The notes beneath the pieces were generated by a model. The model made no database searches. It was not told the DNA's origin and saw nothing but the letters and a program-made list of their open reading frames with translations. From contig JAPOTD010000061.1 in assembly GCA_026709365.1 (NCBI GenBank), positions 1-39,285 on the forward strand: DNA of 39,285 nucleotides. Direction: 5' to 3'. Both the position numbers and the translations under genes were made by a program. The DNA comes from Gammaproteobacteria bacterium (lineage in GTDB: Bacteria; Pseudomonadota; Gammaproteobacteria; Pseudomonadales; Azotimanducaceae). Positions 1 to 39,285 of this stretch are shown here, one piece after another (position 1 is the stretch's first letter; every line of letters begins with the position of its first letter).

Positions 1-1
1 G

Positions 2-436
2 ATCGCCATGCCCGCGGCGCGCAAGGGGTTCCAGATCTATGACTTCACTTGGAACCACACCACCCAGTGGGCGATGAAGTCGGACCCCAAGCTCACCTAC
101 CTGCAGGAGAACTTCGATCCGGACCGGGTGGCGACGCAGTTGCGCGAACGCAGGCAACGGTTCGGCGACCAAGTGCAGTCGCACATTGAGTTCATCTACG
201 ACCCTGACGCGGGCGTCGTCCGTCCCGGCGGCCTGAGCATCGTGAAGTTCCGCGGCAAGCGGGACCTGTGGCGGCTGATCGACTACTGCGAGGCGCACGG
301 CATCCAAATCGCCAACCCGCACACCCACTATCTGGACGATGACACGCGCTGGTACGGCGACAACTTTCTCGCCGCCAAGGACCGCTGGGACCCAAACCAC
401 TTGCTGAACCCCGGGCACCTGCGGGCGCTGGAATAG
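2..436 (+). CDS. FAD-linked oxidase, C-terminal part (partial)
   Basis: The reading frame is open from the left edge, so only the C-terminal ~145 residues are present and the ATG at 8 is probably internal. The sequence looks like the C-terminal domain of VAO/PCMH-type flavin oxidoreductases. It ends with the family's typical motif DPNHLLNPG, which lies near the flavin in such enzymes, and carries a WNHTTQWAM segment and a conserved Pro-His region (IANPHTHY). These enzymes oxidise alcohols, amines or hydroxylated heterocycles; the substrate cannot be read from this fragment. The stop lies 10 bp before the GTG of the next amidohydrolase, so it is probably the upstream member of the same operon. 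The family call is fairly safe; the substrate is unknown. Confidence 0.7.
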   Translation: MAMPAARKGFQIYDFTWNHTTQWAMKSDPKLTYLQENFDPDRVATQLRERRQRFGDQVQSHIEFIYDPDAGVVRPGGLSIVKFRGKRDLWRLIDYCEAHGIQIANPHTHYLDDDTRWYGDNFLAAKDRWDPNHLLNPGHLRALE

Positions 437-446
437 GCCAAGCCCG

Positions 447-1688
447 GTGGACGTGGAGGTGCTGATCACCGGGGCCCGAGCGCCGACCGGCAAGGAGCCG
501 CTATCGCTCGGCATCGTCGGTGAGCGCATCGCCCATCTGGGCGACGGCGAAGGGGTGCGTGCCGGCCGGGTCATCGATGCACAAGGCTGCCTGCTGCTGC
601 CCGGCTTGGTTGAGCCCCATGCCCATCTTGACAAAACCTACAGCGTCGCCGCCCTGCCGGCGGGCCCGGCGTCCGCGCAGGGGGCGCTGCGGGAGGCGAT
701 CGCCGCGATGGGGCAGCACAAGGCGGAACGCAGCATCGACGAGATGCTCGAACGCGCCGACGCCGCCTTGAAGCGGGCGACCGCCTGCGGCGTCAGCACC
801 CTGCGCAGCCACGTCGATGTCGGCGCGCCCGCCGACCTCGACAACCTAAGGGCCTTGCTGGACCTGGGGCGGGCGCATCGGCACCGCATCGCGCTGCGGT
901 TGACCGTGCTCAGCGATCCGGGCAGCCGCGACGGCTTCGCCCTGTCGCGCGAGGCGCTGGCGCTGGGCGCGGACGCCATCGGCGGCGCACCGGCCTTGAC
1001 GGCCGACCCCCAGCGGAGCATCAGCGCCAGCTTTGACCTGGCCGAGGCGAGCGGCTGCGCGATCGACCTGCACATCGACGAGAACGAGGATCCGCGCAGC
1101 CCCTGCCTCGAGCAGCTGGCCGACGAGGCGCGCCGACGCCGCTGGCAGGGCGACCTGTGCGCCAGCCATTGCTGCGCCCTGGGCTTCGCGCGCAAGTCGG
1201 ATCGCGACCGCATCATCGGCAAAGTGGCCGAGGCCGGCATCGACATCGTGGCCCTGCCCGCCTGCAACCTCTTCCTGATGGGCAGGGGCCAGGAACCCGT
1301 CCCCCGGGGCATAGCGCCGGTCAACGCCCTGCAGGAGGCCGGCGTCAACGTCTGCGTGGGCACGGACAACGTGCAGGATCCGTTTCACGCCTTGGGCGAC
1401 TACGATCCGCTCGCCAACGCGGCCCTGCTGTTCAACGCCGCCCACTTCGGTGGCCGGGACGTTGGGCGGGCACTGCGCTTGGCCACCGACAACGCCGCCC
1501 AAGCGCTCGACCTGGGCGACGGCTACGGCCTCCAGGCAGGGGCCCTGGCCAACTTCAGCCTGTACCGCTGCGACGGCCCGCTCGCCGCCCTGACCGAGCG
1601 CCCGCTGCGGTCCTGGGTGTTCTTTCGCGGACGGCCGATCCTGCGGCAGAGCCTTGCGCAACACTGGCTGGTCGGCGATGGGCGCTAG
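447..1688 (+). CDS. Cytosine-deaminase-like metal-dependent amidohydrolase (CodA/AtzC clade)
   Basis: A 413-residue amidohydrolase-superfamily enzyme, cytosolic, expected to deaminate an N-heterocycle hydrolytically. Metal and catalytic positions are visible: PHAHLD (H58, H60), LHIDENED (H209, E212), ASHCC (H241) and GTDNVQDPF (D307). The HIDEN-type motif and the VGTDNVQDP loop resemble cytosine deaminase CodA. The same branch includes AtzC, which turns N-alkylammelide into cyanuric acid, and creatinine deaminases, so cytosine is not assured as substrate. The start is GTG. The 3' end overlaps the next gene by 11 bp. Its neighbours (a biuret/triuret-type hydrolase and AtzG/AtzE) suggest a substrate feeding a ureide pathway; that is inference. 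Confidence 0.8.
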   Translation: MDVEVLITGARAPTGKEPLSLGIVGERIAHLGDGEGVRAGRVIDAQGCLLLPGLVEPHAHLDKTYSVAALPAGPASAQGALREAIAAMGQHKAERSIDEMLERADAALKRATACGVSTLRSHVDVGAPADLDNLRALLDLGRAHRHRIALRLTVLSDPGSRDGFALSREALALGADAIGGAPALTADPQRSISASFDLAEASGCAIDLHIDENEDPRSPCLEQLADEARRRRWQGDLCASHCCALGFARKSDRDRIIGKVAEAGIDIVALPACNLFLMGRGQEPVPRGIAPVNALQEAGVNVCVGTDNVQDPFHALGDYDPLANAALLFNAAHFGGRDVGRALRLATDNAAQALDLGDGYGLQAGALANFSLYRCDGPLAALTERPLRSWVFFRGRPILRQSLAQHWLVGDGR

Positions 1689-2373
1689 CCTGACGGTCGC
1701 CGCGCTGCCGCGCCCGCAGCGCTTGGCGCTCGACGAGACGGCGCTGCTGCTGATCGACATGCAGCGGGACTTCCTGGAGCCGGGCGGCTTCGGCGCGGCG
1801 CTCGGCAACGACGTCTCCCAGCTGCGGGCCTGCGTGGCGCCCTGCGCCAAGCTGCTGGCGGAGGCCCGGCGCTTGGGACTGCTGGTGGTTCACACCCGCG
1901 AGGGCCATCGCCCCGACCTGACCGATCTGCACCCCGAAAAGCTGGCCCGCTGCCCGGCGGGGGGCGCCATTGGCGAGCGCGGCCCCATGGGCCGCATCCT
2001 AGTGCGCGGCGAGCCGGGCCACGGCATCATTCCGGAACTGCGCCCCATCACCGGCGAGGTGGTGATCGACAAGCCCGGCAAGGGCGCCTTCCACGCCACC
2101 GACCTGGACTTGGTGCTGCGCCGCGCCGGGACGCGCTGCCTGATCGCCTGCGGCGTGACCACGGAGGTCTGCGTTCACAGCACCGTTCGCGAGGCCAATG
2201 ACCGGGGCTTTCGGGTGTTGGTGCCGAGCGACTGCTGCGCCTCCTACTTCCCCACGTTCCACCAGGCGGGCCTTGAGATGATTGCCGCCCAAGGGGGCAT
2301 CTTCGGCTTCGTCACCGACTCCGCCAGCCTGCTGGCCGGCACGGCGGACATCCCGGCACGAGGCGTTCAATGA
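1678..2373 (+). CDS. Isochorismatase-like cysteine hydrolase, biuret/triuret hydrolase type
   Basis: About 231 residues if translation starts at the ATG at 1678; an upstream TTG at 1654 in frame is less likely. The isochorismatase-like triad is present: D27 (LLIDMQRDF), K132 (IDKPGKGAF) and nucleophile C165 (TTEVCVHS). Segments HTREGHRPDLTDL, GRILVRGEPGHGI and CVHSTVREANDRGF closely resemble biuret amidohydrolase (BiuH) and the related triuret hydrolase (TrtA). Those enzymes cleave biuret to allophanate, or triuret to carboxybiuret, with release of ammonia. The gene overlaps the preceding one by 11 bp and the following permease by 4 bp. The adjacent AtzG/AtzE pair, which in known systems acts on 1-carboxybiuret, supports a ureide substrate. 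The choice between biuret, triuret or another ureide cannot be made here. Confidence 0.82.
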   Translation: MGASLTVAALPRPQRLALDETALLLIDMQRDFLEPGGFGAALGNDVSQLRACVAPCAKLLAEARRLGLLVVHTREGHRPDLTDLHPEKLARCPAGGAIGERGPMGRILVRGEPGHGIIPELRPITGEVVIDKPGKGAFHATDLDLVLRRAGTRCLIACGVTTEVCVHSTVREANDRGFRVLVPSDCCASYFPTFHQAGLEMIAAQGGIFGFVTDSASLLAGTADIPARGVQ

Positions 2374-3947
2374 CGACGTTCAGGCCTCGCTTCTGGTCGT
2401 CGGGCGACTGGAACGCGCTGTTCGGCTTCGGCACCAACGTGCTGGTCAACCTGCTGGTGCTGACCGGCCTGCTGCGCTACGCCTTGCAGATGCCGGACGA
2501 GCTGGTGTTCGGCCGCATTCTGCCGGCGGCCGGGCTGATGCTGGCGCTCAGCACCGGCTACTACGCCTGGCTGGCTTGGCGGCTCTCCGCCCGGGAGCGG
2601 CGCCACGACGTGTGCGCGCTGCCCTCCGGCGTCGGGGTCGCGCACATGTTCATCGTGACGTTCGTCATCATGCTGCCCATCCAAGCCGCCACCGGCGATG
2701 CGGTGGCCGCTTGGGAGGCGGGCCTTGCCTGGGTCTTCATCCAAAGCGTCATCCTGATGCTGGGCGGCTACATCGCCCCGGTGATTCGGCGCATCACGCC
2801 TCGGGCGGCCCTGCTGGGCACGCTGGCCGGCGTGTCGGTGACCTTCATCTCCATGCGGCCGGCGCTGGAAATCTTCATGCAGCCGGGCATCGGCCTGATC
2901 TGCCTGTTCGTGATCCTGCTCGGCTGGCTGGGCAAGGTGCGCTGGCCTTGGGGGCTGCCGGCCGGGCTGGTTGCGGTCGCAATCGGCGCCGCCATTGCCT
3001 GGACATCGACCCTGCTGGGCTTCGAGCTCGGCGGGCTGACCCTGGCCGGCGTTGCCGACAGCTTCCGGAACTTCGGGTTCAACCTGCCGCTGCCGGCGAT
3101 CGGCCACACCTTCTCCGGCTTTCAGTTCCTGGGCGTGCTGCTGGTGACCGCCATTCCGTTCGGCATCTACGACCTCGTGGAGGCGATGGACAACGTCGAA
3201 AGCGCCCAAGCCGCCGGAGACCGGTACCCCACCCAACGGGTGGTGTTCGCCGACGGCGCGGTCAGCATGATCGGCTGCTTGGCCGGCAACCCGTTCATCA
3301 ACGCGGTTTACATCGGCCATCCGGGCTGGAAGTCGATGGGCGGCGGCATTGGCTATTCCGCCGTGACCGGCATCGCCGTGCTGCTGCTGGCTTGGTTCGG
3401 CCTGCTGCCCCTGCTGCTGGCCTTGGTGCCGGTGGTGGCCATCCTGCCGATCCTGCTGTACATCGGCATGCAGATCGGCGCCCAGGCGTTTCAGGAGTCT
3501 CCCGCCCGGCATGCGCCAGCCATTGTCCTGGCGATGGTGCCGCACTTCGCCGCCTGGGCGCGCAACCTGGTCGATGGCGCGCTCTCGGTGGCGGGCGCCG
3601 ATGCGCAGGCCCTGGACGCCGCCGAACTGGCCGCGGCCGGCGTGCTGTACGAGGGCCTGGAGGCGCTGGGCGGCGGCGCCATCCTCAGCGGCCTGCTGCT
3701 CGGCGCGATGGCGACGCTCATCATCGAGCGCCGCTTCAGGGGTGCGGCCGCATTTGCGGCGGCGGGCAGTGCGCTATCCTACTTCGGCTTCATGCATGGC
3801 GAAGCGGTCGGCTGGGCGGTATCGCCCGCCATTGCCGCTTCGTACGCAGCACTCGCCCTGATGCTGGTGGCGCTGCGGCCGGTCGATGGCCGTGCGCGGA
3901 CGCCTAGGGAACCTGCCAAGGAGACGACCCATGGCTCACCAGCCTGA
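2370..3947 (+). CDS. NCS2-like nucleobase/heterocycle permease
   Basis: A 525-residue polytopic inner-membrane protein with roughly 12-14 hydrophobic segments, resembling the xanthine/uracil permease (NCS2, SLC23) fold. The region EAMDNVESAQAAGDRYP followed by GNPFINAVYIGHPG matches the conserved central helix/re-entrant region of that superfamily, though it is a divergent branch and the exact substrate cannot be assigned. It overlaps the upstream hydrolase by ATGA, and the next gene begins before its stop. Proton-coupled uptake of the ring compound or ureide broken down by the flanking enzymes is the likely role. The C-terminus ends in a short hydrophilic tail encoded across the ribosome-binding site of the next gene. 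Confidence 0.75.
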   Translation: MTTFRPRFWSSGDWNALFGFGTNVLVNLLVLTGLLRYALQMPDELVFGRILPAAGLMLALSTGYYAWLAWRLSARERRHDVCALPSGVGVAHMFIVTFVIMLPIQAATGDAVAAWEAGLAWVFIQSVILMLGGYIAPVIRRITPRAALLGTLAGVSVTFISMRPALEIFMQPGIGLICLFVILLGWLGKVRWPWGLPAGLVAVAIGAAIAWTSTLLGFELGGLTLAGVADSFRNFGFNLPLPAIGHTFSGFQFLGVLLVTAIPFGIYDLVEAMDNVESAQAAGDRYPTQRVVFADGAVSMIGCLAGNPFINAVYIGHPGWKSMGGGIGYSAVTGIAVLLLAWFGLLPLLLALVPVVAILPILLYIGMQIGAQAFQESPARHAPAIVLAMVPHFAAWARNLVDGALSVAGADAQALDAAELAAAGVLYEGLEALGGGAILSGLLLGAMATLIIERRFRGAAAFAAAGSALSYFGFMHGEAVGWAVSPAIAASYAALALMLVALRPVDGRARTPREPAKETTHGSPA

Positions 3948-4188
3948 CGGGAAGGAGTTCAGGCCGGCGGACCTGATCGCCGAGCAGCCCGAGCTCATCA
4001 ACACGCTGGCGGCGCTGGCCGGCGTGCGGATTCCCGAGGCCAGCGCCGAGGCGGTGCGCGGCCACCTCCTGACCGCCGCCCGCATGGCGCAACTTCTCTA
4101 CGCCACGCCGCTGCCCGACCACGTCCTCGACTTCGCTGCGGTGTTCACGCCCGCCGACAGGCTCACGGAGGGCCAAAACGGTGACTGA
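3931..4188 (+). CDS. atzG: AtzG-like small subunit (DUF4089)
   Basis: An 85-residue helical protein of the DUF4089/AtzG family. AtzG is the small accessory subunit that forms a heteromer with the amidase AtzE, much as GatC supports GatA, and is required for stable 1-carboxybiuret hydrolase. The related HpxX accompanies an AtzE-like amidase in the Klebsiella oxalurate pathway. The start at 3931 is set by an AAGGAG at 3918-3923. The gene begins inside the end of the permease gene and overlaps the amidase start by 8 bp, so the two subunits are translationally coupled. The family call rests on length, the pattern around RGHLLTAARMAQLL and the adjacent amidase. Confidence 0.8.
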   Translation: MAHQPDGKEFRPADLIAEQPELINTLAALAGVRIPEASAEAVRGHLLTAARMAQLLYATPLPDHVLDFAAVFTPADRLTEGQNGD

Positions 4189-5584
4189 GCCGTTCGCCAC
4201 AGCGACCGACATTGCCCAAGCCGTATGCTCGGGGGAGTCTAGGGCACACGACCAAGTGGCGATGGCGCTGCGCCAAATCCGCGCGGCCAACCCCAAGCTG
4301 AACTGCTTCACCGCCGTTTTGGCGGCGCGAGCGCGGGCGCGCGCCGAGGCGCTGGATGCCCGCATCGCGGCCGGCGAGCCCGGCGGCGCGCTGGCCGGCG
4401 TCCCCTTCGCGGTCAAGAACCTGTTCGACATCGAGGGCCTGGCCACGCTGGCGGGCAGCAAGATCAACGCCGAACGGGCGCCGGCGAGTCGCGATGCCCT
4501 GCTGATTCGCCGTCTGGAAAGTGCCGGCGCCATCCTCGTCGGCGCCTTGGGGATGGGCGAGTACGCCTACGACTTCACTGGCGAGAACCAACATTACGGC
4601 CCCTGCCGGAATCCTTGGGATGCCGGGCGGATGACCGGCGGCTCCTCGTCGGGCAGCGGCGGCGCCACCGCTGCCGGGCTGGTCCCCTTCGCCTTGGGCT
4701 CCGACACCAACGGCTCGATCCGGGTGCCGGCCTCGCTGTGCGGCCTGTTCGGGCTGAAGCCCACCTACGGACGCCTGCCGAGAACCGGCACCTACCCGTT
4801 CTGCGACAGCTTGGACCATCTCGGCCCCTTGGCGCGCAGCAGCCGTGACCTGGCCCGCGTGTACGACGTGCTGCAGGGCTTCGATGACGGCGACCACGCC
4901 TGCGCCAACCGGCCCACCGAGCCGGTTGAGCCGCTGCTCGACAAGGGGATCGACGGACTGCGATTCGCCGTCGCCAACGGCTACTTCAACTGCGACGCCT
5001 TTCCGGAGGCGGCCGCTGCCGTCGCCGCCGTGGCCGATGCGCTCGGCGCCCGACAGTCCCTGGTCCTTGACGGCGCCGCCCAGGGGCGCGCAGCGGCCTA
5101 CCTGATCACCAATGGCGAAGGCGCCGCGCTGCACCGCCAACGGCTGCTGTCGCGGCCCGAGGACTTCGACATCGACACCCGGGACCGCTTTCTGGCGGGC
5201 TGCCTGCTTCCCGCCGCCTGGCTGCTGCGCGCCCAAGCCGTGCGGCGTTGGTGGCAAGCCAAAATGCTGGAGGCATTCGCCACGGTTGACGTCATCGCAG
5301 CACCCTGCACGCCTTGCTCCGCGCCCCTGCTGGGGGCCAAAACGCTGCGCATTGACGGCGAGGACCAGCCTCTGCGGCCCAACTTGGGATTGTTCACCCA
5401 ACCCTTCTCGGCGATTGGCCTGCCGGTTTGCAGCGTGCCGCTCAGATCGGCCGCAACCGGCTTGCCCATCGGCGTGCAACTGGTTGCGCCGCCTTGGCGG
5501 GAAGATCTGTGCTTAAGGGCGGCAGCCGCCCTTGAGGCGCTCGGCGTCGTCGATTGCGGGCAACCCCCGTTGGCGACAGCCTGA
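4181..5584 (+). CDS. atzE: AtzE-family amidase (1-carboxybiuret or oxalurate hydrolase catalytic subunit)
   Basis: A 467-residue amidase-signature enzyme, cytosolic. The Ser-cisSer-Lys triad is visible: K79 (FAVKNLFD), the serine-rich loop GGSSSGSG at 153-160, and nucleophile S179 (SDTNGSIRVP). Pairing with an AtzG-like subunit is diagnostic of the AtzE/HpxY group. AtzE hydrolyses 1-carboxybiuret in cyanuric acid breakdown, and the hpxXYZ genes of Klebsiella are needed for oxalurate use. The start is GTG at 4181, inside atzG. The gene ends a co-directional run and converges on the creatininase-family gene, with 23 bp between the stops. The family is clear; the substrate is inferred from neighbours. 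Confidence 0.85.
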   Translation: MTEPFATATDIAQAVCSGESRAHDQVAMALRQIRAANPKLNCFTAVLAARARARAEALDARIAAGEPGGALAGVPFAVKNLFDIEGLATLAGSKINAERAPASRDALLIRRLESAGAILVGALGMGEYAYDFTGENQHYGPCRNPWDAGRMTGGSSSGSGGATAAGLVPFALGSDTNGSIRVPASLCGLFGLKPTYGRLPRTGTYPFCDSLDHLGPLARSSRDLARVYDVLQGFDDGDHACANRPTEPVEPLLDKGIDGLRFAVANGYFNCDAFPEAAAAVAAVADALGARQSLVLDGAAQGRAAAYLITNGEGAALHRQRLLSRPEDFDIDTRDRFLAGCLLPAAWLLRAQAVRRWWQAKMLEAFATVDVIAAPCTPCSAPLLGAKTLRIDGEDQPLRPNLGLFTQPFSAIGLPVCSVPLRSAATGLPIGVQLVAPPWREDLCLRAAAALEALGVVDCGQPPLATA

Positions 5585-5607
5585 AGTTGCGCCTTTCCGG
5601 CTGGGGA

Positions 5608-6414
5608 TCACTGCGGCTGCCAGTCGCTGCGGTCGCGCAGGCGGCTCAGCGGGTAGGCTGCGACCTCCTCAATGAGCGTCGCCAAGCCCTGCATGTAGTG
5701 GTTGCAGTACAGGGCACCGAGTTCAGCCGTGGCGTCGGCGGCGTTGCCGGAGCAGCCTTCGGGATGCAGGTCGTTGGACAGCCAACCCATGTAGGTGCTG
5801 CCCAGCACCCGAAGCTGGCGGTTCTCGGCCTCGACCTCGGCCAGCAGCCCCTTGAAGTTGCGCGCCTTGTCCATCTTCACCAGGTCAGGGCGCAGATGCA
5901 GCATCATGGAGGTCTCCACCTGCCCGGCGTGAATGCCGTGCCGCACCTCATCGGCCGGCACGTCGCTGGCCGGGGCGCCGAAGCTCCAGCCGCTGCAGCC
6001 CACGGCCAGCATCCTGCGCTTGACCCGCAGCTCCCGGCAGCAGATCTCCATCACCTGCGGCTGGCCGCCGTGGGCATTGAAGAACATCAGCTTGTACACG
6101 CCGGCTCGGGCCACGCTCTCGCCAATCTCCATCCAGCTGCTCAACAGCGTCTGCGCACTATGGGTCAACGTGCCCTCGAACTGCACATGCTCAGTGGACT
6201 TGCCGATGTCCTGGGTCGGCAGCAGCAGCAGCGGCACCTCCTCGGCCACCAAGCGCGCCGCGCCCAGGCAAATGGACTCCGCAATGGTCGCATCGGTGCT
6301 GACCGGCAGGTGCGGCCCGTGCTGCTCGATCGCGCCGAGCGGCAGCAGCGCCACGGTGCGCTCCGGGTCGAGTTCCGTGAATTCATCCGTGCTCAGATCC
6401 TGCCAGTGGCGCAT
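5608..6414 (-). CDS. Creatininase-family amidohydrolase
   Basis: A 268-residue protein with the metal-binding signatures of the creatininase family: GAIEQHGPHLPVSTDA near the N-terminus, FNAHGGQ in the middle and HAGQVETSMM further on, supplying the Glu/His/Asp ligands of the binuclear site. Characterised members include creatinine amidohydrolase, a formylpyrimidine deformylase in riboflavin synthesis (ArfB) and MftE. Given the surroundings, a cyclic or N-acyl amide from heterocycle breakdown is a plausible substrate, but this is inference. It is alone on the minus strand, divergent from the RidA-family gene. A sigma-54-like sequence on the same strand lies about 240 bp upstream, inside ridA. 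Confidence 0.82.
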   Translation of the reverse strand: MRHWQDLSTDEFTELDPERTVALLPLGAIEQHGPHLPVSTDATIAESICLGAARLVAEEVPLLLLPTQDIGKSTEHVQFEGTLTHSAQTLLSSWMEIGESVARAGVYKLMFFNAHGGQPQVMEICCRELRVKRRMLAVGCSGWSFGAPASDVPADEVRHGIHAGQVETSMMLHLRPDLVKMDKARNFKGLLAEVEAENRQLRVLGSTYMGWLSNDLHPEGCSGNAADATAELGALYCNHYMQGLATLIEEVAAYPLSRLRDRSDWQPQ

Positions 6415-6541
6415 GCTGATTCACCTGTTCCTTAAGTCGCACTCGCAAAGCCAAGCCGCCATCCCAAGCCGCCCTTCGACGCAGCCGCCGGCAGGCCAAA
6501 TAGCTTAAGCTGCGCGGCCAACGCCGTCCACGAGGTCCGCC

Positions 6542-6931
6542 ATGCCCGCCCTAGCCAACCCAGCGAACATCCACCCGCCTTTCGGCAACTACGCCCACGG
6601 GTTTGAAGTGCCGGCCGGGGCGCGGTTCGTGCTGACTTCCGGCCAGTTGGGAATTGGCAAAAACCGTGCCATACCGAACGGCGCGGAGGCGCAGGCGGAA
6701 CTGTGCTTTGACGCCATCGAGGCGATTCTCAAGGAAGCGGGCATGGACTTGGCTGACGTCGTTCACCTGCGCGCCTACGTCACCGAGCGCGCCGCCTTTG
6801 CGAGCTACATGGCAGTGCGCGACCGGCGCCTCGGCGGCCGGCGGGTCGCCTCGACGTTGCTGGTGGTCGGCGGCTTCACGCGGGAGGAGTTTCTGGTCGA
6901 GGTTGAGGCCACGGCAGCTCGCCGGACCTGA
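6542..6931 (+). CDS. RidA/YjgF-family protein
   Basis: A 129-residue Rid-superfamily protein, spanning the usual full length with the typical middle FDAIEAILKEAGMDLADVVHLRAYV and the ending VEVEATAA. Canonical RidA hydrolyses reactive enamine/imine intermediates, and Rid paralogues are common in pyrimidine and amino-nitrogen catabolic loci. The strand expected to carry the catalytic Arg of RidA reads VASTLLVV here, so that Arg seems replaced; this fits a non-canonical Rid subfamily rather than a general deaminase. The ATG at 6542 is preceded by a weak GAGG. It is divergent from the creatininase gene (127 bp between starts) and followed by the sigma-54-controlled receptor. Confidence 0.8.
   Translation: MPALANPANIHPPFGNYAHGFEVPAGARFVLTSGQLGIGKNRAIPNGAEAQAELCFDAIEAILKEAGMDLADVVHLRAYVTERAAFASYMAVRDRRLGGRRVASTLLVVGGFTREEFLVEVEATAARRT
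6657..6671 (-). promoter_or_regulatory. Sigma-54-like promoter match inside ridA, facing the creatininase gene
   Basis: On the minus strand the sequence reads TGGCACGGTTTTTGC. It matches the sigma-54 consensus -24 (TGGCACG) and -12 (TTGC) elements at the correct spacing. Transcription would start near 6645 and reach the creatininase-family gene (start 6414) after an untranslated leader of about 230 nt. It lies within the coding sequence of ridA, so chance is a real possibility, but a second perfect match of the same kind sits 460 bp away. Confidence 0.4.
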
Positions 6932-7246
6932 GGAGCGTGCCCGCTAACAGTGCAGCGCTGCACCTGCAAGGGGCGCATCCCGTGATTTCCGTGCGATCGG
7001 ACCGGTGCGGCGAGGGCAGGGCTTGCCGCGCGCTCCGATCCGTTGCAAAACAATCGTTTGTCAGCACTTCGCAAAGCCGGCTCGGCGGCGGCATCCCAAA
7101 GCGGGCCGTCCGGTCAGCATTTTTGGCACAACGATTGCATTCGTTGCCAAGGATATGCCCGCGTGGCCAAGCAGATCGAGGCCGGAACGGGCAAAAGCCA
7201 TGCAACAGCATTCCGTCGCTTAAGACGCAACATGAGAGCAACCCCC
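6932..7246 (+). promoter_or_regulatory. Leader/control region of the TonB-dependent receptor
   Basis: This 315-bp gene-free stretch holds a perfect 14-bp palindrome, GTGCAGCGCTGCAC, at 6950-6963, a sigma-54 promoter at 7124-7138, and a hairpin formed by TTGG-CA-CAACGA with TCGTTGCCAA at 7123-7150, which overlaps the promoter. The palindrome is about 170 bp upstream of the promoter, a distance compatible with an enhancer-binding activator site. No credible protein-coding frame is seen here. Confidence 0.5.
7124..7138 (+). promoter_or_regulatory. Sigma-54 (RpoN) promoter upstream of TonB-dependent receptor
   Basis: TGGCACAACGATTGC matches the sigma-54 consensus at every highly conserved base: GG at -24 and GC at -12, ten bases apart, with TTGC in the -12 box. 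The predicted start is near 7150, giving a leader of 80-100 nt to the receptor gene. Sigma-54 promoters need an activator such as NtrC and often drive nitrogen-scavenging genes, which fits the surrounding ureide and purine genes. Confidence 0.8.
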
Positions 7247-9790
7247 ATGAAAAACAAGCAAAAACCGATGAGGCGATCTGCGGCAGCGCTGCTGGCTTGC
7301 GCCCTGGCCGCCCAAGCAGCGACGGCAGCCGCTCAGGAGTCCGCCGCCGAGGAGGAGTCCGCCGAGGGCGTGGTTGAATTGGAAACCTTCGTCGCTGAGG
7401 AGGAGGTGGAGGATGAGTTCGGCATCCTGCAGACGGACCCGGTCGACTCCGTGTTCGGCTTCGGCAAGACCGTGCTGGAGACGCCGCGCTCGGTGTCCTC
7501 CATCAGCGCGGAATTCCTGGAGCAGTTCAACGCCACCGGCATCAACGACATCGTCAACTTCGTGCCGGGCACCTTCACCACCTCGTTCTTCGGCGTGGCC
7601 GGCTCGCTGGACATCCGCGGCACCTCGGCGGAAAACTACTTTCGCGGGGTCAAGCGCCTGAACAACGAGGGCAACTACCCCACGCCCATCGGCGCCACCG
7701 ACCGGGTGGACGTGGTGCGCGGCCCGATGTCGCCCATCTCCGGGCCGAGCAAGGTGGGCGGCGCGCTGAACTTCATTCCCAAGTCCGCACGCGCCGCCAC
7801 GGGCCAGTACCTCGATGCGCCCTCCGCGCAGATGAGCTACATGACCGGCAGCTGGAGCCGGAGCGTCCTGACCGCAGAGGTCGGCGGCCCGGCGGACATT
7901 GCCGACCGCAGCGCCGGCTACTACCTGTACGGCGAGCTGAGCGACTCCGGCAGCTACTACAACAACGACTTCAACAAGCAGACGCTGCTGCAAGGCTCGT
8001 TCAACATCGACTTGAGCGAGCGCACCCGAGTGGAGTTCGGCGGCATGTTCCAAAACTGGGAAGGCCACGAAAACGGCGGCTGGAACCGGGTGACCCAAGA
8101 CCTCATCGACCACGGCACCTACATCACCGGACGCCCCAGCGCCAACATCGACGGGGCTTTCGGCGACGGCGACGGCCTGATCGAAGAGGCCGAGATCGAT
8201 GCCTGGGAAGCGACCTTGGCCGGCTTGGTCTCCACCGGCGATCCGTTCACGCCGGGCACCGTGAGCTGCTTCACCGGCTTGGTGCCCTTCTGCTTCGAGG
8301 GCAACTTCGAGCCGCTGGACGGCGCCAACATCACCCAGGCGCTGGTGGACCAGCTCGGCCTTGGCCTTGACCCGGCCAGCTTGGGCACGGCGAAGCTCAA
8401 GCGCAGCCAAGTGCTGATCACCGACACCGACCAGTACGACACCGAGGCCATCACCTTCTACTTCGACATCATCCACAACTTCGACAACGGCTGGACGCTG
8501 ACCAACAAGCTGTTCTTCGACTCCCAGGACTACGTCAACGTCGATGCCTACGGCTTCCACAAGATCGCCGACGCCTGGGTGGTGGAGGACCAGTTGATCC
8601 TCGCCAAGGAATTCGAGTCCAACGCCCTAAGCGGCGCCTTTCAGGTGTCGCCCTCGGTGCGCTTCACCGATGCGTTCTACGCCCTCGACTTCACCGACGA
8701 GATCTTCGACCGGGTGGACCTGACCCAAGGCTTCAACGCCCTCTCCGCCCAGCAGTCGGCAAACCGCGCGCCAAAGGGCCAGGAAGCCTACAGCGACTAT
8801 TGGAATTCCGAGTACATGCAGCTCGGCCTCGCCGTCCTTGCCGACCTGAAGATCGGCGAGAAACTGAGCCTGCTGGTGGGCGCGCGCTACGACTACGTTG
8901 ACGCCGAGGGCGAGAACGGCGACGGCGACGGCCCCATCCGCCTGACCACCTTCGACGCCAACGGGGAGCACAAGGCCACCAACAGCGACGACGGCTTCAC
9001 CTACACGGTGAGCGCTTCCTACAGCCTGCCCGGCGGGGTGTCGCCCTACGTCACCATTGCCGAGCAGAAGACCATCGTCTCCGGCTCGGCCGGCGACCTC
9101 GACACCGAGAACATCTTCAACAAGACCTTCCTCGGCAAGTCGGAGCTGACCGAGGCGGGCGTCAAGGCCAGCCTGCTGGAGGGGCGGCTGTTCGCCGCCA
9201 TCGCCTACTACGAGCAGGAGCGCATCGCCTTTGACGCGCAAAGCCCGGTGAGCAACCAGGCGGTGCTGTCCGAGGGCGTGGAGATCGAGCTGCGCTATGC
9301 GCCCATCGACCGGCTAGCGGTAGTGGGCACCTACTCCGACCAGAAGACCGAGGTGCTGACTCCCGGCGGCGTCACGTTCAGCTACTTGGGCGCAGCGAAC
9401 ATGCCCCAGGTCGATCCGGCCACGCTGTTCAGCGGCATGATCGGCGGCAACCAAGTGGTCGGCGAAAAGACCCTGCGCGGCGGCATCCCCGAGGTGACCG
9501 CCAGCGTCTCCGCCAGCTACCGGTTCACCGAGGCGACCACGGCGTCGCTGAGCCTGACCTACGTCGATGAGGTGGCGTCCTCGGTGCTCGGCGGCATCGT
9601 GCTGCCGGACTACACGCTGGTGAACGCCTCGCTGGTCTATGACAACGACAAGTTCAAGATCGGCCTGTACGCCAACAACATCACCGACGAGACCTACTTC
9701 CGGGGCAACTTCCCCAGCCTGTACGGCAACAACGCCGTGCTGCCGGAGCTGCCGCGCAACTGGGCCGCCGAGGTCGCTTACAAATTCTAG
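7247..9790 (+). CDS. TonB-dependent outer-membrane receptor
   Basis: About 847 residues from the ATG at 7247; another in-frame ATG at 7232 adds five residues, and still longer versions are unlikely because they would precede the signal peptide. The N-terminus (MKNKQKPMRRSAAALLACAL) is a Sec signal peptide ending near AAAQE. An acidic linker with a possible TonB-box region follows. Then comes a plug domain with RSVSSISAEFL, LDIRGTS and DRVDVVRGPMSPI, and a long barrel ending in an aromatic residue (AAEVAYKF). Such proteins carry scarce, large or metal-bound solutes across the outer membrane using TonB energy. The ABC importer genes begin 41 bp downstream, suggesting one uptake route; the ligand may be the nitrogen compound processed by this region, though iron chelates cannot be excluded. 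Confidence 0.88.
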   Translation: MKNKQKPMRRSAAALLACALAAQAATAAAQESAAEEESAEGVVELETFVAEEEVEDEFGILQTDPVDSVFGFGKTVLETPRSVSSISAEFLEQFNATGINDIVNFVPGTFTTSFFGVAGSLDIRGTSAENYFRGVKRLNNEGNYPTPIGATDRVDVVRGPMSPISGPSKVGGALNFIPKSARAATGQYLDAPSAQMSYMTGSWSRSVLTAEVGGPADIADRSAGYYLYGELSDSGSYYNNDFNKQTLLQGSFNIDLSERTRVEFGGMFQNWEGHENGGWNRVTQDLIDHGTYITGRPSANIDGAFGDGDGLIEEAEIDAWEATLAGLVSTGDPFTPGTVSCFTGLVPFCFEGNFEPLDGANITQALVDQLGLGLDPASLGTAKLKRSQVLITDTDQYDTEAITFYFDIIHNFDNGWTLTNKLFFDSQDYVNVDAYGFHKIADAWVVEDQLILAKEFESNALSGAFQVSPSVRFTDAFYALDFTDEIFDRVDLTQGFNALSAQQSANRAPKGQEAYSDYWNSEYMQLGLAVLADLKIGEKLSLLVGARYDYVDAEGENGDGDGPIRLTTFDANGEHKATNSDDGFTYTVSASYSLPGGVSPYVTIAEQKTIVSGSAGDLDTENIFNKTFLGKSELTEAGVKASLLEGRLFAAIAYYEQERIAFDAQSPVSNQAVLSEGVEIELRYAPIDRLAVVGTYSDQKTEVLTPGGVTFSYLGAANMPQVDPATLFSGMIGGNQVVGEKTLRGGIPEVTASVSASYRFTEATTASLSLTYVDEVASSVLGGIVLPDYTLVNASLVYDNDKFKIGLYANNITDETYFRGNFPSLYGNNAVLPELPRNWAAEVAYKF

Positions 9791-9831
9791 CCGTCGCCGA
9801 TCAACCCACCGACAGCCCAAGCGCCGCCAGC

Positions 9832-10680
9832 GTGGGACGCCCTGGCCTGCCCGAGCGCCCCACGCGGGCTGACGCCGGGGCTTCGCCAACGGCCGTCGCG
9901 CCCCTTGACCGGGGCCAGCCTGCGCTGATTGAACTGGCCGGCGTCGGGAAAACCTTCGACGGCCGGACCAAGGTGCTGGACGGCATCGACCTGGCGCTGC
10001 CCCGCGGCGAGCTTCTGGCGCTCATTGGCCCGAGCGGCTGCGGCAAGTCAACCCTGCTGAAGCTGATTGCCGGGCTGGTTCGCCAATCCGCCGGGCGCAT
10101 CGTCGTGGGCGGCGGCGCGCCTGCCGAGGCCGAAGGCAAGCTGGGCTTCGTCTTTCAGGACGCCAACCTGCTGCCTTGGTTGAACGCCTTGGACAACGTG
10201 GCGCTGCCGCTGAAGCTGATGGGCGCGCCGAAGGCGAAGCGTCGGCAAACCGCCCGGGAGATGTTGGACATGGTGGGCCTGTCACGAGTTCCCGACCACT
10301 ACCCGCGCGAGCTTTCCGGCGGCATGCGCATGCGGGTGTCCATCGCCCGGGCGCTGGCCACCGGCCCGGAAATCCTGCTGCTCGACGAACCCTTCGGCGC
10401 GCTCGATGAGATGACCCGGAACAGCCTCAACGAGGAGCTGCTGCGGCTGCGGGAGCAGCAGCGCTGGACCGCCGTGTTCGTGACCCACTCGGTGTCGGAG
10501 GCGGTGTTCCTGTCGTCGCGGATTGCGGTGCTCGCCGCCAATCCCGGGCGCGTCCATACGACCAAGCGCATCGACCTGCCCTTCCCGCGCACCGCCCGCA
10601 CCCGGGAACTGCCGGACTTCCACGCGCTGGTGGCGGAGGTGACCCGATCGCTGCACAATGTGCCCGGCCAAACCGCATGA
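9832..10680 (+). CDS. ABC transporter ATP-binding protein (nitrate/taurine/pyrimidine-precursor type)
   Basis: A 282-residue ATPase with Walker A GPSGCGKST (66-74), Q-loop FVFQDANLLPW (Q108), signature LSGGMRMR (160-167), Walker B LLLDEP (181-186) and the H-loop VTHSVSEAV. The Q-loop and D-loop patterns are those of the SsuB/TauB/NrtD/ThiZ family, which serve importers of small anions or heterocycles. The start is GTG at 9832, leaving a ~30-residue N-terminal extension before the conserved domain. It follows the TonB receptor by 41 bp and overlaps or closely adjoins the permease gene, so all four transport genes may be one transcript. Confidence 0.9.
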   Translation: MGRPGLPERPTRADAGASPTAVAPLDRGQPALIELAGVGKTFDGRTKVLDGIDLALPRGELLALIGPSGCGKSTLLKLIAGLVRQSAGRIVVGGGAPAEAEGKLGFVFQDANLLPWLNALDNVALPLKLMGAPKAKRRQTAREMLDMVGLSRVPDHYPRELSGGMRMRVSIARALATGPEILLLDEPFGALDEMTRNSLNEELLRLREQQRWTAVFVTHSVSEAVFLSSRIAVLAANPGRVHTTKRIDLPFPRTARTRELPDFHALVAEVTRSLHNVPGQTA

Positions 10681-10687
10681 GGGCGCC

Positions 10688-11494
10688 TTGAACAAGCCGG
10701 CTGCCAAGTCCCTGCCCTGGCGGGCCCTTGCCTGGCCGTCCGCCTTCGGCATTGCCATGCTGGCGCTTTGGTACGCTGCGGTCCTGTGGGGCGGCCTGCC
10801 CGAATACCAGCTGCCGGCACCCCACCGAGTCGTCGCGGAGGGGCTGAACGAAGCGCCAACGCTTTGGTCGGGGCTGCTGCAGACGCTGTACGCCTGTGTC
10901 CTGGGCTTCACGGCATCGGTGGCGGGCGGCCTGCTGCTGTCCATCCTGCTGGCTTCGAGCAACTGGGCCTACCAAGGCATCTACCCCTACGTGCTGATGC
11001 TGAAAATGATGCCGATCATCGTGCTGGCGCCGATCATCATCATCTGGTTCGGCCAAGGCATCGCCAGCATCACGGTGATCACCTTCCTGATTTGCTTCTT
11101 CCCGATTGTGGCCAACACGACCATGGGCCTGCGCTCCATTGACCGGGACCTCGCGGCGCTGTTTCAGGTCTATGCCGCCACGCCTGCGCAAAGCCTGCTG
11201 CACCTGCGCATCCCGGCGGCGCTGCCGTACTTCTTCACCGGCCTCAAGGTCGCCGCCGCCCTGACGCCGATCGGCGCGCTCTACGGCGACACCGTCGCCG
11301 GCATGGGTTCAGGCAGCCAAGCGGGCTTGGGGTTCGTGGTGGTCATCTTCAGCTCCCAACTCAAGGTGCCGGCGCTGTATGCGGCGGCCTTCACCGCCTG
11401 CGCCATCGGCTTTTTGTTCGTCGGCCTGGTCAATCTGCTGAGCTGGTGGGCGCTGCGCCGCTGGCATGAGTCCTATCTCGGGGAGGAGGCCTGA
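10688..11494 (+). CDS. ABC transporter permease (SsuC/TauC/ThiX-like)
   Basis: A 268-residue inner-membrane permease with about six transmembrane helices. It carries the coupling-loop region LFQVYAATPAQSLLHLRIPAALPYFFTGLK, which contains the EAA-like motif of this importer family. I chose the TTG at 10688, preceded by GAGGG; a GTG at 10658 in the same frame, overlapping the ATPase gene by 23 bp, is the alternative. The end overlaps the substrate-binding lipoprotein gene as TGATG. It works with the adjacent ATPase and binding protein. Confidence 0.88.
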   Translation: MNKPAAKSLPWRALAWPSAFGIAMLALWYAAVLWGGLPEYQLPAPHRVVAEGLNEAPTLWSGLLQTLYACVLGFTASVAGGLLLSILLASSNWAYQGIYPYVLMLKMMPIIVLAPIIIIWFGQGIASITVITFLICFFPIVANTTMGLRSIDRDLAALFQVYAATPAQSLLHLRIPAALPYFFTGLKVAAALTPIGALYGDTVAGMGSGSQAGLGFVVVIFSSQLKVPALYAAAFTACAIGFLFVGLVNLLSWWALRRWHESYLGEEA

Positions 11495-12516
11495 TGCGCC
11501 GACGGCTGTTCGGCCTGGCGCTGCTGGCCGGGCTGGCCGCAGGCTGCGGCAGCGGCCCGGCGACCGAGCCCGCGGCCGGGCCGGCGGCCAACGGCCCCGC
11601 CAAGGCGGTGCTGCAGACCGACTGGTACGCCCAGCCGGAGCACGGCGGCTTCTACCAAGCGCTCGCCAAGGGCTTCTACGCCGAGGAGGGCCTCGACGTC
11701 GAGATTCGCCCCGGCGCCAACATGAACGCCATCCCGCAGATGGTGGCGCTGGGGCGGGTGGACTTTGCCCTGGGCGCCATGGACAGCCTCGTGATCCAGA
11801 GGGCCAGGGGCATTCCCTTGGTGAGCCTGTTTCCCTATTTTCAGCACGATCCGCAATGCGTCCTCTTCCATCCGCAATCGGGCATCAAGCGTTTGGAGGA
11901 CCTCGACGGCCGGGAGGTCATGTTCCAACCCGGCATGATCTACACCGACTTCCTGCAGCGCGCCATGGGGCTGGACCTCAAGCTGCTGCCGATGGACTGG
12001 AGCCTGGCGCGCTTCACCAACGATGAGTCCTTCGTCCAGCAGTGCTTTCTCACCAGCGAGCCGGTCGTGCTGCGTCGGCAGGGCTTTGACCCTGGCGTCA
12101 TCCCAATGTCGGAGTCGGGATTCGATCCCTACCGCCACGTTTACGCCAACGATGAGCTGGTGGCGACCCAGCCGGAGATGGTGGCCGGTTTCATCCGCGC
12201 CTCCATTCGCGGCTGGCGGGACTTCATGAACGGGGACCCGACCCCGGCGTTCGGCCTGATCATGCAAAACAACCCGCAGCAGTCCGTGGCGCTCATGGAG
12301 GACACGCTCGCGCAAATGAAGCGGCACAGCCTGACGGAGGGCGACGTCGAGGCCGGGGAGGCGCTGGGGCAGGTCAACCTGATGCGGGTTCGCAGACTGG
12401 TCCAGCAACTGGATGACATCGGCCTGTTGGACCGTCCGGTGACCGCCCAGGAGATCATTGCGCTGTCCGTGCTGCCCGCATCGCTGGTGGTCGGCGCCAG
12501 CCACGGGCCCGGCTAG
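11494..12516 (+). CDS. Substrate-binding lipoprotein, NMT1/THI5-like
   Basis: A 340-residue periplasmic binding protein. A lipoprotein signal peptide (RRRLFGLALLAGLAAGC, lipid-attached C18) is followed by a low-complexity Ala/Gly/Pro tether. The mature domain starts with DWYAQPEHGGFYQALAKGFY, the hallmark of the NMT1/THI5-like family that includes ThiY and other binders of pyrimidine or aromatic heterocycles. Later segments (MVALGRVDFALGAMDSL, ELVATQPEMVAGFIRAS) also fit. The gene overlaps the permease stop (TGATG) and shares one base with the next gene (TAGTG). The ligand is inferred to be an N-heterocycle because the next gene is an amino-heterocycle deaminase. Confidence 0.88.
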   Translation: MRRRLFGLALLAGLAAGCGSGPATEPAAGPAANGPAKAVLQTDWYAQPEHGGFYQALAKGFYAEEGLDVEIRPGANMNAIPQMVALGRVDFALGAMDSLVIQRARGIPLVSLFPYFQHDPQCVLFHPQSGIKRLEDLDGREVMFQPGMIYTDFLQRAMGLDLKLLPMDWSLARFTNDESFVQQCFLTSEPVVLRRQGFDPGVIPMSESGFDPYRHVYANDELVATQPEMVAGFIRASIRGWRDFMNGDPTPAFGLIMQNNPQQSVALMEDTLAQMKRHSLTEGDVEAGEALGQVNLMRVRRLVQQLDDIGLLDRPVTAQEIIALSVLPASLVVGASHGPG

Positions 12517-13883
12517 TGTCCGGCCAGGCGTCCGCAACGCTGATCCGCGGCGCCCACGTCTGGCAGCATGGCCCCGCCGACCTGCGGGTGGCTGGCAACC
12601 GGATCGCCGAAATCGGTCCCCGGCTGGACGCGACGCCGGGCGCCGAGGTCGTGGAGGCGCAGGGCCAACTGCTTTATCCCGGACTGGTCAATGCCCACCA
12701 CCACGTCGCCCAGTCGTTGAGCAAGGGCCTGCCCGGCGGCATCGACCTGCCGTTGGGCGAGTGGCTGGCGGCGGTGCCCTACCGAATCTGGCCGTTGCTG
12801 ACGCCCGACAGCCTGTACGTCGCGGCCCGCATTGGCTTTGCCGAGCTGCTGCGGGCGGGCTGCACCACCTGCGCCGACCACCACTACCTGTATCACGCCG
12901 ACAGTTCGCCGGAGTTGGAGGATGCCGTCTTCCAAGCCGCGGACGAAGTCGGCATTCGCCTGGTGCTTTGCCGGGGCGGACACACGGTCGCCGGCTCCCA
13001 CCGGGGCTTCGCCCATGCCGGGCTGGCGCCGGAATCCCTGGACCAGTGCCTGCGCGGGCTGCAGGACACCGCCGACCGCCGACACGATCCGGCTGCCGAC
13101 GCCATGAGCCGGGTTGCGGTGGCACCCACTTCGCTGGTGCATACCCACAGCGCCGACCACTTGCGCCAACTGGCGGCTTTCGCCGCCGAGCGCGGGCTGC
13201 GGCGGCACAGCCACCTGCTGGAGGTGCAGCACGACGACGAAGCGGCCCAGGCGGCCCACGGCCTGCGGGCGCTGGACTATGCGGATTCAGTGGGTTGGTT
13301 GGGCGAGGACGTCTGGTATGCGCACTTGGTGCATCTGACTGAGCCGGACGTTGATCGGTTGGCGAAGAGCGGCACCGGCATCGCGCATTGCCCCACGTCA
13401 AACTGCCGATTGGGATCCGGCGTGGCACCCGTGCAGGCGATGGCGGCCGCCGAAATGCCCATCTCCCTCGGCGTGGATGGCTCGGCCTCCGCGGAGTCGG
13501 GAAGCCTGGTGGCCGAGATGAACTTGAGCTGGCTGCTGCACCGCGCACTGGCCGGACCCGAGGCCACCAAGGCGGAAACGGTGGCGCACTGGGCCACCCG
13601 CGGCGGCGCCAAGATGCTCGGCTTCGACGAATTGGGGCAGTTGGAGCCTGGCATGCTGGCGGACTTGGCGCTCTATGACCTCGACCAGCCACGTTTTCAT
13701 GGCTTGTGGCAGCCGGAACTGGCCCCGGTGCTGTGCGGCGAGCCGCTGGCCGCCACCGGCGTGATGGTCAACGGACGGTGGCGTCTGCGTGACGGGGACA
13801 TCCTCGGGCTGAACCGAGACGACCTGCGCCGCGACGCGGAGCGCGAGCTGGCCCGGCTTCAGGGCCTGGCCGCGCAACACTAG
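12516..13883 (+). CDS. 8-oxoguanine-deaminase-like amidohydrolase (TRZ/ATZ group)
   Basis: A 455-residue amidohydrolase. Metal ligands and catalytic residues are visible: VNAHHHVAQSL (H61/H63), a central HSHLLEV, WYAHLVHL and the GVDGSASAESG loop, whose Asp is the catalytic metal ligand. The NAHHH-Q and GVDGSAS combination is typical of the 8-oxoguanine deaminase/isoxanthopterin deaminase cluster, relatives of AtzB and TrzA. An 8-oxoguanine deaminase would give uric acid and ammonia. The start is GTG, sharing one base with the stop of the binding-protein gene, so it is coupled to the importer. The purine permease follows. The family is firm; the precise substrate among aminated purines or pterins is not. 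Confidence 0.8.
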   Translation: MSGQASATLIRGAHVWQHGPADLRVAGNRIAEIGPRLDATPGAEVVEAQGQLLYPGLVNAHHHVAQSLSKGLPGGIDLPLGEWLAAVPYRIWPLLTPDSLYVAARIGFAELLRAGCTTCADHHYLYHADSSPELEDAVFQAADEVGIRLVLCRGGHTVAGSHRGFAHAGLAPESLDQCLRGLQDTADRRHDPAADAMSRVAVAPTSLVHTHSADHLRQLAAFAAERGLRRHSHLLEVQHDDEAAQAAHGLRALDYADSVGWLGEDVWYAHLVHLTEPDVDRLAKSGTGIAHCPTSNCRLGSGVAPVQAMAAAEMPISLGVDGSASAESGSLVAEMNLSWLLHRALAGPEATKAETVAHWATRGGAKMLGFDELGQLEPGMLADLALYDLDQPRFHGLWQPELAPVLCGEPLAATGVMVNGRWRLRDGDILGLNRDDLRRDAERELARLQGLAAQH

Positions 13884-13935
13884 CTTGAGCCCCAGCTTGC
13901 GAACCCCCAACGAACAGGCCAAAGTCCAAAGCCCC

Positions 13936-15234
13936 ATGATGCAACGCTTGGACCGCTTCTTCTCGATCACCGCCCAAGGCAGTTCGCTGCGCCGAGAGCT
14001 CATCGCCGGCATCACCACCTTTCTGGCGATGGCCTACATCACTGTGGTGAACCCGGCCATGCTGTCCGAGACCGGCATGGACTTCGGCGCCGTGTTCGTG
14101 GCGACCTGCCTGGCCGCTGCGGTGGGCACCCTGATCGTCGGCCTGCACGCCAACTACCCCATCGGCATGGCGCCCGGCATGGGGCAGAACGCCTTCTTCA
14201 CCTACGGCGTGGTGCTGGGCATGGGCGTCAGTTGGCAGAGCGCCTTGGGCGCGGTGTTCGTTTCCGGCTTGATCTTCTTAGCACTCAGCGTGCTGCCGGT
14301 GCGGGAGTGGCTGATCAACGCCATCCCCCGTTCGCTGAAGCTCGGCATCTCCGCCGGCGTGGGGTTCTTCCTCGGCATCATCGCCCTCAGCAAGGGCGGC
14401 ATCGTGGTTGACGACCCCGCCACGCTGGTCGGCCTAGGCAGCCTGCGCGAGCCGCAGGCGGCGCTGCTGCTGGCGGGCTTTGCGATCATCGCGGCGCTGA
14501 GCTACCGCAATGTCATGGGCGCGGTGATGATCGGCCTGCTGTCGGTGGCCGCGGTGGGATGGGTGACGGGCATCGCGGAATTCCACGGCTTGGCCTCGCC
14601 TCCGCCTTCTATTGCGCCCGTGTTCCTGCAAATGGACTTCGAGCATCTATTGGAGTGGTCCATGGTGACGGTGGTCGTGACGCTGCTGCTGGTGGACGTG
14701 TTCGACACTGCGGGCACCCTGGTCGGCGTCGCCACCCGCGCCAAAATGCTCGACGAGCAAGGCCGGCTGCCCCGTCTCGGCAAGGCCCTGCTGGCCGACT
14801 CAAGCGCCACCGCCGCCGGCGCCGCGTTGGGCACTTCCTCAACCACCAGCTACATCGAGAGCGCGGCCGGGGTCGAGGCCGGCGGGCGCACTGGCCTGGC
14901 CGCCACGGTCACCGCGGCCCTGTTCCTGCTGTGCCTGTTCGGCGCGCCGCTGGCGCAGAGCATACCGGCCTATGCGGCGGGCGCCGCGCTGCTGTTCGTC
15001 GCCTGCCTCATGGCGCGCTCCCTGGCGGACATGAACTGGGACGACATCACCGAAACGACGCCGGCGCTGGTCACCGCCATCGCCATGCCGCTGACCTACT
15101 CCATCGCCGACGGGATCGGCCTTGGCTTCATTTGCTATGCGGCGATCAAGCTGCTGGCGGGGAGGATCCGCGAATGCCCCGCAGCCGTGCTGGTGGTGGC
15201 CGCAGTGTTCGGCTTGAAGTTCGCCCTTCTGTAG
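13936..15234 (+). CDS. Guanine/hypoxanthine permease (AzgA/PbuG-type NCS2)
   Basis: About 432 residues from the ATG at 13936; a TTG at 13885, directly after the upstream stop, gives a 17-residue longer form. It is a polytopic inner-membrane permease of the AzgA/GhxP/PbuG branch. Recognisable segments are ITTFLAMAYITVVNP, GMAPGMGQNAFFTY, LVDVFDTAGTLVGVA and the TSSTTSYIESAAGVEAGGRT stretch that is highly conserved in these purine:proton symporters. It probably imports guanine or hypoxanthine for the deaminases on either side. Three copies of a 14-bp tandem repeat start at its stop codon. Confidence 0.92.
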   Translation: MMQRLDRFFSITAQGSSLRRELIAGITTFLAMAYITVVNPAMLSETGMDFGAVFVATCLAAAVGTLIVGLHANYPIGMAPGMGQNAFFTYGVVLGMGVSWQSALGAVFVSGLIFLALSVLPVREWLINAIPRSLKLGISAGVGFFLGIIALSKGGIVVDDPATLVGLGSLREPQAALLLAGFAIIAALSYRNVMGAVMIGLLSVAAVGWVTGIAEFHGLASPPPSIAPVFLQMDFEHLLEWSMVTVVVTLLLVDVFDTAGTLVGVATRAKMLDEQGRLPRLGKALLADSSATAAGAALGTSSTTSYIESAAGVEAGGRTGLAATVTAALFLLCLFGAPLAQSIPAYAAGAALLFVACLMARSLADMNWDDITETTPALVTAIAMPLTYSIADGIGLGFICYAAIKLLAGRIRECPAAVLVVAAVFGLKFALL

Positions 15235-15270
15235 TTCGCCCGCTGCAGTTCGCCCGCTGTAGTTCGCTCG
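15229..15270 (+). repeat. Tandem repeat, three 14-bp units
   Basis: Units CTGTAGTTCGCCCG, CTGCAGTTCGCCCG and CTGTAGTTCGCTCG follow head to tail from 15229, 15243 and 15257. The first unit contains the TAG stop of the purine permease, and the last codons of that gene (AAGTTCGCCC) resemble the unit, so the array probably grew from the gene end by slippage. Confidence 0.85.
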
Positions 15271-15300
15271 CTGGTCGGCAGGCGAACGTGCGGCAGAACA

Positions 15301-15546
15301 CTAAATCAGGATGGCGAGGACGGCGGTGAGGGTCGCGATCTGGAGCGCCACCATCAAACCAATAATCCAGCGAATTGACGTGAACTGGCTGTCCATTTTC
15401 CTCTCCAGGGCGTCGAGGTCTTGCTTGGAGGCCAACTCTCCCTGGCCGTTCTTGACGACCAAGGCGATGGCCTCGGCCTGATCTTGCTTCAGGCCAGTCT
15501 CCAGCAGCTGCTTGGCGGCGGTGAGGGTGTCGAATGCGGCGTTCAT
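15301..15546 (-). CDS. Small coiled-coil membrane protein (CCDC90/DUF1640-like)
   Basis: An 81-residue protein: an N-terminal segment (FDTLTAAKQLLETGLKQDQAEAIA), a short coiled coil (ASKQDLDALERKMDSQFTSIRW) and a C-terminal hydrophobic helix from about residue 59 to the end. This layout is that of the widespread bacterial DUF1640/CCDC90-like proteins, whose function is not established; related eukaryotic proteins are mitochondrial. Start ATG at 15546. It sits alone on the minus strand between the purine permease and guanine deaminase genes, and nothing suggests a direct role in purine breakdown. Confidence 0.7.
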   Translation of the reverse strand: MNAAFDTLTAAKQLLETGLKQDQAEAIALVVKNGQGELASKQDLDALERKMDSQFTSIRWIIGLMVALQIATLTAVLAILI

Positions 15547-15711
15547 CTGATCTCCTAAGATACCAGATTACGGAAGTTCTGATTCAGCCGAAGCCGAAGA
15601 TTCCCCGTGGAAGCCGCCGCCCAAGTCCCATACACTGCCCAGATGGCGGCGCGAACGATGGCACGGGCGGCAGTTTGGGGTTTAACGTCATTTGGGATCA
15701 GTGTTTGACGC

Positions 15712-17034
15712 ATGGGGACTTTCGCCCAAAACCGCCGCTTTGAAGCGCATCGCGCCGAGCTGATCCACAGCCTCGACGACCCGTCGCGCGTCGGCGCCGA
15801 TGCATCCTTCGTGTACTTCGAGGACGGCCTGTTGGTGGTTGATGAAACGGGCCAGGTCGCCGCGCTGGGCCCGGCCGCGGAACTGCTGCCCACCCTACCC
15901 CCGGAAACCACGCTGCTTGAGCACCGGGACGGCCTGATTTGCCCCGGCTTCATCGATGCGCACGTCCACTATCCGCAAACCGGCGTGATCGCCTCCTACG
16001 GGGCCCGGCTGCTGGACTGGCTGACCGAGTACACCTTTCCCGCCGAGCGGGCGTTTGCCGACCCCGACCTTGCGCGGGCGGTGGCCGGGCGGTTTCTCAC
16101 CGAGCTGCTGCGCAACGGCACGACCACCGCGCTGGTGTTCTGCACGGTCCACCCGGAATCGGTGGACGCCTTTTTTGCCGCAGCCCAGGCGCGGCGCATG
16201 CGCATGATCGCCGGCAAGGTGCTCATGGACCGCAATGCCCCCGCCTACCTTAAGGACACGCCGCAGTCCGGCTGCGAGGACAGCCGGACGCTGATTGAGC
16301 GATGGCACGGCAAAGGCCGCCTGAGCTATGCGGTGACGCCGCGCTTTGCGCTGACCAGCAGCGACGAGCAGTTGGCGCGCTCAGGCGAACTGCTGGCCGA
16401 GTACCCGGGGCTGCACCTGCACACCCACCTGTCGGAAAGCGAGGAGGAAATCGCCGAAGTGCTGCGATTGTTCCCGGACCGCAGCAGCTACCTCGACGTC
16501 TATGACCACTTCAACCTGCTGGGCGAACGCTCCGTGTTCGCCCACGGCGTCCACTTGCAGGACGCGGATTGCGAGCGGCTGGCGGACGCCGGCGCCGCAC
16601 TGGCCTTCTGCCCGAGCTCCAACCTCTTCCTGGGCAGCGGCCTGTTTGACCTCGCCAGGATGGAGTCCCATGAAATCAACGTGGGGCTGGGCACGGACGT
16701 CGGCGCCGGCACCAGCTTCTCCCTGCTGCGGACCCTCAACGACGCCTACAAGGTCCAGCAGCTGCGCCAGCACAGCCTAAGCCCGCTGAAGTCCCTTTAC
16801 CTCGCCACTCTCGGCGGCGCCCGGGCTTTGCGCCTGCAGGACCGCCTCGGCAATTTCGAGACCGGCAAGGAGGCGGACTTCCTGGTGCTGGACTGCCACG
16901 CCACCCCGTTGATCAGCTACCGCATGGCGCGCGCCGAGCGCATCGAGGAACGCCTGTTTGCGTTGATGACCTTGGGCGATGATCGCGTCGTCCGGGAAGC
17001 CTTCGTCATGGGCAAGTCGGCCTTCAAGCGCTGA
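15712..17034 (+). CDS. guaD: Guanine deaminase
   Basis: A 440-residue amidohydrolase converting guanine to xanthine and ammonia, zinc-dependent and cytosolic. The signature PGFIDAHVHYPQT (H84, H86) is characteristic of GuaD. Further landmarks are HLHTHLSESEEE, FAHGVHL, the substrate loop CPSSNLFLGSGLF and GLGTDVGAGTSFS, which holds the catalytic Asp. The length matches GuaD proteins. ATG at 15712; no strong ribosome-binding site is visible. It lies downstream of a guanine-type permease on the same strand, separated by the small minus-strand gene, so it probably has its own promoter within 15547-15711. No xanthine dehydrogenase follows. Confidence 0.93.
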   Translation: MGTFAQNRRFEAHRAELIHSLDDPSRVGADASFVYFEDGLLVVDETGQVAALGPAAELLPTLPPETTLLEHRDGLICPGFIDAHVHYPQTGVIASYGARLLDWLTEYTFPAERAFADPDLARAVAGRFLTELLRNGTTTALVFCTVHPESVDAFFAAAQARRMRMIAGKVLMDRNAPAYLKDTPQSGCEDSRTLIERWHGKGRLSYAVTPRFALTSSDEQLARSGELLAEYPGLHLHTHLSESEEEIAEVLRLFPDRSSYLDVYDHFNLLGERSVFAHGVHLQDADCERLADAGAALAFCPSSNLFLGSGLFDLARMESHEINVGLGTDVGAGTSFSLLRTLNDAYKVQQLRQHSLSPLKSLYLATLGGARALRLQDRLGNFETGKEADFLVLDCHATPLISYRMARAERIEERLFALMTLGDDRVVREAFVMGKSAFKR

Positions 17035-17050
17035 ATCCCCATCCGCGCTC

Positions 17051-17848
17051 TTAGTCGCCAATCCGGTACCAGTAGCGGTAGCGCTCCGCAAAGCCGAGCT
17101 TGGCGTAGAGCGACCGGGCGGGCGCATTGTTCTCGCCGACCTGAAGGTAGGCGGTGGCCGCACTCCTTTCCCGGCCCCAAGCCAATAGGCCTTCCACCAG
17201 TTCGGCGCCGAGGCCCTGGCGCCGATGCGCCGGGTGGGTGGCGATGTCGAACAGGCCGATCAGGCCGCGCTCCAGGACCCCGAGCCCGCAGGCGAGCGGG
17301 TCGCCGCCATCGACAAGCGCCGCGTGGGCGCATTCGGTGCGAATGGCGTTGAGGATTGCGCCGTGCAGGGGCAGGAGCTTGGCGGGCAATCCGGTCAGCG
17401 CCGCGTAGGCGTCCAGCCACTCCCTGCGCGTCAGCAGGGACCAGCGCGGTGAGCGGCTCCCCGCAGCAACCGGCGCGCTGAGCACTTGGGTGGGGTCGGC
17501 GCGCCGATAGCCGCGGCCAGCCAGGCAGCGGTCGAGGGGCGCCAACGCCGCGTCGTCGGTGATGCGGAAGACGCTTTGCAGCCGCTCCCGCGCGTAGAGG
17601 TTCTCGCAGAACCGCACCTTCTCCTCGATGGGCTGGCTGCCCGGATACAGCGGCGTCACCGAGTTGGCCCGCTTGGTGAATCCGCGGGCGAAGCGCAGCA
17701 CCCAGCCGTCGAGCAGCATCTGGTGCAGCGCGGGCCAAGCGTTCAGCGACGCCTCTTCAATGCGCCGATTGGACGGCGCCACTTCAGTGCGCCGATTCAG
17801 CGGCTCTTCTTCAGTGCGCCGATTCAGCGGCGCGGTGCGCGCAACCAT
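17051..17848 (-). CDS. GNAT-family N-acetyltransferase
   Basis: About 265 residues from the ATG at 17848. The C-terminal half has the GNAT acetyl-CoA site (FDIATHPAHRRQGLGAELV) and a typical tail (NNAPARSLYAKLGFAERYRY). The N-terminal half (SLNAWPALHQMLLDGWVLRF, then TKRANSVTPLY) belongs to a conserved uncharacterised GNAT subfamily. Residues ~5-31 are three near-identical nine-residue repeats (PLNRRTE-type) encoded by 27-bp tandem DNA repeats; a GTG at 17782 would begin translation after two of them. The acceptor substrate is unknown. The gene converges on guaD with only 16 bp between stops. Confidence 0.82.
   Translation of the reverse strand: MVARTAPLNRRTEEEPLNRRTEVAPSNRRIEEASLNAWPALHQMLLDGWVLRFARGFTKRANSVTPLYPGSQPIEEKVRFCENLYARERLQSVFRITDDAALAPLDRCLAGRGYRRADPTQVLSAPVAAGSRSPRWSLLTRREWLDAYAALTGLPAKLLPLHGAILNAIRTECAHAALVDGGDPLACGLGVLERGLIGLFDIATHPAHRRQGLGAELVEGLLAWGRERSAATAYLQVGENNAPARSLYAKLGFAERYRYWYRIGD
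17755..17832 (-). repeat. 27-bp tandem repeat (three copies) in the GNAT 5' end
   Basis: Copies begin at 17755, 17782 and 17809 on the plus-strand numbering, each with the core TGCGCCGATT and close flanking matches. The period of 27 bp keeps frame and adds nine residues per copy to the acetyltransferase N-terminus. Confidence 0.85.
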
Positions 17849-18225
17849 TGCCCGTCACTTGCTCTCGCCCAGAAACCACTGCCTGGCACCTTAGCAGGCT
17901 GCGCAGGCTCAGGCATAGTGTGCGGGAGACCGCCCTTGTCCCATTCGGACTCAGCGGGAACGGGGCACTCGATGATGTTGTTCAGGCAACCTTGAAAATT
18001 GAAAGCGTTGCGTCCAATTTTCACAACCACAACGAAACGCGCACTGTGCGGGCTCAGAAACATTTCGGAATCCGACCTGCGCGACGAGGCGCACCCGCTT
18101 GACGGGAGTTTCGCGCCAGCGAAACCACAACGAGCCGAAGGTTCGCCGCGACCTTCAGACCGCACCACTGCGTTAGTTGGAAAATTGGACGCATCGCGTC
18201 CAGATTTCATGGTATTGTGACGGCC
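17849..18225. other. Gene-free interval with inverted repeats
   Basis: About 375 bp between divergent genes without a credible coding frame. It contains a 9-bp stem TGAAAATTG/CAATTTTCA (17993-18001 with 18015-18023) and a perfect 14-bp inverted pair TGCGTCCAATTTTC at 18009-18022 and GAAAATTGGACGCA at 18180-18193. A short hairpin TGGACGC-ATC-GCGTCCA lies at 18186-18202. An extended -10-like TGGTATTGT at 18209-18217 directly precedes the ATPase start, suggesting a nearly leaderless transcript. Confidence 0.6.
18009..18193. repeat. 185-bp segment bounded by 14-bp perfect inverted repeats (MITE-like or operator)
   Basis: The ends TGCGTCCAATTTTC and GAAAATTGGACGCA are exact reverse complements, 157 bp apart. 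The interior has no open reading frame of note and carries CCACAACGA twice. The size and terminal repeats are those of a miniature transposable element, but no clear target-site duplication is seen, so a regulatory function is equally possible. Confidence 0.45.
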
Positions 18226-19374
18226 ATGCTGCCACGTATCGAACATCGACGCAGCGTCGAGGCCCTATTGGAAGACAGTCCCGTCGTCGCGCTGATCGGG
18301 GCCCGTCAAGTGGGCAAGACGACGCTGGCGAGGGAAATCGCGCAACGGCACTTGCGCGCGCACCTGTTCGATCTTGAGTCCTCGGCCGATGTCGCGCGTC
18401 TTGGCGATCCCTTGCTGGCGCTTTCTCACCTTGAGGGACTGGTCGTGCTCGACGAGGTGCAGCGGCGCCCGGATCTGTTCCCGACATTGCGCGTTCTGGC
18501 GGATCGCCACCCGTCGCCAGCCCGCTTTCTGGTGCTCGGCAGCGCATCTCCGGACTTGTTGCGGCAAAGTGCGGAGTCGCTTGCGGGCCGCATCGCGCAC
18601 TACGAACTGCCACCGCTGTCGCTGGCGGAGACCGGGGCTGCGCAAGTGCATGACCTGTGGCTGCGAGGCGGCTTTCCGGCCTCCTTCACCGCGCGCACCG
18701 ATGCGGCGAGCTATCGCTGGCGGCGGGATTTCGTGCGAACCTTCCTGGAGCGGGACATTGCGCAACTGGGCATTAACATCCCCCCAACCACGCTCGAACG
18801 CTTCTGGAACATGCTCGCCCACTACCATGCGCAAGTCTGGAACGGCTCGGAGTTGGGTCGAGCGTTCGGTGTGTCCCACCACGCCGTGCGGCGCTATCTC
18901 GAGGCTCTGGAGGCCACGTTCATGGTACGCGTTCTAAAGCCTTGGAGCGCCAACCTCGGCAAGCGCCAAGTACGGTCCCCCAAAATCTATCTGCGAGATT
19001 CAGGCCTGCTTCACCGGCTGCTGGACATAGCCGATCCGGAGCAGCTTGAGCGGCACCCCAAGGTCGGCGCTTCCTGGGAGGGCTTCATCATCGAAAACGC
19101 AATTCGCGCGCTCGGGGCGGAAGACCGGCAATGCTACTTTTGGGGCGCGCACTCCGGTGCCGAGATCGACCTGCTCGTGCGTCAAGCGGGCCGTCTGCGC
19201 GCGCTGGAGGTCAAGCGCACCAGTTCGCCCACCATCACCCGATCCATGCGCACCGCCGTCGCGGACCTCAAGATCGAAAGCCTCGACGTAATCCATGCCG
19301 GCGGAGAGACTTTTCCCCTCGGCCCGGGAATCCGCGCGGTCGCCGCAGCGCGTATGCTGGAGGACTTGGCCTGA
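18226..19374 (+). CDS. AAA ATPase with DUF4143 domain (first copy)
   Basis: A 382-residue protein from the ATG at 18226; a GTG at 18217 is an in-frame alternative. N-terminal P-loop GARQVGKTT (25-33), Walker B VVLDEVQRRPDLF (73-85) and sensor-like LGSASPDLLRQSAESLAGR form the AAA_14 module. A winged-helix-like stretch (LGRAFGVSHHAVRRYLEAL) and a C-terminal DUF4143 nuclease-like fold region (GAEIDLLVRQAGRLRALEVK) follow. These ATPases are abundant and often multicopy in bacteria and archaea, with no settled function. The stop overlaps the Nudix gene as TGATG. A second ATPase of the family lies at 21559. Confidence 0.88.
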   Translation: MLPRIEHRRSVEALLEDSPVVALIGARQVGKTTLAREIAQRHLRAHLFDLESSADVARLGDPLLALSHLEGLVVLDEVQRRPDLFPTLRVLADRHPSPARFLVLGSASPDLLRQSAESLAGRIAHYELPPLSLAETGAAQVHDLWLRGGFPASFTARTDAASYRWRRDFVRTFLERDIAQLGINIPPTTLERFWNMLAHYHAQVWNGSELGRAFGVSHHAVRRYLEALEATFMVRVLKPWSANLGKRQVRSPKIYLRDSGLLHRLLDIADPEQLERHPKVGASWEGFIIENAIRALGAEDRQCYFWGAHSGAEIDLLVRQAGRLRALEVKRTSSPTITRSMRTAVADLKIESLDVIHAGGETFPLGPGIRAVAAARMLEDLA

Positions 19375-19814
19375 TGGCGAAGCGCCCCAAAAGACAAGGC
19401 TTCCCGGTGGTGGTACACGTCATGCTGCTGCGCGGCGAGGACGTTTTCCTGCTGCGCCGCGCCGCTACCGGCTTCATGGACGGCTACCTCTGCCTGCCCG
19501 GCGGGCACCAGCAGGCCGGCGAGAGCGTCAGCGAGGCGGCGCGGCGGGAGTGCTTGGAGGAGACGGGCGTGGAGGCGGGCGAGCTGAGGCCCCGCTTCGC
19601 CCTGCCCTACCGCTCCGGCCCCCATGCCGGACTCAACTTCGTCTTTGCGGCGGATGCCTTCGCCGGCGAGCCTGCGGTGGCCGAGTCCGACCTGTTTGAC
19701 GCCTGCTGCTGGCGGCCTTGCCACGCCCTGCCGGAGCGGGTCACGCCGTGGCTCATTGAAGCCTTGGCGATGCCCTCGGGGCGGTGGTACCACGAGTTCC
19801 ATTGGAATCGCTAG
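19374..19814 (+). CDS. Nudix hydrolase
   Basis: A 146-residue Nudix-family protein. The Nudix box fits GX5EX7REUXEEXGU exactly, running from G44 in PGGHQQAGE to V66 in RRECLEETGV. Such enzymes hydrolyse nucleoside diphosphate derivatives, including oxidised nucleotides, in an Mg-dependent reaction; the substrate here cannot be told from the sequence. The start ATG overlaps the upstream ATPase stop (TGATG), so it is coupled to that gene, although the ORF is also of normal stand-alone length. The malate dehydrogenase gene follows after 70 bp. Confidence 0.88.
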   Translation: MAKRPKRQGFPVVVHVMLLRGEDVFLLRRAATGFMDGYLCLPGGHQQAGESVSEAARRECLEETGVEAGELRPRFALPYRSGPHAGLNFVFAADAFAGEPAVAESDLFDACCWRPCHALPERVTPWLIEALAMPSGRWYHEFHWNR

Positions 19815-19884
19815 AATGCCCCCTTTGGAAATCGTCTCTCCTTAGAGGCCAACACTTGGAAACCACCACGTTTTGGAAGCCGCC

Positions 19885-20883
19885 ATGAAAGAACCCGTCC
19901 GAGTGACCGTGACCGGCGCTGCCGGCCAGATCGGCTACGCCCTGCTGTTCCGCATCGCCGCCGGCGAGATGCTGGGCAGGGACCAGCCCGTGATTCTCCA
20001 CCTCCTGGAAATCACCCCGGCGCTCGGCGCCCTGCGCGGCGTCGCCATGGAACTCGACGACTGCGCCTTCCCGCTGCTGCGCGGCCTGGTGCAAACCGAC
20101 GATGCGGAGGTGGCTTTCGGCGATGCGGACTACGCCCTGCTGGTGGGTTCGCGCCCGCGCACCAAGGGCATGGAGCGCAAGGACCTGCTGGAGGCCAACG
20201 CCGCCATCTTCTCGGTGCAGGGCAAGGCCCTGAACGACAACGCAGCCCGCGACGTGCGGGTGCTGGTGGTCGGCAACCCCGCCAACACCAACTGCCTGAT
20301 CGCCCAGCGCAACGCCCCGGACCTCAATCCGCGCCACTTCACCGCCATGACCCGCTTGGACCACAACCGAGCGGTCGCCCTGTTGGCGCAGAAGGCCGGC
20401 GCCCACGCCACCGACGTCGAGGGCCTGTGCATATGGGGGAACCACTCATCCACCCAGTACCCGGACCTGCACCAAGCCAAGGTCGCCGGCCAGGCCGCCA
20501 TGGGCCTGATCGAGGCGGCTTGGTACGCCGAGACGTTCATCCCCAAGGTCCAGCAGCGGGGTGCGGCCATCATTGAGGCCCGGGGCGCATCGAGTGCCGC
20601 CTCCGCCGCCAACGCCGCCATCGAGCACATGCGCGACTGGGCCTTGGGCGCGGATGGCGTGCTGAGCATGGGGGTGCGTTCGGATGGCGCCTACGGCATC
20701 GCCGAGGGCTTGATCTACTCCTTCCCAGTGCGCTGCCAAGGCGGCGAATGGCGCATCGTCGATGGCATCGACGTCAACGACTTCAGCCGCGAGCGGATGC
20801 AGGCGACGGAGAACGAACTGGCGGCGGAGCGCGACGCGGTGGCGCACCTGCTACCCGCGTCCGCGTCGCCTGCGGCGACGTGA
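19885..20883 (+). CDS. mdh: Malate dehydrogenase (NAD-dependent)
   Basis: A 332-residue cytosolic MDH interconverting malate and oxaloacetate in the TCA cycle. Visible features are the dinucleotide fold [16 protein letters not shown], the adenine-site Asp/Glu region HLLEI, active-site loop [22 protein letters not shown], the RLDHNRA segment and catalytic [10 protein letters not shown]. It belongs to the LDH-like MDH group 2, as found in many proteobacteria and actinobacteria. I chose the ATG at 19885; a TTG at 19873 adds four residues. The C-terminal tail is Ala/Ser-rich, and palindromic repeats begin right after the stop. Confidence 0.95.
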
Positions 20884-20884
20884 T

Positions 20885-20999
20885 CGAGTTGCCGCGCAAC
20901 TCGGCGCCGACGGGGGCGGGGCATTGGGCATTCGCCTGGCGGCGGCGCGTTCGGGTTGCTGCGCGAACAAGTTCGCGTTCGAGTTGCTGCACAACTCGA
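20885..20999 (+). repeat. Cluster of three palindromes after mdh
   Basis: The hairpins are CGAGTTGC-CGC-GCAACTCG at 20885-20903, CGCGAAC-AA-GTTCGCG at 20962-20977 and TCGAGTTG-CTGCA-CAACTCGA at 20979-20999. The first and third share the GAGTTGC/CAACTC stem, so they look like copies of one REP-like unit. The first may also act as an mdh terminator, although no T-run follows it. Confidence 0.7.
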
Positions 21000-21039
21000 C
21001 GAGAAGTGATGGGATTTCGTCATTTGCAAGGAGGACACC

Positions 21040-21489
21040 GTGAGGATTCCTGAGCCTCTGTTCAAGATCATCAATCCGGCCATCGGCCTGCTGCTGCGTT
21101 CGCCGGCGCACTTCCTGATGAGCAGCAGCCTGCTGCTGATCACCTTCACCGGAGTCCGGTCGGGACGCTCCTACAGCACCCCGTTGCGCTACGTCCGCGA
21201 CGGCCAGACCATCCGCTGCTTCACCAGCAAGGACACCCGGTGGTGGCGCAATCTGCGGCAGGGCGCAAAGGTCTGGCTCACCCTGCAAGGCGTCCGCGCT
21301 CCCTACCAAGCAGCCGTCATCGTCGATGAGCCCGACCGAGTCCGTGAATTGCTGACCGCCTACCTGCACCAACATCCCGGGGATGCGGCCTACCACGACG
21401 TGGCAGTGTCGAGGAATGGCGACCTTTCCGAGCAGGACATGAACCGTGCCGTCAGCCACGCCGTTGTCATGGAGGCCCGCCCCGCCTGA
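21040..21489 (+). CDS. Nitroreductase/deazaflavin-dependent oxidoreductase family (DDN-like)
   Basis: A 149-residue protein with the split-barrel pattern of the DUF385/DDN family: FTGVRSGRSYSTPLRYVRDG followed by WWRNLRQGAKVWLTLQG. Characterised relatives in mycobacteria use F420H2 to reduce quinones or nitroaromatics, but many proteobacterial members have no proven cofactor, and nothing here shows that this organism makes F420. The GTG start at 21040 is fixed by a strong AAGGAGG about 8 bp upstream. It appears to be a single-gene unit. Confidence 0.8.
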   Translation: MRIPEPLFKIINPAIGLLLRSPAHFLMSSSLLLITFTGVRSGRSYSTPLRYVRDGQTIRCFTSKDTRWWRNLRQGAKVWLTLQGVRAPYQAAVIVDEPDRVRELLTAYLHQHPGDAAYHDVAVSRNGDLSEQDMNRAVSHAVVMEARPA

Positions 21490-21523
21490 ATTTCCGGCTG
21501 CACTTGAGAAGTCCGTTTTCGGC

Positions 21524-21529
21524 TAATAT
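21524..21529 (+). promoter_or_regulatory. Candidate -10 element of the second ATPase gene
   Basis: TAATAT, near-perfect for a sigma-70 -10 box, lies 30 bp upstream of the ATG at 21559. No good -35 is seen at 17 bp (CACTTG at 21501), so the call rests on the -10 alone. Confidence 0.35.
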
Positions 21530-21558
21530 GGAGCCAGCTACCAGATTGGCCGATTACC

Positions 21559-22782
21559 ATGTACAAGCCGCGAACCCTCTCGCGCACCATCCACCGCGTT
21601 TCCGGCGCCTTTCCCATCCTCTTCCTGACTGGCCCCCGCCAAGTGGGCAAAACCACACTGCTTGAGCATTGCGGCGGCGACCGAGGCTACGTGACGCTTG
21701 ACGACCTGGAGCAGCGCGAGATCGCCCGCAACGATCCGGCGCTGTTTCTGCAAATGCACCCCGCGCCAGCCACCATCGATGAAGTGCAGTACGCGCCGCA
21801 ACTCTTCGGCCAACTCAAGCTCGCCGTGGACCGAGCGAAGCAGCCCGGCATGTATTGGCTGACCGGATCGCAGAAGTTCCACCTCATGCAGGGCATCACC
21901 GAAACCTTGGCGGGCCGGGTGGCGATCATCGACCTGCTGGGCTTCTCGCAGGCTGAAATCGACGGCCGCGCCGAGTCCAGCGAGCCGTTCGCGCCCACCG
22001 ATGATTGGCTGGCCAACGCCAAGGCCGCAGCAGGCGCGCCGAAGCGGCTTATGGACATCTATCAGCGGATTTGGCTCGGCGCCTTCCCCGGACCCGTGCT
22101 TGGGGGCGAGGCGGTGCGCGACATCTTCTACAGTTCATACATCCAGACCTACATCCAACGGGACGTGCGCGCCCTGTCCCGCGTGGGCGATGAACTCGCC
22201 TTTCACCGGCTTTTGCGCGCCGCGGCCGCCCGCACCGGCCAACTGGTCAACTTCGCTGATCTGGCCCGGGACGTGGAAGTCGATCAAAAGACGGTCAAGG
22301 CGTGGCTGTCGATATTGGAGACCGCCGGCCTCATCCACCTGCTGCGTCCCTATCACAGCAATCTCACCAAGCGGCTGGTCAAGACGCCGAAGCTCCACTT
22401 CCTCGATACTGGACTTTGCGCGTACCTGACGGGATGGTCATCGCCGGAAACACTCGAGGCAGGCGCCCTATCCGGCGCCATTTTGGAAACTTGGATGTTC
22501 GCCGAGATTTTGAAGAGCTATTGGCACAATGGCTTGGAAGCCCGGTTCCACTTCTACCGGGACAAGGACCGACGGGAGGTGGACCTGCTGATCGAACGGG
22601 ACAACCAAATCCACCCCGTTGAGTTCAAGAAGACCGCCTCCCCAAGCCAGTCCGCCACGGCAAGCTTCTCCGCCTTGGTGAGGCTCGGCAAGCCGCTCGG
22701 GCCGGGCGCCGTGGTCTGCCTCAAGGAGACTGATGCAAGACTCGCCAAGGATATTGTCGCCATCCCCGCCGGGCTGCTTTAG
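21559..22782 (+). CDS. AAA ATPase with DUF4143 domain (second copy)
   Basis: A 407-residue relative of the ATPase at 18226, with P-loop GPRQVGKTT (25-33), Walker B TIDEVQ (72-77) and the sensor-like LTGSQKFHLMQGITETLAGR. A winged-helix region (NFADLARDVEVDQKTVKAWL) and a C-terminal DUF4143 domain ending with DRREVDLLIERDNQIHPVEFK complete it. The copies share architecture but are clearly diverged, so this is an old paralogue rather than a recent duplication. Its role is unknown. It ends about 270 bp before the toxin-antitoxin pair. Confidence 0.88.
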   Translation: MYKPRTLSRTIHRVSGAFPILFLTGPRQVGKTTLLEHCGGDRGYVTLDDLEQREIARNDPALFLQMHPAPATIDEVQYAPQLFGQLKLAVDRAKQPGMYWLTGSQKFHLMQGITETLAGRVAIIDLLGFSQAEIDGRAESSEPFAPTDDWLANAKAAAGAPKRLMDIYQRIWLGAFPGPVLGGEAVRDIFYSSYIQTYIQRDVRALSRVGDELAFHRLLRAAAARTGQLVNFADLARDVEVDQKTVKAWLSILETAGLIHLLRPYHSNLTKRLVKTPKLHFLDTGLCAYLTGWSSPETLEAGALSGAILETWMFAEILKSYWHNGLEARFHFYRDKDRREVDLLIERDNQIHPVEFKKTASPSQSATASFSALVRLGKPLGPGAVVCLKETDARLAKDIVAIPAGLL

Positions 22783-23054
22783 CAAAACTTGTGGACAAGT
22801 GGTTCTGAGGGCGGCTCGCCGTCATGAAGCACTCCTGGAGGGTTTTGTCCACATCGACAAGCCAGAAGGTTTGCAGCGTCAAGCCGAATTCGCCGCTCAA
22901 CTTAATGCTGCTCGGCGTCAGGCGGAACGGAATGAGCAGATAGAACAAACTCAAGAGCATGAACGAGCTAACGCGAGCGGGCTGTGCCCTTGCTAAAGAC
23001 GATCAACATAGCTAAATTAACCAAACTAGTCGTTTTTAGCGTTGTCAACCATCT
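22783..23054. other. Gene-free, AT-richer interval before the toxin-antitoxin pair
   Basis: The interval has a 9-bp inverted pair, TGTGGACAA at 22790-22798 and TTGTCCACA at 22845-22853. No recognised gene is present: short frames on both strands (22733-22996 and 22721-22960) have no family signal. The right end (22990-23045) is notably AT-rich against its GC-rich surroundings and holds the promoter and operator-like dyad of the toxin-antitoxin genes. Confidence 0.5.
22990..23040 (+). promoter_or_regulatory. Promoter and operator-like dyad of the toxin-antitoxin operon
   Basis: TTGCTA at 22990-22995 and TAAATT at 23013-23018 are 17 bp apart, a good sigma-70 arrangement. The inverted pair GCTAAAGACG (22992-23001) and CGTTTTTAGC (23031-23040) brackets the -10 box. 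Phd/YefM antitoxins repress their own promoters by binding such dyads, so this is the probable autoregulation site. Confidence 0.6.
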
Positions 23055-23300
23055 ATGCAACTCGTATCAGCTTCTGAGGCAAAGCAGCGGTTTGCGGCTC
23101 TTTTGGACGCCGTCCAGCGCGAACCCGTGACGATTCGACGCCAGAAACGGGAAGTGGCGGTAGTCCTTTCCCCGGCGGACTATCGACGGTTAACGGGCAC
23201 CAACATTGAGATGTTCCAGCGCTTTTGCGATGGTGTTTCTGAAAGCGCGAAGGCTCGCGGCATGACGGAGAAGGAACTCAACGCATTGCTGAGCGACTGA
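23055..23300 (+). CDS. Phd/YefM-family antitoxin
   Basis: An 81-residue protein with the Phd/YefM fold signature: SASEAKQRFAALLDAVQREPVTIRRQKREVAVVLSPADYRRL-type sequence through residue ~46, followed by a toxin-binding C-terminal tail. It would bind the operator and neutralise the PIN-domain toxin encoded 4 bp downstream. Start ATG at 23055. Confidence 0.88.
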   Translation: MQLVSASEAKQRFAALLDAVQREPVTIRRQKREVAVVLSPADYRRLTGTNIEMFQRFCDGVSESAKARGMTEKELNALLSD

Positions 23301-23304
23301 TGCG

Positions 23305-23703
23305 GTGCGCATCGTCATTGACACCAACGTCTGGATCAGCCGCTTGCTGCTAGCCGATTCGGTAGCCGCGCAGGCCGTGGATAAGGCGCTGGAGCAATCC
23401 GACGTCATGGTTTCTGAAGCAACCCTCACCGAGCTGGCCGATGTGTTGGCTCGGGATAAATTCGACAAGTACCTGTCCATCACCGACCGCGAGCAGTTCC
23501 TTCGCCACCTCACCCGGATTACGACCATCGCCCCGGTGCTTTCGGAAGTGACGGATTGCATCGATTCGAAAGACAACCAGTTCTTGGCCCTCGCCTTCGA
23601 CTCGGAGTCCGATCTAATCCTCACTGGCGACTCTGACTTGCTTACGCTGAGCCCTTGGCGCGGCATTGAGATAACGTCTCCCCGCGCATTCCTTACGGCC
23701 TGA
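23305..23703 (+). CDS. PIN-domain toxin (type II toxin-antitoxin)
   Basis: A 132-residue PIN-fold ribonuclease with the acidic metal-binding set: D6 (VIDTNVWIS), E43 (TLTELADVL), D90 (SKDNQFLALA) and D109 (TGDSDLL). The opening MRIVIDTNVWISRLL and the TGDSDLL motif are typical of the PIN family paired with Phd-type antitoxins. It would cleave RNA when freed from the antitoxin. The start is GTG, four bases after the antitoxin stop, so the two are translated together. Confidence 0.88.
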   Translation: MRIVIDTNVWISRLLLADSVAAQAVDKALEQSDVMVSEATLTELADVLARDKFDKYLSITDREQFLRHLTRITTIAPVLSEVTDCIDSKDNQFLALAFDSESDLILTGDSDLLTLSPWRGIEITSPRAFLTA

Positions 23704-23705
23704 TC

Positions 23706-24671
23706 TCAGTCGTACAGGTGGCAGGCCACCACCCGGTCGTTCCTCGCCGCCAAGGGCTTCAGTTGGGGCCTTTGCGTGCGGCATTGGGCCATCGCTTCAG
23801 GGCATCGGTCGGCGAACCGGCAGCCGGGGGGCAGGTTGACCGGCGAGGGGATTTCGCCCCGGATGGCGGTTGAGGGGCGCTCTCGCTCGGACTTGGGGTC
23901 CGGCTCCGGGTTGGAGCCGACCAGCACCTGGGTGTAGGGGTGGCGCGGCTCGAAGAAGACCTCGTCCGCCTTGCCCACCTCCACAAGGGAGCCAAGGTAC
24001 ATCACCGCCATGCGGTCGCTGACGTAGCGCACCATCGAGAGGTCATGGGCAATGAACAGCAGGGTCAGGCCCATCGACGCCTTGAGGTCGTCGAGCAGGT
24101 TGATCACCTGGGCCTGGACGGAGACGTCCAGCGCCGATATCGGCTCGTCGCAGACCACGAACTCCGGCTCCAGGATCAGCGCCCGGGCGACGCCGATGCG
24201 CTGCCGCTGACCGCCGGAGAACTCGTGGGGATAGCGCGATCGGTGGTCGGCGGCAAGCCCCACCCGCTCAAGCCAAGCAGCCACCCGCTCGCGAATCTCG
24301 GACCCGGCGAGCGACGAGTGCAGCCTTAGGCCCTCACCGATGATCTCGCCGACGGTCATGCGCGGGTTCAGCGAGGAATATGGATCCTGGAAGATCATCT
24401 GCATGTGCGGCGCGTAGCGCTCGAAGTCCCGCTGGCGGTAGCGGCGCGGCAGTGCCTGGCCCTTGAACGAAACGCTGCCGCCGGTCTTGTCATGCAGGCC
24501 CACCAAGGCCTTGCCGAAGGTCGATTTGCCGGAGCCGGACTCCCCCACCAAGCCGACAATCTCCCGTTCATTGATGGTGAGGCTCACATCGTCCACGGCA
24601 TGCACACGCCGGCCCGCACCCAAATCGAAGTGCTTGGTCAGATTGCTGGCTTCAACCACGGAGCCGTTCAT
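23706..24671 (-). CDS. dppF: Oligopeptide/dipeptide ABC transporter ATP-binding protein (second ATPase)
   Basis: A 321-residue ATPase starting at the ATG at 24671; the reading frame stays open upstream to 25187, but that part is low-complexity and repeat-derived. Walker A GESGSGKST (43-51), Q-loop FQDPYSSLNPRMTVGE, signature FSGGQRQRIGVARAL and Walker B VVCDEPISALD are typical of OppF/DppF. The C-terminal oligopeptide-transporter domain holds a cysteine cluster (GCRFADRCPEAMAQC, then ACH) that in some relatives binds an iron-sulfur cluster. It energises import with the DppD-like partner, from which it is separated by 268 bp of repeat-rich spacer, unlike the tight coupling elsewhere in the operon. 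Confidence 0.92.
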   Translation of the reverse strand: MNGSVVEASNLTKHFDLGAGRRVHAVDDVSLTINEREIVGLVGESGSGKSTFGKALVGLHDKTGGSVSFKGQALPRRYRQRDFERYAPHMQMIFQDPYSSLNPRMTVGEIIGEGLRLHSSLAGSEIRERVAAWLERVGLAADHRSRYPHEFSGGQRQRIGVARALILEPEFVVCDEPISALDVSVQAQVINLLDDLKASMGLTLLFIAHDLSMVRYVSDRMAVMYLGSLVEVGKADEVFFEPRHPYTQVLVGSNPEPDPKSERERPSTAIRGEIPSPVNLPPGCRFADRCPEAMAQCRTQRPQLKPLAARNDRVVACHLYD

Positions 24672-24939
24672 GGGAGCCTCGATCCCAAGGAGTCGGGCGC
24701 AGACGTGCAGGGAACCGGCGGTGTCCCAATGGGACAGATAGCGCGGGAACCAACGGCGCTTCGCACCGCCGTCCGAGGGCGGAAACTCGCTCCGTGGGCC
24801 GTCGCCCGAACCCGGCGGATTCCCGGAGCGAGGGCGTCCCGCCCTCGATTGGGCGCATGGAAGGCTCTTTCCGACAGCAGCATTGGACTTTGCTTCATGG
24901 CAGAGGTTCCCACTTCCGCTCCCCGGCTGAAGGCTTTTT
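24672..24939 (-). other. Repeat-rich spacer between the two peptide-transporter ATPase genes
   Basis: The spacer holds a perfect 8-bp stem CGAGGGCG-TCC-CGCCCTCG at 24829-24847 and most of a 42-bp duplication shared with the 3' end of the upstream gene. An in-frame run continuous with the downstream ATPase reads through it, but its translation is low-complexity and has no family match that I can see. It is best taken as intergenic repeat DNA inserted in an operon. Confidence 0.55.
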
Positions 24940-24980
24940 TCATGCGAGGGGTTCCCCCTCGCGCTCCCCGGCTGAAGGCT
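24894..24980 (-). repeat. 42-bp direct duplication at the dppD 3' end
   Basis: Copies at 24894-24935 and 24939-24980 are 45 bp apart. They share the block CGCTCCCCGGCTGAAGGCT and flanking TTCATG and GGTTCC matches. The second copy contains the stop codon and last residues of the dppD-like gene. Confidence 0.8.
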
Positions 24981-25986
24981 CCTGCCCCTCTCCCGATAGC
25001 GGCAGGCCCGGCGCGTCGGGGTGCTGCAGCCAGCAGTTGGCGGCGTGGGCTTCGCTGAGCTCAAACGGCGGCGGGTCGCGGCGTTGGCACAGCCGCATGG
25101 CGCACGGGCAGCGCGGCGCGTAGGCGCAAGCCTGGGGCGGGTTGAACAGGTCCGGCGGGCTGCCGTCGATCGGCTTGAGGGGCGCATCGCGGGTGGCGTT
25201 GCGGGTGGGCATGGCGGCCTTCAGGCCCAAGGTGTAGGGGTGGCCGGATCGGTGGAAGACCGCCTCGCTCGGTCCCCGCTCAACGATCCGTCCGGCGTAC
25301 ATCACCGCCACGTCGTCAGCCAGCCGCGCCACGACGCCGAGATCATGGGTGATGAGGACGATGGCCATGCCGGTCTGGCGCTGCAAATCGCCGAGCAGGT
25401 CCAGGATCTGCGCCTGAATGGTCACGTCCAGGGCAGTGGTCGGCTCATCGGCAATCAGCAGGGCCGGTTCGCAGGCGATGGCCATGGCGATCATCGCCCG
25501 CTGCAGCATCCCCCCGGAAAACTCGAAGGGATACTGGCCGGCGCGCTCAGCCGCCTCCGGAATGCGCGTCATATCCAGCAGCTCAATGGCCCGCGCCAAG
25601 GCCTGGCGGCGGGATTGGCCCCGGTGGGCCACTAGGGTTTCAGCGATCTGGTCGCCGATGGTCATGGTCGGGTTGAGCGAGGTCATCGGATCCTGGAAGA
25701 TCATGCCCACGGCATCGCCGCGGATGTCCCGGCCATTGACTTCGGGACGGCCGAGGATTTCCGCGCCGCGCAGCCGGGCACTGCCCGAAGTGATGCGTCC
25801 CGGCGGCATGGGGATCAGCCCCATCAGGCTCTGCACCATGACCGACTTGCCGCAGCCGGATTCGCCCACCACGGCGAGGGTGCGGCCTGCCTCCACGGCG
25901 AAGCCCACGCCACGCACGGCCCGGACAACGCCCCCGTAGGTGTCGAACTCCACCGCTAGGTCGCGGACCTCCAGAACGGCGCTCAC
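24940..25986 (-). CDS. dppD: Oligopeptide/dipeptide ABC transporter ATP-binding protein (first ATPase)
   Basis: A 348-residue ATPase with Walker A GESGCGKS (41-48), Q-loop FQDPMTSLNPTMTIGDQ, signature FSGGMLQR (156-163), Walker B LLIADEPTTALD and the C-terminal oligopeptide domain with a cysteine cluster (ACAYAPRCPCAMRLC). This is the DppD/OppD type. The start is GTG at 25986, overlapping the permease stop by four bases. The extreme C-terminus (PSAGEREGEPLA) is encoded by a duplicated 42-bp block, so the last dozen or so residues are probably a repeat-derived addition to the usual DppD end. Confidence 0.93.
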   Translation of the reverse strand: MSAVLEVRDLAVEFDTYGGVVRAVRGVGFAVEAGRTLAVVGESGCGKSVMVQSLMGLIPMPPGRITSGSARLRGAEILGRPEVNGRDIRGDAVGMIFQDPMTSLNPTMTIGDQIAETLVAHRGQSRRQALARAIELLDMTRIPEAAERAGQYPFEFSGGMLQRAMIAMAIACEPALLIADEPTTALDVTIQAQILDLLGDLQRQTGMAIVLITHDLGVVARLADDVAVMYAGRIVERGPSEAVFHRSGHPYTLGLKAAMPTRNATRDAPLKPIDGSPPDLFNPPQACAYAPRCPCAMRLCQRRDPPPFELSEAHAANCWLQHPDAPGLPLSGEGQEPSAGEREGEPLA

Positions 25987-27356
25987 TCAGCACTCCGCAT
26001 GCGGGCGTCCAAGGCGTCGCGCAGCCCGTCGCCGAGCAGGTTGAAGGCCAGCACCGTGACGCTGATGAACAGCGCCGGGAAGATCAGCTCATGGGGCGTG
26101 GTGAGCATGGTCTTGATGCCCTCGTTGCACATGCTGCCCCAGGACGGCGTCGGCGGCGCCACCCCCATGCCGATGAAGGACAGGAAGGCCTCGGTGAAGA
26201 TGGCTGTGGGCACGGCAAAGGTCATGGTCACCAGAATGACGCCCAAGGTATTGGGAATCATGTGCCGTAGCACCAGATAGGGGGCGCTGCCGCCGAGCAG
26301 GCGCGCCGCGCTGACGTAGCCCTCCTCGCGGATCTGCAGGATCTGGCCACGCACCAGCCGCGCTGCGGCGGGCCAACTGAGCAGCACCATGGCCAGCACC
26401 ATGGGCGTGATGCCCGATTCGCCGGGCTGCACGCCGGAAGCGACCCGCAGCAGGATCATGAACAGCAGAAAGGGCAGCGCCACGACGAAGTCCGAAAAGC
26501 GCATGAGCGCCTGATCCGCGAGGCCGCCCAGAAAGCCGGCCGCGGCCCCGTAGATCACCCCGAAGGCAATGAACAGCAGGGGCGCGGCGATGCCGATGAA
26601 CAGCGACACCCGCGCACCGGCCATCAACCGGGCCAGCAGGTCGCGCCCCAAGTAGTCCGTGCCCAGCGGATGCGCGCGCAGCTTGATGCGGTCGCCGGGA
26701 CTGAGCTGGCCGGCATCCGCCACAAGGCCGATGTCTTGCGCATCCTGGGCAGTGACCACCCTGGCCACCGCCACCTCCAGGCTACGCACGGCGCCGGTCA
26801 CCTCTCCTTGGGCATCCAACCCCGCCACGCTGTAGTGGTAGGTGCGGGGCTTGAGGTCCAAGCGGTCCTCAAAGTGCCGCCGATCGGCGTTGAAGGTTGC
26901 GAACAGCGGCAGGCCCAGCGGCTGGCCCGGCTCGTAGGGAAACAGGTTGCGGTACAGACGGTAGCCCGCCGCATCCGGCAGCGGCTCCCAAGCCAAGCGC
27001 ACGGACTGGGTCGTAGGGGGTTCGGCGAGGCCCAAGCCGCCGCCCAATGGCTGCCGAGCCACGCCATTCCACGGGCTGTGCGGCGCCACCACCACCGCAT
27101 TGCGGTCAGCGCCCGGCGGCTGGCTGATCTGCTCCAAGTCCTGCAACGAGGGATCGACGGTCCAGATCAAGGGGCCGATCAAGGTGAACAGCAGCAGGCC
27201 AATCACCAAGTAGAGGGAAGACAGCGCCCGCCGGTTGGCCTTCAGGCGAATCCAGGCGTCCTGCCAATAGGACAGCGACGGACGCGAAGCCGCCTGTGCG
27301 GAATGCGCTGCGGCGGCGGGCTGGAAGTCGTCGGCGGTGAAGGCGGCCTCGGTCAT
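25983..27356 (-). CDS. dppC: Peptide ABC transporter permease, OppC/DppC type, with inserted FN3-like domain
   Basis: A 457-residue inner-membrane permease, well over the ~300 usual for DppC. One helix at residues ~46-65 (LYLVIGLLLFTLIGPLIW) is followed by a long periplasmic insertion. The standard core then begins at HPLGTDYLGRDLLARLMAGAR and continues to the EAA coupling loop (EEGYVSAARLLGGSAPYLVLRHMIPNT) and the last helices. Residues ~112-200 read like a fibronectin type III domain (VRLAWEPLPDAAGYRLYRN, then YHYSVAGLDAQGE). The start ATG at 27356 follows the DppB-like stop by 17 bp. The frame remains open upstream of this ATG, but that part overlaps dppB and is not coding. Confidence 0.9.
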   Translation of the reverse strand: MTEAAFTADDFQPAAAAHSAQAASRPSLSYWQDAWIRLKANRRALSSLYLVIGLLLFTLIGPLIWTVDPSLQDLEQISQPPGADRNAVVVAPHSPWNGVARQPLGGGLGLAEPPTTQSVRLAWEPLPDAAGYRLYRNLFPYEPGQPLGLPLFATFNADRRHFEDRLDLKPRTYHYSVAGLDAQGEVTGAVRSLEVAVARVVTAQDAQDIGLVADAGQLSPGDRIKLRAHPLGTDYLGRDLLARLMAGARVSLFIGIAAPLLFIAFGVIYGAAAGFLGGLADQALMRFSDFVVALPFLLFMILLRVASGVQPGESGITPMVLAMVLLSWPAAARLVRGQILQIREEGYVSAARLLGGSAPYLVLRHMIPNTLGVILVTMTFAVPTAIFTEAFLSFIGMGVAPPTPSWGSMCNEGIKTMLTTPHELIFPALFISVTVLAFNLLGDGLRDALDARMRSAE

Positions 27357-27373
27357 GGCTGTTCCAACCGCGC

Positions 27374-28306
27374 CTATTCCAACCGCACCCGGGGGTCGAT
27401 CCAGCCGTAAAGCAGGTCCACCACGATCACCATGAACACCAAAAAGGCGCCGTAGAAGACGGTGGTGCCCATGATGACCGTGTAGTCCAGCTGCTGCACC
27501 GCCTGCACGAAGTAGCGCCCCAGGCCGGGGATGGCGAACACCATCTCGACCACGAAGCCGCCGGTGGCGATGGCGGCGATGGCTGGCCCCAGAACGGTGA
27601 CCACCGGCAGGATGGCGTTGCGCAGTTGATGGTGGGTGAAGATGCGGCTGGCCGACAGACCCTTGGACTTGGCGGTCCGCACGAAGTCGGAGCCGACGAT
27701 TTCGAGCATGGAGGAGCGCATCAGGCGGGTCAGGTAGGCCATGGTGCCCAACCCCAGCACCAGCGAGGGAATGAGCATGTGCGCCACCGTACCCCAGCCC
27801 GCCACCGGCAGCAGGGAGAAGCCGAGCCAGCCGTTGACTTGCACCAGCAGCAGCTGGCCGAGCGCCGCGAACACGAAGCTCGGCACCGAAATGCCGAGAA
27901 TCACCGCCAGCATGATGGCCATGTCCGGCCAGCGGTTGCGGTACAGCGCCGTCAGCGCCCCCCACAGCACCCCGCCCAGGCCGGCGAAGGCCACGGCCAG
28001 AATGCCAAGGGTGGCGGAAACCGGAAAGTGCTCGCGAATGATGTCGTTCACCCGGCGATTCTCCTGGGTGTAGGAGATGCCGAAGTCGCCTTGCACCAAG
28101 TTGCCGAGAAAAATGCCGTACTGGGTCATCAACGGCTGGTCGAGGCCGTACTTCGCCTCCAGATTGGCCCGAATCCGCTCGGTCAGCGCCTTGTCGCCGG
28201 CCAAGGGGTCGCCAGGCACGCTGTGCATGGCGAAAAAGGTCGCCGTGGCGATGAGGAAGACCGTGACCAGCCCCTGCAGCAGCCGCTTCAGGCTATAGCG
28301 CAGCAC
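27374..28306 (-). CDS. dppB: Peptide ABC transporter permease, OppB/DppB type
   Basis: A 310-residue inner-membrane permease with about six helices. It starts MLRYSLKRLLQGLVTVFLIATATFF, continues through PGDPLAG and the YGLDQPLMTQYG segment that marks DppB/OppB proteins, and holds an EAA-like loop (DFVRTAKSKGLSASRIFTHHQLRNA). It would form the translocation pore with the DppC-like partner. The start is GTG at 28306, immediately after the TAG of the binding-protein gene, showing tight coupling. Confidence 0.93.
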   Translation of the reverse strand: MLRYSLKRLLQGLVTVFLIATATFFAMHSVPGDPLAGDKALTERIRANLEAKYGLDQPLMTQYGIFLGNLVQGDFGISYTQENRRVNDIIREHFPVSATLGILAVAFAGLGGVLWGALTALYRNRWPDMAIMLAVILGISVPSFVFAALGQLLLVQVNGWLGFSLLPVAGWGTVAHMLIPSLVLGLGTMAYLTRLMRSSMLEIVGSDFVRTAKSKGLSASRIFTHHQLRNAILPVVTVLGPAIAAIATGGFVVEMVFAIPGLGRYFVQAVQQLDYTVIMGTTVFYGAFLVFMVIVVDLLYGWIDPRVRLE

Positions 28307-30016
28307 CTAGGGATCGATCCAAGCGTAGGTGTAGTCGGTGTCCGCTCCGACCACGCGCCGCACGATGCCCTTGACCCGAGGATGGGTGACGTAGGCGACG
28401 CCGCGCTCGTAGTTGGGAATGATCACCACGTCCTCATGGATGATGCGCTGCATTTCGGCAAACGCGGCCATGCGGGTGGGCGCATCCATGGCGCCTTGGG
28501 CGATGCGCACCTGACGGTCATAGGCGGCGCTGGCGTAGCGGCCCCGGTTGTTCAGGTTCCAAGACGCGAACAGGTCGCCAAACGTCAGCGGGTCGTTGTA
28601 GTCCGGCCCCCAGCCGGCCAGGACCAGGTCGAAGTCCCCGGCGGTCATCTTCGCCAAGCGCTGCTTGAAGATCTGCCTGTCGATCTTGATGTCCAGCCCC
28701 AGGTTCCGCTTGAACACCGCTTGAAAGTACTCGGTCTGCACATTGGAGACCGGGTTGTCGCCAGCCAGCAGCACCAAGGGCGGAAACTCGTCCAAGCCGA
28801 GTTCCTGGCGGGCCTGCCGCAGGTGGGCGCGAGCGGCGCGCAAGTCCATTTGGCGGACGCGGGCCGGATGCTCGTCGCGGAACTTGCCGTGGACGCCGTC
28901 AAGAAAGCGCGGGAACAGGGACTCACCCGGCAGGTAGCCGGGCGCCTTGGTCACCTTGTACACCAGTTCGCCGGAATCCTGGGCCAGCGCCAGCGCCTTG
29001 CGAAAATTGAGGTTGCGGGTCGGCCGGCCCTCCCGGTGGTTGAACTCCAAGTAGAAGATCGAGCCGTCCATGAACCGGTGGATGCGCCAGCGCTGCTCCA
29101 GGGCGCTGTTCAGGTTCTCTGCGGTCAACCCGGTCATGACGATCTTCTCGTCCTTGAAGAGGTTGAGGCGGGTGTTGGGGTCGGAGGTGATGTAGCCGAC
29201 GCTGATGCGGTCAAGGCGAACCCGCGCCTGGTCCCAATAGTGCGGGTTCCTGTCCAGCTGGAGGGATTGGCCATGCACCCAGCTCGTGATGGCGAAGGGG
29301 CCGCTGTAGAGCAGCTGGTCAGCCCCCGCGCCGTAGCGGCCTTCAGCGGCCCGGTAGAAGTCCTCGCGCACCGGCAGGTAGGTGGCGAAGGCGGTGAGCT
29401 TGTCGAAGAAGGCGATGGGACGCTCGAACGCCACTTCCAGCGTCCGCGCATCGACCGCCCGGGCGCCGAGCTCGGTGAGCGGCAGCCGTCCTTGGTTGAC
29501 CGCTTCGCCGTTCTTGATGGGATAGAGAATGAAAGCGTACTGCGAGGCGTTGGCGGGATCGAGGCCCAAGCGCCAAGCGAAGACGAAATCATGGGCCGTG
29601 ATCGGCTGCCCGTCGCTCCAGCGCGCATCGGCGCGCAGCCGGAAGGTGGCGCCGGTCTCATCAATCCGCCAATGCTCCGCCACCCCCGGCGCCAGCTCGC
29701 CCCGTTGGTCGTAGCGCAGCAGGCCCTCCATGACGTGGCCGAGCACCAGGCCGCTGACTTGATCGGTGGCGCGGGTGCTGTCCAGCTGCGGCGGCTCCTC
29801 CGCGAGCATCACGGTGATGGCGTTGTTGGCGGCGTCCACCGCCGGGGGCGCGCCGCCTGCGGTGGCGGTGAGGCTCGCCAGCAGGTTCAGGCCCCACATC
29901 AAGGCCGCCAGCCCAATCAGGGTGGCCAAGCCGAACAGCCCCAACTGCCGGGCCGCTGAGCGGTTGAACGCGGCGTCGCCGCGCCGATCGGAAGCTTGGG
30001 CCACGGTCAGGGACAA
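28307..30016 (-). CDS. dppA: Peptide ABC transporter substrate-binding protein (OppA/DppA family)
   Basis: A 569-residue family-5 extracellular solute-binding protein. Landmarks are EEPPQLDSTRATDQVSG, the VMEGLLRYD segment, APGVAEHWRIDETGATFRLR with WSDGQPITAHDFVFAWR (the family signature), and the C-terminal LAGWGPDYNDPLTFGDLF. A TTG at 30016 gives the longest sensible form; a GTG at 30004 is another option. The N-terminus is unusual: about 25 hydrophilic residues precede a hydrophobic helix (LGLFGLATLIGLAALMWGLNLL-type), with no lipobox, suggesting an uncleaved membrane anchor or a long signal peptide. It is the first gene of the peptide-importer operon and exact ligands are unknown. Confidence 0.9.
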   Translation of the reverse strand: MSLTVAQASDRRGDAAFNRSAARQLGLFGLATLIGLAALMWGLNLLASLTATAGGAPPAVDAANNAITVMLAEEPPQLDSTRATDQVSGLVLGHVMEGLLRYDQRGELAPGVAEHWRIDETGATFRLRADARWSDGQPITAHDFVFAWRLGLDPANASQYAFILYPIKNGEAVNQGRLPLTELGARAVDARTLEVAFERPIAFFDKLTAFATYLPVREDFYRAAEGRYGAGADQLLYSGPFAITSWVHGQSLQLDRNPHYWDQARVRLDRISVGYITSDPNTRLNLFKDEKIVMTGLTAENLNSALEQRWRIHRFMDGSIFYLEFNHREGRPTRNLNFRKALALAQDSGELVYKVTKAPGYLPGESLFPRFLDGVHGKFRDEHPARVRQMDLRAARAHLRQARQELGLDEFPPLVLLAGDNPVSNVQTEYFQAVFKRNLGLDIKIDRQIFKQRLAKMTAGDFDLVLAGWGPDYNDPLTFGDLFASWNLNNRGRYASAAYDRQVRIAQGAMDAPTRMAAFAEMQRIIHEDVVIIPNYERGVAYVTHPRVKGIVRRVVGADTDYTYAWIDP

Positions 30017-30338
30017 CCGAGCAGGCTCAAGTGCGGCCTCGGCACCAGCGCGCCTGCGGCCGTGCAGTCCACAACGCCGACTTGGTCCTGCGCCCCCGAC
30101 CTAAGGGCGTCGATGCCCCAAGGAAGGCGGGCAGCATCCAGATATTGGATCATGGACACAGCATAGCAAATCCGGGCATCAAGTCCGGGACCACGCCAAC
30201 TGCGGCCTCCAGGAAACTCCCCTTGCCCTTGACCAAGCTCCTTAAGGACGCAGGGCGCATCCCCAAGCCTTTTGCGCCGCGGCCAAAGCCGGTAAGGTCC
30301 ATCCAATCAAGCAACGGGCGGTCGAGGGCATCGGGTCA
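30017..30338. promoter_or_regulatory. Divergent control region between the peptide-importer and cobalamin operons
   Basis: About 320 bp. On the minus strand an extended -10-like TGCTATGCT lies at 30168-30160, upstream of dppA. From there a 48-codon frame (ATG near 30153) ends across the dppA start, which could be a leader peptide or chance. No cobalamin riboswitch is seen ahead of cobT, and no clear plus-strand promoter could be chosen. Confidence 0.4.
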
Positions 30339-31391
30339 ATGCTTGGGAACGCATCCCAAATCGTTGAAGGCAAAAGCGCATCCGCCGGATCGGGAGCCTT
30401 GGGCCGCGCAATCCGGGACGCCATTGACGGGAAGACCAAGCCGCTCGGCTCCCTCGGCCGGTTGGAAGCGCTCGCCGCACAGCTCGCCGATGTCCAGCAA
30501 ACGCTTCAGCCCACTGCGGAACGCTGCCGACTGACTGTGTTCGCCGCTGACCACGGCATCGCGCAGGCCGGCGTGTCCGCCTTTCCCCAAGTGGTGACCC
30601 GGCAGATGCTGCGGAACTTTCTCGACGGCGGCGCTGCTGCCAACGTCATCGCCAAGGCGCTAGGCGTGGAATTCGCCGTGGTCGATGCCGGCGTGGCGGG
30701 CCGGGGCTTGCGGCATCCCAAGCTGGTTTCGGTCCGCATCGGCAACGGCACCCGCAATTCGGCTGAGCAGCCGGCGATGTCGGCGGCCCAATGCCGCCGC
30801 GCACTGCGGGAGGGCCGCGCGATCGGTAGCGAGCCAGGCTGCGAGGTGGCCTGCTTCGGTGAGATGGGCATTGGCAACACTTCATCCGCAAGCCTGGTGG
30901 CCGCCAAGCTGCTCGGTTTGCCCGTCGGCGAACTGACCGGCCGCGGCACCGGCTTGGACGACGCCGGCCTAGCCCGAAAGCGCCGCATCCTGGAGGCGGC
31001 GGCGGCGCGAACGCCTGCCAAACTGGCGCCGGAAAGCGCCTTGCGCGAATACGGCGGCTTCGAGACCGTGATGCTGGCCGGCGCCATGATGGGCGCTGCC
31101 GAGGCAGGCCAGTTGGTGCTGGTGGACGGCTTTATCGCGACGGCATCCGCCCTGGCCGCGCTGCGCATCCTGCCCGACGCCAAACGCCACATGGTGTTTG
31201 CGCATTGCTCCGCCGAACCGGGGCACCGCCTAGTGCTGGAAGCGATGGGCACCGAGCCGCTGCTCGACCTGGGCCTGCGGCTCGGCGAGGGCACGGGCGC
31301 CCTGCTGGCCTGGCCGTTGGTGCAGGCCGCCGCGGCGATGCTGCGCGACATGGCCAGCTTCCGGTCCGCCGGCGTCAGCGAGCAGTCGTGA
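30339..31391 (+). CDS. cobT: Nicotinate-nucleotide--dimethylbenzimidazole phosphoribosyltransferase
   Basis: A 350-residue cytosolic enzyme making alpha-ribazole phosphate from dimethylbenzimidazole and nicotinate mononucleotide, in assembly of the lower ligand of cobalamin. Recognisable segments are TKPLGSLGRLEALA near the N-terminus, FAADHGIAQAGVSAFPQVVT, FGEMGIGNTSSAS, TGRGTGLDD, DGFIATASALAAL, and LGEGTGA, whose Glu (E317) corresponds to the catalytic base known in Salmonella CobT. It overlaps cobS by four bases (GTGA) and starts a coupled run of four cobalamin genes. Confidence 0.95.
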   Translation: MLGNASQIVEGKSASAGSGALGRAIRDAIDGKTKPLGSLGRLEALAAQLADVQQTLQPTAERCRLTVFAADHGIAQAGVSAFPQVVTRQMLRNFLDGGAAANVIAKALGVEFAVVDAGVAGRGLRHPKLVSVRIGNGTRNSAEQPAMSAAQCRRALREGRAIGSEPGCEVACFGEMGIGNTSSASLVAAKLLGLPVGELTGRGTGLDDAGLARKRRILEAAAARTPAKLAPESALREYGGFETVMLAGAMMGAAEAGQLVLVDGFIATASALAALRILPDAKRHMVFAHCSAEPGHRLVLEAMGTEPLLDLGLRLGEGTGALLAWPLVQAAAAMLRDMASFRSAGVSEQS

Positions 31392-32296
31392 AGCGCGCCG
31401 CGGAGGAGCTGGGCGCCTTCGCCTTGGCGGTGCAGTTTCTCACCCGGTTGCCAATCCCCGCCCCAGCTGTCTGCAGCCCCGAACGCCTCGCCGCCTCGGT
31501 GCGCCACTATCCCCTGGTGGGCGGGCTGGTCGGCGCGCTTTGCGCGGGCTGCTTGTGGCTGGGGGACTTGGCCCTGCCGAGCTTTGTGGCCGTGCTGCTG
31601 GCGGTGGCAGCGGGGCTGGCGCTGACCGGCGCCATGCACGAGGACGGGCTGGCCGACAGCTTCGACGGCATCGGCGCAGCGGGCGGGCCAGGCGACATGC
31701 AAGTAAACCGCATCCTGAACGCCATGCGCGACAGCCGTCTCGGCGCCTTCGGCGCCACCGCCCTCATCACCGCATTGGCGATCAAGGTGGCCGCCCTCGC
31801 CAGCCTGCCGCCGTTCGCCGCGGGCATCGCCCTGATTGTCGGGCACGGCCTGTCCCGCCTGTCCTGCATCATCGTCATGCAAACCAGCACTTACCTGCGC
31901 GCAACCGAAGTGGCTTCCCAGCCGCAGGGACCGCCCGTGAGTCAGGGCGAGGGCGGAACGCCCCCAGTCCAGGAGGCACCGCAATTGCAAGCGCGAACCG
32001 AACCCGCCGACGGTGCGCGTTCGCCCGGGATCGCGACGCCGCTGGCCGGCCGCTTGGACGCGCTGAGCTGGCTCACCGTCCTCGCCACCTCCGCAGTGCT
32101 GCTGACGGGGCTTTTCAGCCTGCTTGGGCCGCTGGCCGCAGCTGGCGCCCTCGCCGGGTTCATAGCCGGGCAGGCGCTGATGCGGCTCGTCCTTGAGCGC
32201 AAGCTGCGGGGCTACACCGGCGACACCCTCGGCGCGGTCCAGCAGGCCAGCGAGATCGGACTGTATTTGGGGGTTCTGGCGAGCATGGGTGGATGA
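31388..32296 (+). CDS. cobS: Adenosylcobinamide-GDP ribazoletransferase (cobalamin synthase)
   Basis: A 302-residue polytopic membrane enzyme joining adenosylcobinamide-GDP to alpha-ribazole (phosphate). Diagnostic segments are AVQFLTRLPIP near the start, LTGAMHEDGLADSFDGIGA (the acidic metal-binding region) and RILNAMRDSRLGAFGA. It is longer than the usual ~250 residues because of a hydrophilic, Pro/Gln/Gly-rich insertion at about residues 174-212 between membrane helices, encoded by DNA with a REP-like palindrome. The GTG start at 31388 overlaps the cobT stop; the end overlaps cobC by ATGA. Confidence 0.93.
   Translation: MKRAAEELGAFALAVQFLTRLPIPAPAVCSPERLAASVRHYPLVGGLVGALCAGCLWLGDLALPSFVAVLLAVAAGLALTGAMHEDGLADSFDGIGAAGGPGDMQVNRILNAMRDSRLGAFGATALITALAIKVAALASLPPFAAGIALIVGHGLSRLSCIIVMQTSTYLRATEVASQPQGPPVSQGEGGTPPVQEAPQLQARTEPADGARSPGIATPLAGRLDALSWLTVLATSAVLLTGLFSLLGPLAAAGALAGFIAGQALMRLVLERKLRGYTGDTLGAVQQASEIGLYLGVLASMGG
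31951..31963 (+). repeat. REP-like palindrome inside cobS
   Basis: GGGCG-GAA-CGCCC forms a 5-bp stem within the extra hydrophilic loop of cobS. Its core resembles the GAGGGCGGGACGCCCTC hairpin found on the minus strand at 24829-24847, which suggests that related small palindromic repeats have inserted at both sites. Confidence 0.45.
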
Positions 32297-32847
32297 GCCT
32301 GATCTTGGTCCGCCATACCCGGCCCGACGTGCAGGCGGGCCTGTGCTACGGGCGCCTGGACGTTGCGTTGCTGGACACCTTCGCCGACGAGGCCGCCGCG
32401 GTGCTGCGCATCCTGCCAGAAGTCCGGCGCGTGGCCGCAAGCCCCCTGCGGCGCTGCCGCGAACTCGCGCAGCACATCGCCGCCAGCCGGTCGCTGCCCC
32501 TGCACGTTGACCAGCGCCTGATCGAGATGGACTTCGGCACTTGGGAGGGGCGCCTCTGGTCGGAGCTGCCCGCATCCGAACTACAGGCCTGGGCCAACGA
32601 CTTCATGCACGCCCGGCCCCACGGCGGAGAGAGCGTCGCCATGCTGCAGCGCCGCGTTGAGGACGCCATCGCCCACTGGACGGCATACCGGGAGCCGATC
32701 GCGCTGGTCACCCACGCCGGCGTCATCAAGGCGGCCGCATCGGCGGGCGGCAGCCAAGCGCGGGACTTCGCCGTTTCAGTGGACTTTGGTGGCATCATGG
32801 GGCTTGCGCAAAGCCGACCAAGGCCAACCAAGGAGACCCATGCATGA
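32293..32847 (+). CDS. cobC: Histidine phosphatase, probable alpha-ribazole-5'-phosphate phosphatase
   Basis: A 184-residue phosphoglycerate-mutase-like phosphatase. The phosphohistidine motif LVRHTRPD (H8) opens the protein; AASPLRRCRELA, IEMDFGTWEGRLW and the second histidine VTHAGVI follow, the last three being typical of CobC. It removes phosphate from alpha-ribazole phosphate (or adenosylcobalamin phosphate), completing the nucleotide loop. Specificity is inferred from its place between cobS and cobO, which it overlaps on both sides (ATGA each). Confidence 0.9.
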   Translation: MSLILVRHTRPDVQAGLCYGRLDVALLDTFADEAAAVLRILPEVRRVAASPLRRCRELAQHIAASRSLPLHVDQRLIEMDFGTWEGRLWSELPASELQAWANDFMHARPHGGESVAMLQRRVEDAIAHWTAYREPIALVTHAGVIKAAASAGGSQARDFAVSVDFGGIMGLAQSRPRPTKETHA

Positions 32848-33446
32848 ACGACCCCGCAACGCACGCCGAGAACATGAAGCGCCAGCAGGCCGCCCAACGC
32901 AAGCGGGTCAAGGCCGCATCCGCGCCGGACCGGGGATTGGTGCTGGTCTATACCGGGGAGGGCAAGGGCAAGTCGAGTTCCGCCTTCGGCGTGATCGCGC
33001 GCGCGCTCGGCTGGGGCCAGCAGGTGGGCGTGGTGCAGTTCATCAAGGGCGCTTGGAAGACCGGCGAACGCCAATTCTTCGCCAAGTTCGACGGCCAGCT
33101 GGACTGGCACACCATGGGCGAGGGCTTCACTTGGGACACCCAGGATCTTGAGCGGGACGTCGCCAACGCCCAAGCCGCATTTGCCAAGGCGCGCGGGATG
33201 CTCGAAAGCGGCGGCTACGACCTGCTGGTTCTCGACGAAGTCAACATCGCGCTACGCTATGGCTACCTGTCGGAAACCGACGTCATTGAGGGCCTGAAGG
33301 CCCGATCCAAGCGAACCAGCGTCATCCTGACCGGACGGGACGCAAAGCCCGCAATCTGCGGCTACGCCGATCTCGTCAGCGAAATGCGGGCCGTCAAGCA
33401 CCCGTTCGATGCCGGCATCAAGGCCGTGCGCGGCATCGACTTCTAG
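32844..33446 (+). CDS. cobO: Cob(I)yrinic acid a,c-diamide adenosyltransferase
   Basis: A 200-residue CobA/CobO/BtuR-type ATP:corrinoid adenosyltransferase. Its P-loop GEGKGKSS (38-45) is the family's distinctive variant; GVVQFIKGAWKTGE, LLVLDEVNIALRYGY and LTGRDAKPAICGYADLVSEM are also conserved. It transfers the adenosyl group to reduced corrinoids, in both salvage and synthesis. The basic N-terminal stretch (MKRQQAAQRKRVK) is normal for the family. It ends the first cobalamin unit; the B12 riboswitch starts about 65 bp after its stop. Confidence 0.94.
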   Translation: MNDPATHAENMKRQQAAQRKRVKAASAPDRGLVLVYTGEGKGKSSSAFGVIARALGWGQQVGVVQFIKGAWKTGERQFFAKFDGQLDWHTMGEGFTWDTQDLERDVANAQAAFAKARGMLESGGYDLLVLDEVNIALRYGYLSETDVIEGLKARSKRTSVILTGRDAKPAICGYADLVSEMRAVKHPFDAGIKAVRGIDF

Positions 33447-33510
33447 AGTTCCGGGCATTTTCCAGGCACAAGCCACTATTGACAGCCCTCCTGCAATTCC
33501 CACAATGCCC

Positions 33511-33670
33511 GCAGGTGGTGCCGTCCGACGGGCGGCCAAAAGGGAACCCGGTGCAAGTCCGGGGCTGTACCCGCAACTGTAAGCCAGGAGCTGGCGGCCA
33601 CTAAGCCACTGGAGGCGACTCCGGGAAGGCGGCCGCAAGCAGGGATCGGCGAGCCAGGAGACCTGCCACC
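33511..33670 (+). ncRNA. Cobalamin (B12) riboswitch aptamer
   Basis: The conserved cobalamin aptamer core is easily followed: AGGGAACCCGGTGCAAGTCC, then GGGCTGTACCCGCAACTGTAA (split here by GC pairs of the core), GCCACTGG, CCGGGAAGGCGG, and the B12 box GAGCCAGGAGACCTGCC at about 33650-33667. The closing stem pairs GCAGGT (33511-33516) with ACCTGC (33661-33666). It senses adenosylcobalamin or a related form and would shut down the btuB-btuFCD-cobQ unit when the vitamin is abundant. It lies after cobO, not before cobT. Confidence 0.95.
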
Positions 33671-33727
33671 GCGTCGTTCGTTCAGGGCCGGGACATTGCC
33701 CATGAACGGGATGCAGCGTTTCGGCGC

Positions 33728-33843
33728 ATCCTCGCCTCAGTTGGCTGAAGGATTCCTCGCAACGACACTTGCACCGCGCGTCATGGCTGACGGGCGGCAT
33801 TGTTGTCGTTATAGCGCATCCCACGAGGGGTGAGGAGGAATCC
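33728..33843 (+). promoter_or_regulatory. Riboswitch expression platform with competing hairpins at the btuB ribosome-binding site
   Basis: GGATTCCTC at 33750-33758 is perfectly complementary to GAGGAATCC at 33835-33843, which covers part of the Shine-Dalgarno sequence just before the btuB ATG. Nested inside are AACGACA/TGTCGTT (33761-33767 with 33804-33810) and a stem closing at 33774-33797, making one long hairpin that would block translation. An alternative hairpin, ATCCT (33728-33732) with AGGAT (33749-33753), uses the same bases as the blocking arm and would free the site. Confidence 0.65.
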
Positions 33844-33844
33844 A

Positions 33845-35692
33845 ATGACCCGCAGCGTCCTGCCACTGCTTCTGGCCGCTTGGGCGGCCACATCCGCCGC
33901 CGCCGAACCACCGGCCAGCGGCGAAGGCCCGACCCGCATCGAAACCATCGTGGTCAGCGCCACGCGCATCGAACAGACCGCCGCCGAGGTCGGTTCCACA
34001 GCCTGGACCATCGACTCAGCGGAGATCGAAGCGCTCGGCTTCTCACACGCCTTGGACGCCGTCGCCAAGGCGCCCGGCGTCACCGTCAACCAAAACGGCG
34101 CCTTTGGCGGCGCCGCCTCAGTGCGCATTCGCGGCGCCTCCAGCGACCAGACGCTGGTGTTGATCGACGGCGTGGCCGTCAACGACGCATCCTCGCCCGG
34201 CGGCGGCTTCAACTTCGCCCGGCTGGACGCCGAGAACATCGAGCGCATCGAGATTCTGAGCGGTCCTCAATCGACGCTCTGGGGAACCGACGCCATTGGC
34301 GGCGTGGTTTCCATCACCACCCGCCAACCGGGGGAGGGACTCGGCGGCGGCCTGTTTGCGCAGGCGGGCTCCTTCGGCGCCTTTCGCGGCGGCGCATCGA
34401 TCAGCCACGGCGGCTCCGCCGGCGACTTCCGGCTCGCCGCCACAGGGCTGCGCACCGACGGCATCTCCCGTGCGGATAAGCGAAACGGCAACGCCGAGGA
34501 GGACGGCTTCGATTCGCTCAGCCTGTCCGCCCGAGGCGGCCTGAACCTTTCTCGGGACGCGCGACTCGAGGGCAGCCTGCTGTGGAACGACTCCGACGCC
34601 GAATTCGACAGCTTCCGTTCCGGCGCCCAAGGCAATGTCGGCGACGGCGATGAGGTCAGCAAGACGGAGGAGCTGTCCGGGCACCTGGCCTTGAAGGCAC
34701 CCCTGTTTGAGGGTCGCTTGGACAATCTGCTGCTCATCGGCCGCGCCGAGATCGACCGCGGGAACTTCAGCGATGGCGAGCGGAGCTTTGCGGCCAACGG
34801 CGAGCGCACCCTGTTCCGCTACCAGGGCACCTTGGCCATTGATGCGGGGAGCACGCTGGCGATGGGCGCCGAACGCGAGGAAGCCAAGGCGAATGGCGAG
34901 GACAGAGCCATTAACGGACTGTTCGCGCTCTATGAGCGGCAACTGGCGCAGGGGCTGACGCTGACCGGCGGCGTTCGCTCCGACGACCACGACCGGTTCG
35001 GCTCGGCCACCACGGCCCGCCTCGCGGTCGCATGGCAGGCATTGCCTGGCCTGACGGCGCGCGCCAGCTGGGGAGAGGGCTTCAAGGCGCCAACGCTTTT
35101 TCAAACGACCTATTTCTGCTGCGGCGCCACGGCGGCCAACGCGGCCCTGCGGCCGGAGCGTTCCAAGGGCGTCGATGTCGGGGTCGAGTGGCGTCCGGAA
35201 AACGGGGCCAGCCACATCAGCCTGACCTACTTCCGGCAGGATACGGACAACCTAATCAACTTTTCGTTCGCCGCCGGCGGCTACGAAAACATCGAAAAGG
35301 CGGAATCGAAGGGCATCGAAGCGTCAGCGGCCTGGCAGCTCACGGATACGATATCGCTATCCGCGGACTACGCGCACATCCAAGCCAAGGAAGGCGATGG
35401 CACGGCGTTGATCCGAGTGCCGGAGCATTCCGGCGACCTAGCCCTCGGCTTCGACCCGCCCGGCCCTTTCTCCGGCACGGTTCTGCTGCGCTTCAATGGG
35501 CGGGAACCTGACCGCGGCAACATCGAGCTGGACGATTGGGTGCGCGTTGACGTCAACGTCCGGTACCGGGTTTCTAACAACTTCGAGTTGTTCGGGCGCA
35601 TCGAAAATCTGTTCGACGCCCACTACCAGCAAATTCTCGGCTACGGCACGCCCGGCCGGTCCGGCTCATTGGGTTTGCGGTGGCGCTTTTAG
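33845..35692 (+). CDS. btuB: TonB-dependent vitamin B12 receptor
   Basis: A 615-residue outer-membrane receptor. A Sec signal peptide (MTRSVLPLLLAAWAATSAAA) precedes a TonB-box-like IETIVVSATR, a plug with VRIRGASSDQTLVLIDGVAVND and IEILSGPQSTLWGTDAIGGVV, and a barrel ending RIENLFDAHYQQILGYGTPGRS then LRWRF. The ligand assignment rests on this plug type, the cobalamin riboswitch directly upstream and the btuFCD-type importer directly downstream. The ATG at 33845 is preceded by a strong AGGAGG that the riboswitch leader can mask. Its 3' end overlaps the next gene by 13 bp. Confidence 0.94.
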   Translation: MTRSVLPLLLAAWAATSAAAEPPASGEGPTRIETIVVSATRIEQTAAEVGSTAWTIDSAEIEALGFSHALDAVAKAPGVTVNQNGAFGGAASVRIRGASSDQTLVLIDGVAVNDASSPGGGFNFARLDAENIERIEILSGPQSTLWGTDAIGGVVSITTRQPGEGLGGGLFAQAGSFGAFRGGASISHGGSAGDFRLAATGLRTDGISRADKRNGNAEEDGFDSLSLSARGGLNLSRDARLEGSLLWNDSDAEFDSFRSGAQGNVGDGDEVSKTEELSGHLALKAPLFEGRLDNLLLIGRAEIDRGNFSDGERSFAANGERTLFRYQGTLAIDAGSTLAMGAEREEAKANGEDRAINGLFALYERQLAQGLTLTGGVRSDDHDRFGSATTARLAVAWQALPGLTARASWGEGFKAPTLFQTTYFCCGATAANAALRPERSKGVDVGVEWRPENGASHISLTYFRQDTDNLINFSFAAGGYENIEKAESKGIEASAAWQLTDTISLSADYAHIQAKEGDGTALIRVPEHSGDLALGFDPPGPFSGTVLLRFNGREPDRGNIELDDWVRVDVNVRYRVSNNFELFGRIENLFDAHYQQILGYGTPGRSGSLGLRWRF

Positions 35693-36576
35693 CGCGCCTG
35701 TCGCGCCAACCTGCGTCGCCAAGGTGGGCCATGCTGGCACTTGCCGTCGCCGCCTTGGGCGCCGGTTGCGGCAAGCCGCCAGACGATGGATTGCGGGAAC
35801 GGCATGGTGGTCCGCAGCGCATCGTCAGCCTCGACTTCTGCGCTGATCAGTACGCGTTGAGGTTCGCGGACCGGGAGCGCATCCTGGCGGTGTCGCCGGA
35901 CGCGGGGCGCGAGTTCTCCTACATGCGCAAGCGGGCCGCGGGCCTGCCCACCGTCCGGCCGGTGGCGGAGGACGTGATCGTGCTGCAGCCCGACCTGGTG
36001 GTGCGCTCCTACGGGGGCGGGCCGCAAGCGCCGGCGATGTTCGCGCGCGCCGGCATAGCGGTGCATACGGTCGGCTGGGCCGAGGACTTCCCGGCGGTCC
36101 TGCGCACGATCAGGGACACGGCCAAGGCGCTCGGCGCGGCTGACGATGGCCTGGTCGTGGCCGCGCAAACCCGTCATCGCCGAGAGGCCTTGGCGCGCGA
36201 ACATCCACTGCGCCGCAGCGCCCTGTACATGACGCCCGGCGGGGTGACGTCCGGGCCCGGCTCGCTGATCCATGAAATGCTCACCAGCGCCGGCCTCGAC
36301 AACTTCCAGAGCCGTCCGGGCTGGCGAACGCTGCCCTTGGAGCGCTTGGCCTTTGAGCAGCCCGACCTGATTGCGGCGGCCTTCTTCGAGAGTCTGACCA
36401 ATCACCCAAACCGTTGGAGTCCCAGCCGGCACCCGGTGGCCCAAGCCCAACTCGCCGAGCGCGCCCTGGTTCCGATCAAGGGCGCTTGGACCGCCTGCGG
36501 CGCTTGGTTCCTGATGGACGCGGTGGAGGCGCTGGCGCGGGCCGCCGGCGCGCCCAACCCCGGCAGCGCCGAATGA
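35680..36576 (+). CDS. btuF: Cobalamin ABC transporter substrate-binding lipoprotein
   Basis: A 298-residue periplasmic binding protein of the BtuF/FecB class, with RIVSLDFCADQYALRF opening the mature domain and a VIVLQPDLVVRSYGG segment. The GTG at 35680 gives a signal peptide with basic residues and a lipobox ending LGAGC (C30). An internal ATG at 35731 would leave only a 12-residue hydrophobic stretch without positive charge, so the earlier start is preferred; it also overlaps btuB by 13 bp. It hands corrinoid to the BtuC/BtuD-like pair that follows, overlapping btuC by ATGA. Confidence 0.88.
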   Translation: MALLARLSRQPASPRWAMLALAVAALGAGCGKPPDDGLRERHGGPQRIVSLDFCADQYALRFADRERILAVSPDAGREFSYMRKRAAGLPTVRPVAEDVIVLQPDLVVRSYGGGPQAPAMFARAGIAVHTVGWAEDFPAVLRTIRDTAKALGAADDGLVVAAQTRHRREALAREHPLRRSALYMTPGGVTSGPGSLIHEMLTSAGLDNFQSRPGWRTLPLERLAFEQPDLIAAAFFESLTNHPNRWSPSRHPVAQAQLAERALVPIKGAWTACGAWFLMDAVEALARAAGAPNPGSAE

Positions 36577-37577
36577 AGGCGAGCGCCGCCCGGCCCTTGG
36601 CGGGATCGGCAGCGCTGGCGCTGGCCTGCCTGGCCGCCCTGTTTGCGGCCTGCCTGCTCGGCTCGACCCCAATGGAGGCCGAACGGGTGTTGGCGGCGCT
36701 CCTCGGGCAGGGCTCCGCCGGCGATCAGCTGGTGGTGACGCACATCCGCCTGCCCCGGGCGCTGTCCGCCTTCGCGGTTGGCGCAGCGCTTGGCGCGAGC
36801 GGCGCCGCGCTGCAGGGCCTGCTCCGCAATCCTTTGGCGGAGCCCGGAGTGCTCGGCGTGTCGGCGACGGCATCCTTGGCGGCGACCGCCGCGCTCTACT
36901 ACGGCTATGCGGCGACCAGCGCCTGGGCAGTGCCCACGGCGGCGATCGCCGGGGCCCTCGCGGCGACGGCCCTGATCGCCTTGGCGGCGCTGCGCACGGC
37001 CTCAGCGGTGACCCTGATCCTGATTGGGGTGGGCCTGTCGAGCTTCGCCGGCGCCACGATGAACCTGCTGATGAACCTCGCGCCCAATCCATTCTCGCTG
37101 GCGGACATGATCAACTGGATGCTCGGCTCGGTGGCCAATCGGAGCTTTCTCGACCTAGCCTTTGCCGCGCCCTTCCTGATCGCGGGCTTCGGACTGCTGC
37201 TCGCCGCCAAGCGCGGCCTCTCAGCGTTGACGCTCGGTGAGGAGGCGGCAAGCGGCGCCGGCCTGAACCTGAGGCGGCAACGCCTGCTCGTGGTGCTGGG
37301 CGCGGGGCTCGCCACCGGCGCTGCGGTGTCCATAGCCGGCGTGATCGGATTCGTCGGCATCGTCGCCCCCCACATCGTGCGGCCCATGGTCGATCACGAT
37401 CCGGCGCGCTCCCTGCTGCCGTCCGCCCTGTTGGGCGGCCTGATCCTGGTGCTCGCCGACATCGGCGTGCGGCTCGTGCCAACCGCCAGCGAACTTAAGC
37501 TCGGCGTGGTCGCCGCGCTGATCGGGGCGCCCGCCTTCATCTGGATTGCCATGCAGCGCCGCAGCGTCCACGACTAG
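36573..37577 (+). CDS. btuC: Cobalamin ABC transporter permease, FecCD family
   Basis: A 334-residue inner-membrane permease of the FecCD/BtuC family. Motifs are HIRLPRALSAFAVGAALGASGAALQGLLRNPLAEPGVLG-type sequence near residue 60-100, a long set of helices, and the coupling region GLNLRRQRLLVVL followed by AGVIGFVGIVAPHIVR. It forms the translocation channel for cobalamin. The start ATG at 36573 overlaps the btuF stop as ATGA. The ATPase gene follows after 10 bp. Confidence 0.93.
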   Translation: MKASAARPLAGSAALALACLAALFAACLLGSTPMEAERVLAALLGQGSAGDQLVVTHIRLPRALSAFAVGAALGASGAALQGLLRNPLAEPGVLGVSATASLAATAALYYGYAATSAWAVPTAAIAGALAATALIALAALRTASAVTLILIGVGLSSFAGATMNLLMNLAPNPFSLADMINWMLGSVANRSFLDLAFAAPFLIAGFGLLLAAKRGLSALTLGEEAASGAGLNLRRQRLLVVLGAGLATGAAVSIAGVIGFVGIVAPHIVRPMVDHDPARSLLPSALLGGLILVLADIGVRLVPTASELKLGVVAALIGAPAFIWIAMQRRSVHD

Positions 37578-37587
37578 GGAGCCTGTG

Positions 37588-38384
<797 letters not shown>

Positions 38385-38388
<4 letters not shown>

Positions 38389-39285
38389 AAGCCCGAGGCT
38401 TGATGATTCAGGGCACTGGCTCGGATGTCGGCAAATCGCTGATCGCCGCTGCCCTGTGCCGCATCGCCCGCCGCCGGGGCATCGCGGTGGCGCCCTTCAA
38501 GCCGCAGAACATGTCGAACAACGCCGCGGCCTGCCCCGCGGGCGGCGAGATCGGGCGCGCCCAAGCGCTGCAGGCGCAAGCCGCGGGCCTTGAACCCGAA
38601 ACGGACTTCAACCCGGTGCTGCTCAAGCCCGAGTCCGACCGCCGGGCGCAGGTGGTGGTGCAGGGCCAGGTCGCCGACAGCATGAGCGCAGCCGACTACA
38701 TGGCTCGCCGGGACACCCGCATGGGCGCTGTGCTCGACAGCTTCCGCCGGCTCGCCAGCGCCTACGAACTCATCATCGTGGAAGGTGCGGGGAGCCCGGC
38801 GGAGATCAACCTGCGGGCGGGCGACATCGCCAACATGGGCTTCGCCCGCCGGGTCGGCCTGCCCGTCTGCTTGGTGGGCGACATCGACAAGGGCGGCGTC
38901 ATCGCCAGCTTGGCCGGCACGCAGGCGGTGCTGGACAGAGAGGACGCAGCGTTGGTCTGCGGATTCCTCATCAACAAGTTCCGCGGCGATCCCAAGCTGT
39001 TCGATGACGGCCTCGCCGCCATCGAGTCGCGCACGGGTTGGCGAAGCTTTGGCGTGGTCCCTTGGCTGGGCTGCGCTGCGGACCTGCCCGCCGAGGATGC
39101 CGTGGCGCTCGGCCGCAGCAGGCCCGCAACCGGAGCCGGGCTCAGGGTGGTCGCCCCAATGCTCTCCCGAATGGCCAATTTCGACGATGCGGACCCGTTG
39201 AGGATGGAGCCTGGCGTCGATTTCCGTTGGGTGCCGCCCGGACGCGCCCTGCCCCGAGACGCCGATGCGGTGATCCTGTTCGGCA
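38385..39285 (+). CDS. cobQ: Cobyric acid synthase (partial, cut by window end)
   Basis: The first 300 residues of a glutamine-dependent amidotransferase that amidates adenosylcobyrinic acid a,c-diamide at four side chains. The dethiobiotin-synthetase-like ATP site is clear: [62 protein letters not shown] and [13 protein letters not shown]. The glutaminase domain lies beyond the window. The TTG start at 38385 overlaps the btuD stop; an ATG at 38403 would cut into the conserved N-terminus. Its presence with cobT, cobS and cobO suggests de novo or late-stage corrinoid synthesis as well as uptake. Confidence 0.94.

Follow-up and report, generated by a model that had tools for sequence, protein, structure and literature searches.

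Triuret, a small molecule rich in nitrogen, has four nitrogens along its chain. Among the closest described systems is the triuret pathway of Herbaspirillum sp. BH-1 and Rhizobium leguminosarum, where operons carry TrtA, BiuH and AtzF, and some genomes also have the decarboxylase TrtB (PMC7948467). Two further systems have parts in common with it: the cyanurate operon atzDGEHF of Pseudomonas sp. ADP (PMC6219798), and the oxalurate genes of Klebsiella (hpxX, an AtzE-family gene and hpxZ).

The window considered here is the whole 39,285-nucleotide stretch of contig JAPOTD010000061.1, from a gammaproteobacterium of the Azotimanducaceae. With the Herbaspirillum and Rhizobium pathway it shares the diagnostic residues of TrtA and allophanate hydrolase as the predicted endpoint, but it has AtzEG in the place of BiuH, has its AtzF on a separate contig, and adds a permease and FAD oxidase/CodA-like genes. 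The AtzG-AtzE and AtzF steps from 1-carboxybiuret onward would be those of strain ADP, except that TrtA, not AtzD, would make the 1-carboxybiuret here, and AtzH was not found. The Klebsiella genes have AtzG/AtzE homologues in common with the window, whereas the window AtzE sits on another branch, HpxZ was not found and the gamma-glutamyltransferase-like gene is on a different contig. It is likely that positions 1678-5584 form a triuret-utilisation module in an island scavenging nitrogen from purine-like rings, with an FAD oxidase/CodA-like pair probably upstream.

Gene organisation

Five genes with overlaps (CodA/AtzC-like, isochorismatase-type cysteine hydrolase, permease, AtzG and AtzE) lie 3′ of the end of an FAD oxidase gene, which bears out the gene set described in an earlier note on this DNA. 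The features of the island are as follows, G089 being a distant family member (46% GC, against 67% here).

2..436, + strand: VAO-type (FAD_binding_4) oxidase, C-terminal 144 aa, the remainder lost at the contig edge
447..1688, + strand: CodA/AtzC-like amidohydrolase (Pfam Amidohydro_3; PDB 4r7w 175 bits; AtzC 6nbo 110 bits)
1678..2373, + strand: predicted TrtA-type triuret hydrolase (57% to TrtA 6xix, 50% to BiuH 6azo)
2370..3947, + strand: permease with SLC23/UraA-type fold, without a Pfam family (model and fold matches)
3931..4188, + strand: AtzG-like small subunit (PF13318 30.2 bits, cut-off 24)
4181..5584, + strand: AtzE-family amidase (NF006631 673.6 bits; PDB 6c62 467 bits)
5608..6414, − strand: creatininase-family protein, same island (PF02633 225.6 bits)
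6542..6931, + strand: RidA-family protein (PF01042)
7145..9790, + strand: TonB-dependent receptor, start uncertain (TIGR01783 124 bits, under the cut-off of 223.5; 57% to G089)
9832..10680, + strand: ABC transporter ATPase (PF00005; 52% to G089)
10658..11494, + strand: ABC transporter permease, named from its position and a 63% match in G089, not from a family library
11494..12516, + strand: THI5/NMT1-type substrate-binding protein (PF09084 125 bits; 46-48% to G089)
12516..13883, + strand: 8-oxoguanine/isoxanthopterin-type deaminase (NF009059 550 bits, cut-off 543; 56% to G089)
13885..15234, + strand: nucleobase permease (PF00860 175 bits)
15712..17034, + strand: guanine deaminase (NF006679 652 bits, cut-off 351)

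The deaminase at 12516..13883 scores 416 bits with the 8-oxoguanine deaminase model, under the cut-off of 532; its best PDB match is 2paj (327 bits), presumably an isoxanthopterin deaminase, and 7ww2 gives 273 bits. The creatininase-family protein is 69% identical to that of G089 and 40-45% to its counterparts in four FAD oxidase clusters. For RidA the value is 46% to G089, 52-60% in three of these clusters and 30% in the fourth (L173).

A single contig of G089 carries FAD oxidase, CodA-like, TrtA, permease, creatininase, RidA, TonB, ABC, deaminase, AtzE and AtzF genes, the first four in the window's order, together with 2OG oxygenases and purine deaminases. The G089 AtzE follows an AtzG-like gene; its distance from TrtA (∼23 kb) and its 51% identity to the window AtzE count against the module reading.

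The cysteine hydrolase

Residues reported for TrtA and BiuH (PMC7948467) allow the two enzymes to be told apart. All seven catalytic (D24, K129, C162) and binding (F29, E72, K132, Q202) residues of TrtA are present in the window hydrolase, and the six discriminating positions read F35, N41, A134, E160, Y187 and I205, TrtA type in every case; BiuH 6azo has Y, Y, S, D, T and V there. In a 60-row tree, built from every second of 79 TrtA-class rows with four odd or partial rows excluded, a 100/100 branch parts the TrtA from the BiuH residue classes. The earlier note had called the enzyme BiuH/TrtA-like and proposed placing it phylogenetically: it falls on the TrtA side, which keeps one half of that name. 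The other half is rejected, the NCBIfam BiuH equivalog giving 262 bits against a cut-off of 370, with residues and tree pointing the same way.

The protein is a predicted TrtA-type triuret hydrolase, encoded by the single BiuH/TrtA-type gene of its genome at E<=1e-30. Second-shell residues set specificity in the TrtA/BiuH family (PMC7948467) and the window hydrolase forms a long branch, both of which would suit a ureide other than triuret as substrate; with every discriminating residue tested being of TrtA type, this is very unlikely.

The permease and the recurrence of the gene order

The 'NCS2-like' permease of the earlier note is NCS2-like in fold, a model and fold matches giving a UraA-type architecture, but not in family assignment: the Pfam search of 2370..3947 was without match, PF00860 (NCS2/SLC23) included. 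Three members of the permease family scanned against Pfam gave one chance-level match only. From an alignment of 34 of the 58 listed relatives, the permease profile reached probability 8 (E 0.004) against the NCS2 profile, and one chance match (E 0.8) against PDB sequences.

Among 80 TrtA loci picked by similarity to the window TrtA protein, the permease lies directly 3′ of TrtA in 62, and AtzE is present in 11 within the stretch covered per locus. The genes of one AT-richer locus (L103), missed by a gene caller trained on GC-rich sequence, were recovered from simple listings of ORFs. TrtA-permease-AtzG-AtzE is also the gene order in Rhizobiales (L026), Oceanicella (L078) and Paroceanicella (L136), and the Rhizobiales locus adds AtzF (778 bits) and HpxZ/AtzH (196 bits) beside it. 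The view that the ureide parts are joined here differently from known routes is therefore withdrawn.

Related genes elsewhere in the genome

Contig C12 of the same genome encodes the allophanate hydrolase AtzF (45% to strain ADP AtzF over 596 aa, AH_C domain present), as well as xanthine dehydrogenase, urate oxidase, HIUase and OHCU decarboxylase. The absence of allophanate hydrolase noted earlier thus holds for the window but not for the genome. Contig C18 bears PuuE, at 516.7 bits (cut-off 424.6), and an allantoate amidohydrolase truncated where the contig ends, at 534 bits (cut-off 479). It also has an aminotransferase that shares 62% identity with its counterpart in the Klebsiella hpx locus and scores under the NCBIfam cut-offs, and a gamma-glutamyltransferase-like gene that reaches 282 bits (cut-off 358) and matches pieces of the Klebsiella locus at 43% and 59%. 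The presence of an Hpx-like, standard route for allantoin in the genome speaks against any simple account.

Other routes were considered. A cyanurate operon is not supported, neither in the window nor as a complete copy elsewhere that would make these genes redundant: the PF09663 (AtzD/barbiturase) search of the genome gave no match, although its control was likewise silent. For urease (PF00449), four matches score 23.4-30.4 bits, nominally above the Pfam cut-off of 23, and extend over 40-66 of 121 positions each. Three of these are in proteins that best match Amidohydro_3 (105-149 bits) and are read as other amidohydrolases, and urease as the last step was set aside. The fourth is on contig C137, where the frame scanned was a different one (Hydantoinase_B). 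Formation of triuret from allantoate, a pairing for which the literature led only to PMC12625717, is weakened as an idea: neither G000 nor G089 has an AllB match above 42 bits (cut-off 358), yet the genome has PuuE and the Hpx-like route. An allantoicase search gave no match, with a silent control. PuuE was not found in G089, and its 87-kb contig, the one contig covered, gave no XDH, XdhC, PuuD, UraD or HIUase match.

AtzG-AtzE: carboxybiuret or oxalurate

The amidase scores over the cut-off of the AtzE-family model and has an AtzG partner upstream. In the AtzE tree, where 11 of 28 rows derive from the TrtA scan, it groups with the Oceanicella and Paroceanicella loci (94/93). In its wider 10-row set (96/93), seven of the nine other rows are labelled TrtA-linked, a loose label (tblastn >100 bits) that also counts BiuH-type genes. 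Of the plasmid records carrying AtzE, 14 of 38 were examined.

An alternative is that AtzG-AtzE is an HpxX-HpxY pair acting on oxalurate from the C18 allantoin route and merely co-transcribed with TrtA. No second AtzE is found among the PF01425 places of the genome, so with the Hpx-like genes on C18 the window AtzE may serve oxalurate. In addition, the base of its 10-row set is taken by the AtzE of Acidithiobacillus caldus, the neighbours of which are xanthine dehydrogenase, ureidoglycolate lyase, HpxZ and gamma-glutamyltransferase. Against this, the Klebsiella and Serratia HpxY are placed elsewhere in the tree, the gene order matches TrtA operons, and HpxZ/AtzH (PF11533) is without match in the genome, which is 95.7% complete, the control having matched in one of 14 (Caulobacter). 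The oxalurate reading is accordingly judged unlikely. With only one BiuH/TrtA-type gene in the genome, carboxybiuret would end as biuret without AtzEG, and the window AtzE is best read as a predicted 1-carboxybiuret hydrolase.

The FAD oxidase and the CodA-like amidohydrolase

The oxidase fragment is 63% identical over 142 aa to a full 457-aa protein of G089, which matches FAD_binding_4 and PDB 6v42 (285 bits). For the N-terminal part of that protein, the rest of the assembly gave weak paralogues only. A literature search on the FAD oxidase cluster, 6V42, or 6V43 with FAD returned nothing.

The CodA-like protein keeps H61, H63, H214 and D313, which are taken to be metal ligands, and the presumed catalytic residues E217 and H246. 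At Q156, D314 and W319, presumably on the substrate side, it has D, N and F; with these three differences, cytosine deaminase identity was rejected. A pterin deaminase, an idea prompted by an enzyme of Variovorax that is followed by 'endoribonuclease' genes (PMC9513972), is weakened by the position of the window protein outside the FAD-oxidase-linked clade, but on a long branch. With PRK07583 the protein reaches 194 bits (cut-off 403). At 1e-40 the CodA-like protein has no match in plasmids.

The FAD oxidase clusters of Rhizobium, Paroceanicella and Pseudooceanicola, in which the CodA-like gene goes under 'cytosine deaminase' (PRK07583), resemble the island in having FAD oxidase, CodA-like, creatininase-like, RidA and ABC genes; they differ in having no TrtA within ∼9 kb and a CodA-like protein of another branch. 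In the Rhizobium cluster the FAD oxidase lacks an annotation, and its match is split in two. In Paroceanicella one plasmid has both the TrtA set and the FAD oxidase set, with ∼270 kb between them.

The earlier note saw in these genes a single new pathway running in a line, with the TrtA substrate made from a ring compound by the FAD oxidase and the CodA-like enzyme. The window genes are closely packed and overlapping, the four genes keep an identical order in G089, and in 17 of 20 genomes a CodA-like gene neighbours the FAD oxidase, all of which would fit. This is nonetheless rather unlikely, given that the CodA-like proteins of the window and G089 are only 35% identical, both on long branches outside the main FAD-oxidase-linked clade, that a full allantoin route is also present in the genome, and that one TrtA-like gene (34%) was seen across 20 phylum loci of ∼4.2 kb each and four annotated 19-kb clusters. 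The coupling to the ureide hydrolases is real; the FAD oxidase and CodA-like genes are a conserved pair in its own right, rarely with TrtA close by, which adjoins triuret genes here and in G089. The pair probably acts upstream of the triuret module.

Proposed route

Gene content, residues, trees and synteny suggest the following flow: (i) the permease would take up a small ureide, (ii) TrtA would convert triuret to 1-carboxybiuret, (iii) AtzEG would convert this to 1,3-dicarboxyurea, (iv) loss of CO2, here with AtzH not found, would give allophanate, and (v) AtzF from contig C12 would release ammonia and CO2. The allophanate hydrolase and purine genes on C12, with the recurrent gene order, make the core a predicted module leading from triuret to allophanate, with known chemistry but in an arrangement not seen described.

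As for the origin of triuret, the urate chain N1-C2-N3-C4-N9-C8-N7 would correspond to the triuret skeleton after loss of C5 and C6. That the FAD oxidase and CodA-like enzyme, with 2OG oxygenases, RidA and the creatininase-like protein, form triuret from a purine- or pteridine-derived ring compound is a speculative and decidedly unlikely proposal. The G089 gene set offers candidate enzymes for biological triuret formation.

Implications

The locus points to a transporter family without Pfam match in the three members scanned, directly 3′ of TrtA in 62 of the 80 loci, and to AtzEG as a possible alternative to BiuH downstream of TrtA. The TrtA gene is tightly clustered with those of an oxidase and an amidohydrolase in a purine-type scavenging island, and the recurrence of this island in a distant relative makes the idea of triuret origin testable with few proteins. 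The two extra front genes may be a clue to the natural origin of triuret; formation from a purine- or pteridine-derived ring, if true, would mean that triuret has an enzymatic source and that there is a purine route bypassing glyoxylate and urea.

Operon layout

The window, which makes up the whole of contig C74 (39,285 nucleotides), holds a predicted triuret operon, in an arrangement with AtzEG (1-carboxybiuret hydrolase), that appears to lie inside a nitrogen-heterocycle scavenging island. The five genes and overlaps of the earlier note, which had proposed a ureide or heterocycle degradation operon at 447-5584, are all present:

447-1688, CodA/AtzC-like amidohydrolase, overlapping the next gene
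1678-2373, cysteine hydrolase, overlapping its neighbours
2370-3947, permease, overlapping its neighbours
3931-4188, AtzG, overlapping its neighbours
4181-5584, AtzE, overlapping AtzG

Ten bases upstream of the CodA/AtzC-like gene is the end of a FAD oxidase. Its N-terminal part, sought with the full protein of G089 (a distant member of the same family), is absent elsewhere in the assembly (3.70 Mb, 144 contigs, 95.7% complete) save for weak paralogues at 29-32%. Farther along, AAA_14/DUF4143 ATPase genes (18217-19374 and 21559-22782) flank NUDIX and malate dehydrogenase genes, and two oligopeptide-type ABC transporter ATPase genes (23706-25986, minus strand) apparently bear no relation to the finding.

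The cysteine hydrolase

The nearest solved chain is 6xix, the triuret hydrolase TrtA of Herbaspirillum sp. BH-1 (PMC7948467); the window protein shares 57% identity with TrtA and 50% with the biuret hydrolase BiuH. With the diagnostic residues named in that paper mapped onto an alignment, the enzyme carries 7/7 tested catalytic or binding residues and 6/6 discriminating residues of TrtA. Across 103 alignment rows, which count the window twice and include G089 and two PDB sequences, the TrtA set is complete in 81, while 18 have that of BiuH and four a partial or odd one. In a 60-row tree, with TrtA-class rows thinned and long branches for the window and G089, a single 100/100 branch parts 42 TrtA-class rows from 18 BiuH-class rows and places both on the TrtA side; by sequence the window enzyme is of the TrtA type. 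No second TrtA/BiuH was found in the genome at E<=1e-30. Few genomes of the family have such genes: 5 of 206 at that threshold, and 8 of 145 in a relatives set, this genome counted both times.

An E. coli plasmid (NZ_CP019909.1, L175:6977-14187) has a TrtA-type hydrolase (13/13 tested residues, 63% identical to the window's), then DUF2877, FdrA, DUF1116, carbamate kinase and cytosine permease genes; Escherichia accounts for 77 of 253 plasmid records matching at 1e-60. In two further stretches, L047:7971-14241 and L073:7998-13163, TrtA is followed by an AllH-AllF-AllG-like set, with a permease beside TrtA in the former and a carbamate kinase-like gene in the latter, all named by eye from sequence starts.

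Permease, AtzE and recurrence

Even at E 10 the permease matches no Pfam family, and three scanned relatives gave one chance-level match; a structure model from 35 sequences (pLDDT 86.6) matches the SLC23/SLC26/SLC4 fold. Linkage to TrtA genes suggests a ureide as substrate.

The window AtzE lies above the AtzE-family cut-off. A 28-row tree, partly circular in that 11 rows were drawn from the TrtA scan, groups it at 94/93 with those of Oceanicella (L078) and Paroceanicella (L136), both with the order TrtA-permease-AtzG-AtzE, and places Klebsiella and Serratia HpxY and strain ADP AtzE apart. Against reading it as a TrtA-linked type counts the AtzE of A. caldus, found with gamma-glutamyltransferase, HpxZ and xanthine dehydrogenase, which branches basally in the 10-row set that holds the window AtzE. 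The circular sampling is tempered by the top three plasmid matches retrieved by AtzE alone, which also carry a gene of TrtA type or BiuH type in the part of each record that was examined.

Among the TrtA loci nearest to the window's (best 80 of at least 569 confirmed), a permease is directly downstream on the same strand in 62 and AtzE inside the examined stretch in 11. A Rhizobiales stretch (L026) clusters HpxZ/AtzH, AtzF (allophanate hydrolase), TrtA, permease, AtzG and AtzE, and one of Terrarubrum (L141) includes a cysteine hydrolase bearing the TrtA residues, a permease annotated 'regulator', AtzF, an AtzG-type gene, AtzE and HpxZ. The ureide parts thus recur together, and their combination is not new, contrary to what the earlier note supposed. 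In the available parts of the papers, TrtA accompanies BiuH and AtzF, with AtzEG named only within the cyanurate route (PMC7948467), and in nitrifiers BiuH, TrtB and AtzF (PMC12625717), whereas here it accompanies AtzEG; this pairing was not found in the available article text searched, supplements aside.

Other contigs and the shared island

The earlier note recorded no allophanate hydrolase, but the genome has AtzF, including its C-terminal domain, on contig C12 (15.6 kb). C12 also carries XDH, XdhC, OHCU decarboxylase, HIUase, PuuD, a 2OG-Fe(II) oxygenase, HupE/UreJ, an adenine deaminase-type gene and another amidohydrolase. Contig C18 closely resembles the Klebsiella hpx set, with genes for PuuE, a xanthine-type permease, an aminotransferase, an allantoate amidohydrolase and a gamma-glutamyltransferase-like protein. 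AtzH, absent from the window according to the earlier note, was not found in this 95.7% complete genome either; AtzD gave 0 matches, with a control search likewise silent, and urease four weak matches, three inside other amidohydrolases. C12, C18 and the window's contig agree in GC (0.67-0.68) and in tetranucleotide make-up (r at least 0.99); regions elsewhere in the genome are equally alike, so the likeness reflects one genome, not one island.

G089 (46% GC) has the island genes on a single contig, with matches to genes of all three contigs: FAD oxidase 63%, CodA-like about 33-35%, TrtA 61%, permease 66%, creatininase 69%, RidA 46%, TonB 57%, ABC 46-63%, 8-oxoguanine-type deaminase 56%, AtzE 51% and AtzF 41%; of C12 type, 2OG oxygenase 49%, amidohydrolase 73% and adenine deaminase 72%; of C18 type, DUF2165, deaminase, second 2OG oxygenase and ExbB/ExbD (55-76%). 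The island was not seen in other relatives whose stretches were read.

Two 2OG-Fe(II) oxygenase-like genes lie beside purine genes in the window's genome (L116:9095-9994; L133:1019-2047, the latter identified by eye and from its match); their G089 counterparts are 49% and 56% identical, one lying between AtzF and AtzG-AtzE. Near purine/ureide genes, both genomes have an ExbB/ExbD/TPR energy-transduction operon (L133:5533-10468, L118:8683-13659; identities 53-76%, named by eye), which fits TonB-dependent uptake.

The front end and a possible source of triuret

The FAD oxidase and CodA-like gene are a pair of their own. The G089 oxidase matches 20 of 398 phylum-wide genomes (E<=1e-80, identity 36-39%), and a CodA-like gene adjoins it in 17; in the remaining three its neighbours are creatininase-like and isochorismatase-type (34% to TrtA) genes in one case and ABC genes in two. 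RidA was seen in 3 of the 20 loci (~4.2 kb each). Genes for RidA, ABC, NAD(P)H oxidoreductase and creatininase also turn up in four annotated stretches of 19 kb, one of which has a 2OG oxygenase as well. Between the window and G089 the CodA-like proteins share 35% identity, and both share about 26-32% with the oxidase-linked ones compared; in a tree both fall on the CodA/AtzC side on long branches, which argues against simple homology of function.

The genes most likely encode a route from triuret to ammonia and CO2. The predicted TrtA would convert triuret to 1-carboxybiuret and AtzEG would convert this to 1,3-dicarboxyurea, which would yield allophanate spontaneously, barring help from an unseen enzyme, for AtzF to hydrolyse to ammonia and CO2; each hydrolysis step is published for homologues (PMC7948467 and PMC6219798). 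Triuret may be taken up from outside through the permease, or the front end may make it within the cell out of purines or pterins. The latter source is attractive because triuret retains the N-C-N-C-N-C-N chain of urate, and the standard allantoin route in the same genome counts against it. The oxidase/amidohydrolase front end is the part most worth attention.
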